Below, piece by piece: positions 1 through 64,000 of a stretch of 64,000 nt of DNA (within the stretch, counting starts at the first letter, position 1; every line of letters starts with the position of its first letter). Both the position numbers and the translations under genes were made by a program. The DNA comes from Leifsonia sp. PS1209. Lineage in GTDB: Bacteria > Actinomycetota > Actinomycetes > Actinomycetales > Microbacteriaceae. Where the stretch lies: contig NZ_CP051154.1 of the NCBI RefSeq assembly GCF_012317045.1, forward strand, positions 2,542,001-2,606,000, written 5' to 3'. The notes under the pieces were generated by a model, which did not search any database, was not told the DNA's origin, and was given only the letters and a program-made list of their open reading frames with translations.

Positions 1-16
1 CCTGCCCCGGCGTGTC

Positions 17-39
17 GCGTGCATAAGTCCCGGCTCGAT
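17..39. repeat. one arm of a dispersed extragenic palindrome, cut by the window edge
   Basis: This 23-nt segment lies just beyond the stop of the acyl-CoA dehydrogenase gene. It matches 20 of 23 positions of the right arm of the palindrome at 15533-15555, including the shared run TCCCGGCTCGAT. Its partner arm would lie before base 1. By analogy it is probably the right half of a hairpin terminator or REP-like element. Bases 40-55 show nothing further. Confidence 0.5.
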
Positions 40-55
40 GGCTTCGGGGCTGGTG

Positions 56-1267
56 TCAGGCGTTGAAGCCGAGGGCCCGGGAGATGACCATGAGCTGGAC
101 CTCGGTGGTGCCCTCGCCGATCTCCAGGATCTTGGAGTCCCGGTAGTGGCGGGCGACGGGGTTCTCGTTGAGGAAGCCGTATCCGCCGAAGATCTGGGTG
201 GCGTCGCGGGCGTTGTCCATCGCCGCCTCGCTGCAGGTGAGCTTGGCGATCGAGGCCTCCATCTTGAACGGCTTGCCCGCCATCAGCTTGAAGCAGGCGT
301 CGTAGTACGCGAGGCGCGCGGTGTGCACGCGGGCCTGCATCCTGGCGATCTTGAACGCGATGTACTGGTTGGCGCCGATCGGACGGCCGAACACGTTGCG
401 GCTCTTCGCATACCGGATCGCCTCGTCGAGGCAGCCCTGCGCAGCACCCGTGCAGAGCGCGGCGAACGCGACGCGGCCCTCGTCCAGGGTCTGCACGAAG
501 TTCGCGTAACCTCGACCGCGCTCGCCGAGGAGGTTCGCCTCCGGCACGTGCACGTCGGTGAGGGTCAGTGGATGCGTGTCCGAGGTGTGCCAGCCGACCT
601 TGTCGTAGGAGGGCTCCTGCACGAAACCGGACGTCCCGACCGGCACCAGGATCGCGGACAGCTCCTTCTTGACGGAGCCGTCCGGGCGCTCGGACTCGCC
701 GGTGACGGCGGTGATTGTGACCAGCTTGGTGATCTCGCTGCCCGAGTTGGTGATGAACTGCTTCGAGCCGTTGATGACCCACTCGCCGTCGCGCAGCTCC
801 GCCGTGGTCTTGGTGCCCGCCGCGTCCGAGCCGGCGTCCGCCTCGGTCAGGCCGAACCCGGCGAGCGCTTCGCCGCGGGCCAGCATCGGCAGCCACTCCT
901 GCTTCTGCTCCTCCGTGCCGTTCCGGAAGATCGGCATCGCCCCGAGACCGATCCCGGCCTCCAGGGTCACCCCGATCGACTGGTCGACCCGACCCAGCTG
1001 CTCGACGGCGAGGCAGAGCGAGAGGTAGTCCTTGCCCTGGCCGCCGTACTCGACGGGGAACGGCAGCCCGAACAGGCCCATCCTCCCCATCTCGGCGATG
1101 ATGTCGTACGGCAGGCTGCGACGGGTGTCGTAGTCGTATGCGGCGGGCGCGACGACGGTGTCGGCGAAGTCCCGCACCTGATCGCGCAGGCGCAGGTGCT
1201 CCTCGGTGAGTTCGAAGCCGGCGACATCGGTGTTCGCCGCTTCCGATCGGGTCATCTGCATGGTCAT
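56..1267 (-). CDS. acyl-CoA dehydrogenase (FadE19-like, branched-chain acyl-CoA)
   Basis: A 403-aa flavoprotein of the acyl-CoA dehydrogenase family, which oxidises an acyl-CoA to the 2-enoyl-CoA and passes electrons to ETF. The N-terminal helical part, the FAD-binding stretch GFGLTEADAGSDA and the C-terminal EGTTEVQ motif are visible. Glu385 in EGT is the likely catalytic base, as in short/medium-chain enzymes; isovaleryl-CoA dehydrogenases usually carry theirs elsewhere, so the exact substrate is open. It is the last visible gene of an operon after the two methylcrotonyl-type carboxylase subunits, the order of M. tuberculosis accD1-accA1-fadE19, which suggests leucine or other branched-chain catabolism. 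The start is the first ATG, with AGGGAA just upstream; in-frame ATGs 2 and 4 codons later are possible. Confidence 0.93.
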   Translation of the reverse strand: MTMQMTRSEAANTDVAGFELTEEHLRLRDQVRDFADTVVAPAAYDYDTRRSLPYDIIAEMGRMGLFGLPFPVEYGGQGKDYLSLCLAVEQLGRVDQSIGVTLEAGIGLGAMPIFRNGTEEQKQEWLPMLARGEALAGFGLTEADAGSDAAGTKTTAELRDGEWVINGSKQFITNSGSEITKLVTITAVTGESERPDGSVKKELSAILVPVGTSGFVQEPSYDKVGWHTSDTHPLTLTDVHVPEANLLGERGRGYANFVQTLDEGRVAFAALCTGAAQGCLDEAIRYAKSRNVFGRPIGANQYIAFKIARMQARVHTARLAYYDACFKLMAGKPFKMEASIAKLTCSEAAMDNARDATQIFGGYGFLNENPVARHYRDSKILEIGEGTTEVQLMVISRALGFNA

Positions 1268-1307
1268 GGGGTTCCCTGTCTCCTGGTGGATCGTCGTCGT
1301 GCGACGG

Positions 1308-3512
1308 TCACGGGGTGGTGGCCGATGGTGTCGGCCCTGTGGATGCGCGCGGCCCGCCGGTGGGCGCGGCCGGCGCGGTGGATGGGGTGGGGTCTACGTC
1401 CACGCTCGCGACGAGCTGGTCGAGCTTCACGAGGTCGCCCGGCGCGACCCGAACGTGCACCGTCCCGGCGAGCGGAGCCACCAGACGGTGCTCCATCTTC
1501 ATCGCCTCCACGGTGACCACCGTGTCGCCCGCCTCGACGTGGTCCCCGCTCGCGACGGCGACCGCGACGACCGTTCCCGGCATCGGCGTGCGCAGCTCGG
1601 GGTCGGCGACGCCGGCCACCCGGGCGAGCCCGGCGAGGTCGCGCGCGATCCGCTCCTCACGGCCGACCAGCCGCAGCTGCCTGGCCGCTCCCCCGGCGCC
1701 CAGCCAGATGGCTGCACCGTCCCTGGCGTAGCGGAACGCCGTCACCGTGCCATCGAGGGTCAGGAGCGCCGTGGCAGGCTGACCGGACGACGCGGGGGGC
1801 AGCAGACGCAACCCGCCCGTGCGGGTGGCGGAGGACCGCGCGCCGTCCTGCCCGCTGTCGCGCGCATCCACGGTCACCGTCGCCGTCGCGGTGTCGAGGG
1901 CCGCGGCGTCGCCGGTGACGTTCACGGTGGCCGTTCCGAGGTCGTACGGGGTCGGCCGGTGCTCGCCGAGCCGCCATCCGGATGGGGTGGCCCACAGGCC
2001 GCCCGCCGCGCCAGCGGCCGTAGCGCCAGCACCTTCCGCCCGCTCGATGCGGTCGAGGTGCGCGATCAGCGCCGCCGCGATCAGCTCGGGCTCGCTCGCC
2101 TCCGTCGGCGCCTGCTCGGAGAAGCGCCGGTCGATGATGGTGGTGTCGAGGCGCCCGGCGCGCACGTCGTCGTCGGCGAGCAGGTCGCGCAGCCAGCGCA
2201 CGTTCGTGACGGCGCCGAGGATGGCGGTGTCTGCCAGGGCTCTGTCGAGGCGTGCAAGCGCCTCCCGGCGGTCTGCGCCCCAGGCGATCACCTTGGCGAG
2301 CATCGGGTCGTACTCGGTGACGATGGGCAGCCCGGCGGCCAGGCCGCTGTCCACCCGAACGCCGTCGCCGGATGCCTCGTGCAGGGCGAGCACGCTGCCG
2401 TCGCTCGGCAGGAAGCCGCGCTCCGGGTTCTCCGCGTAGACCCGGGCCTCGATGGCGTGGCCGGACAGGCGCACATCCTGCTGGGCGAAGCCGAGGGGTT
2501 CGCCGGCGGCGATGCGCAACTGCCACTCCACCAGGTCGAGCCCGGTCACCAGCTCGGTCACCGGATGCTCCACCTGCAGCCGGGTGTTCATCTCCATGAA
2601 GAAGAACTCGTCCGGGGCGGCGTCGGACACCAGGAACTCGACGGTGCCGGCCCCCACGTAGTCGACGCTGGCGGCGACGGCGCAGGCCGCCTCGCCGATG
2701 CGCGCCCTGGTGGCCGCGTCGAGCAGCGGGGACGGAGCCTCCTCGATCACCTTCTGGTGGCGTCGCTGCAGCGAGCACTCGCGCTCGCCGAGGTGCACGA
2801 CGGTGCCGTGCCGGTCGGCGAGCACCTGCACCTCGATGTGGCGGGGCATGTCGACCAGCCGCTCGAGGAACAGCGTGTCGTCGCCGAACGCCGCGGCAGC
2901 AACGCGCCGGGCCGCGGCGAGCGCCTCCGGCAGGTCTGCCGCGTTCCGCACCGACTGCATCCCCTTGCCGCCGCCGCCCGCCGACGGCTTCACGAGCACC
3001 GGGAAGCCGATCTCGTCCGCCGCCGCGATCAGCTCATCGTCGGTCAGGCCGGGGCGCGCGATGCCCGGGATGGTCGGCACGCCGTGGGCCTCGACCTCCC
3101 GTTTCGCGGCGATCTTGTCGCCCATCACGTCGAGAGCGTGCACGCCGGGGCCGACGAAGACGATGCCCTCCGCCTCGCAGGCGGCGGCGAAGTCGGCGTT
3201 CTCGGAGAGGAAGCCGTATCCCGGGTGCACGGCCTGCGCCCCGGTGGCCCGCGCGGCGGTCACGATCGCGGCGATGTCGAGATAGCTCTGGGCGGCCGGC
3301 GCCGGCCCGATGCGGACGGCGACGTCCGCGAGGGCGACGTGGGGCGCATCCCGGTCGGCGTCGCTGAAGACGGCCACCGACCGGATGCCCAGGCGGCGCA
3401 GGGTGCGGATGACGCGGCAGGCGATCTCGCCGCGATTGGCGACGAGCACGGTGCCGAAGGGCGCGGCGGTCGCTGAGGGAGTGCTGGTGGAGTGGGAGGC
3501 CACGGCGATCAC
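1308..3512 (-). CDS. accA1: acyl-CoA carboxylase alpha subunit (biotin carboxylase plus biotin carrier)
   Basis: A 734-aa subunit that carboxylates its own biotin using ATP and bicarbonate. An N-terminal biotin carboxylase domain (from [16 protein letters not shown], about residue 15), an ATP-grasp domain with the glycine-rich loop GGGGKGMQ, and a carboxylase C domain (to about 450) are followed by a variable linker and a C-terminal biotinyl domain. The biotin motif is EAMKMEH with Lys672 as the biotinylated residue. The chosen start is GTG 3512, which overlaps the stop of the beta subunit by 4 bp (GTGA) and so looks translationally coupled. The frame stays open far upstream, but that part is antisense-like noise across the beta gene. 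Paired with a methylcrotonyl-type beta subunit, it is most likely AccA1/MccA. Confidence 0.93.
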
Positions 3513-5149
3513 ATCCGGAAGAGGCCGAAGGCCGTGTCGGGGAGCGGGGTGCGGGAGCAGACGTCGAGGGCGAGGCCGAGGATCGTGCGGGTGTCCGCCG
3601 GGTCGATCACGCCGTCGTCCCAGAGGCGGGCGGTGGAGTAGTACGGGCTGCCCTGCTGCTCGTACTGGTCGGCGATCGGAGCCTTGAACTCGGCCTCCGC
3701 CTCCGCCGACCACTCCTCGCCGCGTCCCTCCAGCTGTTCGCGCTTGACCGTCGCCAGCACGGACGACGCCTGCGCACCGCCCATCACCGAGATGCGCGCG
3801 GCGGGCCACATCCAGAGGAAGCGCGGGGAGTACGCCCGCCCGCACATCGAGTAGTTGCCTGCGCCGAAGGAGCCGCCGATCGCGACGGTGAGCTTCGGGA
3901 CGCGCGCGGTGGCGACGGCGGTGACCATCTTGGCGCCGTTCTTCGCGATGCCGCCCGCCTCGTAGTCCCGGCCGACCATGAAGCCGGAGATGTTCTGGAG
4001 GAACAGCAGCGGGATGCCGCGCTGGTCGCACAGCTCGATGAAGTGCGCGCCCTTCAGCGCCGACTCGCTGAACAGCACCCCGTTGTTCGCGACGATGCCC
4101 ACCGGATGCCCGTGGATGCGCGCGAACCCGGTGACCAGCGTCGTGCCGTACTCCTTCTTGAACTCGTGCAGCTCGCTGCCATCGACGATGCGGGAGATGA
4201 CCTCGCGCACGTCGTACGGCGCCTGCACGTCGGTGGGGACCACCCCGTACAGCTCGGCGGGGTCGGCGACGGGATCGACGGACGGATGCACGTCCCACGC
4301 CGGGCTCGCCGGCTCCGGCAGGGTGGCGACGATGTCCCGCACGATCTGCAGGGCGTGCCTGTCGTTCTCGGCGAGGTGGTCGACGACGCCGGAGGTCTTG
4401 GCGTGCAGGTCGCCGCCGCCCAGCTCCTCCGCCGTGACGACCTCGCCGATCGCCGCCTTCACCAGCGGCGGGCCGCCGAGGAAGATGGTGCCCTGGTTGC
4501 GCACGATCACGGTCTCGTCGCTCATCGCAGGCACGTACGCTCCGCCGGCGGTGCACGAGCCGAGCACGGCGGCGATCTGCGGCACCTTGGCGGCGGACAG
4601 CCTGGCCTGGTTGTAGAAGATGCGGCCGAAGTGGTCGCGGTCGGGGAACACCTCATCCTGCATCGGCAGGTATGCGCCGCCGGAGTCGACGAGGTAGATG
4701 CACGGCAGTCTGTTCTCGAGCGCGATCTCCTGCGCCCTGAGGTGCTTTTTGACCGTCATCGGGTAGTAGGTGCCGCCCTTGACGGTGGCGTCGTTGGAGA
4801 TGACGAGCACGTGGCGGCCGTGCACCAGGCCGATCCCGGCGATGACTCCCGCCGCCGGCGACTCGTCGTCGTACATCCCGGTGGCGGCGAGCGGGGCGAT
4901 CTCGAGGAACGGGCTTCCGTCGTCGAGGAGTGCGTCGATGCGCTCGCGCGGCAGGAGCTTGCCGCGCGCGATGTGCCGTTCCCTGGAGCGCTCCGGTCCC
5001 CCGGCCGCCGCGGTGGCGAGGCGCTGGCGGAGTTCGGTCACCAGGGCGCGCTGGGCGGCCTCGTTCTGCTCGTATCCGGCATCCGTTGCGCGTGTGGCGC
5101 TGGTCAGCGTTGGCATCGTCGGCTTCTCGCTCTTCGTCGTCGTCGACAT
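3509..5149 (-). CDS. accD1: methylcrotonyl-CoA carboxylase-type beta subunit (carboxyltransferase)
   Basis: A 546-aa carboxyltransferase that moves the carboxyl group from carboxybiotin to an acyl-CoA. The stretches [28 protein letters not shown] and [14 protein letters not shown] closely follow the methylcrotonyl-CoA carboxylase beta family rather than propionyl-CoA carboxylase, so 3-methylcrotonyl-CoA (leucine degradation) is the probable substrate. It is first in the minus operon. The start is uncertain. ATG 5149 is chosen because the codons after it have coding-like GC3. GTG 5164 would lie inside a palindromic operator, and ATG 5116 (preceded by GAGAAG) would give 535 aa. Confidence 0.93.
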
Positions 5150-5152
5150 TCG

Positions 5153-5168
5153 GTTAGTGGTCACTAAC
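5153..5168. promoter_or_regulatory. palindromic TetR-type operator 1
   Basis: Perfect inverted repeat GTTAGTG-GT-CACTAAC in the gap between the divergent carboxylase operon and the TetR gene. It lies directly in front of the carboxylase start. A near-identical second copy sits with its centre 26 bp away. The placement suggests the TetR regulator encoded next door binds here, and resembles the palindrome associated with the BkaR-controlled operon of mycobacteria; I cannot check whether the motifs match. Confidence 0.75.
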
Positions 5169-5178
5169 TCGGATTTAG

Positions 5179-5194
5179 GTTAGTGTTCATTAAC
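5179..5194. promoter_or_regulatory. palindromic TetR-type operator 2
   Basis: Inverted repeat GTTAGTG-TT-CATTAAC, one mismatch between the arms, the second copy of the element at 5153-5168. It overlaps plausible -10 boxes in both directions (TAACCT on minus at 5177-5182, TAGTGT on plus at 5181-5186), so occupancy could repress the carboxylase operon and the regulator gene together. Confidence 0.7.
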
Positions 5195-5222
5195 TCAAAA
5201 GTCCAGCACCCGGAAGCAGACC

Positions 5223-5849
5223 ATGACGGAACTCGCAGGCACCGCGCAGGACACGGGCCGGCCCACCCAGCGCAGCCAGGCCAAGGCCGACCGGCGCGCC
5301 GCCCTGCTCGACGCGGCGGCCACCCTCTTCTCCGAACGCGGCTTCAACGGGGTCTCCATCGAAGACCTCGGCTCGGCCGCCGGAGTCAGCGGACCGGCGG
5401 TGTACCGGCACTTCGCGTCCAAGCAGGCCGTGCTCGCCGCGCTGCTCGTTGGCGTCAGCGAGCGCCTGCTCGACGGAGGCACCCGCGTCGAAGACGCAGC
5501 AGACGACCCGGCGAGCGCCCTGCGCGCCCTCATCGTCTTCCACGTCGACTTCGCCGTGACGGAACCGGACACCATCCGCGTGCAGGACCGCGACCTCGAC
5601 TCCCTTCCAGGGGAGGAGCGCCGCGCCGTGCGCCGCCTGCAACGCCGCTACATCGAGCTCTGGATGCGCGTGCTCGGCCGCCTGCACCCCTCCCTCTCCC
5701 CCGACGAGCTCCGGATGCGCGTGCAGGCCGCGTTCGGTCTGATCAACTCCACCCCGCACACGGCCCGCGTCGGCGGCACCAGCGTGGATGCGGCGACGGT
5801 GCGGCCGGTGCTGGAGCGGATGGCCTGGGCGGGGCTGAACGCACACTGA
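5223..5849 (+). CDS. TetR family transcriptional regulator (BkaR-like position)
   Basis: A 208-aa DNA-binding repressor. The N-terminal helix-turn-helix is visible at about residues 20-65 (LLDAAATLFSERGFNGVSIE, then AGVSGPAVYRHFASKQA), followed by an all-helical ligand-binding domain. ATG 5223 is preceded by GGAAG. It is divergent from the accD1-accA1-acyl-CoA dehydrogenase operon with a pair of matching palindromes between, so it most likely represses that operon and itself, probably relieved by an acyl-CoA or other branched-chain intermediate. The arrangement equals that of M. tuberculosis Rv2506 (BkaR) next to the accD1 operon. Confidence 0.9.
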   Translation: MTELAGTAQDTGRPTQRSQAKADRRAALLDAAATLFSERGFNGVSIEDLGSAAGVSGPAVYRHFASKQAVLAALLVGVSERLLDGGTRVEDAADDPASALRALIVFHVDFAVTEPDTIRVQDRDLDSLPGEERRAVRRLQRRYIELWMRVLGRLHPSLSPDELRMRVQAAFGLINSTPHTARVGGTSVDAATVRPVLERMAWAGLNAH

Positions 5850-5928
5850 CGGACGCCGGTGGCGGCATTCTGGGCGTCACCCCTATGCGTTACAGTCGCA
5901 GGACACCATCCACCGGAAGGACTGGCGC

Positions 5929-8568
5929 GTGGGCGACGACACACCCCGACTACGACGGCACCACCGTGTTCTGCGGGTCATCGGCATCGTCGTCGCCGTG
6001 CTGCTGGTGCTGGTGGTCATCGCGGGCGGGCTCGGGATCTGGACGGTCGTCCGGTCGTTCCCGCAGACCTCGGGGATGATCGACGTGCCCGGGCTGTCCT
6101 CGTCGGTCACGGTCACGCGGGACGACGCGGGCATCCCCCAGATCGAGGCGTCGACGGCCGACGACCTGTTCCGCGCGCAGGGCTACGTGCACGCGCAGGA
6201 CCGGTTCTGGGAGATGGACTTCCGCCGCCACGTCACCTCCGGCCGGCTGGCCGAGATGTTCGGGGCCAGCCAGGTGCCGACGGACTCGTTCATCCGCACG
6301 CTCGGCTGGCGCACGGTCGCCGAGCAGGAGGTGAAGCTGCTCGACAAGACGCAGCTGCGCTACTACCAGGACTACGCGGACGGGGTGAACGCCTACCTCG
6401 CCAGGCACTCGGGCGCCGAGCTGTCGCTCGAATACGCGGTGCTCGGCCTGCAGAACCCGGGCTACACGCCGGAGAAGTGGACGCCCGCGGACTCGGTGGC
6501 GTGGCTGAAGGCGATGGCGTGGGACCTCCGCTCCAACCTCGAAGACGAGATCGACAGGGCGCTCCTGTCCACGAAGCTGAGCGCGCAGCAGATCGCGCAG
6601 CTGCACCCGGGATACCCGTACTCCACCCACCCGACGATCACCGCGGAGGGCAATGGGCACCCGGAGCGGACGACATCGGATGCGGCGGCCGACGCGAGCG
6701 ACGGCACAGCGAGCGACGGTGCGGCGGGCGACAGCGCGGCGGCCACACCCACCACCTCGGCCTCCACGGCGACCACGTCCGCCTACGCGCCGGCGCTCAC
6801 CCAGCTCGCGTCGAGCCTCGAGTCCCTCCCCACGCTGCTCGGTCCGGCCGGGAGCGACATCGGATCGAACTCGTGGGTCGTCTCCGGCGCGCACACCGCG
6901 AGCGGCAAGCCGCTGCTCGCGAACGATCCGCATCTCGGCGCGACCATGCCGTCCGTCTGGTATCAGATCGGCCTGCACTGCCGCACCGTCGGGCCGGAGT
7001 GCCCGTTCGACGTCGCCGGGTTCAGCTTCTCCGGCCTGCCCGGTGTCGTGATCGGGCACAACAACCGCATCGCCTGGGGCTTCACCAACCTCGGTCCGGA
7101 CGTCGCCGACCTCTACGAGGAGAAGGTCACCGGGAACACATACGAGTACGACGGCCAGCAGGTCCCCCTGACTATCAGGAAGGAAACGATCCGGGTGGCC
7201 GGAGGGAAGGACGTGCACCTCACCGTGCGATCCACCCGTCACGGCCCGATCGTCACCGACCTCACCGACGGGTTCGGGATCATCGCGAAAGACCAGGCGG
7301 GCAAGCTCGGTGTCCCCGCCCAGAAGTTCCAGCTGTCGCTGCAATGGTCGGCGCTCACTCCCGGGCCGACCGCCGGCGCGATCTTCGCATTCGACACGGC
7401 GACGGACTGGACCAGCTTCCGCGCGGCCGCCGCGAACTTCCAGGTTCCGTCGCAGAACCTCATTTACGCCGACGTGGACGGCAACATCGGCTACCAGGCG
7501 CCCGGCAGCGTGCCGATCCGCGCATCCGGAGACGGCACCGTGCCCGTCCCCGGCTGGACCAGCGCGTACGGCTGGACAGGCACCATCCCGTACGACGACC
7601 TCCCGTCGGTCTACAACCCGCCGAGCGGCGTCATCGTCACCGCGAACAACGCCGCCGTCGGGCCGGACTTTCCGCACCTCATCACCAAGGACTGGGAGTA
7701 CGGTTACCGGGCCAACCAGATCCAGGTGCGGCTCGACGCCCTGATTGCGGCGGGCACGAAGATCACCGCGGCGGACTCCGCGGCCATCCAGGCCGACAAG
7801 TACGACGCGAACGCCGCGACCCTGGTGCCGATCATCCGGGCCATCGGCGACAAGGCCGACCCGTCGTCCGGGGCGTACCGCGCGGCCCAGCTGCTGGCCG
7901 GCTGGAACTTCCACGACGACGCGGACAGCCCGGCGGCGGCGTACTTCAACGTGTTCTGGCGCACCCTGCTGCAGGATGCGTTCGGGCGCAAGCTCCCCGC
8001 CTCCGCCCCTCCGGTGGGCGGCGACCGGTGGTTCGCGGTGGTGCAGAACCTGGTGAAGGCCGAGGACTCGTCCTGGTGGGTCGACAAGAAACTCGGCACG
8101 AGCAGCAGGGACTCGATGTTCGAGATCGTCGCGGAGAAGGCGTGGACGGAGGCCGGGCGACTGATGGGCAGCGACCAGACCCGGTGGCGCTGGGACAGCA
8201 TCCACACCATCGAGCTGACGAACGCGAGCTTCGGCGAATCCGGGATCGCCCCGATCGAGTGGCTGTTCAACCGGGGGCCGTACCCGGTCGGCGGCAGTTC
8301 GAGCGTGGTGGATGCGGTGGGCTGGGACGCCTCCGTCGGCTACCAGGTGGACTGGGTGCCGTCGATGCGTCAGGTGATCGACCTGAGCGACTTCGACAAG
8401 AGCACCTGGATCAACCTCACCGGCGCATCCGGGCACGCGTTCAGCCCGCACTACACCGACCAGACTCCGCTCTGGCAGCACAACCAGACCAGGCCGTGGC
8501 CGTTCAGTCGCGCTGCGGTCTCCGCCGCGGCGGACACCACCCTCACGCTCCGCCCCGCGACGCGCTGA
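5929..8568 (+). CDS. penicillin acylase family protein (membrane-anchored N-terminal nucleophile amidase)
   Basis: An 879-aa Ntn-hydrolase precursor, expected to cleave itself into alpha and beta chains and hydrolyse amide bonds (penicillins, N-acyl homoserine lactones or other N-acyl compounds; substrate not predictable). A hydrophobic anchor lies at about residues 13-40. The autocleavage site is GSNSWVV with Ser315 as the nucleophile, followed by KPLLANDPHL. A low-complexity Ala/Ser/Thr/Asp stretch at about residues 245-287 occupies the spacer-peptide position. GTG 5929 is chosen for the GGAAGGA ribosome site 7 nt upstream; a TACAGT -10-like box lies at 5891-5896. It follows the TetR gene by 79 bp but appears independently transcribed. 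Confidence 0.92.
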   Translation: MGDDTPRLRRHHRVLRVIGIVVAVLLVLVVIAGGLGIWTVVRSFPQTSGMIDVPGLSSSVTVTRDDAGIPQIEASTADDLFRAQGYVHAQDRFWEMDFRRHVTSGRLAEMFGASQVPTDSFIRTLGWRTVAEQEVKLLDKTQLRYYQDYADGVNAYLARHSGAELSLEYAVLGLQNPGYTPEKWTPADSVAWLKAMAWDLRSNLEDEIDRALLSTKLSAQQIAQLHPGYPYSTHPTITAEGNGHPERTTSDAAADASDGTASDGAAGDSAAATPTTSASTATTSAYAPALTQLASSLESLPTLLGPAGSDIGSNSWVVSGAHTASGKPLLANDPHLGATMPSVWYQIGLHCRTVGPECPFDVAGFSFSGLPGVVIGHNNRIAWGFTNLGPDVADLYEEKVTGNTYEYDGQQVPLTIRKETIRVAGGKDVHLTVRSTRHGPIVTDLTDGFGIIAKDQAGKLGVPAQKFQLSLQWSALTPGPTAGAIFAFDTATDWTSFRAAAANFQVPSQNLIYADVDGNIGYQAPGSVPIRASGDGTVPVPGWTSAYGWTGTIPYDDLPSVYNPPSGVIVTANNAAVGPDFPHLITKDWEYGYRANQIQVRLDALIAAGTKITAADSAAIQADKYDANAATLVPIIRAIGDKADPSSGAYRAAQLLAGWNFHDDADSPAAAYFNVFWRTLLQDAFGRKLPASAPPVGGDRWFAVVQNLVKAEDSSWWVDKKLGTSSRDSMFEIVAEKAWTEAGRLMGSDQTRWRWDSIHTIELTNASFGESGIAPIEWLFNRGPYPVGGSSSVVDAVGWDASVGYQVDWVPSMRQVIDLSDFDKSTWINLTGASGHAFSPHYTDQTPLWQHNQTRPWPFSRAAVSAAADTTLTLRPATR

Positions 8569-8599
8569 CGCGCGCGCCGAAGAGAGCGAGCCGCGAGAG

Positions 8600-9937
<1,338 letters not shown>

Positions 9938-10022
9938 AACGCCTCCAGGGATATGGGATGAGTTCGCGCGCCGATCGTGGCAGCGCTGCAAAAGTCGTGC
10001 GGATACAGCCTAACGAACGACG

Positions 10023-10036
10023 GCGACAACTGTCGC
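10023..10036. promoter_or_regulatory. small palindrome upstream of gltA
   Basis: GCGACA-AC-TGTCGC, a perfect inverted repeat in the 124-bp gap before gltA. It ends 14 nt upstream (on the minus strand) of a TAGGCT box that could be the gltA -10 element, so it would overlap the -35 region. It could be an operator for a citrate synthase regulator. The site may be chance. Confidence 0.3.
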
Positions 10037-10061
10037 ATCGTGCAAAAGGGGGCTGATCCTG

Positions 10062-11180
10062 TTAGAGACTGTCTCCAACGGCCCGCAGGCGGGACGCCGC
10101 CGCAGCGATCCGCTCGTCCGTCGCCGTCAGCGACAGCCGCACGTGCTGGGGAGAGCCGTCGCCGTAGAAGACACCGGGACCGGCCAGGATGCCCAGGTCG
10201 GCCAGGCGCTGGATGCTGTCCCACGCGTCCCGTCCCTCCGTCGCCCAGAGGTAGAGGCCGGCCTCGCTCCTGTCGATGCGGAAGCCTGCGGCTTCGAGCG
10301 CTGGCCGCAACAGGTCGCGCCGCGCACGGTAGCGCTCGCGCTGCACGGAGACGTGCTCGTCGTCGCCGAGCGCGGTGACCATCGCCGCCTGCAGCGGGGC
10401 GGGCAGCATGAGTCCTGCGTGCTTGCGCACGGTCAGCAGCCTGCCGATCACGGTCGCGCATCCCGCGACGAACGCGGCGCGGTAGCCGGCGAGGTTCGAC
10501 TGCTTGCTCAGCGAGTACACGGCGATCACGTTGTGGCGCGAGTCGCCGATCACCCGGCGGTCGAGGACGCTCGGGATGGGCGTCTCGTCCCACGGAGCAT
10601 CCCAGCCGAGCTCGGCGTAGCACTCGTCGCTCGCGACGTATGCGCCCAGCTCCCTGGCCCGCTCGACAGCGGCTCGCAGCTCGTCGACGGACAGCACGCG
10701 GCCATCCGGGTTGCCCGGGCTGTTCAGCCAGACCAGCCGGGTGTTCTCCGGCCACAGCGCAGGGTCGTCGCAGGCGACGGCCTCGGCACCGGCCAGAGCG
10801 GCCCCGATCGCGTATGTGGGGTACGCGGCCTGTGGATGCACGACAGCGTCGCCCTCCCCCAGGCCGAGCATGAACGGCAGGAACGCGACCAGCTCCTTGG
10901 AGCCGATCGTGGGGAGCACATTGTCGACCGTCAGGCCGGTGACGCCTCTGCGCCGCGCGAACCAGGAGACGATCGCCTCGCGCAGGGCCGGGGTGCCGAC
11001 CGTCTGCGGGTACGCGTGCGCGTCGGTCGCCTCGGCGAGGGAGCGGCGGATCAGGTCGGGGGTCGCATCCACCGGGGAGCCGATGGAGAGGTCGACGATG
11101 CCGTCGGCGTGCTCCCTGGCGCGGGCGGCGAACGGCGCCATCTGGTCCCAGGGGTAGTCGGGGAGTTCGGCGAGAGCCAT
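10062..11180 (-). CDS. dapC: succinyldiaminopimelate aminotransferase (class I/II, PLP)
   Basis: A 372-aa fold-type I aminotransferase, expected to transfer the amino group from glutamate to N-succinyl-2-amino-6-ketopimelate in lysine and peptidoglycan precursor synthesis. It starts MALAELPDYPWDQMAPF, shows the substrate/PLP stretches GSPVDATPD, LNSPGNPDG and SDECYAELGW, and has YSLSKQSNLAGYR with the PLP-binding lysine. The open frame continues upstream into the ferredoxin gene, but ATG 11180 fits the family N-terminus. It follows the ferredoxin gene by 16 bp, the conserved actinobacterial fdxA-dapC pair, so the two are probably cotranscribed. Confidence 0.92.
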   Translation of the reverse strand: MALAELPDYPWDQMAPFAARAREHADGIVDLSIGSPVDATPDLIRRSLAEATDAHAYPQTVGTPALREAIVSWFARRRGVTGLTVDNVLPTIGSKELVAFLPFMLGLGEGDAVVHPQAAYPTYAIGAALAGAEAVACDDPALWPENTRLVWLNSPGNPDGRVLSVDELRAAVERARELGAYVASDECYAELGWDAPWDETPIPSVLDRRVIGDSRHNVIAVYSLSKQSNLAGYRAAFVAGCATVIGRLLTVRKHAGLMLPAPLQAAMVTALGDDEHVSVQRERYRARRDLLRPALEAAGFRIDRSEAGLYLWATEGRDAWDSIQRLADLGILAGPGVFYGDGSPQHVRLSLTATDERIAAAASRLRAVGDSL

Positions 11181-11196
11181 CGGTGCGAGCCGCGGC

Positions 11197-11517
11197 TCAG
11201 TGGGCCTGCGGGGGCAGGGCCGCGATGACCGGGTGGTCCTTGGCGATGACGCCGACCTTGGCTGCTCCACCCGGGGAGCCGATGTCGTCGAAGAACTCGA
11301 CGTTCGCCTTGTAATAGTCGGCCCACTGCTCGGGCAGGTCGTCTTCGTAGTAGATCGCCTCGACGGGGCAGACCGGCTCGCAGGCGCCGCAGTCGACGCA
11401 CTCATCGGGGTGGATGTAGAGCGACCGTTCGCCCTCGTAGATGCAATCGACAGGGCATTCGTCGATACAGGCCCGGTCTTTCACGTCGACGCAGGGGAGG
11501 GCGATGACGTAGGTCAC
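11197..11517 (-). CDS. fdxA: 7Fe ferredoxin (3Fe-4S/4Fe-4S)
   Basis: A 106-aa ferredoxin with the FdxA/FdxC layout: an N-terminal cysteine cluster [19 protein letters not shown] and a second cluster [15 protein letters not shown], followed by the usual C-terminal extension. It carries low-potential electrons in the cytoplasm. GTG 11517 gives the canonical [14 protein letters not shown] start; an AATACT box only 5 nt before it hints at a leaderless transcript, while a GAAGGGAA stretch further upstream is an alternative ribosome site. It is the upstream partner of dapC. Confidence 0.95.
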
Positions 11518-11550
11518 AGTGCAGTATTTCCCTTCGCGAGTTGTACTCGT

Positions 11551-11961
11551 CTAGCTTAGGCCGTTTCCGCCCGTGCTTGTTCCGGCAGGAGCGACCGCCG
11601 GGCGCCGCGACTTCGACAGGTCCGGCCACGCGAGCACGATGGCGGCAATCACGATCGGACCGGCGAGCCAGAGCTGTCCGAGCAGGTTGTTCGGGATGAG
11701 CACCGAACCGCCCGCGCTCTTCTGCGAGAACAGCAGGATGGCCAGGATCGCGCCGACGGCGGTCACCAGGGTCGGGATGCGGTTGCGCCCGAGCAGCCGC
11801 AGCCCCACCAGCAGCGCGGTGTACGCGGCGAGCGAGCCGATCAGCCCGAGCGGGATGGGCACGCCCCAGGTGACGGTGGCCTGGTGCGCCACCGTTCCGA
11901 CCGCGCCGACCACGGCTCCCACGAGGAAGAGCAGCACGTAGTTGGCGATCCGGCTGAGCAT
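11551..11961 (-). CDS. small multi-pass membrane protein (DUF6113-like)
   Basis: A 136-aa protein with about four hydrophobic segments (YVLLFLVGAVVGAVGTV, LIGSLAAYTALLVGLRLL, TAVGAILAILLFS, GPIVIAAIVLAWPDL) and a Pro/Gly-rich cytoplasmic tail. It resembles the uncharacterised DUF6113-type proteins often found upstream of fdxA in actinobacteria; this is from memory, not a search. No function is known. A TAGGAT box 6 nt before the ATG suggests a leaderless transcript, possibly running on into fdxA-dapC. Confidence 0.75.
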   Translation of the reverse strand: MLSRIANYVLLFLVGAVVGAVGTVAHQATVTWGVPIPLGLIGSLAAYTALLVGLRLLGRNRIPTLVTAVGAILAILLFSQKSAGGSVLIPNNLLGQLWLAGPIVIAAIVLAWPDLSKSRRPAVAPAGTSTGGNGLS

Positions 11962-11967
11962 TCTCGA

Positions 11968-11973
11968 ATCCTA
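11968..11973 (-). promoter_or_regulatory. leaderless-type -10 box (TAGGAT)
   Basis: TAGGAT on the minus strand, 6 nt before the ATG at 11961 of the small membrane protein gene, which has no ribosome site. The spacing is that of leaderless actinobacterial promoters. No convincing -35 box is seen. Confidence 0.5.
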
Positions 11974-12011
11974 GCTGGACATGCTGGGTGCGGATGTCTA
12001 GAGTCGGAGTA

Positions 12012-12029
12012 GGTAAGGTTAGCCTTACC
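12012..12029. promoter_or_regulatory. iron box (DtxR/IdeR-type operator) before efeU
   Basis: GGTAAGG-TTAG-CCTTACC, an inverted repeat with perfect 7-bp arms. It closely matches the iron-box pattern recognised by DtxR/IdeR (TTAGGTTAGSCTAACCTAA). It lies 31 bp before the efeU start, so iron-loaded repressor would shut down the whole efeUOB operon when iron is plentiful. Confidence 0.85.
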
Positions 12030-12060
12030 AATCCCCCATCCTCTCCCCCGAAAGTCCTCT

Positions 12061-12933
12061 GTGTTCGCGAACTATCTGATCGGCCTCCGCGAAGGTCTCG
12101 AAGCCTCTCTCGTCGTCGGGATCCTGATCGCGTACGTGGTGAAGATCGGGCGCCGCGACGTGCTGTCCAAGCTCTGGGTCGGCGTCGGGATCGCCGTCGT
12201 CGTCCCGCTCGGGCTCGGCGCGCTGCTCACCTGGGGGCCGTACGGTCTCAGCTTCCAGGCGCAGGAGATCCTGGGCGGCACCCTCTCCCTCGTCGCCGTC
12301 GCGTTCGTGACCTGGATGATCTTCTGGATGGGCAAGACGGCCCGCAGCATGAAGTCGACCCTGCACTCCAAGCTCGATTCCGCCCTGGTCGGCGCCGGCT
12401 GGGGCGTGATCCTGCTCGCGATGCTCAGCGTCGGACGCGAGGGCATCGAGACGGCCCTGTTCGTCTGGGCGACCGTCGCCAGCGTCGGCGGCGGCTGGGA
12501 ACCGGCCGTCGGGGCGCTGCTCGGCATCCTCACGGCCGCCGTGCTCGGCTTCCTGCTCTACCGCGGCATGGTCAAGATCAACCTCGGCACCTTCTTCACC
12601 TGGACGGGCGCGTTCCTCATCCTGGTCGCGGGCGGCGTGCTCGCATACGGCATCGGCGACCTGCAGGAAGCAGCCGTCCTTCCCGGCGCCGGGGTGCACG
12701 CGTACGACATCAGCGGCATCATCCCGTCGTCCAGCTGGTACGGCACCCTCCTCACCGGCATCGTCAACTTCAACCCGTCGCCCACCTGGCTGCAGGTGTT
12801 CGGCTGGGTCGCATACGTCGTGATCGTCTCCGCGTTCTACCTGCGGCAGCATCGCGCGTCGGCCACGCCGGTGAAGCGTGCCCCCGAGGAGACGTCCCCG
12901 GCCTCCACCCTTTCCAGCACCACCGCATCCTGA
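12061..12933 (+). CDS. efeU: iron permease FTR1 family (EfeU)
   Basis: A 290-aa integral membrane permease for ferric/ferrous iron. Two REXXE iron-binding motifs are visible in membrane helices: REGLE near residue 9-13 and REGIE near residue 124, with about seven hydrophobic helices. GTG 12061 gives the standard FTR1 N-terminus (FANYLIGLREGLEASLVVGI). No clear Shine-Dalgarno precedes it. It is first in the efeUOB operon behind an iron box; the tail after the last helix is polar and low-complexity. Confidence 0.95.
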   Translation: MFANYLIGLREGLEASLVVGILIAYVVKIGRRDVLSKLWVGVGIAVVVPLGLGALLTWGPYGLSFQAQEILGGTLSLVAVAFVTWMIFWMGKTARSMKSTLHSKLDSALVGAGWGVILLAMLSVGREGIETALFVWATVASVGGGWEPAVGALLGILTAAVLGFLLYRGMVKINLGTFFTWTGAFLILVAGGVLAYGIGDLQEAAVLPGAGVHAYDISGIIPSSSWYGTLLTGIVNFNPSPTWLQVFGWVAYVVIVSAFYLRQHRASATPVKRAPEETSPASTLSSTTAS

Positions 12934-12977
12934 ACAGCGTCGCACCGACGTCTCCCCGCGAACGAGAAAGCACAGCC

Positions 12978-14156
12978 ATGCCACGATCCCGCTCCATCGG
13001 CATCCTCGCCGGAACCATCGGCGCCGCCACCATCGCCATCGCCCTGACCGGCTGCGTGCCGAACAAGGCGGCCGCAGATGCCGAGGCGATCAGCGTCACC
13101 CTGAACGACGAGAAGTGCACGGTCTCCACCGCCACAGCGCCGAGCGGCGCCGTCACCTTCCAGGTGACCAACACCGGCAGCGACGTGAACGAGTTCGAGG
13201 TGCTCGCGGAGGACAAGCTGCGGATCGCTGGCGAGAAGGAGAACGTCGGACCGGGCACCACGGTCAACTACGTGGTCCAGCTCGCCGAGGGCGACTACTT
13301 CACCGCCTGCAAGAAGGGCATGGTCGGCAGCCCGACCTCCTACGCGAAGTTCACCGTCACCAAGGGCGAGAAGGCGAACGTCTCCGCCAGTGACAGCAAG
13401 CAGGTCTCGCAGGCCGTCACCAACTACATCTCGTACGTCAAGGACCAGAGCGGCCAGCTGCTCACGGCAACGCAGGCGTTCGCGAAGGCGTACGAGGCCG
13501 GAGACGACGCGACGGCCAAGGCCCAGTACCCCGCCGCCCGCGCGTTCTACGAGCGCATCGAGCCGACCGCCGAGCAGTTCGGCGACATCGACCCGGCCAT
13601 CGACCTCCGCGAGGCGGACCTCGAAGCGGGTCAGAGCTGGACCGGCTGGCACCGGATCGAGAAGGACCTCTGGGCTCCCGCAGGCTTCACCCCGTCCGAC
13701 GCGGCGGGAAGGAAGGTCCTCGGCGACCAGCTCGTCGCCGACACGCAGAAGCTCTACGACCTCGTCTACGCGAAGAACTTCAGCCTCACCATCGACCAGA
13801 TCTCCAACGGCGCCATCGGCCTGATGGAGGAGGTCTCGCGCAGCAAGATCACCGGCGAGGAGGAGACCTTCTCGCACACCGACCTGTGGGACTTCCAGGC
13901 CAACGTCGAGGGCGCGCAGGTCGCATACGGCATCGTCCGCGACATCGCGGAGGGCAAGGGCTCCACCGGCAAGCAGGTGGTCGCGAAGCTCGACACCGAG
14001 TTCGCGGCGATCACGAAACTGCTCGGCCAGTACAAGTCCGGCGACGGGTTCGTCAGCTACACCGACCTGAGCACCTCCCAGGTCAAGGAGCTGTCCGACG
14101 AGGTCAACGCGCTCAGTGAGCCGCTCAGCCAGCTCACCTCGATCATCGTCAAGTAG
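12978..14156 (+). CDS. efeO: iron uptake system lipoprotein EfeO (cupredoxin plus imelysin/M75 domain)
   Basis: A 392-aa extracytoplasmic iron-binding component. The N-terminus is a lipoprotein signal with lipobox LTGC, so it is probably anchored to the membrane outer face. Residues about 35-125 form a cupredoxin-like domain, and the rest is an M75/imelysin-type helical domain with the GWHRIEKDLW (HxxE) metal motif. ATG 12978 is chosen because it opens directly into the signal peptide; the frame upstream overlaps efeU antisense noise. The gap to efeU is 44 bp, and efeB follows after 9 bp. Confidence 0.95.
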   Translation: MPRSRSIGILAGTIGAATIAIALTGCVPNKAAADAEAISVTLNDEKCTVSTATAPSGAVTFQVTNTGSDVNEFEVLAEDKLRIAGEKENVGPGTTVNYVVQLAEGDYFTACKKGMVGSPTSYAKFTVTKGEKANVSASDSKQVSQAVTNYISYVKDQSGQLLTATQAFAKAYEAGDDATAKAQYPAARAFYERIEPTAEQFGDIDPAIDLREADLEAGQSWTGWHRIEKDLWAPAGFTPSDAAGRKVLGDQLVADTQKLYDLVYAKNFSLTIDQISNGAIGLMEEVSRSKITGEEETFSHTDLWDFQANVEGAQVAYGIVRDIAEGKGSTGKQVVAKLDTEFAAITKLLGQYKSGDGFVSYTDLSTSQVKELSDEVNALSEPLSQLTSIIVK

Positions 14157-14165
14157 GGTCGCGGG

Positions 14166-15479
14166 GTGACTTCGGAGACCACGGGCGAGAACGTGCCTGC
14201 AGCGGAGGAGGCCGGTCGGCCCGGCCTCTCCCGCCGCGGGCTGCTCGGGCTCGCCGGTGCGGCGGTCGGCGCCGGCGTCGTCGGTGTCGGCGCGGGCATC
14301 GCCGTGGACAGGGCGCTGCTCGGCGCATCCACCGACGCGTCGGCCACGTATCCCTTCTACGGAGAGCACCAGGCCGGGATCACCACGCCCGCGCAGGACA
14401 GGCTGCACTTCGCCACGTTCGACATCGCCGGCGACCTCGACCGCGCCGGGCTGATCGAGCTGCTGCAGGACTGGACCACCGCTGCTGCACGCATGACGCA
14501 GGGCCGCCCGGCCGGCAAGTACGGACCGGCCAGCGGGCCGATGGATGCGCCACCGGACGACACGGGAGAGGCCCTCGACCTGCCGGCCGGCGGGCTCACC
14601 CTCACCTTCGGGTTCGGCCCGACCCTGTTCGAGACGGAGGACGGGCGCGACCGCTTCGGCATCGCATCCCGTCGCCCTGCCGCCCTGGTCGACCTCCCGC
14701 ATTTCCCCGGCGACGCCCTGCAAGACGCGCTCGTCGGCGGCGACCTGTGCGTCCAGGCGTGCAGCGACGACCCGCAGGTGGCGGTGCACGCCATCCGCAA
14801 CCTGTCGAGGATCGCGTTCGGGCGCGCATCCATCCGGTGGTCGCAGCTCGGCTTCGGGCGCACGTCGTCCACGTCGAAGAGCCAGACCACGCCGCGCAAC
14901 CTGTTCGGGTTCAAAGACGGCACGGCCAACATCAAGTCGGAGGACACCACGGTGGTCGACGACCAGGTGTGGGCGGCCTCGGACGACGGCGCAGAGTGGA
15001 TGCGTGGAGGTTCGTACCTGGTGGCGCGCAAGATCCGCATGGTCATCGAGACCTGGGACAGGCAGCAGCTCGGCGAGCAGGAGCGCATCATCGGCCGCGA
15101 CAAGGGCGAGGGAGCACCGCTGTCGGGCGGCACGGAGTTCAGCGAGCCGAACTTCCTGGCGGTCTCCCCCACCGGCGGCACCAAGATCGACCCGGACTCG
15201 CACGTGCGCCTCGCGCATCCGTCGACCAACGGCGGCGCGCAGCTGCTGCGGCGCGGCTACAACTTCGTGGACGGCAACGACGAGCTCGGCCGCCTGAATG
15301 CCGGGCTGTTCTTCATCGCGTTCCAGCGCGACCCCCGTAAGCAGTTCATCCCGATCCAGTCACAGCTGGCCAAGAACGACGCGATGAACGAATACCTGAA
15401 GCACGTCGGCTCCGGCATCTTCGCCGTGCCGGGCGGCGCCGCCTCCGGCTCCTACGTCGGCGCGTCCCTCTTCGCCTGA
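14166..15479 (+). CDS. efeB: EfeB, Tat-exported DyP-type heme peroxidase/deferrochelatase
   Basis: A 437-aa dye-decolourising-type peroxidase, the third EfeUOB component, thought to oxidise ferrous iron or release iron from heme outside the membrane. A twin-arginine signal (SRRGLLGLAG followed by a Gly/Ala/Val core) is at about residues 22-50. The DyP signature GFKDGTANI and the heme-ligand region around DSHVRLAHP are present. The start is GTG 14166, nine bases after efeO, so transcription is clearly shared. A strong hairpin lies after the stop. Confidence 0.95.
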   Translation: MTSETTGENVPAAEEAGRPGLSRRGLLGLAGAAVGAGVVGVGAGIAVDRALLGASTDASATYPFYGEHQAGITTPAQDRLHFATFDIAGDLDRAGLIELLQDWTTAAARMTQGRPAGKYGPASGPMDAPPDDTGEALDLPAGGLTLTFGFGPTLFETEDGRDRFGIASRRPAALVDLPHFPGDALQDALVGGDLCVQACSDDPQVAVHAIRNLSRIAFGRASIRWSQLGFGRTSSTSKSQTTPRNLFGFKDGTANIKSEDTTVVDDQVWAASDDGAEWMRGGSYLVARKIRMVIETWDRQQLGEQERIIGRDKGEGAPLSGGTEFSEPNFLAVSPTGGTKIDPDSHVRLAHPSTNGGAQLLRRGYNFVDGNDELGRLNAGLFFIAFQRDPRKQFIPIQSQLAKNDAMNEYLKHVGSGIFAVPGGAASGSYVGASLFA

Positions 15480-15494
15480 CCCGCCCCCCAAACA

Positions 15495-15555
15495 ATCGAG
15501 CCGGGAGTTATGTACGCTGCGCTCGGCGCATCGCGTACACAACTCCCGGCTCGAT
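15495..15555. terminator. bidirectional terminator / dispersed palindrome
   Basis: Inverted repeat with 23-nt arms (15495-15517 and 15533-15555) differing at one position, containing ATCGAGCCGGGAGTT. It sits between the convergent efeB and typA genes and probably ends both transcripts. The right arm recurs at 17-39, and CAATCGAGCC is shared with the palindrome at 25843-25880, so it belongs to a small family of extragenic palindromes. Confidence 0.75.
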
Positions 15556-15571
15556 GGCGCCGGGACGCTGG

Positions 15572-17494
<1,923 letters not shown>

Positions 17495-17561
17495 GCGTGC
17501 AGACTCGACTCTCGTCAGAAGGATAAGTGGGGAACGGTCCATTCTATCAGGGGAATGGCGA

Positions 17562-17590
17562 AGGGCCCGACGCATCCCGCGCCGGGCCCT
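17562..17590 (-). terminator. hairpin terminator after the peptide ABC ATPase gene
   Basis: Perfect inverted repeat AGGGCCCG ... CGGGCCCT with a 13-nt loop, 30 bp past the stop of the ATPase gene and upstream of typA. It has no long U-run, as is usual in GC-rich actinobacteria. Bases 17495-17561 show no other clear element. Confidence 0.7.
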
Positions 17591-17619
17591 CCTCTGTGTG
17601 CTGGTGCGACGTGCGCGGG

Positions 17620-19473
17620 CTACAGCCCCTGCGCGACGGGCGGCTCCGCCTCCGGCAGGGTGACGGAGGGCACGACGCCCTCGTCGGAGCCGGCGGCCAG
17701 CAGTTCCAGCCGCAGCGTGCGGCGGGCGCGCTGCTGCTCGGGGTCCGGCAGCGGCACCGCGGCGAGGAGGCGCTGCGTGTACGCCTCCTTCGGGTAGCGG
17801 AGGATCTCGTTGCGGGTGCCGACCTCGACCAGGTTTCCGTGGTGCATCACCGCGATGCGGTCGGCGAGCACGTCGATGACGGCGAGGTCGTGGGTGATGA
17901 AGAGGCAGGCGAAGTTCATCTCGCGCTGCAGGTTCTGCATCAGGTCGAGCACGCGTGCCTGCACGGACACGTCGAGCGCGGAGGTCGGCTCGTCTGCGAT
18001 GAGCACCTGGGGCTTCAGCGACAGCGCGCGGGCGATGCCGACGCGCTGCTTCTGACCGCCGGAGAGCTCGTGCGGGAAGCGGCTGCGGTACGCGCGCGGC
18101 AGCTCGACGCTGTCGAGCAGGCGGTCGACCTCCTTCGCCAGGTCCTGGCCCTTGAGGCCCTTCGCCAGGCGCAGCGGCTCACCGATCGAGTCGGCGATCT
18201 GCAGGCGCGGGTTCAGCGACGACGACGGGTCCTGGAACACGATGCCGACGTTGCGGTGCAGTTTGCGGATCTCGTCGCGGTTCGCGTCGCTGATGTCCTG
18301 TCCTGCCACCACGAGCTTCCCGGAGTGGATGGGCAGCAGGCCGATCGCCGCACGGCCGAGGGTGGTCTTGCCCGAGCCGGACTCCCCCACCAGTCCGACG
18401 ACCTCTCCCTCGTGGATCTGCAGGCTGATGTCGCTCGCCGCGCGGAACGCGGGAACGCGTCCGTGCTTCGGGTACTCGATCGCCACGTTCTGGAAGTCGA
18501 CGACCACCGCGCGCTTGTCCATCTCGGACTTGGCGTGCTCCTCGGCGGCGATGCGCTCGTTGGTGCGGATGCGCTCGGCGTACTCGGCGTCCGGGTTCTC
18601 CGTGCCAGCCGCGAGGGCTGCCGTGGTGTCGATCGCGTCGTCGTCGCGCTGACCGAGGTGCGGGACCGCATCCAGCAGCGCGATCGTGTACGGGTGCTGC
18701 GGGGCGGCGAACACGTCGGCGACGGTGCCGGACTCGACGATGTCGCCCTTGCGCATCACGACGATGTTGTCCGCCAGGTCGGCGACGACGCCCATGTCGT
18801 GCGTGATCAGCAGGATGGCGCTGTCGAGGCGGTCGCGCAGCGAACGCAGCAGCTCCAGGATCTCAGCCTGCACCGTGACGTCGAGGGCCGTGGTCGGCTC
18901 GTCCGCGATGAGCAGCTTCGGGTCGCAGGAGATCGACTGCGCGATCATGGCGCGCTGCCGCTGACCGCCGGAGAGCTGGTGCGGGTAGGAGTTGAACGCC
19001 TTCACCGGGTCGGGCAGCTCGACCATGTCGAGCAGCTCGAGGGCGCGCTCCTTCGCCTCGTGCGGCGACATCCCGAAGTGGATGCGCAGGGTCTCGACGA
19101 TCTGGAAGCCCACCGTGTACACGGGGTTCAGCGCCGTCATCGGCTCCTGGAAGATCACGGACACCTGGCGTCCGCGCACGCGCCGCATCTGCTGCGGGGA
19201 GAGCCCGGTGAGCTCGCGGCCGTCGAGCTTGATGCTGCCGCGCACGCGCGAGTTCTGCGGCAGGAGGTCGAGGATCGCCATCGAGCTCGCGCTCTTGCCC
19301 GAGCCGGACTCGCCGACGATCGCCAGCACTTCGCCGGCCTTGATCGAGTAGTTGAGCTTCTTGGCCGCCGGCACCCAGACGTTGTCGACGCCGAAGTCCA
19401 CCGAGAGGTCGGTGACCTGCAGAACGGGGGCGTCGGTCACGACGCCGGCCTGACCGTTGGTGTTGTCGGTCAT
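17620..19473 (-). CDS. peptide ABC transporter, fused dual ATPase (DppD-DppF type)
   Basis: A 617-aa cytoplasmic subunit with two complete ABC domains. Each has a Walker A (GESGSGKSA in the first half, GESGSGKTT in the second), an ABC signature (LSGGQRQRAMIA; LSGGQKQRVGIA) and a Walker B (LLIADEPTTALD; VLIADEPTSALD). It powers uptake of di/oligopeptides or similar solutes by the neighbouring permeases. ATG 19473 follows GAAAGGAAC. It is downstream of the permease genes on the same strand but separated from them by an opposite-strand gene, so it likely has its own promoter inside or near that gene. Confidence 0.94.
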   Translation of the reverse strand: MTDNTNGQAGVVTDAPVLQVTDLSVDFGVDNVWVPAAKKLNYSIKAGEVLAIVGESGSGKSASSMAILDLLPQNSRVRGSIKLDGRELTGLSPQQMRRVRGRQVSVIFQEPMTALNPVYTVGFQIVETLRIHFGMSPHEAKERALELLDMVELPDPVKAFNSYPHQLSGGQRQRAMIAQSISCDPKLLIADEPTTALDVTVQAEILELLRSLRDRLDSAILLITHDMGVVADLADNIVVMRKGDIVESGTVADVFAAPQHPYTIALLDAVPHLGQRDDDAIDTTAALAAGTENPDAEYAERIRTNERIAAEEHAKSEMDKRAVVVDFQNVAIEYPKHGRVPAFRAASDISLQIHEGEVVGLVGESGSGKTTLGRAAIGLLPIHSGKLVVAGQDISDANRDEIRKLHRNVGIVFQDPSSSLNPRLQIADSIGEPLRLAKGLKGQDLAKEVDRLLDSVELPRAYRSRFPHELSGGQKQRVGIARALSLKPQVLIADEPTSALDVSVQARVLDLMQNLQREMNFACLFITHDLAVIDVLADRIAVMHHGNLVEVGTRNEILRYPKEAYTQRLLAAVPLPDPEQQRARRTLRLELLAAGSDEGVVPSVTLPEAEPPVAQGL

Positions 19474-19559
19474 GAGTTGATGTTCCTTTCGCGAGCGCCG
19501 GGGATCGCCCGGCGTCTCCGGTCGCCGTCCGCCGACGGAAGGAATGAGAGCATGGTCAC

Positions 19560-20186
19560 ATGCCTCACACCTCCGCCGACGAACGCGAGGTGTTCGTCTC
19601 CCGGTTCAACCGGGTCGTTGCCGCCCTGATCTGGGCGGCGTGCGCCGCGCTGAGCGTCGGACTGCTGGTGAGCATCCACGATCGGCGCCTGCTGTACATC
19701 GTTCCGTGCGTCTTCATCGCCCTGCTGGCGTGGGTCACGCTGTGGCGTCCGCTGTTCGTGGTCGATACCCGCGGCCTGACGGTGGTCAACGTGACCGGCA
19801 CCGTCGAGATCCCGTGGGAGGCGCTCATCAACGTCGACACGAAGTACGCACTGACGCTCTACACGCCCGGCCACAAGTACGCCGTCTGGTCGCTTCCGGC
19901 TCCCGGGACGTCCAGGACCCTGCGGGCGACCCGCAGCGAGACCAAGGGACGCGTCGGACGGCCGAGCGTCGAAGACAGTGTGCGCCGCCCGGGCGACCTG
20001 CTGTCCACCCCGTCCGGCGCGGCCGCCGAGGTGGTGCGCCGCCGCTGGACGCAGCTGCGCGACAGCGGAGCGCTGGAGGCGGGAATCGCCGACCAGACGC
20101 CCGTGACGGTGCGCTGGCACCTGGTGAGCCTTGCGGCCCTGGTGCTCCTGCTCGCCGGCACGGTCGCCGCCCTGCTCCTCGCCTGA
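19560..20186 (+). CDS. PH-like domain membrane protein
   Basis: A 208-aa protein with two N-terminal hydrophobic helices (AALIWAACAALSVGLLV; LYIVPCVFIALLAWVTLW), a central beta-rich section (FVVDTRGLTVVNVTGTVEIP) typical of bacterial PH (bPH_6) domains, and one C-terminal helix (LVSLAALVLLLAGTVAALLL). Function unknown; such proteins are common in actinobacteria. It points opposite to the flanking transporter genes and so interrupts what is normally one dpp operon. A GGAAGGA lies upstream, somewhat far from the ATG. Confidence 0.82.
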   Translation: MPHTSADEREVFVSRFNRVVAALIWAACAALSVGLLVSIHDRRLLYIVPCVFIALLAWVTLWRPLFVVDTRGLTVVNVTGTVEIPWEALINVDTKYALTLYTPGHKYAVWSLPAPGTSRTLRATRSETKGRVGRPSVEDSVRRPGDLLSTPSGAAAEVVRRRWTQLRDSGALEAGIADQTPVTVRWHLVSLAALVLLLAGTVAALLLA

Positions 20187-20245
20187 CCCGAGGGACACGG
20201 CCCAGGAGGTCACGGCGGCGAGGGGCAGGGCGAGGACGGCGCTGG

Positions 20246-21259
20246 TCACAGCACGTCCTCCGCGATGGCGGCTCCGGTCTTCCTGCTTCCGCCGTCTCCC
20301 TCACCGGGCTCCGGCTCCTCCTCGCGCATCTTGCGCAGGTTGAACCGGCGGTGGCGGGGGTCGAACGCATCCCGCAGGCCGTCGCCGACGAAGTTGACGA
20401 GCAGCGCGAGCGTCACGATGAACGCACCGGGCCACCAGAACAGCCACGGTCGCGTCTGGAACGCCGACTGGTTCGAGCTGATCAGGAGGCCGAGCGACGC
20501 GTCCGGCGGACGGATGCCGTAGCCGAGGTAGGACAAGGCGGTCTCGAGGAGGATGGCCGCGGCCATGATCAGCGTCGAGGACACGATGACGACGCCGATG
20601 GCGTTCGGCAGGATGTGCTTGAAGATGATGCGCATGTCCGAGGCGCCTGCGACGCGCGCAGCCTCCACGAACTCGCGCTCGCGCAGCGAGAGGAACTCGC
20701 CGCGCACCAGACGCGCGATGCCCATCCAGGAGAAGAACCCGAGCATCAGGGCCAGGGTCGGGGCGCCGAGGCCGCCGGTCCAGTGACCGACGACGGAGCC
20801 GACGACGAGGGCCGGGATGACGATGAACACGTCGGTGATGCGCATCAGGATGGCATCGACCACGCCGCGGAAGTAGCCGGCGATGGCTCCGACGACGACG
20901 CCGACGATGCTGGCGATCGCGCCGATGATGACCATCACCAGCACCGAGTTCTGGATGCCGCGCATCACGAGGGCGAAGTAGTCCTTGCCGATGCGGTCCT
21001 GGCCGAACGGGTGCTCCGCGGTGGGGACGCCCTGCTTGACCTGGTCGTTCAGCTCCTTGAAGTCGTACTTCCACCAGCCGTGGATCGGGCCGATGCCGAT
21101 CGCGGAGATCGAGAACAGCAGGATCAGGATGAACAGGATCGCGCTGACGATGGCGATCTTGTTGGACAGGAACCGCTTCCAGATGAGTCTGCCCTGGCTG
21201 ACCGGGGGTGCGGTCGGGGCCTGCAGCTCATCGGCGATCATGGGTTCGGTGCTGGACAT
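20246..21259 (-). CDS. peptide ABC transporter permease (DppC/OppC type)
   Basis: A 337-aa inner-membrane permease with an N-terminal OppC_N segment (WKRFLSNKIAIVSAILFILI) and the BPD_transp_1 fold. The EAA-like loop EFVEAARVAGASDMRIIFKH contacts the ATPase. Its ATG shares one base with the stop of the DppB-type gene (TAATG), so the two are translationally coupled. The C-terminal 30 residues are polar and Gly/Glu-rich. The 59-bp gap to the convergent PH-protein gene shows no obvious terminator. Confidence 0.94.
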   Translation of the reverse strand: MSSTEPMIADELQAPTAPPVSQGRLIWKRFLSNKIAIVSAILFILILLFSISAIGIGPIHGWWKYDFKELNDQVKQGVPTAEHPFGQDRIGKDYFALVMRGIQNSVLVMVIIGAIASIVGVVVGAIAGYFRGVVDAILMRITDVFIVIPALVVGSVVGHWTGGLGAPTLALMLGFFSWMGIARLVRGEFLSLREREFVEAARVAGASDMRIIFKHILPNAIGVVIVSSTLIMAAAILLETALSYLGYGIRPPDASLGLLISSNQSAFQTRPWLFWWPGAFIVTLALLVNFVGDGLRDAFDPRHRRFNLRKMREEEPEPGEGDGGSRKTGAAIAEDVL

Positions 21260-22791
21260 TATCGGACCCTCACTCTCGGGTCGAGTGCGGCATACGCGAG
21301 GTCCGCGAGGAAGTTGAACAGAATGGCCATCGCGGCGATCACCACGAAGTACGCCATCACGGGGTTGAGGTCACCACGCTGGAGGCCCAGGTTGAACAGC
21401 GAACCCATGCCGGGGATGGCGAAGACGTGCTCCGTGATGATGGCGCCACCGAGGAGGGCGCCCACGTCGAACGCGATCAGGGTGGTGATCGGGATGAGCA
21501 TGTTGCGGAAGGCGTGACGGACGACGACGGTGCGCTCCGGCAGACCCTTCGCCCGCGCGGTGCGGATGAAGTCCTGGTTGAGGACTTCGAGCATCCCGGC
21601 CCGGGAGTACCTGGTGTACGAGGCGAACGAGATGAGCAGCAGCGCGACGGTCGGCAGCGCCAGGTGGGTGAACGTGTCGAGTCCCGTCACCCAGATGTCG
21701 CCGTCGAGTCCCGGCGTCGACGAGCCGACGGTCGCGATCGGGCGGCCGTTGGTGTCCTGGAAGTACTGCGGCCACGCCTGCATGAAGCGGTCGAGCAGCA
21801 CCAGGGCGCCGGAGACGATCGTGACGATGACGCCGACACGCATGTTCTGACCGCGGTCGTACCCGCCGACGAAGTAGCCGATGGCGAGGCTCACCAGGAT
21901 GGCGACGACGATCAGGATGATGATGGTCGCGACCGACGAGATGTCGAATAGCGGCTGCAGCGCGAAGTAGCAGACGATCGTGATCGCGCCGGTGATCCCC
22001 GCGGTGAGCAGCGCCCTGCGGTTCTGCAGTCCGGAGACCAGCGCGGTCGTTCCCAGCACGACGGCAGCGGTCAGGATGATCATGACCACCGGGCCGAGGC
22101 CGGGGGCCAGGAACCAGTTCGTCGCGGACATGAGCAGCAGGACACCGGCAGTCGCGACGCCGGAGATGAGGAACGTGGTGGCACGCCGCCTCATGTCACC
22201 GCCAATCAGCGACTGCCAGATCAGACCGGCGACCACCCCGATCAACGCGGCGACCCACCATTGGATCGTCGGATGCGCGAGGAAGTTGTTGAAGCCGATC
22301 GCGACGAACTCCTTGAGGAGCACGGCCACGAGGAACGCCGGGAGCGAGTACAGGAAGAAGCTGAGGAACGTGACGACATTGTCGAGTCCGCTGTACTGGC
22401 GGAGGGCGGTGACGATACCGATGGTGACACCGAGCAGGATCGCGAGGATCAGTGCGACGGTGACCAGCTGGACCGTCGCCCCGAGGGCCTGCGGCAGGAT
22501 GTCGACGACCTTCGCGTTCGAGATCGTGGAGCCCAGGTCACAGGAGTTGGCGAACGGGATGAGGCACTTGGCCGCACCTCCCAGCCAGAGCACCCAGCGC
22601 AACGGCGGGGGCACATCCAGTTGCAGGAGCTGGATCCTGGCGTTGATCAACTGGGTCTTGTTGGGGGAATTGCTGCTCCGCAGGTCTGCAAGCGGGTCGG
22701 CGCTATACGCGACCAGCATGTACATCAGGAACGATGCGGCGATGATGATGAGCACCGAGACGAGGAGGCGTCTCAGGATGAAACTCGCCAT
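21259..22791 (-). CDS. peptide ABC transporter permease (DppB/OppB type) with extra membrane segment
   Basis: A 510-aa permease. The N-terminal anchor (FILRRLLVSVLIIIAASFLMYML), the periplasmic loop and the C-terminal BPD_transp_1 core with the coupling loop LNQDFIRTARAKGLPERTVVVRHA identify the DppB side. Ordinary DppB proteins are about 310-340 aa. Here roughly 170 extra residues (about 185-360) insert four or more additional hydrophobic segments (for example GPVVMIILTAAVVLGTTALV and VATIIILIVVAILVSLAIGY) in the middle of the permease domain. It lies between the binding-protein gene and the DppC gene. No ribosome site is clear. Confidence 0.92.
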   Translation of the reverse strand: MASFILRRLLVSVLIIIAASFLMYMLVAYSADPLADLRSSNSPNKTQLINARIQLLQLDVPPPLRWVLWLGGAAKCLIPFANSCDLGSTISNAKVVDILPQALGATVQLVTVALILAILLGVTIGIVTALRQYSGLDNVVTFLSFFLYSLPAFLVAVLLKEFVAIGFNNFLAHPTIQWWVAALIGVVAGLIWQSLIGGDMRRRATTFLISGVATAGVLLLMSATNWFLAPGLGPVVMIILTAAVVLGTTALVSGLQNRRALLTAGITGAITIVCYFALQPLFDISSVATIIILIVVAILVSLAIGYFVGGYDRGQNMRVGVIVTIVSGALVLLDRFMQAWPQYFQDTNGRPIATVGSSTPGLDGDIWVTGLDTFTHLALPTVALLLISFASYTRYSRAGMLEVLNQDFIRTARAKGLPERTVVVRHAFRNMLIPITTLIAFDVGALLGGAIITEHVFAIPGMGSLFNLGLQRGDLNPVMAYFVVIAAMAILFNFLADLAYAALDPRVRVR

Positions 22792-22903
22792 AGGTTGAAA
22801 ACCTCACTGACAGTGCGCGCCAACTCGGGGGTGGCGGGCACTCGGCCCGCGTCGACGCGTTTCGGAATGGATGAACGGGTCTCGTCCACCGACTACATGA
22901 TAC

Positions 22904-22931
22904 GGGGCGTCGACGAAACCGCCGACGCCCC
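22904..22931. terminator. intergenic hairpin B (binding protein / permease gap)
   Basis: GGGGCGTCG ... CGACGCCCC, perfect 9-bp arms with a 10-nt loop. It is the second of two consecutive stem-loops between the solute-binding protein gene and the permease genes on the minus strand. It probably attenuates read-through or protects the upstream mRNA rather than fully ending transcription. Confidence 0.55.
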
Positions 22932-22938
22932 GCGGCAG

Positions 22939-22969
22939 GAGAGTGCCCGGGGTTCACCCGGGCACTCTC
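22939..22969. terminator. intergenic hairpin A (binding protein / permease gap)
   Basis: GAGAGTGCCCGGG ... CCCGGGCACTCTC, perfect 13-bp arms with a 5-nt loop, starting 13 nt past the binding-protein stop. A stable stem here fits the usual pattern in which the binding protein is made in excess over its permease subunits. Confidence 0.65.
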
Positions 22970-22982
22970 ACTGTTGGAGCTG

Positions 22983-24773
22983 TTACTTCGCGGTGGACGA
23001 CTTGACCGACCACTCCCAGAAGTTCCAGAACGGACCAGACTGTCCGCCGTTGAACTTGACGCCGTCCACACGGGACGTCGCGCCGAAGACACCGGGCAGC
23101 TGGAAGAGCGGCAGGCCGTAGCCGTCAGCGAACGTCTTGGCGTCGATCTGCTGCTCGATCTTGGTGAGCTCGTCCTTGTCGAGCGTGATCTGCGACTTCA
23201 CCGCGAGGTCGTTCGCCGCCGAGTAACGGTTGTAGTTACCGCCACCGTTGGTGGTGAACAGCTGCGGGAGCTGCGTGGTGCCTGCACCAGGGCTGATCCA
23301 GCCGAAGAGCGAGGCGTCGTAGTCGCCACCCGGGAGGAGCTTGCTCCAGTCGGGCGAACCGGCGTCGACAACCTTGAAGCCAGCCTTGGAGGCCGAGGCC
23401 GAGATGGCCTGGAACTCGTCGACGCGGTTCGGGTTGTTCGTGTTGTAGAGGATCCGGACGGTCGGGGTGGCACCGGCGAGGAGCGCCTTGGCGCCGTCGA
23501 TGTCGACCTTGTCGAACTTGTCAGAACCGTTCATCTTCACGGTGTCCGCGTACTGTTCCTGGTTGGGCAGGAAGATCTGCGAGTTGAGGACCTTCGCCTT
23601 CGAGTCGACCGGGGTGACGATCGAGTCGAGGATCTGCTGACGCGGGATGGTCTTCAGGAACGCTTCGCGCACCTTGGCGTCCGCGAACGTCGGCGAGCCG
23701 AAGTTCAGGTCGAGGTGGTCGTACGAGGCCTGGGCACCGGTGAGGACCTTGGCGCTGGTGTTCTTCAGCGCGGTGATCGTGTCGGCGGAGGCCTGCGGGT
23801 TGATGATGTCGACCTCACCGTTCTGGAGAGCGGTGACCTGGGCGTTCGCGTCGGGGATGATGCGGAAGACGACCTTGTCCACGTTCGGCTTGAGGCCGCC
23901 CGCGTAGTACTTGTTCTTCGTCATCGTCAGCGACTGTCCGGGGGTCCAGCTGGACACCACGAACGGGCCGGAGGAGACCAGGAGGTCCTTGTCGGTCGGG
24001 AACGCGGTCACGTCGTAGCCGGTGTTGACGAAGTCAGCAGCCTTCTTGAGCGTGGCGTCCGGAGCGGCGGGGTTGTCCTTGTCGCCCTTGGGCAGACCCT
24101 TGAGCAGCTTCGTCAGGTCGGCGGCCGAGGAGAGGCCGGCCTTCTTGGCGACGATGTGCGCGGGCTGCGCGATCGGGTTGACGAGCTCCCAGTCCACGTA
24201 GGGGGTGCCGTACTTCAGGGTGATCGACGTGTTGTTGTCGCCGACGGTCGGGAAGCCGGTGGTGTCGAGACCGGCGGTCGAGCCGGCGATCGAGAAGTAC
24301 TGCGTTCCCTTGGTGACGGCGCCCTGGTCGTCGGTGGTCGCCGAGTCGTAGTATCCGGAGGCGATCGCCCAAGCGAGGACCATGTCGTCAGCGGTGACGG
24401 GCTGGCCATCCGACCACTTGTCGTCCTTGTTCAGCGTGTACTTGACCGTCAGCGGGTCGTCCGAGGTCTTCTCGAACTTGCCGAACTTGTCGTCGTGGAC
24501 GATCTTGTAGTTGTTGTCGATGTACTGGAACCCGGTTCCGTACGAGCCGTTGAGGTAGCCGACCTGGCCGTTGGTGTCCAGGTTGCCCTGCGGGGTCTGC
24601 GAGTTGAACGACGTGAAGTCGTTCACGACGGCGACCGTCACGGTGCCGCCCTTCGCCGCGCTGGACCCGCCGGTGCTGCCGGTCGTGGTGCAGGCAGACA
24701 GTGCGAGCGCTGCGACGCCGGCAATGGCGACCGCGCTGACCGCGTACCTGACCTTTCTTCCCTTGATGTGCAA
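22983..24773 (-). CDS. peptide ABC transporter substrate-binding lipoprotein (family 5)
   Basis: A 596-aa extracytoplasmic solute-binding protein of the DppA/OppA family. The start is TTG 24773, chosen because AGGAGG lies 4 nt upstream; it gives a short basic N-terminus (HIKGRKVRYAVS), a hydrophobic core and the lipobox LSAC, so it is an exported lipoprotein. A Gly/Ser linker then leads into the binding domain (KWSDGQPVTADDMVLAWAIA is the family signature). It is first gene of the transporter cluster and has a good upstream promoter. Confidence 0.94.
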   Translation of the reverse strand: MHIKGRKVRYAVSAVAIAGVAALALSACTTTGSTGGSSAAKGGTVTVAVVNDFTSFNSQTPQGNLDTNGQVGYLNGSYGTGFQYIDNNYKIVHDDKFGKFEKTSDDPLTVKYTLNKDDKWSDGQPVTADDMVLAWAIASGYYDSATTDDQGAVTKGTQYFSIAGSTAGLDTTGFPTVGDNNTSITLKYGTPYVDWELVNPIAQPAHIVAKKAGLSSAADLTKLLKGLPKGDKDNPAAPDATLKKAADFVNTGYDVTAFPTDKDLLVSSGPFVVSSWTPGQSLTMTKNKYYAGGLKPNVDKVVFRIIPDANAQVTALQNGEVDIINPQASADTITALKNTSAKVLTGAQASYDHLDLNFGSPTFADAKVREAFLKTIPRQQILDSIVTPVDSKAKVLNSQIFLPNQEQYADTVKMNGSDKFDKVDIDGAKALLAGATPTVRILYNTNNPNRVDEFQAISASASKAGFKVVDAGSPDWSKLLPGGDYDASLFGWISPGAGTTQLPQLFTTNGGGNYNRYSAANDLAVKSQITLDKDELTKIEQQIDAKTFADGYGLPLFQLPGVFGATSRVDGVKFNGGQSGPFWNFWEWSVKSSTAK

Positions 24774-24844
24774 TGTTCCTCCTGTGCGAAGTGTGCGACG
24801 GCCGCGGACATGCGAGTGCGTCCGGACCGCGCTGGATAAGAATG

Positions 24845-24873
24845 ACCCTAGGTATCGCACGGTTTGAATGCAA
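24845..24873 (-). promoter_or_regulatory. promoter of the peptide transporter cluster
   Basis: On the minus strand TTGCAT (24868-24873) and TAGGGT (24845-24850) are separated by 17 bp, a sigma-70-like arrangement, about 65 bp upstream of the AGGAGG-TTG start of the binding protein. The surrounding 24774-25045 gap is AT-richer than the genes around it. It also has an 8-bp palindrome CGCATCCA-GAGG-TGGATGCG at 25004-25023 near the divergent CPBP gene. Confidence 0.6.
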
Positions 24874-25045
24874 AACGGGGCGGCAAAACGTTACACAGTG
24901 GTAACTCGGTTGGCGGAAAATTGCACGATGCACACAAAAACGGCTGAATTCGCGTGTGTCGCGCAATGAATCGAGCGCATCCACCCGTTTGGAGTGGACA
25001 AACCGCATCCAGAGGTGGATGCGCGAGACCTGGCAAGATGCCTCT

Positions 25046-25840
25046 ATGAGCCGTGAAACACCCTGGTCCGCCGAGATTCCGCTCGAACGCGCGCAGCGCC
25101 CGCGGCTCTGGTGGGAGATCGCGATCGTCCTCGGCCTCTCGCTGGGAGCGTCGGCGGTCTACTCGATCGTCGAGATCATCGCCCGGACGACGGACACGAC
25201 ACCGCTGGCCGACCAGACGGCGCAGGTGAACCCGTCGCAGAGCACCAGGGAGTGGCTGGACTTCACCTATCAGTTCCTCGGCAACCTGTTCCCGCTGTTC
25301 GCCGTCGCGCTGGTGATCTTCCTGCTCTGGCAGCGCGAGCGCAGCGGATTCCGGCGGATCGGCTTCGACCTCACGCGCCCGCTGCCCGACCTGGGCGGCG
25401 GGATGCTGCTGTTCCTCGCGATCGGCGTGCCCGGCATCCTGTTCTACGCGCTCGGGCGGCTGGTGGGGATGACCGTGCAGGTGCAGGCGTCCCCGCTCGA
25501 CACGCACTGGTGGACCATCCCGATCCTGGTGTTCGCCGCACTGCGCGCGGGGCTGCAGGAGGAGGTCATCATCGTCGGCTACCTCTTCACCCGGCTGCGC
25601 CAGCTCAGCTGGGGGAAGTGGACCATCATCGTCTCCGCCGCCCTGCTGCGCGGCAGCTACCACCTCTATCAGGGGTTCGGCCCGTTCGTGGGCAACGCGA
25701 TCATGGGCGTCGTGTTCGGATGGTGCTACACCCGCTGGGGCCGCGTGATGCCGCTGGTGGTCGCCCACGTCGTCATCGACATCGTCTCGTTCGTCGGCTA
25801 CCCGCTCGCCGTCGCCCTCTGGCCGCACGTCTTCGCTTAA
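25046..25840 (+). CDS. CPBP family intramembrane metalloprotease
   Basis: A 264-aa polytopic membrane protein of the CPBP (CAAX protease and bacteriocin-processing, Abi) family. The glutamate pair is Glu172-Glu173 in LQEEVIIVGYLFTRL, and the later His motif is VVAHVVIDIV; between them GSYHLYQGFGPF matches the third family motif. Substrate unknown. ATG 25046 is preceded at 6 nt by CAAGAT, a possible leaderless -10 box, and gives a sensible polar N-terminus; in-frame codons further upstream look non-coding. A perfect hairpin follows the stop. Confidence 0.88.
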   Translation: MSRETPWSAEIPLERAQRPRLWWEIAIVLGLSLGASAVYSIVEIIARTTDTTPLADQTAQVNPSQSTREWLDFTYQFLGNLFPLFAVALVIFLLWQRERSGFRRIGFDLTRPLPDLGGGMLLFLAIGVPGILFYALGRLVGMTVQVQASPLDTHWWTIPILVFAALRAGLQEEVIIVGYLFTRLRQLSWGKWTIIVSAALLRGSYHLYQGFGPFVGNAIMGVVFGWCYTRWGRVMPLVVAHVVIDIVSFVGYPLAVALWPHVFA

Positions 25841-25842
25841 AG

Positions 25843-25880
25843 CGACAATCGAGCCCGAACGTGTTCGGGCTCGATTGTCG
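25843..25880. terminator. bidirectional hairpin terminator (18-bp perfect stem)
   Basis: CGACAATCGAGCCCGAAC, loop GT, then the exact complement. It sits in the 44-bp gap between the convergent CPBP and gcvP genes and can terminate both. It shares CAATCGAGCC with the palindrome at 15495-15555. Confidence 0.88.
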
Positions 25881-25884
25881 GTCG

Positions 25885-28803
25885 TCAGGCGAAGGCCTCG
25901 GGAGGCGGGCAGGCGCAGAAGAGGTTGCGGTCTCCGTATGCCTGGTCGATGCGGCGGACGGGCGGCCAGTACTTGGCGCGCACGATGCCGGGGACGGGGT
26001 AGACGGCCTGCTCGCGCGTGTACGGGTGGGTCCACTCGCCGGAGATGACGGACTCCGCGGTGTGCGGGGCGCCGCGCAGCGGGTTGTCGTCGACCGGCCA
26101 GTCCCCCGCCGCCACGGCGTCGGCCTCGGCGCGGATCGCGATCATCGCGGTCACGAAACGGTCGAGCTCCGCGAGGTCTTCGCTCTCCGTCGGCTCGATC
26201 ATCAGGGTGCCGGCGACAGGGAAGCTCATCGTCGGGGCGTGGAAGCCGAAGTCGATCAGGCGCTTCGCCACGTCGTCGACCGTCACGCCGGTCTGCTCGG
26301 TGAGCGGCCGCAGGTCCAGGATGCACTCGTGCGCCACCAGCCCGTTGTCGCCCGCGTAGAGCACCGGGAAGGCGTCGCGCAGCTTGACGGCGACGTAGTT
26401 GGCGGCGAGGACGGCCGCACCTGTCGCATCCCGGAGCCCGGCGGCGCCCATCATCCGCACGTATGCCCAGCTGATCGGCAGGATGCTCGGCGATCCGTAC
26501 GGCGCGCTCGACACCGGGCCGCCCGCGTGCTCGACGCGGTCTCCCCCGGCACCACTCGACGTCGACAGAGCGTGCGTCGCATCCTGAGCCAGCGGGTGGC
26601 CGGGCAGGAACGGCGCGAGGTGCGCCTTCGCCGCGACGGGGCCGACCCCGGGGCCGCCACCGCCGTGCGGGATGCAGAACGTCTTGTGCAGGTTGAGGTG
26701 GCTGACGTCTCCGCCGAAGTCGCCGAACCTGGCGTAGCCGAGCAGCGCGTTGAGGTTCGCGCCGTCGACGTAGACCTGGCCGCCGGCGTCGTGCACGGCC
26801 TGCGTGATCGCGAGGACCTCGTGCTCGTACACGCCGTGGGTGGACGGGTAGGTGATCATGAGCGCCGCGAGCGTGTCCGCGTGCTCGGCGATCTTGGCGC
26901 GCAGGTCGTCGAGGTCGACGTTGCCCAGCTCGTCGCAGGCCACGACCACGACCGACATCCCGGCGAGCACAGCGGACGCCGCGTTGGTGCCGTGGGCGCT
27001 CTGCGGGATCAGGCAGACCGTGCGGGCGAGGTCGCCGCGCGAGCGGTGGTAACCGCGGATCGCGAGGAGCCCGGCCAGCTCGCCCTGGCTGCCGGCGTTC
27101 GGCTGCAGCGAGACGGAGTCGTATCCGGTGACGTCGGCCAGCCAGGTCTCCAGCTGGTCGATCAGCGCGAGGGAGCCGCGCACGTCGTCCGCGGGGGCGT
27201 ACGGGTGCAGCCCGGCGAACTCCGGCCAGGTCACCGCCTCCATCTCGGTCGCCGCGTTGAGCTTCATCGTGCAGGAGCCGAGCGGGATCATGCCGCGGTC
27301 GAGCGCGTAGTCCTTGTCGGCCAGGTACTTGAGGTACCGCATCATGGCGGTCTCGGAGTGGTGGGTGTTGAAGACCGGGTGGGTCAGGTATGCGCTCGAC
27401 CGGATGAGCGAGGGCTCGAACGACGGGGTGCCGCCAACCATCCGGATGTCCGCGCCGCCGGTGCGCTCCCCCGCGCCGAGGACGGCGAGCAGGTCGGCGT
27501 AGAGCGACGAGCCCTCGGCGATGTCCGTCGCCGTCTCCTCGTCGAAGCTGATCGACACCGTGGACGCGTCCGCGGCGTGCAGCAGGATGCCGCGCTCGTG
27601 GGCGGCGGCGACCGTGGCCGCCGCGTCGGCGACGCGCACCTGGATGGTGTCGAAGAACGAGTCGGAGATCACGTCGACGCCGCGCTCGCGGAGCACACCG
27701 GCGACCGTCGCGGCCGTCAGGTGAACGCGCCGGCCGATCGCCTTCAGCCCACGCGGGCCGTGGTAGACCGCGTACATCGCGGCCATGACCGCCAGCAGCA
27801 CCTGTGCCGTGCAGATGTTCGAGGTGGCCTTCTCGCGCCGGATGTGCTGCTCGCGCGTCTGCAGGGTGAGCCGGTACGCGGGCTTGCCCACCGCATCCTG
27901 GGACACCCCGACGAGGCGGCCGGGCAGCTGGCGCTCCAGACCGGACCGCACGGCCATGTAGCCGGCGTGCGGGCCGCCGAAGCCCATCGGGACGCCGAAG
28001 CGCTGGCTGGTGCCCACGGCGACGTCCGCGCCCAGCTCGCCCGGCGAGCGCAGCTGGGTGAGGGCGAGCAGGTCGGCGGCGGCGACGATGATCGCGCCGC
28101 CCGCCTTCGCGGCGGCGAACACGGCGGACGGGTCCCAGACCCGGCCGGACGCCCCCGGATACTGCACGAACAGCCCGAATGCGTCGGAGAGCCTGGCGTC
28201 GTCCGCCGGGGTGGACGCGAGGTCGAGCACGACGAGCTCGATGCCGACCGCGTCCGCCCGGTTGCGCAGCAGCGCGAGCGTCTGCGGGAAGGTGTCGGCG
28301 TCCACGACGAACGTCGACGACTTCGCCTTGGATGCGCGGCGGGCCAGCAGCATCCCTTCGACGACGGCGGTGCCCTCGTCCAGCATGGACGCGTTGGCGG
28401 TGTCGAGCCCGGTGAGGTCGGAGACCATCGTCTGGAAGTTGATCAGGGCTTCCAGACGGCCCTGCGAGATCTCCGGCTGGTACGGCGTGTACGCCGTGTA
28501 CCAGCTCGGGTTCTCCAGCACGTTGCGCTTGATCACGGCCGGGGTGATCGTGCCGTAGTACCCGAGGCCGATCAGCGACGTGTTGACCGTGTTCTGCGCG
28601 GCCAGGCCACGCAGTTCGCGGAGGGCGGCGCGCTCGCTGGCCGCTGCGGGCAGCACCGACTCGTATCCGGGGTCGACCCTGATCGTGTCCGGCACGGCGG
28701 CGGTGACCAGGTCGGCGACCGTCTCGTAGCCGATGGAGGACAGCATGGTGCGCTGCGCGTCGTCGCCGGTGCCGATGTGACGCGTCTGGAAGAGTTCAGT
28801 CAT
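25885..28803 (-). CDS. gcvP: glycine dehydrogenase (decarboxylating), P protein
   Basis: A 972-aa fused (alpha+beta) P protein of the glycine cleavage system. It uses PLP to decarboxylate glycine and loads the aminomethyl group on lipoylated GcvH. The PLP lysine is Lys707 in [15 protein letters not shown]; the N-terminal half ([34 protein letters not shown]) is intact. It is last of the gcvT-gcvH-gcvP operon, 15 bp after gcvH, and so is under the glycine riboswitch upstream of gcvT. Confidence 0.97.
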
Positions 28804-28818
28804 CGAAGTGGGGGTGCC

Positions 28819-29190
28819 TCACTCGCCCGTGAGGGCGGCGTATTCGTCGTAGCTCAGGAGGGTGGGAAGGGTGGTGAAGGCGACCTTGACGAGCCAGCCG
28901 TCGCCGAACGGGTCGCTGTTGACGAGCTCGGGCGCATCCACGACCGCGTCGTTGATCTCGGTGACGGTGCCGTCGACCGGCGCGAACAGCTCGCCCACCG
29001 ACTTGGTCGACTCGATCTCGCCGACGACCTTGCCCTCCGCCACCTCGCTGCCGACGGCAGGGAGCTCGACGAAGACCACGTCGCCCAGCTTCTCCGCCGC
29101 GTACGCGGTGATGCCGACCGTCGCGGTGTCGCCGTCGACGAGGAGCCACTCGTGCTCGGCGGTGTATTTGAGGTCCTGTTCTGCGGCCAT
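28819..29190 (-). CDS. gcvH: glycine cleavage system H protein
   Basis: A 123-aa lipoyl carrier that shuttles the aminomethyl group between P, T and L proteins. The lipoylation site is Lys63 in [12 protein letters not shown], and the conserved N-terminal KYTAEHEWL is present. It lies 2 bp after the gcvT stop and 15 bp before gcvP, so it is clearly an operon member. Confidence 0.97.
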
Positions 29191-29192
29191 GA

Positions 29193-30362
29193 CTAGTGCT
29201 TCTTTCTGCTGTAGAAGGGGAGGGCGGTGACGGTGTACCCGAGACGGTTGCCGCGGATGTCGACGTGCAGTTCTGTTCCCGGCCGTGCGAAGCGCGGGGC
29301 GACGTACGCCATCGCAATGGGCACGCCGATGGTCGGAGAGAGGGCGCCGGAGGTGACGACGCCGATGGCCTCGTCGCCGCCGTCCACCGCGCTGGTGGCG
29401 TAGACGGGGTATCCGGCGCGGGCGGCCCGCTTCCCCTCCCCCATCAGGCCGACGAGCACCGGAGCCTCGGCGTCCGGGCCGTCCTCGCTGGCGGCGCGTC
29501 CGACGAAGTCGGTGTCCTTCGCCAGGTTGACCACGCGCCCGAGCCCGGCCTGTGCGGGGTAGATGTCGAGGCCGAGCTCGTGGCCGTAGAGCGGCATGCC
29601 TGCTTCGAGGCGCAGGGTGTCACGGCTGGCCAGCCCGGCGGGCACGAGCCCCTGCTCCGCACCGGCCTCGAGCAGCGCATCCCACAGCTGCGGGGCGTTG
29701 TCCGGCGCGAGGTACAGCTCGAAGCCGTCCTCCCCGGTGTATCCGGTGCGTGCGACGAGCACGGGATGCGTCTCGTACAGCGCGGGGAGCGACCAGTAGT
29801 ACTTGAGCGCGCCGACGCGGGCGGCGAAGTCGTCTCCGTCGTGCGCCCCACCTTCGACGGCGAAGCCGGGAGTGGCGGTGAGGATGGACAGCGCCGCCGG
29901 TCCCTGCACGGCGATGAGGGCGATGTCGTCGCTCTCGTCGAACACCTCGGCGTCGAACGGTGCCGTGCGGCTGCGCAGCTCCTCGGCGACCTGGTGCCGG
30001 TTGGAGGCGTTGGCGACCACCATGTAGCGGTCTTCGCCGGTGCGGTAGACGACGAGGTCGTCGACGATCCCGCCCGAGCGGGACAGCAGCAGGCTGTACT
30101 TGGCCTGGTCGATCGCGACGGCGGACAGCTTGCCGGCGAGCGCATAGTCGAGCGCGGCCCCCGCCTCCGGTCCGATGACCACGATCTCGGCCATGTGGGA
30201 CAGGTCGAAGAGACCGGCAGCCTGCCGGACGGCGTGGTGCTCGGCGAGGTCGCTGGAGTACCGGACGGGCATCTGCCAGCCGGCGAAGTCCGTGAAGGAT
30301 GCTCCTGCCGCCTGGTGGGCGTCGTGCAGCGGGGAGAGGCGGTCTGTGTCGTGCGAGGTCAT
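29193..30362 (-). CDS. gcvT: aminomethyltransferase, glycine cleavage T protein
   Basis: A 389-aa protein that releases ammonia from the H-bound aminomethyl group and forms 5,10-methylene-THF. Conserved stretches include [46 protein letters not shown] and the C-terminal barrel domain. ATG 30362, preceded by GGAGAA, gives the standard start; longer in-frame starts would run into the riboswitch. It is first in the gcvTHP operon. Confidence 0.97.
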
Positions 30363-30431
30363 GAGTTCTCCGATTCGCCGGCCGTCGCCGGGAGTTGGGC
30401 ACGGACCGCAGCGCGATCCGTGTGAGAACTC

Positions 30432-30625
30432 CCCCTCTGTCATCCGGCCTGAGAGTTTCACCGCGCTGACGCGCGGCTTTCACCGTGGGCGAGGGCGCGG
30501 TTGTGGCGTCGCCCTGCTTTTCAGAGTGGCCAGTCCGATGCGGTACGCGTACCTGAGAGATTGTCGGGGAGGATTGCTCCTTCGGTGCCGATTCCGCGCC
30601 ATAGCGCTTCCGGCTCTCCCGCATC
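30432..30625 (-). ncRNA. tandem glycine riboswitch
   Basis: The minus-strand leader of gcvT contains two glycine aptamers. The first runs from GGGAGAGCCGGAAGC and has the hallmark GCACCGAAGGAGCAA followed by ATCTCTCAGG. The second, after CCACTCTG, ends with GGTGAAACTCTCAGGCC. Two cooperative aptamers before gcvTHP usually switch the operon on when glycine is in excess. It lies 70 bp before the gcvT ATG. A TATGCT box at 30671-30676 (minus) could be its promoter. Boundaries are by eye. Confidence 0.92.
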
Positions 30626-30701
30626 GACCTCGATGGCCCAGTGTTCTGTTGTGTGGTGCTGCTGCCGCTCAGCATAACCGACCACACCCGATTGTGGTTC
30701 T

Positions 30702-30750
30702 GGTCACCATGACACTAAGATGATCGCAACCACTTAGTGTCACAGTGACC
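30702..30750. promoter_or_regulatory. inverted pair of NrtR-like operators
   Basis: Two 18-nt arms, 30702-30719 and 30733-30750, are complementary at 16 positions and separated by 13 bp; both carry TGACACTAAG or its complement. Each arm is itself a small dyad (GTCA-CCA-TGAC; GTCAC-A-GTGAC). They lie 31 bp before the NrtR gene and about 25 bp beyond the presumed promoter of the divergent gcv operon. Control of the nad operon by the NrtR encoded next to it is the likely role. Confidence 0.7.
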
Positions 30751-30781
30751 TTTAGGTGCGTCGCAGCGGAGGGAGGACGGG

Positions 30782-31537
30782 ATGGCCGACAGCCACCAGC
30801 GCGTGAGCGCCATGCTCGCCGTCTCCACCGTGATCTTCTCGCTCCGCAACGACGAGGAGACGGGCGACATCGCGAGCGTGTGGCTTCCGCTCGTGCGCCG
30901 CGTCCGCCAGCCGTTCGAGGGGTGCTGGGCGCTGCCGGGCGGTCCCCTGCACGGCGATGAGGACCTCGCGTTCGCCGCCGCGCGCACCCTCAACGACACG
31001 ACGGGGCTGACCCCGCGCTACCTGGAGCAGCTGTACGCGTTCGGGGACGCATCGCGGTCGACGGGGGCGGAGCGCGTCGTGTCGATCGTGTACTGGGCGC
31101 TGGTGCGCAGCGAGGAGGCCGCACGAGCGAGCGTCGGGGAGAACGTGCGCTGGTTCCCCGCCGACGACCTGCCGAGCCTCGCCTTCGACCACAAGCTCAT
31201 CGTCGAGTACGCCCTCTGGCGCCTGCGCACCAAGATGGAGTACTCCCGCATCGCGCACGCCTTCCTCGGCGAGACGTTCACGCTCGCCCAGTTGCGCGAG
31301 GTGCACGAGGCGGTGCTGGGGCGCCCGCTCGACCCCGCCAACTTCCGCCGGACCATCGAGGGCTCCGGCGCCGTGGTCGCCACCGACCAGTACCTCACCG
31401 GCACCCGGCACCGGCCGCCGCGCCTCTACCGGTACAACGACTCCATCGACCTCGCCGACGCCGGACCACTCCCCCGCCAGCAGCATCCCTTCGCCGCACA
31501 ACCAGCAGCAGTACCGTTCGAGAGTAGAGAAGAATGA
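30782..31537 (+). CDS. nrtR: NrtR-type NAD metabolism regulator (degenerate Nudix domain plus winged helix)
   Basis: A 251-aa protein with an N-terminal Nudix fold (from MLAVSTVIFSL; ALPGGPLHGDEDL) and a C-terminal winged-helix part (residues about 155-230, LGETFTLAQLREVHEAVLGR). The Nudix box has lost its catalytic glutamates: the REUxEExGU portion reads RTLNDTTGL, so it is a ligand sensor (probably ADP-ribose) rather than a hydrolase. It is first in a five-gene NAD synthesis operon, overlapping nadA by 4 bp, with a strong GGGAGGA ribosome site and an operator-like pair upstream. Confidence 0.9.
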   Translation: MADSHQRVSAMLAVSTVIFSLRNDEETGDIASVWLPLVRRVRQPFEGCWALPGGPLHGDEDLAFAAARTLNDTTGLTPRYLEQLYAFGDASRSTGAERVVSIVYWALVRSEEAARASVGENVRWFPADDLPSLAFDHKLIVEYALWRLRTKMEYSRIAHAFLGETFTLAQLREVHEAVLGRPLDPANFRRTIEGSGAVVATDQYLTGTRHRPPRLYRYNDSIDLADAGPLPRQQHPFAAQPAAVPFESREE

Positions 31538-32832
31538 GCACCATCGCCTCGGTCGACACCACAATCCAGCTCATCGCCACCGGCGAGCTGAACGGCGAGA
31601 CCTGCACCCCCGACCTCGTCGACGCCCCCTGGACGTTCGACTCCCTCGCGCCGTCGTACGGTCCAGGCGCGTCGATGGCCGACCCCATCCCGGTGGATGC
31701 GCCGCGCCAGGGCGAGCTGCCCGAGGAGTACCGCACGGCCTCCAAGGAGGAACTGCACGACCGCATCCTCGCCGCGAAGGCGACACTCGGCGACAGGGTC
31801 GTGACGCTCGGCCACTTCTACCAGCGCGACGAGGTCGTGCAGTACGCCGATTTCGTTGGCGACTCCTTCCAGCTGGCCAACGCCGCGAAGGCCAAGCCGG
31901 AGGCGGAGGCGATCGTCTTCTGCGGCGTGCACTTCATGGCGGAGACCGCCGACATCATCTCGCGGCCGGAGCAGGCGGTCATCCTGCCCAACCTCGCTGC
32001 CGGATGCTCGATGGCGGACATGGCGGACATCGACTCCGTGACCGAGTGCTGGGAGCAGCTCGAAGAGCTGTACGGCACCGAACCGGATGCGGACGGCCGC
32101 GTGCCGGTCATCCCGGTCACGTACATGAACTCGTCCGCCGCCCTCAAGGGCTTCTGCGGCGAGCACGGCGGCATCGTCTGCACTTCCTCCAACGCGGAGA
32201 CCGTGCTGACCTGGGCGTTCGAGCGCGGGCAGCGCGTGCTGTTCTTCCCCGACCAGCACCTCGGCCGCAACACCGCCAAGGCGATGGGCGTCCCCGTCGA
32301 GCAGATGCCGCTCTGGAACCCGCGCAAGCCGCTCGGCGGCACCGACGTCGACACGCTGCAGGATGCGCGTGTCATCCTCTGGCACGGCTTCTGCTCCGTG
32401 CACAAGCGCTTCACCGTCGGCCAGATCGAGCACGCGAGGGCCGAGTTCCCCGGCGTGCGCGTGATCGTGCACCCGGAATGCCCGATGGAGGTCGTCGACG
32501 CCGCGGACGAGTACGGCTCGACCGACTACATCGTCAAGGCCATCGCGGCGGCCCCGGCGGGGTCGACGTTCGCCATCGGCACCGAGATCAACCTGGTGCA
32601 GCGCCTGGCCGCGCAGTTCCCGCAGCACACCATCTTCTGCCTCGACTCGATCGTGTGCCCCTGCTCGACCATGTACCGCATCCACCCCGGCTACCTGGCC
32701 TGGGTGCTGGAAGGCCTGGTGCGCGGCGAGGTGCTGAACCGCATCCAGGTGTCGCCGGATGTGGCGGAGCCGGCCAGGGTCGCGCTCGAGCGCATGCTCG
32801 CCGCGCGGCCGGACACCACGATGGCGGCCTGA
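31534..32832 (+). CDS. nadA: quinolinate synthase
   Basis: A 432-aa Fe-S enzyme that condenses iminoaspartate with dihydroxyacetone phosphate to quinolinate. The 4Fe-4S ligand regions are visible as FCGVHFMAET, the following GCSMADMADI and the C-terminal CPCSTMYRIHP; VTLGHFYQRDEVVQYADFVG is the family N-terminal signature. It starts within the nrtR stop (ATGA) and is followed one base after its stop by nadB. The first 60 residues are an actinobacterial-type extension. Confidence 0.97.
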   Translation: MSTIASVDTTIQLIATGELNGETCTPDLVDAPWTFDSLAPSYGPGASMADPIPVDAPRQGELPEEYRTASKEELHDRILAAKATLGDRVVTLGHFYQRDEVVQYADFVGDSFQLANAAKAKPEAEAIVFCGVHFMAETADIISRPEQAVILPNLAAGCSMADMADIDSVTECWEQLEELYGTEPDADGRVPVIPVTYMNSSAALKGFCGEHGGIVCTSSNAETVLTWAFERGQRVLFFPDQHLGRNTAKAMGVPVEQMPLWNPRKPLGGTDVDTLQDARVILWHGFCSVHKRFTVGQIEHARAEFPGVRVIVHPECPMEVVDAADEYGSTDYIVKAIAAAPAGSTFAIGTEINLVQRLAAQFPQHTIFCLDSIVCPCSTMYRIHPGYLAWVLEGLVRGEVLNRIQVSPDVAEPARVALERMLAARPDTTMAA

Positions 32833-32833
32833 C

Positions 32834-34423
32834 ATGACCAGGGTCGTGGTGGTCGGCAGCGGCATCGCCGGGCTGGTCGCCGCCGTCGAGGCGAGCAGGA
32901 CCAACAGTGTCACGCTCGTCACGAAGGCCGAGCTCGCCGAGAGCAACACCGCGTACGCGCAGGGCGGGATCGCCGCAGCGTACTTCGCCGACGACAGCGT
33001 CGAGTCGCACGTCGCCGACACGCTGCGCGCCGGGGCAGGACTGAACGTGCGGGATGCGGTGGTCGCGCTCTGCGCGGAGGGTCCGGACCGCATCCGCGAC
33101 CTGATCGCGTTCGGCGTCGCCTTCGACCGCTCGGGCGGCGACCTCGCCCGCGGTCTCGAAGCCGCGCACTCGAACGCGCGCGTCCTGCACGCGGGCGGCG
33201 ACGCGACCGGCGCGGAGATCGAGCGGGCGCTCGTGCGCGCCGTGCGGGCGTCCGGAACGCGGATCGTGGAGCAGGCATTCCTCTGCGACCTGATCGTGCA
33301 GGACGGCGCCGTGACCGGCGTCGAACTGCTGCTCGCCGACGGCACCATCGAGGTGCTCGACGCCGACGCCGTCGTGCTGGCCAGCGGAGGGGCAGGACAG
33401 CTCTACGCGCACACCACCAACCCGGCGGTCACCACCGGAGACGGCGTTGCCGCCGCGTGGCGCGCGGGTGCCGCCGTCGCCGACCTGGAGTTCTACCAGT
33501 TCCACCCGACAGCGCTCGCGATCCCCGGCTCGTTCCTGGTGTCGGAGGCCGTGCGCGGCGAGGGCGCGGTGCTGCGGAACGCGCGCGGCGAGCGGTTCAT
33601 GCTCGACGTGCATCCGGATGCGGAACTCGCGCCGCGCGACGTGGTTGCCCGGGGCATCGCTGTCGAGATGGCCGCGCAGGGCGGGCGTCCCGTCGTCCTC
33701 GACGCGACGGCGCTCGGCGCCGACTTCCTGGCGAAGCGCTTCCCGACCATCGACGCCGCCTGCCGAGCGGCCGGCCTGGACTGGTCGCGCGAGCCCGTGC
33801 CCGTCACGCCCGCGGCCCACTACTGGATGGGCGGGGTCGCCACGGACACGAGCGGGCGCAGCACACTGCCCGGGCTGTACGCGGTCGGCGAGGTGGCCTG
33901 CACGGGAGCGCACGGCGCCAACCGGCTGGCGTCGAACTCGCTGCTGGAAGGGCTGGTGTTCGCGCACCGGGCCGTCGCCGCGATCGACCGCGGCGATGCG
34001 TGGCCGGAGGCGCCGGCGTGGCTGGACGGGGCACTCGCATCCACGGCCGGAGAGCGGGCCGAACGACCGGATGCCGTGCCGGTGGACCGCGCGCGGCTGC
34101 AGGCGCTTCTCTGGGATACCGCGGGCGTGCACCGCGACAGGGAGCGACTGGATGCGGCGCTCGGCGTGCTCGCCGGGTGGCGCGCATCCGGGACGCACCG
34201 CACGCGGGCCGAGCGCGAGGACGCCAACCTGCTCGACCTGGCCAGGCTCGTCGTCTCGTCGGCGCTCGGCCGGGAGGAGTCGCGCGGCGCGCACTTCCGC
34301 TCCGACTTCCCCGCGCCGTCGGCGGACGCGCGGCACACCGTGCGCACCGAGCACGCCGCGCACACCGCCCACTCCGCTTTCGCCACTGCCCTGATCGACA
34401 CCGAGGTGACCGTTCCATGCTGA
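32834..34423 (+). CDS. nadB: L-aspartate oxidase
   Basis: A 529-aa FAD enzyme that oxidises L-aspartate to iminoaspartate for NadA. The dinucleotide motif VVVGSGIAGLVAA is at residues 4-16, NTAYAQGGIAAAY and the C-terminal GANRLASNSLLEGLVFAHRA are family signatures. ATG 32834 is chosen since it opens straight into the FAD motif and lies one base past the nadA stop. It overlaps nadC by 7 bp. Confidence 0.97.
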   Translation: MTRVVVVGSGIAGLVAAVEASRTNSVTLVTKAELAESNTAYAQGGIAAAYFADDSVESHVADTLRAGAGLNVRDAVVALCAEGPDRIRDLIAFGVAFDRSGGDLARGLEAAHSNARVLHAGGDATGAEIERALVRAVRASGTRIVEQAFLCDLIVQDGAVTGVELLLADGTIEVLDADAVVLASGGAGQLYAHTTNPAVTTGDGVAAAWRAGAAVADLEFYQFHPTALAIPGSFLVSEAVRGEGAVLRNARGERFMLDVHPDAELAPRDVVARGIAVEMAAQGGRPVVLDATALGADFLAKRFPTIDAACRAAGLDWSREPVPVTPAAHYWMGGVATDTSGRSTLPGLYAVGEVACTGAHGANRLASNSLLEGLVFAHRAVAAIDRGDAWPEAPAWLDGALASTAGERAERPDAVPVDRARLQALLWDTAGVHRDRERLDAALGVLAGWRASGTHRTRAEREDANLLDLARLVVSSALGREESRGAHFRSDFPAPSADARHTVRTEHAAHTAHSAFATALIDTEVTVPC

Positions 34424-35289
34424 CCGACCAGACCATCCAGACCGTCGTGCGGGCCGCCCTCGTCGAGGACGCGCCGTGGGGCGATCTCACCTCGGCTCTG
34501 CTCATTCCCGAGACGGCATATGCCACGGCCCGGCTGGCCGCTCGTGAGGCTGGGACGTTCTCCGGCGGCGCCGTGTTCACTGCCGCGATGACGATCACCG
34601 ACCCGCGCATCGCGGTGGAGCTCGCGGTTGCGGACGGCGACGCCTTCCAGGCCGGGGACACGCTCGCCACGGTGTCCGGGCCTGCACGATCCGTGCTGCA
34701 GGCGGAGCGGGTCGCCCTCAACTTCGTGCAGAGGATGAGCGGGATCGCGACCCTCACGGCGTCCTACGTCGCCGAGGTCGCGCACACCGGCGCCCGCATC
34801 GTCGACACCAGGAAGACCACGCCGGGACTGCGCGCCTTCGAGCGTCACGCCGTGCGCAGCGGCGGCGGCCACAACCACCGGTTCTCCCTGTCCGACGCGG
34901 TAATGGCGAAGGACAACCACCTCGCCGTGCTCACCGAGCAGTCCGGGCTGTCGGTGACGGAGGCGCTGCTGGCCGTGCGCGCGCAGCTCTCGCACACCAC
35001 CCACCTCGAGGTCGAGGTGGACCGCATCGACCAGATCGAGCCTGTGCTCGCCGCGGGCGTCGACACGATCATGCTCGACAACTTCACCGTGGAACAGCTG
35101 CGCGAAGGGGTCGCACTGGTCGCCGGTCGGGCCATCGTGGATGCGAGCGGCAACGTGAACCTCTCCACCGTGCGCAGCGTCGCGGAGACCGGCGTGGACG
35201 TCATCTCGGTCGGCGCGCTGACGCACAGCGTGCGCGCGCTCGATCTCGGGCTCGACGTCGTGCTGGATGCGGAGCCGGACGCGACATGA
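34417..35289 (+). CDS. nadC: nicotinate-nucleotide pyrophosphorylase (carboxylating)
   Basis: A 290-aa quinolinate phosphoribosyltransferase that makes nicotinate mononucleotide from quinolinate and PRPP. EDAPWGDLTSALLIP, ERVALNFVQRMSGIAT, DTRKTTPGLRAFERHAVRSG and the C-terminal IMLDNF with VDVISVGALTHSV are diagnostic. ATG 34417 lies 7 bp inside the end of nadB; the frame upstream is noise over nadB. Its stop overlaps the desulfurase gene start by 4 bp. Confidence 0.97.
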   Translation: MLTDQTIQTVVRAALVEDAPWGDLTSALLIPETAYATARLAAREAGTFSGGAVFTAAMTITDPRIAVELAVADGDAFQAGDTLATVSGPARSVLQAERVALNFVQRMSGIATLTASYVAEVAHTGARIVDTRKTTPGLRAFERHAVRSGGGHNHRFSLSDAVMAKDNHLAVLTEQSGLSVTEALLAVRAQLSHTTHLEVEVDRIDQIEPVLAAGVDTIMLDNFTVEQLREGVALVAGRAIVDASGNVNLSTVRSVAETGVDVISVGALTHSVRALDLGLDVVLDAEPDAT

Positions 35290-36428
35290 TCTACCTCGAC
35301 GCGGCGGCCACCTCGGCGGTGCGTCGCGAGGTCCTCGAAGCGATGTGGCCGTATCTCACCGGCGACTTCGGCAACCCGTCGAGCCACCACGGCGTCGGAG
35401 AGTCAGCGGCGCGCGCCCTCGCCGATGCGCGGGCGACGGTGGCCGCGTGGCTCGGCTGCCGCGCTTCGGAGGTCGTCTTCACCTCGGGCGGCACGGAGGC
35501 GGACAACCTCGCGATCAAAGGCATCGCGCTCGCCGCCCCGCGCGGGCGGCACATCGTGACCACCGCCATCGAGCACGAGGCCGTCCTCGCCTCCGTGGAC
35601 TACCTGGTGAGGCAGCACGGCTTCAGCGTCGACTACGCGCCCGTCGGCCGCGACGGGCTGATCGACGTCGACGCGTTCGCCGCGCTGCTCCGCCCGGACA
35701 CCACCCTCGCCAGCGTGATGCTCGCCAACAACGAGGTCGGCACCGTCCAGCCGATCGCCCGGCTGACCGCGCTGACGCGCGAGCTGCGCATCCCGTTCCA
35801 CACCGACGCCGTGCAGGCGGCGGGCTGGCTGCCGCTCGACGTGACGACGCTCGGCGTGGATGCGCTCAGCGTCTCCGGCCACAAGCTCGGCGCCCCGAAA
35901 GGGATCGGCGCGCTGTTCGTGCGCGGACGCATCCCGATCGAACCCGTGCTGCACGGAGGAGGGCAGGAGCGCGGCAAGCGCTCCGGCACCGAGAACGTCG
36001 CCGGTGCGGTCGGGCTGGCGACGGCGGTGCGGCTCGCGGCGGCGAACCGCGAGGCGCAGGCCGCTGCCGCCGCCCGCGCACGGGATGCGTTCGTGGCCGC
36101 CGTGCTGGCCGAGCTCCCGGATGCGCGGCTCACCGGGCATCCATCGGCGCGGCTGCCCGGCACGGCGTCGTTCGTCTTCCCCGGCAGCAACGGCGAGACG
36201 ATCCTGCTCGAACTGGAACGGCGCGGTGTCGTCTCGTCGAGCGGATCGGCGTGCGCCGCGGGCAGCGAGGATGCGTCGCACGTACTGCTGGCGCTCGGCT
36301 ACGAGGAGGACGTCGCCCGCACGGCCGTGCGGTTCTCCTGGGGTCCGGAGGTCGACGTCGACCAGCTCGCCGGGGTGGCCGCGGCCGTCGGGGACGCCGT
36401 CAGAGAGGTCGCGGCGCTCGGCCGCTGA
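35286..36428 (+). CDS. cysteine desulfurase (NifS/IscS-like) of the NAD operon
   Basis: A 380-aa PLP enzyme that removes sulfur from cysteine for Fe-S cluster building. The PLP lysine is Lys200 (SGHKLGAPKGIGAL), and the active-site cysteine is Cys323 in SSGSACAAGS. It overlaps nadC (ATGA) and is the last gene of nrtR-nadABC, so its likely job is to feed the oxygen-sensitive 4Fe-4S cluster of NadA, as with NifS-type genes in nad operons elsewhere. A small hairpin follows. Confidence 0.93.
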   Translation: MIYLDAAATSAVRREVLEAMWPYLTGDFGNPSSHHGVGESAARALADARATVAAWLGCRASEVVFTSGGTEADNLAIKGIALAAPRGRHIVTTAIEHEAVLASVDYLVRQHGFSVDYAPVGRDGLIDVDAFAALLRPDTTLASVMLANNEVGTVQPIARLTALTRELRIPFHTDAVQAAGWLPLDVTTLGVDALSVSGHKLGAPKGIGALFVRGRIPIEPVLHGGGQERGKRSGTENVAGAVGLATAVRLAAANREAQAAAAARARDAFVAAVLAELPDARLTGHPSARLPGTASFVFPGSNGETILLELERRGVVSSSGSACAAGSEDASHVLLALGYEEDVARTAVRFSWGPEVDVDQLAGVAAAVGDAVREVAALGR

Positions 36429-36433
36429 TCCGC

Positions 36434-36449
36434 CGATGCGAACGCATCG
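36434..36449 (+). terminator. small hairpin after the nad operon
   Basis: CGATGCG-AA-CGCATCG, perfect 7-bp arms, 6 bp after the desulfurase stop and followed by ATTACG. It is a weak but well-placed candidate for the end of the NAD operon transcript. Confidence 0.4.
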
Positions 36450-36515
36450 ATTACGCGCAGAGTGAACGCCGGAAACGTTAACACGGCCGACACCCCGCAT
36501 GTCGGTGGCCGTCGC

Positions 36516-36521
36516 TACGCT
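36516..36521 (+). promoter_or_regulatory. leaderless-type -10 box (TACGCT)
   Basis: TACGCT lies 7 nt before GTG 36529, which has no ribosome site. This spacing places the transcript start at or next to the GTG and decides the start chosen for the MFS gene. No clear -35 box is seen. Confidence 0.5.
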
Positions 36522-36528
36522 CGAACCC

Positions 36529-38085
36529 GTGACTGAGAACACCCCGCCCGCGCCCGAGGCGCTCGCCGACCCCGCCTTCGACGACCTCGCGGTCGCCGGA
36601 TCCGCCGCCGACGTCTCGACGGGAGGAACGGCCGGTGCCGGCGTCGCTGCGGCGCCCGATCACACCAAGCGCAACAATCGGGTGATCTGGCTGCTGCTCT
36701 CCGCCACGTTCGTCGTCATCCTCAACGAGACGATCATGTCGGTCGCCATCCCGAAGCTGATGGACGACCTGCGGATCGACGCGCTCGCGGCCCAGTGGCT
36801 GTCCACGGCGTTCATGCTGACGATGGCCGTCGTCATCCCGATCACCGGCTTCCTGCTGCAGCGGTTCAGCACGCGCAGCATCTTCATCGCCGCGATGAGC
36901 CTGTTCTCGCTGGGAACGCTGTCGGCCGCCCTGGCGCCCGGCTTCGGGCTGCTCGTCGTCGCGCGCGTCATCCAGGCGTCCGGCACGGCCATCATGATCC
37001 CGCTGCTGATGACCACCCTGATGACGCTCGTGCCGCCGAACAAGCGCGGCCGCACGATGGGCAACGTCTCGATCGTGATCTCCGTCGCGCCCGCCATCGG
37101 CCCGACCATCTCCGGCTTCATCCTCAACTACCTCGACTGGCGCTGGATCTTCCTGATCGTGCTGCCGATCGCCGTGGTCATGCTGCTCATCGGCATCAAG
37201 TTCGTCGAGAACGTCACCGACCCGCAGAAGGTCAAGGTCGACGTACTCTCCGTCATCCTGTCGGCGTTCGGGTTCGGCGGGCTGCTCTACGGTCTCAGCC
37301 AGACCGGCGCATCCGGCCCCGGCAGCTCGCCAGCGGTGATGTGGGTGTCGCTGGCGGTCGGCGTGGTCGCCCTGACCGCGTTCATCCTGCGCCAGCTCAT
37401 CCTGCAGCGCCGCGACAGCGCACTGCTCGACCTGCGCACGTTCCGGTCGCCGATCTTCACGGTGTCGATCGCGCTGATGGCGATCAGCACGGCGGCGATG
37501 TTCGGCGTCATCATTGTGCTCCCGCTCTACCTGCAGCACGTCCTCGGCCTCGACACACTCGCGACCGGTCTGCTGCTCCTCCCGGGCGGTCTCGTCATGG
37601 GGCTGCTCGCGCCGTTCGTCGGCCGCGTGTACGACCGGTTCGGGCCGCGCGTGCTGGTCGTGCCCGGCGCGATCCTGGTCAGCCTGGCGCTCTGGGGATT
37701 CACGCTCATCACCGAGCACACCTCGCAGTACCTCGTCCTGGCCGGGCACGTCACGCTGAGCATCGGACTCGCCCTCATGTTCACGCCGCTGTTCACGGCA
37801 GGGCTCGGCGCGGTGCCGCCGAACCTGTACTCGCACGGCAGCGCGATCGTGGGCACGGTGCAGCAGGTGGCGGGAGCAGCGGGAACAGCCCTGCTCGTCG
37901 CGATCATGTCGGCGCACACGGCCTCGCTGGTCAGCTCGGGCACGAGCATCGTCCCCGCCACGGCGGGCGGCATCCGGATGGCGTTCCTCGCCGCGGCGAT
38001 CATCTCGCTGTTCGCGGTGGTCGGCGCCTTCTTCATCCGCAAGCCGGCGGACGTGATCGCACCGGAAGGGCACGTCGCGCACTGA
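36529..38085 (+). CDS. MFS drug/solute exporter, DHA2 (EmrB/QacA) family
   Basis: A 518-aa, 14-helix proton-driven exporter. Motif A-like and antiporter motif regions are visible (LLSATFVVILNETIMSVAIP at the first helix, MGNVSIVISVAPAIGPTISG for the antiporter motif C). The N-terminal 45 residues are acidic and Ala-rich before the first helix. GTG 36529 is preferred because a TACGCT -10-like box ends 7 nt before it; ATG 36499 would give 528 aa. The transported compound is not predictable. Confidence 0.9.
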   Translation: MTENTPPAPEALADPAFDDLAVAGSAADVSTGGTAGAGVAAAPDHTKRNNRVIWLLLSATFVVILNETIMSVAIPKLMDDLRIDALAAQWLSTAFMLTMAVVIPITGFLLQRFSTRSIFIAAMSLFSLGTLSAALAPGFGLLVVARVIQASGTAIMIPLLMTTLMTLVPPNKRGRTMGNVSIVISVAPAIGPTISGFILNYLDWRWIFLIVLPIAVVMLLIGIKFVENVTDPQKVKVDVLSVILSAFGFGGLLYGLSQTGASGPGSSPAVMWVSLAVGVVALTAFILRQLILQRRDSALLDLRTFRSPIFTVSIALMAISTAAMFGVIIVLPLYLQHVLGLDTLATGLLLLPGGLVMGLLAPFVGRVYDRFGPRVLVVPGAILVSLALWGFTLITEHTSQYLVLAGHVTLSIGLALMFTPLFTAGLGAVPPNLYSHGSAIVGTVQQVAGAAGTALLVAIMSAHTASLVSSGTSIVPATAGGIRMAFLAAAIISLFAVVGAFFIRKPADVIAPEGHVAH

Positions 38086-38113
38086 CCGCGCGGCGGCCGG
38101 ACAGGAGGCAGGC

Positions 38114-38476
38114 ATGGCACGCGGAGTCGACGCAGACACGGTCGACGAATACCTCGACCGGATCGGCGAACCCTTCTCGTCGGCGCTGCGCACGGTGCGC
38201 GACCGCATCGTCGAGGTGCTGCCGGACACGGAGCAGGTGATCAGCTACCGGGTGCCGATCTTCCGGCACCGCGGCCGCGCCCTGATCGGCCTGTCGGCCA
38301 CGGCGAAAGAGTGCAGCCTGCTGCTGATGAGCCCGTCGGCCGCGGCGGCCCTCGCCGGGACGCTCGCCGAGGGCACGCTCAGCGGAGCGACCCTGCACTT
38401 CGCGCCGGAGAAGCCGCTCGGGGTGGAGACGCTGCGCACCATCATCGAGTACCGCGTGGGCGAAGCGGCGGGGTGA
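38114..38476 (+). CDS. DUF1801 family protein (YdhG-like)
   Basis: A 120-aa small cytoplasmic protein. YLDRIGEPFSSALRTVRDRIVEVLPDTEQVISYRVPIF is shared with the DUF1801/YdhG family, whose members are annotated as iron chaperone-like; the role is not established here. AGGAGG precedes the ATG by 7 nt. It lies 28 bp after the MFS gene and may be cotranscribed. The 86-bp convergent gap that follows shows no obvious hairpin. Confidence 0.85.
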   Translation: MARGVDADTVDEYLDRIGEPFSSALRTVRDRIVEVLPDTEQVISYRVPIFRHRGRALIGLSATAKECSLLLMSPSAAAALAGTLAEGTLSGATLHFAPEKPLGVETLRTIIEYRVGEAAG

Positions 38477-38562
38477 GCGGCTGCGCTCGGTGCGCGGGGC
38501 CGCGGCGGGCGAGGCGATCGGCTCCGGTCGCGGCGCCTGCCGGGGTCTTCGGACTGCGCTCG

Positions 38563-39300
38563 CTACACCGGGCGCGCGTCGGCGACCACGATCAGCTCGG
38601 TGGTCGCGTCGGTGACCGGGCCACGCATCCAGTCGCCGTAGACCGCGCGCACCCCGAAGCCCGCGCCGACCAGCGACGCCCGCAGCTCCTCCTCGGTGCG
38701 GAAGCGCAGCGCGCCCTCGTCGGTGACGTGCTCGCCGTTCTCCCACTCGTAGTGCCCCACCAGACCGACCACCCCGCCCGAGGCTCCGGTGACCTCGTTC
38801 CACGCCGTCACCGGGCCGTCCGGGGTGTCGAGCACCTCGCGGCCGTCGCCCCAGCGCAGCCAGGCCTGCGCCTGCGGGTCGCGGCTCTCGAACACGAGGA
38901 GTCCACCCGGCCGCAGCGCCCGGTGGGCGGCGGCGAGTGCATCCGTCCAGGCGTCGTCCGTGATGAAGACCTGGGCGACGTGTCCGGTCATGATCGCCAG
39001 GTCGGCGTCGCCGGGCGGGAGCTCGCTCGCCTCCGCGCGCAGCCACTCGACCAGGTCGCCGCCGTCGCGGGTGCGGGCGATGTCGAGCATGGCCTCCGCG
39101 GGGTCTGCTCCGAGCATCCGGTGGCCGCGGCGCGCAAGTTCGACGGTCAGCAGGCCGGTGCCGCAGCCGATGTCCAGGATGCGCGACCCCGGATGCTCGT
39201 CGGCGAAAGCCAGGTAGAACTCGGTGTCGGCCGCGAACGGATTCATCCGGTCGTACAGGGCGGCGAGACGGGGGTCGCGGTAGCTGGCATCCTCGGTCAC
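38563..39300 (-). CDS. class I SAM-dependent methyltransferase
   Basis: A 245-aa methyltransferase. Motif I is RILDIGCGTGLLTVELARRGH at about residues 36-56, followed by GADPAEAMLDIA (acidic loop). The N-terminus YDRMNPFAADTEFYLAFA and the C-terminal beta domain match the common unassigned methyltransferases of actinobacteria; substrate unknown. GTG 39300 has a TAGCGT box 6 nt upstream, suggesting a leaderless transcript. Confidence 0.88.
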   Translation of the reverse strand: MTEDASYRDPRLAALYDRMNPFAADTEFYLAFADEHPGSRILDIGCGTGLLTVELARRGHRMLGADPAEAMLDIARTRDGGDLVEWLRAEASELPPGDADLAIMTGHVAQVFITDDAWTDALAAAHRALRPGGLLVFESRDPQAQAWLRWGDGREVLDTPDGPVTAWNEVTGASGGVVGLVGHYEWENGEHVTDEGALRFRTEEELRASLVGAGFGVRAVYGDWMRGPVTDATTELIVVADARPV

Positions 39301-39306
39301 CTTCCC

Positions 39307-39312
39307 ACGCTA
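39307..39312 (-). promoter_or_regulatory. leaderless-type -10 box (TAGCGT)
   Basis: TAGCGT on the minus strand, 6 nt before the GTG of the methyltransferase gene; no ribosome site is present. Confidence 0.5.
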
Positions 39313-39372
39313 GCGGTGCGGTCGCGCCGGTGCGAGCATGGAGTGCGGGGTTCTGCGACGGAGGAGGAAGCC

Positions 39373-39942
39373 ATGTCCATCATCTCGACGACGGCACCGG
39401 AGGACGCGGAGGGGGAGGTCGCCGCGATCTACGCCAAAGAGGAAGCAGACCTCGGCTACGTCGCGTCGCACACGCGTGCGATGGCGGTGAATCCCGAGGC
39501 GTACCGGGCGTGGGAGCAGCTGGTCCGGTCGATCGTGTCGCAGCTGGGCACGCGCCGGTTCGAACTGGTCACGCTCGCTGCCGCGCAGGGCACGCACTCC
39601 GAGCACTGCCGGCTGGCGCACGGACGCAAGACCCTCCCGCTGATCGAGGAGGACCAGCTGATCCGCATCGCCCGCGATTACCACGACGCCGATCTCACCG
39701 AGGCCGAGGTGGGGATGATGGAATACGCGGAGCGGGTCAGCCGCGACTCGTACGCGATGACCGACGCCGACAGCCAGCGCCTGCGCGACCTCGGCTTCAG
39801 CGACAGGGAGATCGTCGACATCACGCTCGCCGCGTCGGCCCGCAACTACTTCAGCCGCGCCATCCAGGCCCTCGCGGTCGACGTGGATGTGCCGCCCGGT
39901 CTCAGCCCGCACCTCCGCGGGGCGCTGCTCGCTCCGCTCTGA
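39373..39942 (+). CDS. AhpD-like / carboxymuconolactone decarboxylase family protein
   Basis: A 189-aa all-helical protein of the AhpD-like superfamily (peroxidase-related). The stretch ELVTLAAAQGTHSEHCRLAHGR is the family active-site helix, but where AhpD has CxxC this protein has SEHC, so only the second cysteine remains and classic disulfide peroxidase chemistry is doubtful. ATG 39373 follows GGAGGAAG. No obvious partner gene; the methyltransferase is divergent. Confidence 0.85.
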   Translation: MSIISTTAPEDAEGEVAAIYAKEEADLGYVASHTRAMAVNPEAYRAWEQLVRSIVSQLGTRRFELVTLAAAQGTHSEHCRLAHGRKTLPLIEEDQLIRIARDYHDADLTEAEVGMMEYAERVSRDSYAMTDADSQRLRDLGFSDREIVDITLAASARNYFSRAIQALAVDVDVPPGLSPHLRGALLAPL

Positions 39943-39982
39943 GCGGTCGCGCGGGCGGCGCGCGGCGGGCGCGAGCTCGCAA

Positions 39983-40040
39983 CGAGATGCCAGTAACTGT
40001 CTCGAAAACCGCGGTTTCGGTGACAGTTGGTGGCATCTCG
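39983..40040. repeat. 58-nt imperfect extragenic palindrome
   Basis: Arms of 28 nt (39983-40010 and 40013-40040) match at 23 positions: CGAGATGCCA, AACTGTC and AAACC on the left are complemented on the right, with the perfect centre AACCGCGGTT. It stands 40 bp after the AhpD-like gene and 137 bp before the FAD oxidoreductase gene. It could be a terminator, a REP-like element or a regulatory RNA stem. The rest of the 235-bp gap shows nothing clear. Confidence 0.6.
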
Positions 40041-40177
40041 TCGGACGGAATGGCCGGAAACCTGTGGAGAAGGCGACGGAGTTCTGTGGTGGGGACGCGC
40101 TCGGCCCGCGAGAATGTGGGGACCGGAACCGGGATCAGCCCCGGGACCGTCACCCGGCGGCGGAAAGGGCGAGTGGC

Positions 40178-41632
40178 GTGGGCAGCACCGTATTCGAGAG
40201 GAACCGGCCGGACGCATCCACTGTGCGGCACGCGCTGAGCGGCACCAGGCAGGCCGTGTTCTGGACGGAGGACGCGCCCGGCGACGCGTACCCGACGCTC
40301 ACCGGCGACATCAGCTGCGACCTCGTGGTGGTCGGGGGCGGGTACTCCGGGCTGTGGACGGCGCTGCTCGCCAAGCGCGAGAACCCGGCCGCGCGCGTCG
40401 TCCTGCTCGAAGCGCGCAGGATCGGCTGGGCGGCGTCCGGACGAAACGGCGGCTTCTGCGAGGCGAGCCTCACCCACGGGGAGGAGAACGGCCGCAGCAG
40501 GTTCCCCGCCGAGTTCGACCAGCTGCAACGGCTCGGGATGCGCAACCTCGACGAGATCGAGGCCACCGTCGCGGAGCTGGGCCTCGACGCAGGGTTCGAA
40601 CGCAACGGCGCCATCGACGTGGCCACGGAGCAGCACCAGGTGGAATGGCTGCGGGAGGCGGCAGCGGAGCCGGCGGACGGCGACGCAGCGGCGGACGCAC
40701 CCTCCCCCTCCAGCACTCCTACCGTCCGTTTCCTCGACGGCGACGCCGTGCGGGCCGAGGTGCACTCCCCCACCTACCTCGCCGGGCTGCTGCGCACCCG
40801 CGACTCGGCCCTCGTGCATCCGGCGAAGCTCGCCAGGGCCCTCGCCCGGGCCTGCGTCGACGCCGGGGTGGAGGTGTTCGAGCACAGCCTGGTGCTGAGC
40901 ATCGGCGACGGCACGGTGATCGAAACCCCGCACGGGGTGGTCAGGGCGGAGCGTACGGCGCTCGCCACCAACGTGTTCCCGAGCCTCCTGAAACGGAACA
41001 GGCTCGCGACGGTGCCCGTGTACGACTACGTGCTGATGACCGAGCCGCTGACGGATGCGCAACTCGCCTCCATCGGCTGGTCGGGCAGGCAGGGCATCGG
41101 CGACTCGGCGAACCAGTTCCACTACTACCGGCTGTCGCAGGACAACCGCATCCTGTTCGGCGGCTACGACGCGATCTACCACTACGGCGGTCGCGTGCGC
41201 GAGCGCTACAAGAACAGGCCGGAGACGTTCGCGCGGCTGGCCAGCCATTTCTTCACGACGTTCCCGCAGCTCGACGGGCTCCGGTTCAGCCACCGCTGGG
41301 CGGGCGCGATCGACACCTGCAGCCGGTTCTGCGCGTTCTTCGGCACGGCCCGCGGCGGGAAGGTGGCGTACGCGACCGGGTACACCGGGCTCGGAGTGGC
41401 GGCGACGCACTTCGGCGCACGGGTGATGCTGGACCTGCTCGCCGGGCGCACCACGGAACGCACCGAACTGGAGATGGTGCGCAGCCGCCCGCTGCCGTTC
41501 CCGCCGGAGCCCGCGGCCTCCATCGGCATCAACCTGACCAGGTGGTCGCTCGACCGCGCCGACCACGCAGACGGCCGACGCAATCTGTTCCTGAAGGGGC
41601 TGGATGCGGTCGGGCTCGGCTTCGACAGCTGA
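40178..41632 (+). CDS. FAD-dependent amine oxidoreductase (PuuB/gamma-glutamylputrescine oxidase-like)
   Basis: A 484-aa DAO-fold flavoenzyme. The FAD motif VVVGGGYSGLWTALL is near residue 43, with RIGWAASGRNGGFCEASLTHG following as in PuuB-type enzymes, and the C-terminal GYTGLGVAATHFGARVMLDLL closes the FAD site. It probably oxidises a primary or secondary amine to an aldehyde plus ammonia and peroxide. GTG 40178 is chosen, with AAAGGG upstream; the longer frame contains non-coding sequence. It converges on the PucR gene of a semialdehyde/aminotransferase cluster, which fits polyamine or amino-acid-like amine catabolism. Confidence 0.88.
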   Translation: MGSTVFERNRPDASTVRHALSGTRQAVFWTEDAPGDAYPTLTGDISCDLVVVGGGYSGLWTALLAKRENPAARVVLLEARRIGWAASGRNGGFCEASLTHGEENGRSRFPAEFDQLQRLGMRNLDEIEATVAELGLDAGFERNGAIDVATEQHQVEWLREAAAEPADGDAAADAPSPSSTPTVRFLDGDAVRAEVHSPTYLAGLLRTRDSALVHPAKLARALARACVDAGVEVFEHSLVLSIGDGTVIETPHGVVRAERTALATNVFPSLLKRNRLATVPVYDYVLMTEPLTDAQLASIGWSGRQGIGDSANQFHYYRLSQDNRILFGGYDAIYHYGGRVRERYKNRPETFARLASHFFTTFPQLDGLRFSHRWAGAIDTCSRFCAFFGTARGGKVAYATGYTGLGVAATHFGARVMLDLLAGRTTERTELEMVRSRPLPFPPEPAASIGINLTRWSLDRADHADGRRNLFLKGLDAVGLGFDS

Positions 41633-41641
41633 CCCGCGCCG

Positions 41642-43357
41642 TCAGCCGCGCGCGCTGCGCGCCAGGAGGGCCGCGTGCAGGGCGGACAGGGTCTCGCCGT
41701 CGTCGAGATCCATCCCGAGCAGGTCCTCGATGAGGGCGATGCGCTGGTAGAAGACCGAACGCGACAGGTGGCTGGCCGCGGCCGCCCTGGTGCGGTTGCC
41801 CGGGTGGGCGGCGTACGCGCGGAGCACGTCGAGCAGGTCGCCGCCGTTGGCGAGGTCGAAGTCGATGAGGGGCCGCAGCATCAGCTCGCTGTGCTCCTGC
41901 ATGCGGGGATCCGCGCCGAGCGTGGTGACGAGTCGGAGGAGCGGTCGGTGCTCCGCGCGCAGGATCGTCACGCCGCGGGAGCGCCTGCCGTCGGCGCGAG
42001 CGATCAGCTGCCCGGCCTCCGCGATCGACGCCAGCAGGCCCGGGATGCCCGGAGCCTGCGACCCGAGAGCCACGGTCACGGCCGCCCCATCGCCTGCCGA
42101 TCCATCGCCCGCCGCCCCACCGACCGCCCGGCCGATCGCCTGAGCGACGGCGGTGAGAGCGGCGTCCGTCACCGGCCGCTCCGCGCGCGACGACACGGCG
42201 AGCACGAGCATCACCTCTGTGCGCTCCGGATGCTGCGCGACGAGCACGTCGAGCCCCTGGCCGCGCGCCGCCTGCCGGGCAGCATCCGCGAGCGCTGCAG
42301 CGTCGAGACGGCCGGGACGCCCGGAGCCCTGCGAACCGCCCGAACCACCCACACCCGCACCACCACCAACCCCCACGACCGCCCCGCTCAGCACCCGCCC
42401 CGCCACGGGCAGCCCGGACGCCTCGAAGCGCGCCACCAGGCCGCTCTCGCTGGCGAAGCGGCGGCCGAGCAGCGCGCCGAGGAGGCGGTCGTGGCTCTGT
42501 CTGGTCCACTCGTCCGCATCCCGGTCGGCGAGCCTGCTGAGGGCGAGCGCGACCGCCGCCTGTTCGAGCACGTTGGAGCGTCCGGCCGGATGCGGGAGGC
42601 CGGGGAGCGCGATGAGGTGGCCCCAGCGCATCCCGCGCGCCTCGATCGGGGTGATCAGCCAGCGTTCGTCGCCCGCGCCGCGGTGGGCTCGGCGGGAGCG
42701 CTGCTCCCAGTCGGCGAGCACGACCGCGGCGGCGTCCACCCCGGACGCCGCGATGACGCGGTGGTTGAGGTCTTCGAGCACGACCGCGGCGCCCAGCGCC
42801 CTCGCCGCCTCCGCGACGATGAAGTCGGCCGGGCTGCCACGCAGGCTCAGCTCGGTGAAGAGGGCGTGGATCTCGTCCCTGGCGCGCAGGGCGACCATCT
42901 GGTCGGCGATGATGCGGGAGTGCACGGCCTCGGTGATCGCGATGAACCGCACCTCCCTGTGCAGCACGATGAACGGCATCCCCGAGGCGCGGAAGCCGTC
43001 GACGATGGCGACGGGCGGCTGCGGCATCCTGTCGCTCAGTTCGAGCACCAGGCCGGCGATGCCGCCCTCCGCGAGTCCGGCGGCGAGCGCCAGCAGCGCG
43101 TCGTCGTCCGTCGGCCAGCCCGCACCCGTCGAGAGGAGCAGTTCGCCCCCACTGACCAGCCGCGCGCTCTCGGCCGTCTCGGAGACGTGCACCCAGCGCA
43201 CCGGGCGGTCGAGGCCGTCCTCCCCGGACAGCACCTCCGGCAGGGCGCGGGCCACATCGTCGAAGCGCAGGATCTCCCGGATGGTCGGCAGCACGGCCGA
43301 CGAGACGGCTTCCGGACGATCTGTCTCGCCCGCCGTCAAGCTCCGACGATCTGGCAT
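41642..43357 (-). CDS. PucR family transcriptional regulator
   Basis: A 571-aa regulator. The N-terminal PucR domain (LPTIREILRFDDVARALPEV to about residue 130), a GGDEF-like central part and a C-terminal PucR helix-turn-helix (LLDVLRAYAAHPGNRTRAAA; HLSRSVFYQRIALIEDLLG) are visible. A flexible Gly-rich stretch (about residues 320-345) separates middle domains. ATG 43357 starts MPDRRSLTAG. It is divergent from the semialdehyde dehydrogenase gene with a 93-bp gap, so it likely controls that gene and the aminotransferase. Confidence 0.92.
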   Translation of the reverse strand: MPDRRSLTAGETDRPEAVSSAVLPTIREILRFDDVARALPEVLSGEDGLDRPVRWVHVSETAESARLVSGGELLLSTGAGWPTDDDALLALAAGLAEGGIAGLVLELSDRMPQPPVAIVDGFRASGMPFIVLHREVRFIAITEAVHSRIIADQMVALRARDEIHALFTELSLRGSPADFIVAEAARALGAAVVLEDLNHRVIAASGVDAAAVVLADWEQRSRRAHRGAGDERWLITPIEARGMRWGHLIALPGLPHPAGRSNVLEQAAVALALSRLADRDADEWTRQSHDRLLGALLGRRFASESGLVARFEASGLPVAGRVLSGAVVGVGGGAGVGGSGGSQGSGRPGRLDAAALADAARQAARGQGLDVLVAQHPERTEVMLVLAVSSRAERPVTDAALTAVAQAIGRAVGGAAGDGSAGDGAAVTVALGSQAPGIPGLLASIAEAGQLIARADGRRSRGVTILRAEHRPLLRLVTTLGADPRMQEHSELMLRPLIDFDLANGGDLLDVLRAYAAHPGNRTRAAAASHLSRSVFYQRIALIEDLLGMDLDDGETLSALHAALLARSARG

Positions 43358-43450
43358 CGTCCACCCGCTTCTTTCTCTGTCAGCATTGGGATGCAAGCCT
43401 ACTGTTTTCCTCCGGGCAGTTCGTCCGGAGCGTTCCGAAGGAGAATGCCT

Positions 43451-44935
43451 GTGGCCCTCATCCGTCACCTCATCGACGGCGTCGAGCACGGCGAGCTCGT
43501 CCGCACCGGCCCGGTGTTCAACCCGGCGACCGGCGAACGGCAGCACGAGGTCGTGCTCGGCAGCGTCGCCGACGTCGAGGCCGCCATCGCCGCGGCCCGC
43601 TCGGCCCTCCCCGGCTGGCGGGCGACCAGCCTCACCAAGCGTGCCGACGTGCTGTTCCGGCTGCGCCACCTGCTCACCGAGCGCTCCGCCGAGCTCGCCG
43701 CCATCGTCACGAGCGAGCACGGCAAGGTGCTGTCCGACGCCGCCGGCGAGATCGGTCGCGGGCTCGAGAACGTGGAGTTCGCCTCCGGGCTCATCGCGCA
43801 GCTGAAGGGCGAGTTCAGCCAGCAGGTGTCCACGGGCGTCGACGTGCACAGCGTCAAGCAGCCCGTCGGCGTGGTCGGCTGCATCACGCCGTTCAACTTC
43901 CCGGTGATGGTGCCGCTCTGGATGGTCGCGAGCGCCATCGCCTGCGGCAACACCGTCGTCCTCAAGCCGAGCGAGAAGGACCCGAGCGCGTCGGTTTTCC
44001 TGGCCAGGCTGTTCCTGGAGGCCGGCCTGCCCGCCGGGGTGCTCAACGTGGTGCACGGCGACAAGGTCGCGGTCGACACCATCCTGGACAGCCCGGACGT
44101 GGATGCGGTCAGCTTCGTCGGCTCCACGCCGATCGCCCGCTCGATCTACCAGCGCGCGAGCGCGAACGGCAAGCGGGTGCAGGCGCTCGGCGGCGCGAAG
44201 AACCACATGGTGGTGCTGGCCGACGCCGACATCGACGCGGCAGCGGATGCCGCCGTCTCCGCGGCATACGGATCGGCCGGAGAGCGCTGCATGGCGGTCA
44301 GCGTGCTGGTCGCGGTCGGCGACGTCGGCGACCGGCTGGTGCCCGCCATCGCCGGCAGGCTCGACGCGCTGGCGATCGGCGACGGCACGGACGCCGCCAG
44401 CGAGATGGGCCCGCTGATCACCGCCGAGCACCGCGACAAGGTCGCCTCCTACGTGGCCGGAGCGGAGGCGGAGGGCGCGACCGTGGTGGTCGACGGCACC
44501 GCGAAGCAGTTCGACGGCGACGGCTTCTTCATCGGCGTCAGCCTGATCGACCACGTCGGCACCGGGATGCGCGTCTACACCGACGAGATCTTCGGCCCGG
44601 TGCTCTCCGTCGTGCGCGTCGCCACGTACGAGGACGCCGTCGCGCTGGTCAACAGCAACCGGTACGGCAACGGCGTCGCCCTGTTCACCCGCGACGGCGG
44701 GGCGGCCAGGCAGTTCGAGTTCGACGTGGAGGTGGGCATGGTCGGGATCAACGTCCCGATCCCGGTTCCGGTCGGTGCGTACTCGTTCGGCGGCTGGAAG
44801 GACTCGCTGTTCGGCGACTCCCACATCTACGGGCCGGAGTCGTTCCACTTCTACACCCGCAGCAAGGTGGTCACCACGCGCTGGCCCGACCCGCTGCACT
44901 CCACGATCGAGCTCGCCTTCCCCGGCAACTCCTGA
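43451..44935 (+). CDS. mmsA: CoA-acylating methylmalonate/malonate semialdehyde dehydrogenase
   Basis: A 494-aa aldehyde dehydrogenase. It matches the MmsA branch (HLIDGVEHGELVRTGPVFNPATG; TPFNFPVMVPLWM; AGERCMAVSV with catalytic Cys280; YTDEIFGPVLSVVRV; FGGWKDSLFGDSHIYG). It converts malonate or methylmalonate semialdehyde with CoA and NAD to acetyl- or propionyl-CoA. GTG 43451 is preferred since GGAG is 7 nt upstream; ATG 43445 would leave only 1-2 nt. It is followed by an aminotransferase gene 89 bp downstream, suggesting beta-alanine breakdown. Confidence 0.93.
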   Translation: MALIRHLIDGVEHGELVRTGPVFNPATGERQHEVVLGSVADVEAAIAAARSALPGWRATSLTKRADVLFRLRHLLTERSAELAAIVTSEHGKVLSDAAGEIGRGLENVEFASGLIAQLKGEFSQQVSTGVDVHSVKQPVGVVGCITPFNFPVMVPLWMVASAIACGNTVVLKPSEKDPSASVFLARLFLEAGLPAGVLNVVHGDKVAVDTILDSPDVDAVSFVGSTPIARSIYQRASANGKRVQALGGAKNHMVVLADADIDAAADAAVSAAYGSAGERCMAVSVLVAVGDVGDRLVPAIAGRLDALAIGDGTDAASEMGPLITAEHRDKVASYVAGAEAEGATVVVDGTAKQFDGDGFFIGVSLIDHVGTGMRVYTDEIFGPVLSVVRVATYEDAVALVNSNRYGNGVALFTRDGGAARQFEFDVEVGMVGINVPIPVPVGAYSFGGWKDSLFGDSHIYGPESFHFYTRSKVVTTRWPDPLHSTIELAFPGNS

Positions 44936-45024
44936 CCGGCGACCCCGCACCGGCGACCCCGCACCGGGGACCACTGACCGGCGCACCCGCCGACCGCACC
45001 CCCAGCACCAACAGGACGGACAGC

Positions 45025-46446
45025 ATGACCGACACCACCGCATCCACCGCATCCACCGCACGCACCGGATTCCTGGACAGGCACGGCGTCGAGCATCCCT
45101 TCGGCGACAGCGCGGCCGAGACGCAGGTGCGCTCCGACGACCGCGGCCACGTCTTCCACTCGTGGAGCGCCCAGGCACAGATCGACCCGCTGCCGGTCGC
45201 AGCGGGCGACGGCTCCACGTTCTGGGACTACCGCGGCACCGCCTATCTCGATTTCAGCTCGCAGCTCGTGAACCTGAATCTCGGCCACCAGCATCCGGAC
45301 CTGGTGCGCGCCATCCAGGAGCAGGCAGGACGGCTAGCGACCATCCAGCCGTCGATGGCGAACGACGTGCGCGGCGAGCTGGCCAGGCGGATCGCCGAGG
45401 TCGCGCCCGGCACGCTGAACAGCGTGTTCTTCACCAACGGCGGCGCGGACGCGAACGAGTACGCCGTGCGGATGGCGCGCAGGGTGACCGGTCGCCGCAA
45501 AGTGCTGTCGATGTACCGCTCGTACCACGGCGGAACCGGCGCGGCCATCGCGCTGACCGGGGACCCCCGGCGCTGGGCGAACGAGCCGAGCGACCCGTCC
45601 GTCGCCCACTTCTTCGGTCCGTACCTGTACCGGTCGGCGTTCCACGCGACCACGCAGGAGGAGGAGACGCAGCGCGCGCTCGAACACCTGGAGAGCGTGA
45701 TCGTGCTCGAGGGTGCTGCGACCGTCGCGGCCATCGTCATCGAGACCATCGTGGGCACCAACGGCGTGCTCGTGCCCCCTCCCGGCTACCTGGCCGGGGT
45801 GCGCGCGCTCTGCGACCGCTACGGGATCGTGTACATCGCCGACGAGGTGATGGTCGGTTTCGGCCGGATCGGCGAGTGGTTCGCGGTGGACGCGTTCGGG
45901 GTCGTCCCCGACCTGATCACCTTCGCGAAGGGCGTCAACTCGGGGTACGTGCCGCTCGGCGGCGTGGTCATCTCGGACAGGATCGCGGAGTTCTTCGACG
46001 ACGTGGCATTCCAGGGCGGGCTGACGTACTCCGGGCATCCACTGGCCTGCGCGGCCGGGGTGGCGACGTTCGAGGTGTTCGAGCGCGACGGCATCCTGGA
46101 GCGGGTGCGCGATCTCGGCGAACGCGTGGTCGAGCCGACCGTCACGGGCTGGCTGGACACGCACCCGTCGCTCGGCGAGGTGCGGGGGCGCGGGCTGTTC
46201 TGGGCGCTCGAACTGGTGCGCGACCGCGAGACCAGGGAACCGCTCGTGCCGTTCAACGCCGCGGGAGCGGACGCCGCCCCGATGGCCGAGCTGGCGGCCG
46301 CCTGCAAGGCGGAAGGGGTGTGGCCGTTCATCCACTTCAACCGGATGCACATCGCGCCTCCGCTGGTGATCGGCGAGGACGACCTGCGGCGCGGACTCGC
46401 CGTGATCGACGCCGCACTGACGGTCGCCGACCGCTACGCCCAGTGA
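45025..46446 (+). CDS. class III aminotransferase (beta-alanine/omega-amino acid:pyruvate type)
   Basis: A 473-aa fold-type I PLP aminotransferase. The PLP lysine is Lys302 (ITFAKGVNSGYVPLGG); GGADANEYAVRMAR, SYHGGTGAAIALTGD and IADEVMVGFGRIGEWFA are class III signatures. Pairing with a CoA-acylating semialdehyde dehydrogenase suggests conversion of beta-alanine (or a similar omega-amino acid) to malonate semialdehyde. ATG 45025 has a weak AGGA upstream. The 89-bp gap before it is a run of near-repeats (GGCGACCCCGCACC-like) with no clear promoter. Confidence 0.91.
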   Translation: MTDTTASTASTARTGFLDRHGVEHPFGDSAAETQVRSDDRGHVFHSWSAQAQIDPLPVAAGDGSTFWDYRGTAYLDFSSQLVNLNLGHQHPDLVRAIQEQAGRLATIQPSMANDVRGELARRIAEVAPGTLNSVFFTNGGADANEYAVRMARRVTGRRKVLSMYRSYHGGTGAAIALTGDPRRWANEPSDPSVAHFFGPYLYRSAFHATTQEEETQRALEHLESVIVLEGAATVAAIVIETIVGTNGVLVPPPGYLAGVRALCDRYGIVYIADEVMVGFGRIGEWFAVDAFGVVPDLITFAKGVNSGYVPLGGVVISDRIAEFFDDVAFQGGLTYSGHPLACAAGVATFEVFERDGILERVRDLGERVVEPTVTGWLDTHPSLGEVRGRGLFWALELVRDRETREPLVPFNAAGADAAPMAELAAACKAEGVWPFIHFNRMHIAPPLVIGEDDLRRGLAVIDAALTVADRYAQ

Positions 46447-46453
46447 TCGGCGT

Positions 46454-46459
46454 TATCGT
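46454..46459 (+). promoter_or_regulatory. leaderless-type -10 box (TATCGT)
   Basis: TATCGT lies 6 nt before the ATG of the NYN protein gene, 7 bp after the aminotransferase stop, and no ribosome site is present; the gene seems to have its own leaderless transcript. Confidence 0.55.
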
Positions 46460-46465
46460 TGGGCC

Positions 46466-47569
46466 ATGACCGAACCCGGAGACGGCCGCGTCGCCGTGTA
46501 TATCGACTTCGACAACATCGTGATCTCGAGGTACGACCAAGTCCACGGCCGCGGCCAGTTCATGCGCGACAGACAGAAGGCGGCCGGCAAGACCGACCCC
46601 ACCTTCACCGCGAAACTCGCTGAGGCGACCGTCGACATCGGCGCGGTGATCGACTTCGCCTCGTCGTTCGGCACGCTGGTGCTCACCCGCGCATACGCGG
46701 ACTGGTCGGCAGCGGTCAACGCCGACTACCGCGGGCAGCTGGTCGGCCGCGCCGTCGACCTCGTGCAGCTGTTCCCCGCCGCCGCGTACGCGAAGAACGG
46801 CGCGGACATCCGGCTGGCCGTGGATGCGGTCGAAGACCTGTTCCGCCTGCCCGACCTCACGCACGTGGTGATCGTGGCGGGAGACTCCGACTACATCGCG
46901 CTCGCCCAGCGCTGCAAGCGCCTCGGCCGGTACGTGATCGGCATCGGCGTCGCCGGGTCGACCAGCAAGTCGCTCGCCGCGGCCTGCGACGACTTCGTGA
47001 CGTACGACGATTTGCCGGGGGTTGCCCGGGATGAGGACGCGGAGTCCGTCGAGGTGACAGCTCCGGATGCGCCTCCCGCGGCCGGGCGCGCCGCATCCGT
47101 CGTCGAGCCGGTCGCCGTGGGGAGTGCGGCCTCGAAGGCTTCCGCGGCCGACACGGCCACCGTGACCGACGCGGCAACCGAGCCCGCAGCCCCGAAGCGG
47201 CGCCGGTCCACCAAGGCGGCCGCGCAGGAGCCCGCTCCGGAGCCCGTCGCTGAGCCGGCCCCGGAGGAGCCGGTCGAGGAGGAGCGGGAGGACCCGCAGC
47301 TCGTCGCCACCCGGCTGCTCGCCCGCGCCATGCAGCTCGGCCACGAGAAGGACGACGCCGAGTGGCTGCACAGCTCGACGGTGAAGGGCCAGATGAAGCG
47401 AATGGACCCGTCGTTCAGCGAGAAGTCGCTCGGGTTCCGGTCGTTCAGCGATTTCATCAAATCGCGCAGCACGCTGGTCGAACTCGACGACAGTTCGACA
47501 GCGCAGATGCTGCGGCTCGCACCGACGAGGGCGGCGCGCCGCGCTCAGCATTCCGGTCGCGTGTCCTGA
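46466..47569 (+). CDS. NYN domain protein with C-terminal OST-HTH/LOTUS domain
   Basis: A 367-aa protein. Residues about 8-160 form a NYN (PIN-like, LabA/DUF88) nuclease domain with acidic metal-binding positions visible in VYIDFDNI and VIVAGDSDYIALAQ. A long low-complexity Ala/Pro/Glu linker (about 185-270) leads to an OST-HTH domain (DPQLVATRLLARAMQLG ... SLGFRSFSDFIKS). NYN plus OST-HTH suggests an RNA-binding ribonuclease; targets unknown. It sits in no obvious operon and appears leaderless. Confidence 0.9.
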   Translation: MTEPGDGRVAVYIDFDNIVISRYDQVHGRGQFMRDRQKAAGKTDPTFTAKLAEATVDIGAVIDFASSFGTLVLTRAYADWSAAVNADYRGQLVGRAVDLVQLFPAAAYAKNGADIRLAVDAVEDLFRLPDLTHVVIVAGDSDYIALAQRCKRLGRYVIGIGVAGSTSKSLAAACDDFVTYDDLPGVARDEDAESVEVTAPDAPPAAGRAASVVEPVAVGSAASKASAADTATVTDAATEPAAPKRRRSTKAAAQEPAPEPVAEPAPEEPVEEEREDPQLVATRLLARAMQLGHEKDDAEWLHSSTVKGQMKRMDPSFSEKSLGFRSFSDFIKSRSTLVELDDSSTAQMLRLAPTRAARRAQHSGRVS

Positions 47570-47597
47570 GCCGGCGTTCAGGTCGGGGGAATTGGAT

Positions 47598-48539
47598 ATG
47601 GCTATGGCACGACGTTGGGTGGCGACACGCTGGGGCGGACTGGACGGCTGGGAGTTCCAGGAGGTGGAACTCCCGCAACCCGGGCCGGGTGAGGTGACGA
47701 TCCGGGTGACCGCGGCCGGCGTGAACCCCGCAGACTACAAGCACGTTTCCGCGCCTCGACCCGGCCTGGAGCTTCCGGCCCCCGTCGGCTACGAGGTGGC
47801 GGGCGTGCTGTCCGCGGTCGGCCCGGACACCGAGATCGCGTCGGGAGGAGGGGCCGTCGGGGATGCCGTGGTCGCCTTCCGCATCGCGGGCGGATACGCC
47901 ACCGAGGTGATCGTGCCGGCGGCCGACGTGTTCGCGAAGCCGCCGCGGCTCGACGATCCTGCGGCGGCGAACCTGCTGCTCGCCGGTTCGACCGCATCGC
48001 AGATGCTGCACACCGTCGGCGTGCGTGCCGGGGAGACGATCATCGTGCACGGCGCATCCGGTGCCGTCGGGGTGAGTGTGCTGCAGCAGGCCGCCGAGCT
48101 CGACGTGCATGTGATCGGAACGGCGAGCGAGGCCAGATTCGCCGAGGTCCGCCGGTTCGGCGGCACACCCACCGCCTACGGTCCCGGACTGCTGGACCGG
48201 GCACGCGAGGCCGGTCACGGGCACATCCGGGCCGCCCTCGACTGCGTCGGCACCGATGAGGCCATCGACGTGTCTCTCGAACTCGTGGCCGACCGCAACC
48301 GCATCGTCACCATCGTCGCCGCCGCCCGCGCGGCCGAGGAGGGCTTCCACGCCATCAACGGCGCCCAGCCGGAGAGTGCCGCATACCGGGACAGCGTGCG
48401 AGCCGACCTGCTCGCCCTCGCCGGGAGCGGACGCCTGCAGGTGCCCGTGGCGCGCACATACCCGCTCGCCGAGGCGATCGAGGCGCTGACGTTCCTGAAG
48501 GACGGGCACCCCGGCGGGAAGATCGCCCTGCTGAACTGA
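47598..48539 (+). CDS. NADPH:quinone oxidoreductase-like (MDR superfamily, zinc-free)
   Basis: A 313-aa medium-chain dehydrogenase/reductase. The N-terminal GroES-like domain (VTIRVTAAGVNPADYKH, then GYEVAGVLSAVG) lacks zinc ligands, and the Rossmann part has IVHGASGAVGVSVLQQA. It probably reduces quinones or enones with NADPH. ATG 47598 is chosen with GGGGGA 7 nt before it; a TTG two codons earlier and an ATG two codons later are alternatives. Confidence 0.9.
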   Translation: MAMARRWVATRWGGLDGWEFQEVELPQPGPGEVTIRVTAAGVNPADYKHVSAPRPGLELPAPVGYEVAGVLSAVGPDTEIASGGGAVGDAVVAFRIAGGYATEVIVPAADVFAKPPRLDDPAAANLLLAGSTASQMLHTVGVRAGETIIVHGASGAVGVSVLQQAAELDVHVIGTASEARFAEVRRFGGTPTAYGPGLLDRAREAGHGHIRAALDCVGTDEAIDVSLELVADRNRIVTIVAAARAAEEGFHAINGAQPESAAYRDSVRADLLALAGSGRLQVPVARTYPLAEAIEALTFLKDGHPGGKIALLN

Positions 48540-48558
48540 GCAGCGGCGAACGCCGGCA

Positions 48559-48846
48559 CTAAGCCGGTTTGCTCGCCTTGCCGTCCAGCCAGAGCGTGTC
48601 GGACTCGTCCCGGTGGGCGGTGTCCACCCCGACGAACTTCGCGTCGATCTTCGGACCCTTGGTGATGACGTGCACCAGCGCCATCCCGTGCCCGCGACCC
48701 AGGTCGAAGTCGGTCTTCAGCCACTCCAGGATCGGTCCGGCCTTGGTGTCCTCGCCGAAGCCGTGCTCGTGCGCCAGAGCGATGAACTCGCGCGGCGTCT
48801 TGCCGGTCTTGTCCTCGATGTTGTCGAGATATGCCTGGAACGACAT
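48559..48846 (-). CDS. DUF4287 family small protein
   Basis: A 95-aa protein beginning MSFQAYLDNIEDKTGKTPREFIALA and continuing KAGPILEWLKTDFDLGRGHGMALVHVI, typical of the DUF4287 family of unknown function. It lies 3 bp downstream of the MGTLIY paralogue gene, so the three small genes 49546 to 48559 may form one operon. Confidence 0.85.
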   Translation of the reverse strand: MSFQAYLDNIEDKTGKTPREFIALAHEHGFGEDTKAGPILEWLKTDFDLGRGHGMALVHVITKGPKIDAKFVGVDTAHRDESDTLWLDGKASKPA

Positions 48847-48849
48847 GCG

Positions 48850-49182
48850 TCAGCTCTCTCTCGCGTGGGCGTTCAGATGGGCGGCGGCCTGCTCCTCCGG
48901 CATGATGACCATGCCGCCGGTGCGCTGGCTCGACTGCAGCAGCGCTTCCATCCACTGTTCGTTCAATGTGGGCGGCCTGCTGCCGGCGAAGACGAACGCC
49001 ATCGGGATCTCGCGGCTGATCCAGAGGCTGATCCTGCCGCCGCCCTGCTCCGGCGGGATCTCCCAGTTGAGCAGGAAGCTCTCGTGCCTGCGCAGCTTGG
49101 TGACGAGCGCGATCTTCACGTGCGAGAGCACGCGGTCGTCGAACTCGAACTCCTGGCCGTGGCCGTAGATCAGCGTGCCCAT
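48850..49182 (-). CDS. small MGTLIY protein (DUF7882-like), copy 2
   Basis: A 110-aa protein starting MGTLIYGHGQEFEFDDRVLSH. It is a diverged paralogue of the neighbouring 119-aa protein (shared MGTLIY, FDDRVLxH, TKLRRxExFLLxW and LNxxWxxxL). Such proteins recur in Microbacteriaceae and are sometimes labelled ATP-dependent DNA ligase, but no ligase motif is present. Function unknown. ATG 49182 is 4 bp after the upstream paralogue's stop, with GGAG upstream. Confidence 0.85.
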   Translation of the reverse strand: MGTLIYGHGQEFEFDDRVLSHVKIALVTKLRRHESFLLNWEIPPEQGGGRISLWISREIPMAFVFAGSRPPTLNEQWMEALLQSSQRTGGMVIMPEEQAAAHLNAHARES

Positions 49183-49186
49183 CCGG

Positions 49187-49546
49187 TCACTCCGATCGTT
49201 TCGAACGCGCCGCCCGGTATGTGCCCTCCGGCACCTCCTGACGGATCTCGGCCCGCAGCTCGTCTTCGAGCAGGAGACCGGAGTTGCTGTTCGCGCGCTC
49301 CGTGAGAATGGTCAGCCACTCACGGTTCAGCTCGGGCAGCTGCGTGTGCGTGAACGCGAACTGGATGCTGATCGACGGGTCGAGCCAGATGGATCGCAGG
49401 CTGCCGTCGACCCCTGACCGGTCCACCCACAGCAGAAGGAACCCTTCGCGGCGGCGCAGTTTGGTCGCTATCACTGCCTGCAGGTGTGCGAGCACGCGAT
49501 CGTCGAACGTAAAGCTGTCTGTCCCGTCGTAGATCAGTGTTCCCAA
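49187..49546 (-). CDS. small MGTLIY protein (DUF7882-like), copy 1
   Basis: A 119-aa protein starting MGTLIYDGTDSFTFDDRVLAH and ending in a basic tail (TYRAARSKRSE). The start is TTG 49546, preceded by GAGAGGAAC at good spacing; the next gene, its tandem paralogue, begins 4 bp after the stop. It has a predicted beta-rich core and no known catalytic motif. The function is unknown. Confidence 0.85.
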   Translation of the reverse strand: MGTLIYDGTDSFTFDDRVLAHLQAVIATKLRRREGFLLLWVDRSGVDGSLRSIWLDPSISIQFAFTHTQLPELNREWLTILTERANSNSGLLLEDELRAEIRQEVPEGTYRAARSKRSE

Positions 49547-49655
49547 TTAAGTTCCTCTCCGGGGTCCACTTTCGCCTCCGGGAGGCACCTCGTCAAGTCG
49601 GATCGCTGTTTCACTTCCGTGCGCGTTTCTCCGCGTGTCGGCGCCCGGGCGGACG

Positions 49656-49661
49656 TATGCT
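49656..49661 (+). promoter_or_regulatory. leaderless-type -10 box (TATGCT)
   Basis: TATGCT lies 7 nt before the ATG of the 81-aa protein gene. The rest of the 122-bp divergent gap (49547-49668) shows no clear operator. Confidence 0.55.
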
Positions 49662-49668
49662 CCGCGAC

Positions 49669-49914
49669 ATGGACGCTCTCACGCGAACCATCAAAGCGGC
49701 CCTCCTCTACGAGGACGGGGCGACCCTCGACAGTGTCGTCGTCGTCCCGCTGATCGGAGGCTGCCCTCCCGGGGAGATCCGGGTGGCGACGACCTTCGCC
49801 GGCGCCTTGGCCTACGACGTCTACGAACTGGACGACGACGAGGAGTTCTCGTCGATGCCCGCATATCCGTACAAGGCGACGGTGCCGGTCACGACCGCCG
49901 ACCTGACCGACTGA
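49669..49914 (+). CDS. small hypothetical protein (81 aa)
   Basis: An 81-aa acidic protein (MDALTRTIKAALLYEDGATL ... DVYELDDDEEFSSMPAYPY). I do not recognise the family. Codon use is coding-like (very high GC3), and the ATG has a TATGCT box 7 nt upstream, supporting a real leaderless gene. It converges on the deaminase gene with a 6-bp gap. The frame remains open upstream but lacks coding character there. Confidence 0.7.
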   Translation: MDALTRTIKAALLYEDGATLDSVVVVPLIGGCPPGEIRVATTFAGALAYDVYELDDDEEFSSMPAYPYKATVPVTTADLTD

Positions 49915-49920
49915 CCCGCC

Positions 49921-50400
49921 CTATCCGGCCACCGAACGCTGCAGCAGCCTGCGCACCTCGTCGTCGAACGGCGCAACGGGACCGTCCACCGGAACCCCCG
50001 GCGCTACCGTCTGGATGGGGAGCGCGCTCACCGCGGAGACCGGGGCGCCCCAGGATGCGCGCCACCCGCTGATCTGCTCCGCCGACGCTGCGTAGACGAT
50101 CCGCCCGAGCCCGACCCAGGCGTGCGCCGCCGAGCACATCGGGCAGTGCTCCCCCGACGTGTAGACGACTGCGGCGGCACGCGCATCCGGTGACAGGTTC
50201 CTGACCGCCCAGCGCGCGAGCTCGAACTCGGGATGCAGGGTCTCGTCCCCGCCGCCGACCCTGTTGCGGTCTTCGGCGAGCACCGCGCCGTCCTCGCCGA
50301 CGAGGACCGACCCGAAGGGCTCGTCCCCCGCATCCAGTGCCTCGGCCGCGAGCTGCACGGCCCTCGTCAGGTGGCGCCTGTCGTCGTCGCTGATGCTCAT
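49921..50400 (-). CDS. nucleoside deaminase (CDA superfamily, guanine/tRNA-type)
   Basis: A 159-aa zinc hydrolase. The active-site motif reads HPEFELARW (His and Glu, with HPE in place of HAE), and the second zinc site is SGEHCPMCSAAHAW (PCxxC-type). It probably deaminates guanine, cytosine or a related base; the exact substrate cannot be assigned. ATG 50400 has a TATGGT box 6 nt upstream (leaderless type). It is divergent from the MFS gene with overlapping promoters. Confidence 0.9.
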   Translation of the reverse strand: MSISDDDRRHLTRAVQLAAEALDAGDEPFGSVLVGEDGAVLAEDRNRVGGGDETLHPEFELARWAVRNLSPDARAAAVVYTSGEHCPMCSAAHAWVGLGRIVYAASAEQISGWRASWGAPVSAVSALPIQTVAPGVPVDGPVAPFDDEVRRLLQRSVAG

Positions 50401-50406
50401 GCCGCC

Positions 50407-50445
50407 ACCATAGCCCCGTGGTCGTCGCCGCTGTCGTCGTAGGCT
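50407..50445. promoter_or_regulatory. divergent leaderless promoters (TATGGT minus, TAGGCT plus)
   Basis: TATGGT on the minus strand (50407-50412), 6 nt before the deaminase ATG, and TAGGCT on the plus strand (50440-50445), 7 nt before the MFS GTG. The two -10 boxes are only 27 bp apart, so any -35 contacts overlap and the two genes could compete for polymerase. Confidence 0.55.
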
Positions 50446-50452
50446 GGAGGGC

Positions 50453-51862
50453 GTGACCGAAGCCAGACGCCCGGGCGCCGCCGTCGCAGCGCTCAGCGTC
50501 GGGACGCTGCTGAACCCGCTCAACTCGTCGATGATCGCGGTGGCGCTGGTATCGCTGCAGCACAGCTTCCGGGTGGACATCGCCACGGTCACCTGGGTCA
50601 TCACGTCGTTCTACCTGGCGTCGGCGGCGGGCCAGCCGCTGATGGGACGCTTCGCCGACCGGTTCGGCCCACGACGACTGTTCCTGTTCGGGATGCTCGT
50701 GGTCGCCGTCTCCTGCGCGCTCACCCCGTTCGCGTCGTCCTTCGTCGCGGTCTGCGCCGGACGGGTGGCTCTCGCCATCGGAACGGCGACGGCGTTCCCG
50801 TCCGCCATCGCGATGCTGCGGTCGATCACGGAGGCGGCGAGCGGTGGCGGCGGTGGCGCAGGGTCTCGGGCGGCGACGCCACGGCTGCTCGGGCGCATCC
50901 AGATCGCCAACACCTCGGGGGCCGCCATCGGGCCGGTGCTCGGCGGGGTGCTGGTGACGTTCCTCGGCTGGCAGGCGATCTTCTGGGTGAACGTCCCGAT
51001 CGCCGCCGTCGCGTTCGCCGGGGTGTGGCTGTTCGCGCCGCGCGACCCCGAGCGGATGAAGGCGCCGCTGCGGCAGGTGGTGGCCGAGTCGGACATCCCG
51101 GGCATCGTCGCGTTCGTGACGGCGCTGGCGACGCTGCTGGTGTTCCTGCTCGACCTGCGGCCGCAGCCGCTGTGGTGGCTGCTGCCGGTGAGCATCCTGG
51201 CCGGTGCGCTGTTCGTCTGGCGCGAGCTGCGCACCGCCCATCCGTTCCTCGACCTGCGGCTGCTCGCGGCGAACCGACGGCTGCTGATGGTCTACCTCTG
51301 CTTCGCGGTGTTCAACGTGGTCTACTACTCGGCGTTCTTCGGCCTGCCGCAGTACCTGCAGGAGTACGGCGGATACTCGGCGGGCATCGCCGGGCTGCTG
51401 ATGTTCCCCCTCGCGGCGGTGACGATCGTCGCCACCCCGTTCGCCGCGCGCGCCATCGAGCGCGTCGGCGTGCGAACCACCCTGCTGTGGGGAGCGTCGG
51501 CGCTGATCGTCGGAGCCGGGCTGCTCGCGGTCGGGGCGGCGACGACGGCGCCGGTGGTGGTGCTGGTGCTCACGGCCGTGCTCGGCGTGCCGTACTGCGT
51601 GGTGAGCATCGCGATGAACCAGGCGCTCTACTCGGCGGCCAGGCCGCAGGATGCGGGCGTCGCGGCCGGGATCTTCCAGACCTCACGCTACGTCGGGGCG
51701 ATCGTGGCGACCACGATGCTCGGGCTGCTGTTCACCGACGGGACGACCGCATCCACGTGGCTGGCGGCGGTGGGCATCGCGACCGGGCTCGCCGTCGTGC
51801 ACCTGGCGCTGCTCGTCTTCGTGCGCCCGCGCGGCACGGCGGAGGCGTCGCCCGCTCCGTAG
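50453..51862 (+). CDS. MFS transporter, DHA2 family
   Basis: A 469-aa proton-driven transporter of the 14-helix DHA2 type. The first helices (ALSVGTLLNPLNSSMIAVAL; WVITSFYLASAAGQPLMGRF) and motif A (GRFADRFGPRRLFL) are clear, and the antiporter motif region is IANTSGAAIGPVLGGVLVTF. GTG 50453 sits 7 nt after a TAGGCT box. A strong hairpin follows between it and the convergent giant gene. Confidence 0.92.
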   Translation: MTEARRPGAAVAALSVGTLLNPLNSSMIAVALVSLQHSFRVDIATVTWVITSFYLASAAGQPLMGRFADRFGPRRLFLFGMLVVAVSCALTPFASSFVAVCAGRVALAIGTATAFPSAIAMLRSITEAASGGGGGAGSRAATPRLLGRIQIANTSGAAIGPVLGGVLVTFLGWQAIFWVNVPIAAVAFAGVWLFAPRDPERMKAPLRQVVAESDIPGIVAFVTALATLLVFLLDLRPQPLWWLLPVSILAGALFVWRELRTAHPFLDLRLLAANRRLLMVYLCFAVFNVVYYSAFFGLPQYLQEYGGYSAGIAGLLMFPLAAVTIVATPFAARAIERVGVRTTLLWGASALIVGAGLLAVGAATTAPVVVLVLTAVLGVPYCVVSIAMNQALYSAARPQDAGVAAGIFQTSRYVGAIVATTMLGLLFTDGTTASTWLAAVGIATGLAVVHLALLVFVRPRGTAEASPAP

Positions 51863-51906
51863 AAGCGGAGACGGTGGCCGACACGCCGCGGCGCACTCCG
51901 CAACAA

Positions 51907-51940
51907 CGGAGATCGCGCGCGACGTGCCCCGCGATCTCCG
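51907..51940. terminator. bidirectional hairpin terminator
   Basis: CGGAGATCGCG ... CGCGATCTCCG, perfect 11-bp arms with a 12-nt loop, in the 101-bp gap between the convergent MFS gene and the giant-gene operon. It probably terminates both transcripts. Confidence 0.8.
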
Positions 51941-51963
51941 CGCGAGCGGCGCCCGCCCCCGCG

Positions 51964-54900
51964 CTACAGCTCCACGTCGGCCGCGAACACGAGGCGCTGC
52001 TCCCAGACGCGTCCATCCGGGTAGACGCGCGTGTCCTCCGGCGCAGGCGGATCGCCGGGGAAGCGTTCCCACTCCTCCACGTGCACCCGCCAGCCCGGGT
52101 TATGGCCCGGCCTGCTGAGCGGGATCACCACTCCGGCGTCCAGCTCGCCCACCCAGGCGCCCTCGAACGCGTTCGCTCCCGTGCCACGCAGCACCAGCTC
52201 GCCGGTCGCCACCGTGCGCCAGCCCAGATCGCCGCCGATCGACGGGTCGACGGTCTGGATGCTCGCCACCAGCAGCCGGTTCTCGTCCGCCGGGCGCGCG
52301 AACGCCCCCTCCAGCCCGAACCGCGGCGCCGTGGTGTCGCGGGTGATCCCGCGCGTCCCGCTGACCACCACCCTGACGTGCGTGTCGTCCGTGCGGCTGA
52401 CGCTCGCGATCCGCTCGGGGGTGAGCTGCACGAAATCGCAGCGCACCGGCGACGACAGGTGCTCCCCGGCGACGCTGTCCGGCTGGTAGCGCGCCACCGC
52501 GAGTCGCACGAACGGCCAGAACGCCGTGCCGGGGTCGATCGCGATGTCCACGAACCAGAGCTTCCGCTCCGCGCTGTACTGCGGCCGGTAACCGACCGCG
52601 AGCACGTTCCTGTCAGTGACCCCGGCGGGGAGTGGGAGAGATACAGCCGGGGTCACCGGTCGGCCGGGGCGCGGCTCGTCGTCGATGCCGGAGGCGTGCA
52701 GCAGATCGTCCAGCTGCAGGGTCTTCAGCGGCCGGGCGGCCACGGGGGCGCTCAGCCAGATCGGGTCGCCGCCCCACTGGCTCACGTACGGGAAGCCTGT
52801 ACCGGGATCGTCGGCCGGTTCGCCGAAGGCGTCGTTCCCGTTGGCCGCGAGCAGCACCGCGAGCAGCTCGCCCTCCCCGCTGGAGTACCACGGGCGCTGC
52901 AGGTAGATGCGCACCCCGGCCTGCCTGGTGACGCGCCGCGCCATCGGCTGCTCGGGTTCGACGCCCTCGTTCCAGCGGAACAGCGGAAGCACCGAGTGGA
53001 TGAGCGGAGCGGCAGGGCGCGCGCTCGACGGCACGGAGACCTCCACCGTCTCCCCGATCACGCTCGCGCCGTCGTCCAGCGGATTCGCCGGATCGCCGCG
53101 CAGCAGCTCCGGCGCGAAATACTCGCGGAACCGCGTCGCCGCCCGGAAGAAGTACGAGACGCGGCGGTGCTTGGTGTCCGCGAACCGGTGCGTGGACTCG
53201 TGGGTGCGCAGCGGACCGTAGCCGGGAAGCGTCACGACCGCGTCGTGCCCGGCGAGCACCGCCACCTGCTCGTCGGCGACGATGGCCGTCGTGAACGCGA
53301 TGGCGTCGGTGTGGCTGGTGGACGGCGCATCCTGAGCGATGTCGTCGACCGGCTCGTCCCACGACGCCTGCGCGGTGATGCTGTCCGTGCTCTGCCCGTC
53401 GACGTCGACCCCGCCGAACAGGAACGCGGAGGTGTCCCCCGGCAACCGGAAGGCGTGCAGCACGGTCGGCCGCGGTGCGACGAGCGGGCGGGGCACGGCG
53501 TGCACGAAGGTGAGGTCCTCGAACGGGCTCAGCCCCCACAGCCAGCCGTCGACAGCGGCCTCGCGCACCTCCGGCGTCTGCTGAAGCACGGCGGCGAAGC
53601 TGCGCCAGACCCCCAGCCAGTCGAGCCGGGAGCGCACGAGGCTGCTCGCCAGCCGCGCCCGCTGCACATCGCCCGGGGGCAGCACGAACCGGATGCGGCC
53701 GCTCGCGACGGCGGAGTCGAGCACGTCGCCGCCCTCCAGCGACAGCAGGAACGGCTGCCGATCCGGCCAATCGCCTCGGTATGCCGCGGTGAACCCCTCC
53801 GTGCCGAACGGGAAGCGGATGGTCCTGCCCGCACCCGCCTCCGGGAACACGAGGCTGACGCCGTCGGCCAGCGGGTCCGGCAGATACGGCAGCTCCAGCT
53901 CGTCGACGTCGTGCACCACGTACTGCCCGGGAGCGGGCGCGTCCCCCGGCCGCAGGCGCAGCCGCTCGACCGCCGGGTCGGGATCGGGGAGCTCCCCCGG
54001 CCGCAGGGCGAGCATCCTGAGCCCGTTTGCCGGGGAGGGCACGGGCTGGCTTCCGTCCGCTTCGAGGGTCTGACTGAGCAGCGCCATGCCCGGTTGCTGG
54101 ATGCGCGCGCCAACCGTGGAGAGGTCGGCCACGTCCACGTCGAAGAAGCTGCCGTTCTCGCGGAGGATCGCGGCGAGCGCCTCTCGTTGCGCTGCCGCAC
54201 GCTGCGCCGCGGTCTGGCCGTCGCCGATGGCCGCGTCGAACTCGCCGTGCTGCTCCGCTTGGATCTGGCTGGTCTTCGGCGCAGCCAGGTGGCGTTCGGT
54301 GTCTGCGCCGTAGCCGTGTGCGGCGTCGACGCTCGCCGCGTATGCCGCAGGCTCCGTCACAGTGATCGCGAGGGTCTCCGGATCCTGGGTCACGCCGGAG
54401 CGCACCACGAGCACACGCAGAGACTCCCCCTCCGTGAAGCGGCGGCGCGGCACCAGGGCCGGAGACGGGACGGGGTCCCAGCGCAGGAACGGGACGAGCG
54501 GGGTCACCTTCTTCATCGCGGCGCGGAGCGCTGCGGCGACCACGGCGGGGTCGAGCGCGGCACCGGCCCCGCCCTGGAACTCGGGCTGACCGGTGAGCTG
54601 GGCGGCGGCGATGGCGGCGAGCCGCGACGGGTCGCGCGTGATCGTCGGCTCGGCGAACGGGATCGCGGGGTCGACGACGGCCGCGGCGAAGGCCGCATCC
54701 ACGAGACTGCGGCGGTCGGCGGCTCGGCCGAAGGCGGCCGCCGCGCCCGCCGTCTGCCTGGCCGCGGCCGGGCCGGCCTGCGCCGTCGCCCGCACCCGGG
54801 CGAGCAGCCCGTCGATCACCGCACTCGGCGCGGCGCCGGTGGGCGCGGCCGCGAACGCTCCGCGCAGGGTCTCCGCCGCATCCGGTTGCCTGTCGTCGGC

Positions 54901-56790
54901 CTGGATGGTCTCCTCGGTCGTGAGCGCCGCGTCCTCCACCGCGAGCCGCGCCTCGTGCAGCGCGGCCGTCCCGTCGCGCAGCCCGGACAGCACCGGCCCG
55001 ATCGTCGCGCCCGGTGCGTCGAAGAGCGGAGGCGGCACCGTCTGCAGCCCGGCGAGCAGCACCTCCGGGGGCGGTCCAGGCGGAAGCGGCTGCGGGTTGA
55101 GCTCGTCGGCGCGGGTGTTGCCGGCGAGGTCAACCTGCCAGGCGCGGAACGCGTACGACCGCCCGAACCGCAGCCGCGGCAGCGTTCCGGGAGCCACCCG
55201 GTTGGCGAAGCGCAGTGGATGCGTCGGGTCCGGCACGTCGTCCGGCACGTCTTCGACCACCTCTACCGTCTGCTCGCGTCCGTCGACCACCTGCTGCTCG
55301 TTGCGCACGCGCTTGCCCGGCCGAGGAGCGGACAGGCTCCACCCCTCCCAGCCGAACACCGCCTCGTGCACGTTCACCGGGTTCGCCGGATCCCCCGGCG
55401 TCTGGTTGGCCGCCGTCCCCTGGATGAAGCCCTGCTCGGGGAGCGCCGTGAACACCGGGGTGTACGTGCCGTCGTCGTGGCGGGCGTCGATGTCGGCGAG
55501 CCGGGCGTGCAGCGACGACCATGTACGCACGGTGTCGTCCCAGACCTCCACGCGCATCCCGCGGGTGACCTGCTCGGTGAACAGGTCGGGCACGGCCGTG
55601 GTCTCCAGGGCGGCCTGGTGCGCCAGCTGGTCTTTCGCGCTCTGGGCCTCCTCCGCGCGGGAGACGGTGAGCCCGCTCGCGCGCATCGCGGGGGTGGCGG
55701 CATTGACCGGGTCGTCGTTGTCCTGCACGTGCAGCAGCCGGGGCAGTGTCCAGAGGAATCGCTCCGTCTTGAGCGCTGTGCCGTCGGCGTCGAGGTCGAG
55801 CACCGAGAACAGGCTGTCGTCGCCGATGGCGAGCGATCCGTCGATCCAGTCGCCGGTCTGCGCGACCGTCACGAACGTGCCGTCGCCGAGGGCGCGCACG
55901 AACACGTGCGTCGGGCGGCACGCCGCGGCGTACCCGCTGACCGTCAGCACCGCGCTCAGCCAGCGCGACGAGAGCAGCCTCGCCGGGTCTGTCACCCGCA
56001 GGTCGATCACCAGCCCCGTCTTCCTCAGCAGCGCTGGGTGGTCGCCGATCGTGCCGACCCGCTCGTGGAACTCCGGGCCCTGCCGAGGGAGACCGACCGG
56101 CTGGGTGTCCGGCATCTCCTGATACGGCTGCGCGGACTCGGGCCGCTCGTAGTACCGCCTGGCGCGGTGCAGCTCGCCGAGAGCGCGCAGGAACCAGTCC
56201 TCGTTCGCGGCGATCCTCCGCGAGATCTCCTGCGGCTCCGCGTCGGTCTCGATCGACTCGTCCAGGAACGCCGTCAGCCTGGCCTCGTCGAACTCGGGCC
56301 TGCGGCGGTCGTCCCCTCCGTGCACCGGCCAGCGCTGCGCCATCCCGAGCGCCTGCTGGGCCAGTGGATGCGCGGACGGCGCGGGCGGGCTCGTCGGGTC
56401 GGACAGCACGGTCGCCAGGTGCACCAGCTTGCCGATGTCGTGCACCGACCGCGCGGAGAACCCGCGCCACCTGTTCTGGTCGAGCCGAGGGACGGGGTTG
56501 CCTCTCACCGGGGTGTCCGGAGGGAAGATCGTGTCCCAGACGCCCGCATCCGGTGCGAGCGCCGCGGTGGTCGCGACGGTGCAGTCGATGGCGCCTGCGT
56601 CGTCGGCGAGCTCGATCGTGAGCCCGTCGAGCACCTGCGCCGCCCAGTGCGGGAACAGCGCGAACGTGTCCAGCCTGGCGGTCGCGGCATCCGGCACCAG
56701 CTTCGGGCTGACGAACACCGAGACGTGGGCGTCGGCGTCCGGCCTCGTCGACCGAGGGAGCACGGTCGTCATGAATGTCTCGGTGCTCAT
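51964..56790 (-). CDS. giant hypothetical protein (1608 aa), last gene of the unknown cluster
   Basis: A 1608-aa protein I cannot assign. It starts MSTETFMTTVLPRSTRPDAD with no signal peptide or transmembrane segment, so it looks cytosolic or exported by an unconventional route. Near residue 550 is RFGRSYAFRAWQVDLAGN, a fibronectin-like beta pattern; residues about 590-770 are Ala-rich and helical. Conserved-looking motifs follow (LPYLPDPLADGVSLVFPEAG; YLQRPWYSSGEGELLAVLL; FVRLAVARYQPDSVAGEHLS), all of which I remember only from unannotated large proteins. ATG 56790 overlaps the preceding giant gene's stop (ATGA), so the two are translationally coupled. Codon use equals the neighbours; no sign of recent transfer. 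Confidence 0.85.
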   Translation of the reverse strand: MSTETFMTTVLPRSTRPDADAHVSVFVSPKLVPDAATARLDTFALFPHWAAQVLDGLTIELADDAGAIDCTVATTAALAPDAGVWDTIFPPDTPVRGNPVPRLDQNRWRGFSARSVHDIGKLVHLATVLSDPTSPPAPSAHPLAQQALGMAQRWPVHGGDDRRRPEFDEARLTAFLDESIETDAEPQEISRRIAANEDWFLRALGELHRARRYYERPESAQPYQEMPDTQPVGLPRQGPEFHERVGTIGDHPALLRKTGLVIDLRVTDPARLLSSRWLSAVLTVSGYAAACRPTHVFVRALGDGTFVTVAQTGDWIDGSLAIGDDSLFSVLDLDADGTALKTERFLWTLPRLLHVQDNDDPVNAATPAMRASGLTVSRAEEAQSAKDQLAHQAALETTAVPDLFTEQVTRGMRVEVWDDTVRTWSSLHARLADIDARHDDGTYTPVFTALPEQGFIQGTAANQTPGDPANPVNVHEAVFGWEGWSLSAPRPGKRVRNEQQVVDGREQTVEVVEDVPDDVPDPTHPLRFANRVAPGTLPRLRFGRSYAFRAWQVDLAGNTRADELNPQPLPPGPPPEVLLAGLQTVPPPLFDAPGATIGPVLSGLRDGTAALHEARLAVEDAALTTEETIQADDRQPDAAETLRGAFAAAPTGAAPSAVIDGLLARVRATAQAGPAAARQTAGAAAAFGRAADRRSLVDAAFAAAVVDPAIPFAEPTITRDPSRLAAIAAAQLTGQPEFQGGAGAALDPAVVAAALRAAMKKVTPLVPFLRWDPVPSPALVPRRRFTEGESLRVLVVRSGVTQDPETLAITVTEPAAYAASVDAAHGYGADTERHLAAPKTSQIQAEQHGEFDAAIGDGQTAAQRAAAQREALAAILRENGSFFDVDVADLSTVGARIQQPGMALLSQTLEADGSQPVPSPANGLRMLALRPGELPDPDPAVERLRLRPGDAPAPGQYVVHDVDELELPYLPDPLADGVSLVFPEAGAGRTIRFPFGTEGFTAAYRGDWPDRQPFLLSLEGGDVLDSAVASGRIRFVLPPGDVQRARLASSLVRSRLDWLGVWRSFAAVLQQTPEVREAAVDGWLWGLSPFEDLTFVHAVPRPLVAPRPTVLHAFRLPGDTSAFLFGGVDVDGQSTDSITAQASWDEPVDDIAQDAPSTSHTDAIAFTTAIVADEQVAVLAGHDAVVTLPGYGPLRTHESTHRFADTKHRRVSYFFRAATRFREYFAPELLRGDPANPLDDGASVIGETVEVSVPSSARPAAPLIHSVLPLFRWNEGVEPEQPMARRVTRQAGVRIYLQRPWYSSGEGELLAVLLAANGNDAFGEPADDPGTGFPYVSQWGGDPIWLSAPVAARPLKTLQLDDLLHASGIDDEPRPGRPVTPAVSLPLPAGVTDRNVLAVGYRPQYSAERKLWFVDIAIDPGTAFWPFVRLAVARYQPDSVAGEHLSSPVRCDFVQLTPERIASVSRTDDTHVRVVVSGTRGITRDTTAPRFGLEGAFARPADENRLLVASIQTVDPSIGGDLGWRTVATGELVLRGTGANAFEGAWVGELDAGVVIPLSRPGHNPGWRVHVEEWERFPGDPPAPEDTRVYPDGRVWEQRLVFAADVEL

Positions 56791-59700
56791 GCCGGCACCC
56801 CTTCCGCGCCGAATGCTTCGCAATAGTCGCTCCACGCCGGTGATGTGCCGTCCGGCTCGCACATCACCTCGCGGAAACTCGGGTCTCCGTTCGAGCCGGC
56901 GAACTGCCGTTCGGCGCTGATCTGCACGGAGGCGGAGAAGAACAGCACCTTCACCTGCACCGTGATCGTCGCCCGGCCGATCATCTTGCCGGTGTTGAAC
57001 TGGTACACGAGCTCCATGTAGAGCTCGATCGACGCGGAGATGAGGCCGAGCACATCCACTTCGCCGCGCAGCCGGAAGTAGCCGGTGAGCGAACCCTTGT
57101 CCGCCTCCAACCGGATGTAGATGCCGATCATCGCCGAGATCGACCCGGAGGCGACCCCCAGGTCGACGGCCAGGCACGCCCCGGCCTCCAGCCCGATCTC
57201 CAGGATCTCCAGCTTCTTCGGCCCGATGCGCATCCCAAACCAGCCTCCGCCGCCGAGGAACACGACGGCGAGTGTGAACGGCCGCTCCCTGGTGCAGAAG
57301 TTGAACCCGACGGTGACGCTCTTGCCGAGGAACGGCACCTGCACGTCGGCGCCGAGCGACATGTTCGACAGGTTGAAGACACCGATGGCCACGTTCGGCA
57401 GCGCGAGCGTGAAGCCCGCGCTCAGGCCGGACGGAGACACGTCCAGGAACGGCGGATCGGAGAACCCGTCGAACGGGATCAGCTCCTTGATCACCTCCAC
57501 GAACGAGAGCAGGCCGACGAACTTCAGGTCGCCGAGCACCACGTCCACGTCGGTCTTGCCGTTGGAGCCCGCCTTGAACGACATGTGCTCGAACGGCACC
57601 CGGATGAGCGGGGCGCCCGGCAGAAGGTTCAGCTGGAAGTCGCGCAGCTCGGCGAGCACGTCCACCGTGACGTCGCCTGTCGCGCTCGCCCGGCCGTCGA
57701 TGGCGATCACCAGGCTGTCCTTCTGCAGGCTCAGGATGGGGTCTCCCGCCGGCCACGACCGCATCTCCGGCTTCCACTCGAACCGGAAGCGCACCTGCGG
57801 ACTGTCGGAGGCGAGGCCGCGGAGGAAGTCGATGGCCTTGAGCGCAGCATCCACGTCGGCGACGATCGGGTCGATGGCCTTCTTCAGCGACGCCAGCTGG
57901 TTGGCGGCGAACACCGGGAGGCCGCCGATGGCGAGGACCCCGTCGAGCGCGGCGCCGAGTTGCCCGATGGCGCCCTGTAACTCAGCGGGCGTGACGGTCG
58001 GCGGCGACGCCACCGCTCCGGCGAGCTGGCCGGGGAACGCGGTCACGAGCGACACGATGGTGTTCTTCGACGCCAGCACGCTGTCCCGGATCGCCGTGGC
58101 CTTCGCCACCGCGTCCTGGGAGCGGTCGGCCGCCTTGTCGACGGCGAGCTGCGCATCCCGCACGGCCTGCTCCACCGCATCCCGCAGCCGTTGCACATCG
58201 TCGAGGAAGCCCTCGATCAGCTGCACCGCCTGGGAGACGACCTTCGGCAAGGCGAGCGGCTCCCCGGTGACCGCCTCGATCACGTCCACCAGGTCGACCA
58301 GCCCGAACAGTTTGGGCAGCGCGCCCTTGAGATAGTCGACGGGGTTGAAGTCGAGGTCGATGGCGTTGTCGATGTCGCCGACCGGGCCGGACAGCGCAGA
58401 GACGCCGCGGATCGGCAGGTTCGGCGCGACGAAGCCGCCGCCCTTGTCCGTGCCGCTGGTCGAGCCGGCCCCGCCGAACGACAGGGAGGGCAACGGGATG
58501 CCGTGCGCGGTGAGGTCGGGGAAGTCCGCTGCCGTGATGGTCCCGTCGTCCGCCAGGACGTTCGCCCACACCTGGCCGGGGTTGCCGGCGTCCAGCCCGG
58601 TGGAGAGGAACTGCTTGGCGTACGAGACCGGCAGGCTCGGCGTGGCGGACAGGTGCTGCACGGCGGGGAGCACCACGTCGGCGGAGCTCATCGTGGGGGT
58701 CGACGAGCCGACCACCGGGGTGCCGAGCAGCCGGACGGTCTGCGTCTCCGCCTGCGCGTCCCCCGCTCCGGTCGACGGGCGCGGCGCGAACGCGATCCGC
58801 TGTCCGTGCGCCGCCACCTCCCTGTCCGGGTCGGTGTCGTATTTGGCGTGGATGACCGTGGCGAAGTCGGGCGGCTGCACGGACTCGCTGACCCACAGCA
58901 TCGGGAAGCTCAGCCGGATCGGCTGCGTGTCCCTGTCGACGGTGTTCACGACCCAGCGGAATCGCTGCCCGCCGATGGTCGGCCAGAACGACGAGTTCTC
59001 CTGCGCGCCGGGGTCGTCGATCACCGGGGTGACGGACGGCTGCAGCTCGATGGAGGCGAACGGGAAGTCCCGCTGACCGGCGTAGCCGCGCGAGCGCTCC
59101 AGCAGAACGATGAACTTGCGCTGGTACAGCCCGGCGTACGACCCGCCGGTCGCCGCTTTCATCTTCCGCTCGGTGACCTTGATCAGCGCCGCCTTGTGTC
59201 CGAGCGGGAACAGGTATCCCGGATATGCGACGCGCACGTACTGGTCCCGGCCGAACGGAGCCTGGTGGTCCCAGGCGAGCACCGAGGCGAGACCGGCGAG
59301 CGAGTATGGCAGGGTGGGCCAGGCGCCGTGCAGGTCGAGGGTCGCGCCGAGCCCGGACAGCCACAGCGCCTTCGCCCCGACCGGGAGGGGGTCGATGCGG
59401 CTTCGCCGGTTTTTCGCCAGCCACGACTCGGAGGTCTGCCGCACCAGCCGGTGGCGGTCGGCGGCGTTCAGCGACGCCCGGAACGGCGCATCGCCGCCGA
59501 GCGGGGGGACCGTGAACGCGCCTCCCGCCTGGTCGATGGCCGCCGACTGCCACTGCGCGGCGGTGACGCTGTCCCTGTCGCGCGTCCAGATCGCGCGCAC
59601 CACCCGGTGGTCGGCGTCCCGCTCATCCGGTGCTGCTGGATCGTCGGAGGCGACCCCGAGCCGCGAGTGCCACAGCTCGACGAACCCGGGAGCCGTCGCA

Positions 59701-60941
59701 CTCGGCACGGGTGCGACGGCGTGCGCCCAGCGGCCGTCTGCGGTGGGCGAGATCATCAGCCGGAACGGCGCCTCGATGGCGGTCTGCCCGCGATCCGGCT
59801 TGTCGCTGAGGATGGGGCGGGTGCGCGGCAGGTTCCCGAAGCCGCCGCCCAGGATCGGGCCGTCCAGGATCGGGCCGCGCGGCACGGCATCGACCAGGTC
59901 GCCGTCGAGCCCGCCGAGCTTCACCCCGTCGGACACGACCGGGCGGACGGCGGACAGGGAGGCGCGCACCTGCCCGAGCGCCTTCGCGTTCGAGACGAGG
60001 TTGTCGAGCGTGACGGGACCGGCGACCTTCCGCTGCTGGGCGGCGGTCACCGTCTCCAGGACCACCCCGCCGCCGGTGAGCGTGGCGAGGATCCCCTTCC
60101 CGACGACGACGCGCTGCTCGAACCCGCCCGCCTTCGCCCCTGCGCCCTGCTGGGCGGCGGCCGGGTTGTCGCCCGGGTTCCACGGGGCGGGCGCCGTTCC
60201 TGACGGCGCGGCCAGGGGATGCAGTACAGGCTCGAGCCGGGTGATCGCAGCCAGGAGGCCCTCCGACGTGAACGGGATGCTCTCGCCGTCCGGAATCGCG
60301 AACACCAGCCGCGACCCGCGCGCCGGACGGTGCCCGACGATCGGATGCACGGTCGCGCCCGGCGGGGACGGCGTCGCCGGGTCTGCGATCGGCTTCCCGG
60401 TGACGGGGTCGACGATGAGCGCCGGCGGACCGGTGGGCGCCTCGTAGAGCGCCTCCTCGTGCAGGTGCTGGAACGCGAAGTCGACCGTCATGGTGGACGG
60501 GTGGGCGGCGTCGGGGGCGCCGGGTGCGGGCGCGGGTGCGCCGGGCGCGGGCGTTGGCGTGATGGTCGGGTTGGCGCCCTCGGTGAGGGTGCATCCGGTG
60601 AAGGTGACGGTGAGGGCGAGCAGATCCTCCGGACGGATCAGGTCGGCGACGATGTCTGTGCTCGCTGCGAGGTCCGGCCCCCCGAACGCGATCCCCGGAT
60701 GGCCGACCCTCCTCCACGACGCGGCGAAGCGCAGGGTGGGGGTGATGGTGGCCGGGGGCGCCTCGGGTTCGGCTTTCGCCGGCGCCCGCCGGCCGCGCGC
60801 GGCGCCGGCTTTCGCGGTCCCGGGGTCTGCCGCTGCTTTCGAGCGTCTCGTGGACCCGGCCGCGGGTGTCGGTGCGGCCCCTGCGCCGCCCGTCGCGCGT
60901 AGTTCGTCCTGCCGTTTTCTGTTGTTCTGCCCTGCAGACAT
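56787..60941 (-). CDS. giant hypothetical protein (1384 aa), beta-rich C-terminus
   Basis: A 1384-aa protein of unknown function. Residues 1-65 are basic and Ala-rich (RKRQDELRATGG), and a Pro/Ala linker (PTPAPGAPAPAPG) lies near residue 130. Residues about 870-1020 are helical or coiled-coil (LRDAVEQAVRDAQLAVDKAA). From about 1110 to 1350 come regular amphipathic beta strands (FTLALPNVAIGVFNLSNMSL; FTLAVVFLGGGGWFGMRIG; YFRLRGEVDVLGLISASIEL) that could form a long sheet or barrel-like groove. They remind me of DUF6603-type proteins, unverified. No signal peptide or clear transmembrane helix. ATG 60941 has GGTGAG upstream. It ends inside the next gene's start (ATGA). Confidence 0.85.
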   Translation of the reverse strand: MSAGQNNRKRQDELRATGGAGAAPTPAAGSTRRSKAAADPGTAKAGAARGRRAPAKAEPEAPPATITPTLRFAASWRRVGHPGIAFGGPDLAASTDIVADLIRPEDLLALTVTFTGCTLTEGANPTITPTPAPGAPAPAPGAPDAAHPSTMTVDFAFQHLHEEALYEAPTGPPALIVDPVTGKPIADPATPSPPGATVHPIVGHRPARGSRLVFAIPDGESIPFTSEGLLAAITRLEPVLHPLAAPSGTAPAPWNPGDNPAAAQQGAGAKAGGFEQRVVVGKGILATLTGGGVVLETVTAAQQRKVAGPVTLDNLVSNAKALGQVRASLSAVRPVVSDGVKLGGLDGDLVDAVPRGPILDGPILGGGFGNLPRTRPILSDKPDRGQTAIEAPFRLMISPTADGRWAHAVAPVPSATAPGFVELWHSRLGVASDDPAAPDERDADHRVVRAIWTRDRDSVTAAQWQSAAIDQAGGAFTVPPLGGDAPFRASLNAADRHRLVRQTSESWLAKNRRSRIDPLPVGAKALWLSGLGATLDLHGAWPTLPYSLAGLASVLAWDHQAPFGRDQYVRVAYPGYLFPLGHKAALIKVTERKMKAATGGSYAGLYQRKFIVLLERSRGYAGQRDFPFASIELQPSVTPVIDDPGAQENSSFWPTIGGQRFRWVVNTVDRDTQPIRLSFPMLWVSESVQPPDFATVIHAKYDTDPDREVAAHGQRIAFAPRPSTGAGDAQAETQTVRLLGTPVVGSSTPTMSSADVVLPAVQHLSATPSLPVSYAKQFLSTGLDAGNPGQVWANVLADDGTITAADFPDLTAHGIPLPSLSFGGAGSTSGTDKGGGFVAPNLPIRGVSALSGPVGDIDNAIDLDFNPVDYLKGALPKLFGLVDLVDVIEAVTGEPLALPKVVSQAVQLIEGFLDDVQRLRDAVEQAVRDAQLAVDKAADRSQDAVAKATAIRDSVLASKNTIVSLVTAFPGQLAGAVASPPTVTPAELQGAIGQLGAALDGVLAIGGLPVFAANQLASLKKAIDPIVADVDAALKAIDFLRGLASDSPQVRFRFEWKPEMRSWPAGDPILSLQKDSLVIAIDGRASATGDVTVDVLAELRDFQLNLLPGAPLIRVPFEHMSFKAGSNGKTDVDVVLGDLKFVGLLSFVEVIKELIPFDGFSDPPFLDVSPSGLSAGFTLALPNVAIGVFNLSNMSLGADVQVPFLGKSVTVGFNFCTRERPFTLAVVFLGGGGWFGMRIGPKKLEILEIGLEAGACLAVDLGVASGSISAMIGIYIRLEADKGSLTGYFRLRGEVDVLGLISASIELYMELVYQFNTGKMIGRATITVQVKVLFFSASVQISAERQFAGSNGDPSFREVMCEPDGTSPAWSDYCEAFGAEGVPA

Positions 60942-60954
60942 GGGCTCACCGTTC

Positions 60955-61197
60955 TCATCGAAAGTCTTGGAAAGTCTTCGAGAGCAGGGTGTCCGCTTCA
61001 GCCCGGCGGCTGGAACGATGCCGTTGACGGAGAAAGTATGCTCCGGCACCCACCGTCTGCGCCAGGGTTTTCTGAGATTTCTTCGACTGACGCCGGATTG
61101 CTGCGTGCATCCTGCTGTCGTGCATCCTGCTGTCGTGCGCCGCCGGACCCGGCACTGTGCCGTGTCCGGCGACCGTCCAGCTGCGGGAGTCTGCCAC
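60955..61197 (-). CDS. possible small basic protein (80 aa)
   Basis: An open frame that exactly fills the 274-bp gap between the 124-aa repeat protein and the 1384-aa protein (18 bp and 13 bp spacers). The product is basic (RRQSKKSQKTLAQ; RQRHRSSRR) and contains the short repeat HDSRMHDSRMH. The start would be GTG 61197, with only a weak ribosome site. Third-position GC is about 70%, below the neighbours, and the DNA is less GC-rich than the genes around it. It may be a real small gene or just leader sequence for the giant gene. Confidence 0.3.
   Translation of the reverse strand: MADSRSWTVAGHGTVPGPAAHDSRMHDSRMHAAIRRQSKKSQKTLAQTVGAGAYFLRQRHRSSRRAEADTLLSKTFQDFR
61105..61134. repeat. 15-bp tandem duplication
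   Basis: GTGCATCCTGCTGTC occurs twice in direct succession (61105-61119 and 61120-61134), then begins a third time (GTGC). It lies in the gap before the 1384-aa protein gene. In the possible small ORF it encodes the repeated HDSRM. Confidence 0.7.
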
Positions 61198-61215
61198 TGC
61201 CCGCAGCGTGACGTT

Positions 61216-61590
61216 TCAGTACGCGGCCTCCCGGTCGCGCCCTTCCGGCGGATGCACCCGTTCGTCGGTGTCTCCGTCGTTCCTGTCGAGGTCGCCGAGC
61301 GGCGCCAGGTCCCCCGGTTCGTCGCGGACCGCATCCCGTGGCACGGCCCGCTCGTCGGCGTCCGCGTCGTCGTCGATCCGGTCGATGTCACCGAGCGGCG
61401 CAAGCTCCCTCGGTTCGTCGCGGACCGCATCCCGAGGCACAGCCCGCTCGTCGTTGTCGTCCGCCCTGTCCAGCTCGGCGAACGGTCCGACGTCTTTCGC
61501 GTCGTACGCATCGTGCCGCGGGTTCGCCCGCTCGTCGACGTCCCCGTCCGTCCGGCCGACGTCGCCCCACGGCAGCACTTCGTGCTCCAT
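61216..61590 (-). CDS. acidic tandem-repeat protein (124 aa)
   Basis: A 124-aa, Asp/Arg/Glu-rich hydrophilic protein of unknown function, starting MEHEVLPWGDVGRTDGD. It consists of four consecutive repeats of about 28-32 residues (7-35, 36-64, 65-96, 97-124). The core DERAVPRDAVRDEP occurs identically in repeats 2 and 3, and P-x-G/A-D/E-L/I-D-R opens each unit. Strongly charged and probably disordered, it could be a binding or scaffolding partner for the giant proteins. GC3 is high, supporting a real gene. It begins 5 bp after the stop of the 90-aa protein gene. Confidence 0.7.
   Translation of the reverse strand: MEHEVLPWGDVGRTDGDVDERANPRHDAYDAKDVGPFAELDRADDNDERAVPRDAVRDEPRELAPLGDIDRIDDDADADERAVPRDAVRDEPGDLAPLGDLDRNDGDTDERVHPPEGRDREAAY
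61219..61572. repeat. coding tandem repeats (about 96-bp period)
   Basis: DNA underlying the four protein repeats of the 124-aa protein. The best copies share CGGTTCGTCGCGGACCGCAT at a 96-bp offset (from 61315 and 61411 on the plus strand). Outer copies have diverged. The periodicity suggests the gene grew by unit duplication. Confidence 0.7.
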
Positions 61591-61595
61591 GAGCG

Positions 61596-61868
61596 TCAGA
61601 CCGTCTGCAGTGCGGTGATCTGGGCGAGGTTGTTCGGCCCGCCCGCGTTGGTCGCCCGGTACTGCAGCCGCTTCCCCGTCCCCATCGCCGCGGTGGCGAC
61701 GGCCAGGATGTTCGACCGCTCCGCATCGGTGTCGGCCCAGATGCGCCTCCACCCGACGCGCCCCAGCTCATGGCTGAAGTCGATCCAGGAGCTGCCTCCC
61801 CCGGTGAAGACGTTGTTGATGACCGCTGTATATCCCTGAACCCAATGACTGTCGTCCCACGCTGACAT
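61596..61868 (-). CDS. small hypothetical protein (90 aa), first gene of the giant-protein cluster
   Basis: A 90-aa protein, MSAWDDSHWVQGYTAVINNV at the start and ending GGPNNLAQITALQTV. I do not recognise it. No signal peptide; aromatic-rich N-terminus and a short predicted helix-strand C-terminus (RSNILAVATAAMGTGKRLQY). ATG 61868 has a well-placed GGAGG 7 nt upstream. It precedes the repeat protein by 5 bp and thus heads the apparent operon that contains both giant genes. A CATAAT box at 61959-61964 (minus) could be a -10 element but has no good -35. Confidence 0.72.
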   Translation of the reverse strand: MSAWDDSHWVQGYTAVINNVFTGGGSSWIDFSHELGRVGWRRIWADTDAERSNILAVATAAMGTGKRLQYRATNAGGPNNLAQITALQTV

Positions 61869-62015
61869 GGCACGCCTCCAGATGGCTTTGTTTCCGCGTT
61901 CCTTCGAGCAGGGCCGCACTCACCCCTCGACGGCCGACAGAAGGCCGTGACGCGCCCGATTATGCTCCTCCCCACACACGACACGCCAGACGAATGTGAG
62001 AGAAACTCTAAATAA

Positions 62016-62035
62016 GGTGGACGGGATGGTCCACC
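62016..62035. promoter_or_regulatory. inverted repeat in the divergent gap (possible operator)
   Basis: GGTGGAC-GGGATG-GTCCACC, perfect 7-bp arms, in the 201-bp AT-richer gap between the giant-protein operon (minus) and the hydrolase gene (plus). It lies 22 bp upstream of the TAGCGT box at 62058-62063 and could be an operator for either side. Confidence 0.4.
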
Positions 62036-62057
62036 AGGCACGTGCGCCAGGGAGCGG

Positions 62058-62063
62058 TAGCGT
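62058..62063 (+). promoter_or_regulatory. leaderless-type -10 box (TAGCGT)
   Basis: TAGCGT lies 6 nt before the ATG of the alpha/beta hydrolase gene, which lacks a ribosome site. Confidence 0.5.
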
Positions 62064-62069
62064 CGGTTT

Positions 62070-62762
62070 ATGCGCACCGCCGATATCGTCACCGTCGAGA
62101 CGACCCTCGGGCCCGGGCGGCTCACCGTGTCTGCCGCGGACGCGGACGCCGCGTCCGCCGCCGCTGCCACTCCGCGCCCGCGGGCGGTCCTCTGGCTCGG
62201 CCACGGAGCAGGCGGAGGCATCGAAGCGGTCGACCTCGCCGCCCTGGCCGCCGCCCTTCCGGTCCTCGGGATCACTGTCGTCCGCTACGAGCAGCCGTGG
62301 CGCGTCGCCGGCAAACGCGTCGCCTCCCGCCCCGCCGCCCTCGACACCGCCTGGCTCGAAACCGCCCCCGCCGTCGAGAAGATCGCCGACGGCCTGCCCA
62401 TCCTGGTGGGCGGCCGCAGCGCCGGTGCCCGCGTGGCCTGCCGCACCGCCGCATCCACGGGGGCAGCCGCCGTGGTCTGCCTGGCGTTCCCGCTGCATCC
62501 ACCGGGCCGGCCAGACACGAGCAGGCTGGACGAACTGCTCACCCCCGACGTGCCCGTGCTGGTACTGCAGGGCGAGCGCGACACGTTCGGCACCGCGGCC
62601 ACCGTCGCCGCCGAGACCGAGGGACGCCCGAGCATCCGGGTAGTCCCGGTACCCGGCGCCGACCACGGGATGCGGGTGCTCGCGTCGTCCCCGTTCCCCG
62701 CCGCCGCGGTGCGGGAGCTGCTGGTGTCTCAGGTGGCGGCGTTCGTGGACGGGGTGGTGTGA
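62070..62762 (+). CDS. alpha/beta hydrolase (KANL3/Tex30-like)
   Basis: A 230-aa hydrolase-fold protein. The oxyanion/strand signature LGHGAGGGIEAVDLAALA is at about residue 50, the nucleophile elbow is GRSAG with Ser117, then QGERDTFG supplies an acid and PGADHGMRV the histidine. It matches small dienelactone-hydrolase-like enzymes; substrate unknown. It ends one base before the next gene's ATG, so both are cotranscribed. Confidence 0.88.
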   Translation: MRTADIVTVETTLGPGRLTVSAADADAASAAAATPRPRAVLWLGHGAGGGIEAVDLAALAAALPVLGITVVRYEQPWRVAGKRVASRPAALDTAWLETAPAVEKIADGLPILVGGRSAGARVACRTAASTGAAAVVCLAFPLHPPGRPDTSRLDELLTPDVPVLVLQGERDTFGTAATVAAETEGRPSIRVVPVPGADHGMRVLASSPFPAAAVRELLVSQVAAFVDGVV

Positions 62763-62763
62763 G

Positions 62764-63924
62764 ATGGCGAGCGCAACCGGAACCGGCCCCACCACTGGCC
62801 CCACCCCCACCCGCGCCTCGGCGATCATCGTCGGCACCGGTGTCGCCGGCGCAGCGACCGCGTTCTCCCTCGCCCGTCGCGGCGTCGCGGTGTCCCTGGT
62901 CGATGGAGACTTCCCCGGCCAGGCGACCGCGGCGGGCGCCGGCATCATCCAGCCCTGGAGCTCGGCCGCCTCCGGCCCGTTCTACGACCTGTACGCGGCG
63001 AGCGCCGACCACTACCCGGAACTCATCTCCCAGCTCGCGGCCGCGGGCGTGCGCGACATCGGCTACCGCCGGTCGGGGGCGCTCATCGTCAACCGCGACG
63101 CCCACGTGCTCGACGAGATCGAGGCGCGCCTCGCCACCCGGGCCCCGCAGGCGCAGTCCATCGGCGAGGTCTCCCGCATCCCGAACAGTCGCGCCCGCGA
63201 GCTGTTTCCACCCCTCGGCGACAGCTTCGACGCGCTGCACATCTCCGGCGGCGCGCGGGTCGACGGCCGTGCTCTGCGCGCTGGCCTCCTCGCCGCGGCG
63301 CAGAGCCTCGGGGCGACGATGGTGCCGGGCACCGCATCCATCGTCCCCGTGGATGCGACCGGCTGGGCCATCGAGGTCGACGGCCGCCGACTCCACGCGG
63401 ACGCTGTGGTGCTCGCCGCGGGCGCCTGGACCAACCGACTGCTTCAACCGCTCGGCCGCCGCATCCCGGTGGAGCCCCAGCGTGGCCAGATCACGCACCT
63501 GCGCGTCGACGGTGCCGACACGCGCTCCTGGCCATCGGTGCACCCGGTGGCGAGCCACTACCTGGTCGCGTTCGACGACGCGCGCGTGGTGGTCGGCGCG
63601 ACCCGCGAGACCGGCTCGGGGTTCGACCCGCGGGTGACCGCGGAGGGCCAGCGTCAGGTCCTCGCGAACGCGCTCTCAGTCGCGCCCCGCCTCGCCGACG
63701 CGACCGTCATCGAGACCCGCGTCGGCCTGCGCCCGCTGGCCGATGGCGACCTCCCGGTGGTCGGCGCCCTCCGCGGGCTGGACGGCCTCTTCGTGAACGC
63801 CGGCTTCGGCGCGGCGGGCTTGACGATGGGCCCACTGGTCGGCGAACGTCTCGCCGCCGTGCTCACGGGCGAGGTGGCCGCCCCGGCGACCGGCTTCCTG
63901 TCGCCGGTCGACGCAACGGTGTGA
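62764..63924 (+). CDS. FAD-dependent oxidoreductase (DAO family)
   Basis: A 386-aa flavoprotein. The FAD motif is IIVGTGVAGAATAFSLARRG at about residues 20-39, followed by the conserved FPGQATAAGAGIIQPWSS, and the C-terminal GLFVNAGFGAAGLTMGPLVG completes the site. It probably oxidises a small amine or amino acid. It starts one base after the hydrolase stop (TGAGATG), forming a two-gene operon. Confidence 0.9.
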   Translation: MASATGTGPTTGPTPTRASAIIVGTGVAGAATAFSLARRGVAVSLVDGDFPGQATAAGAGIIQPWSSAASGPFYDLYAASADHYPELISQLAAAGVRDIGYRRSGALIVNRDAHVLDEIEARLATRAPQAQSIGEVSRIPNSRARELFPPLGDSFDALHISGGARVDGRALRAGLLAAAQSLGATMVPGTASIVPVDATGWAIEVDGRRLHADAVVLAAGAWTNRLLQPLGRRIPVEPQRGQITHLRVDGADTRSWPSVHPVASHYLVAFDDARVVVGATRETGSGFDPRVTAEGQRQVLANALSVAPRLADATVIETRVGLRPLADGDLPVVGALRGLDGLFVNAGFGAAGLTMGPLVGERLAAVLTGEVAAPATGFLSPVDATV

Positions 63925-63930
63925 GGGGTC

Positions 63931-64000
63931 TCACCCCAACTCCCGCCGCATAACCCACCGCTGCGTCGCCCCCGAGTGCGCATCCGTCGCCTGCACCCGC
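63931..64000 (-). CDS. 3' end of a minus-strand gene (partial)
   Basis: The last 22 codons of a frame entering from beyond the window end, reading RVQATDAHSGATQRWVMRREL and Gly before a TGA at 63931. Nearly all codons end in G or C, which supports a real coding frame. Too short to identify. It converges on the DAO oxidoreductase gene with a 6-bp gap. Confidence 0.5.
   Translation of the reverse strand, partial: RVQATDAHSGATQRWVMRRELG

Follow-up and report, generated by a model that had tools for sequence, protein, structure and literature searches.

A conserved pair of giant bacterial genes without a significant match in the family libraries searched

What do two giant genes encode when they overlap and neither product resembles a named family, and do they belong together? 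The question arises from a window of 64,000 nucleotides of Leifsonia sp. PS1209, this being the whole stretch of DNA analysed, in which gene A (56787..60941, minus strand; 1384 aa) is followed by gene B (51964..56790, minus strand; 1608 aa). An ORF check bore out both reading frames, as well as the ATGA in which the stop of A and the start of B overlap. Their codon use is native, as had been claimed, with correlations of 0.972 (A) and 0.965 (B) against 13 reference ORFs of the window, five of which fall below 0.75 against the remainder and are perhaps misframed. With an E-value limit of 0.001, protein searches, which scored only the candidates with the most shared words, gave 531 relatives for A and 606 for B, and with relatives in the hundreds these ORFs are not a product of chance. 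The safest statement is that A and B are a new conserved two-protein system.

The first-pass annotation could name no motif in either protein, and the libraries agree: scans of Pfam, NCBIfam, PHROGs, PADLOC and the PDB sequences gave no significant match for either. With E 1 as the limit, A is unmatched in Pfam, NCBIfam, PADLOC and the PDB sequences, and PHROGs gave a single tail-protein match (E 0.1) to its helical part. At the same limit B is unmatched in Pfam, PHROGs and PADLOC, and the PDB-sequence match reaches only E 0.76. An identity of B as the enzyme D-cysteine desulfhydrase was rejected (NCBIfam E 0.004, 16.3 bits, cut-off 429). A known anti-phage defence system was likewise rejected, window A and B having no PADLOC model match; a JetB match in one relative (PADLOC, E 0.0022) and a ZorA match in one of 25 A tails (NCBIfam, E 1.3e-6) were taken as coiled-coil similarity. 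Broad alignments (88 rows for A, 81 for B) contain no invariant His or Cys. One His and one Cys of A and four His of B are kept in at least 90% of these rows, and invariant His does occur in the narrower alignments, so that an argument from the lack of invariant His or Cys was dropped as weak. Narrow term searches of the open-access PMC literature found no description of the pair. On the strength of these scans and searches the pair is rated as lying outside the known kinds, into one of which a solved fold could still place it. A giant gene pair that is found in at least five bacterial phyla and is unmatched in the family libraries used represents a sizeable blind spot.

The association of the two genes holds across genomes. 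A genome scan confirmed 155 stretches, of which 80 loci were kept, and antisense shadow ORFs, a large share of the initial clusters, were filtered out. Of the 82 ORF sets from these loci and the window genome, all contain A and 81 contain B. B lies downstream of A in 76 of 81 loci, with a median gap of 3 bp; 74 of the 76 gaps are within 100 bp and the other two are 198 and 866 bp, starts being over-extended in places. The five exceptions go back to failed gene calling or to an end of the DNA: in L059, L070 and L079 no A was retained by the script, the stretch of L060 ends inside A, and in L003 1514 bp remain past A. The trees of A and B, compared for the 62 of 81 loci that have both long ORFs, agree with a Mantel r of 0.920 (at most 0.106 in 1000 permutations) and have 45 of 59 splits in common. 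This agreement is joint inheritance, a pattern which descent within the same lineages alone would also give. No constant third gene was seen among the neighbour families listed: in a scan of 75 of the 76 same-strand neighbours, leaving out one gene of 1212 aa, no Pfam family occurs in more than three of the 75 among the 25 families listed of 81. For A and B, then, neither a strong match to a known family nor a lack of co-occurrence turned up, and the earlier view of a real conserved pair without a significant family match stands. Coupling and co-inheritance suggest that A and B form a physical complex; the fixed stoichiometry that had been read into them does not follow from this.

The small ORFs that were thought to lead a five-gene unit fare differently. 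These are a 90-aa ORF (61596..61868), an acidic 124-aa ORF with a tandem repeat (61216..61590) and an 80-aa ORF (60955..61197), all on the minus strand. They are absent from the second Leifsonia A-B locus and from all other loci compared; by tblastn at E 1e-4 the three match only the window's own genome among these loci, and of 28 genus genomes one has the 90-aa ORF and one the 124-aa ORF. On this basis they were ruled out as members of the unit. The 90-aa ORF, which has four relatives outside its own cluster, is probably a rare real gene, and both it and the 124-aa ORF lie outside the conserved unit. The 80-aa ORF, put forward as a possible gene, looks non-coding (GTG start, GC3 0.69, codon correlation 0.58) and is probably not a gene. 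Spacers of 5 bp had been described for this front part; the gap between the 90-aa and 124-aa ORFs is indeed 5 bp, and that from the 124-aa ORF to A is 274 bp. The tandem repeat is real, consisting of 1.9 copies of a 96-bp unit at 61275-61453. In some relatives (e.g. L154, L166) the corresponding interval holds another, different small ORF that is also acidic. A hairpin past B (51890..51966, minus strand), earlier called a strong terminator, is a possible one: shuffled sequences nearly match it (z -1.59) and a terminator scan did not list it. The first-pass annotation is confirmed for the giant pair, the overlap, the repeat and the codon use, and is not borne out for the unit led by small ORFs and the strength of its terminator.

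The pair is patchily distributed and seems to have moved across phyla. Loci come from Actinomycetota, Pseudomonadota, Bacteroidota, Balneolota and Chlorobiota. A 25-row profile of A matches 14 of 396 phylum genomes, to be read as 12 to 14, since two of the matches (E 3.9e-6 and 7.9e-4) cover the helical stretch only. Among plasmid records, A was found in 19 and B in 14. The tree of A needs seven changes of phylum, where the minimum is four, and in it Phycicoccus has a Lysobacterales bin as its sister group, at a node with starred support; the same two pair in the tree of B. The simplest reading would be cross-phylum transfer of A-B, a mis-binned contig being possible for the Lysobacterales bin. 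It is worth adding that on an Agrobacterium vitis plasmid (L093, 17688-32504) the pair directly precedes a dpd cluster (dpdE-J), and that in Nocardia abscessus (L035, 9233-22888) a second A-B pair follows the first and runs off the end of the stretch.

Structures were predicted with AlphaFold, in models that left out A residues 1-184 and B residues 1-408. A is predicted to contain a helical bundle or coiled coil (residues 908-1040; 57822..58220, minus strand), corresponding to helices 724-856 of the model and also indicated by profile matches, and behind this bundle an amphipathic antiparallel β-meander (residues 1048-1347; 56901..57800, minus strand). In 15 of the 17 meander strands the two faces are 2.7-5.3 Kyte-Doolittle units apart, as compared with 4 of 12 strands in the middle part of A, and the best-conserved stretch of A is residues ~1135-1334. 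The profile matches to residues 908-1040 are a mixture of helical and coiled-coil proteins; helical matches to PDB chains, apolipoprotein, ZorA and MCE models were set aside as reflecting composition. The tail of B (residues 1104-1608; 51967..53481, minus strand) weakly matches Ig-like folds, including a pilin and an adhesin, in Foldseek lists from which the absence of a fold does not exclude it. The predicted amphipathicity and the weak fold matches point to a possible lipid or membrane role for A-B.

Signs of export are found in relatives. The Tat call used here was our own pattern, a twin arginine plus a hydrophobic stretch. Window A has none in its first 400 residues, and neither true N-terminus shows a Tat-like pattern or a strongly hydrophobic stretch, in keeping with the claimed absence of a signal peptide. 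Among relatives, the pattern occurs within the first 75 residues of 5 of 76 A, none of 67 B and 2 of 673 other called genes; within the first 400 residues the counts for A and B are unchanged and that for other genes is 7 of 673. The five A proteins form one clade (Bacteroidota, Balneolota and Chlorobiota). In nine plasmid records, some of them fetched following rhizobial hits and two with split copies, five of nine A are Tat-like (Sinorhizobium, Rhizobium, Ruegeria, Agrobacterium and Streptomyces) and none of nine B. B is without a Tat-like signal in 76 of 76, one Streptomyces B being judged from an annotated start inside the gene. Pfam TAT_signal has no match in four Bacteroidota-group A N-termini or in the Streptomyces A, and matches the Ruegeria A weakly (E 0.0036, under the cut-off). 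A pair on a Rhizobium ruizarguesonis plasmid (L085, 5257-20460; A 2489 aa, B 2569 aa) has no Tat-like signal, unlike the other rhizobial giants. On Sinorhizobium plasmid pC an annotated tatA begins 49 bp past B. Across 186 loci the TatA pattern was otherwise met in one unrelated ORF (L028) and in one TatA-like ORF of an Ensifer plasmid, which directly follows a piece of B in a fetched stretch where no A relative was found.

LysM domains occur in the A of one Nocardia, one Williamsia and one Mycolicibacterium. By eye, the Mycolicibacterium A (L028, 8207-13228) has a start that resembles a peptidoglycan-binding domain and repeats like a lectin β-propeller; Pfam gives only two LysM further in, and no family match for the repeats. 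In four of the five Bacteroidota-group loci the gene right behind B encodes a protein whose N-terminus is hydrophobic and whose last residue is tryptophan. An exported or lipid-handling assembly, suggested earlier from the window, fits the relatives' Tat-like signals and LysM domains and the amphipathic β-meander. Export is indicated by a minority of lineages and does not follow from them for the window pair, whose A is signal-less. That earlier interpretation is supported as regards the conserved pair and the signs in relatives, and not as regards the small proteins.

In Ensifer, Ruegeria, Bradyrhizobium and Williamsia, peptidase genes (M10, M35, M23, S8) are found no more than ~2 kb from the pair, an association uncontrolled for chance. 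In Williamsia (L047, ~5900-19900) genes for a subtilase, an alpha/beta hydrolase, A, B, a tyrosinase and a further small protein are closely spaced on one strand. A PpoB2 copper chaperone match is found in 2 of 75 neighbours, and judged by position this neighbour is probably the next gene of the Williamsia run.

The reading that we prefer, with a probability of about 0.38, is that A and B are two subunits of one large complex whose place of action, at least in several lineages, is extracytoplasmic, with A facing membrane or lipid and B as the scaffold. A would end in the long amphipathic β-meander, and the helical bundle, B or lipid would have to shield the hydrophobic face of this meander; B would be elongated, with an Ig-like tail. 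Encoded by overlapping genes, the two would be made together and assemble in the cytoplasm. Where A carries a Tat signal, a single folded cargo would leave, the signal-less B riding on A; LysM domains may fix some versions to the cell wall, and enzymes encoded nearby in some genomes (proteases, tyrosinase, hydrolases) may be carried or matured by the complex. The Leifsonia pair, being signal-less, would work alike via another route.

There is a precedent for such co-export in the Tat hitchhiker complexes HybOC and PaoABC, for which a passage of PMC4273604 describes a signal on one subunit and signal-less partners carried along. As in these complexes, A bears a signal in some lineages and B never does. 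They are cofactor-containing redox enzymes, however, whereas no enzyme family is matched by A or B, which are also far larger, and most A are signal-less. Size is the best argument against co-export: part of PMC6708511 states a Tat cargo size of up to 150 kDa, and the Sinorhizobium A-B cargo would be ~530 kDa (3052 + 1766 aa, at an assumed 110 Da per residue). We consider it doubtful that the pair is a new class of two-protein envelope machine, exported by Tat in some lineages as one folded cargo of ~350-570 kDa (masses on the same assumption), with its own TatA helping in rhizobia and B dependent on the signal of A. If the Tat reading is true, the pair offers a natural test of the size of folded complex that the pathway can move.

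A two-part weapon that attacks membranes is unlikely, if worth weighing. Here the bundle and B would keep A soluble, the meander would insert into the membrane of a rival or host, and B would provide binding arms. The genes are accessory, patchy and apparently moved across phyla, with copies on plasmids typed as conjugative and with peptidase and phospholipase genes beside some copies, and the meander is barrel-like. Yet the families listed include no third gene that is constant, as an immunity partner might be, and no toxin family is found in window A, in window B or in 30 B proteins, from which Tc and Rhs-repeat Pfam domains are also absent. Among the closest known systems are outer-membrane β-barrels (CymA, the EspP barrel and OmpG), which would call for a closed amphipathic meander; the window A model has a meander. 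Unlike these, window A has no Sec-like N-terminus (the top 16-residue hydrophobicity in the first 70 residues is 0.24) and no terminal aromatic residue, its C-terminus being AEGVPA. Leifsonia has no outer membrane.

A further reading, which we regard as improbable, is a cell-surface adhesin or coat in which Ig-like domains of B extend outwards and A anchors to wall or membrane. The pilin and adhesin among the weak matches, the LysM domains of some A and the lectin-like Mycolicibacterium repeats fit it, but an anchor or S-layer domain is absent from window A and B and from 30 B proteins, most members are signal-less, and the meander is left unexplained. A chain of Ig-like domains would also liken B to alpha-2-macroglobulin and complement, which provide its best Foldseek hit (E 8.7e-5); the TM score is, however, 0.09, and A2M/MG Pfam domains are absent from window B and from all 30 B proteins.

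We give equally little credence to the idea that most members form a cytoplasmic lipid-carrying particle or coat lipid inclusions, export having been gained later in a few lineages. It would suit the lack of a signal in most members, the combination of helical bundle and amphipathic sheet, and the apolipoprotein-like helices of one giant A (Pfam E 4.1e-8, 33.6 bits, cut-off 90). The weak top Foldseek hit of A is moreover a lipid-transfer protein: MTP chains are its top three hits, and MTP and vitellogenin resemble the model of A in having a helical part and a large amphipathic β-sheet. These hits have a probability of only 0.15-0.28 and a TM score of 0.07, with no sequence match, and window A has no lipid-transfer (vitellogenin/MTP) Pfam domain. 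Coiled coils match such helical models through composition, and an outward direction is indicated by the LysM fusions and by the Tat-like forms, which occur in separate lineages. If the lipid reading is true, the pair would be a test of large lipid- or membrane-binding particles in bacteria.

That the pair is what remains of a phage tail or contractile injection particle, or is related to one, is highly improbable, and phage origin was rejected: the LysM/Phage_tail_X match in the Nocardia A and the weak tail-protein matches (PHROG and viral fold search) stand against the absence of A relatives from IMG/VR contigs and 50,697 phage records, and against the absence of tail, tube, sheath and baseplate genes among the 25 families listed of 81 from 75 neighbours.

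Within the genus, the last 500 residues of A match in 2 of 28 genomes, and the pair occupies a variable site. On the plus strand this is flanked on the left by an MFS-transporter-like gene (50453..51862), convergent with B, and on the right by a hydrolase-like gene (62070..62762), both named by eye. The interval between such genes was fetched in 20 of 27 other genus genomes, and one of the 20, from Leifsonia sp. Root227, holds A-B at the equivalent site; ~420 bp lie between the hydrolase match and A, and all three small ORFs are missing. This locus (L151) is identical with L002 of the genome scan. The remaining 19 hold neither A nor B and measure from ~160 bp to 8.6 kb. The interval (51863-62069 in the window; L151-L170 for the genus) is thus variable, and the longer examples hold differing genes.
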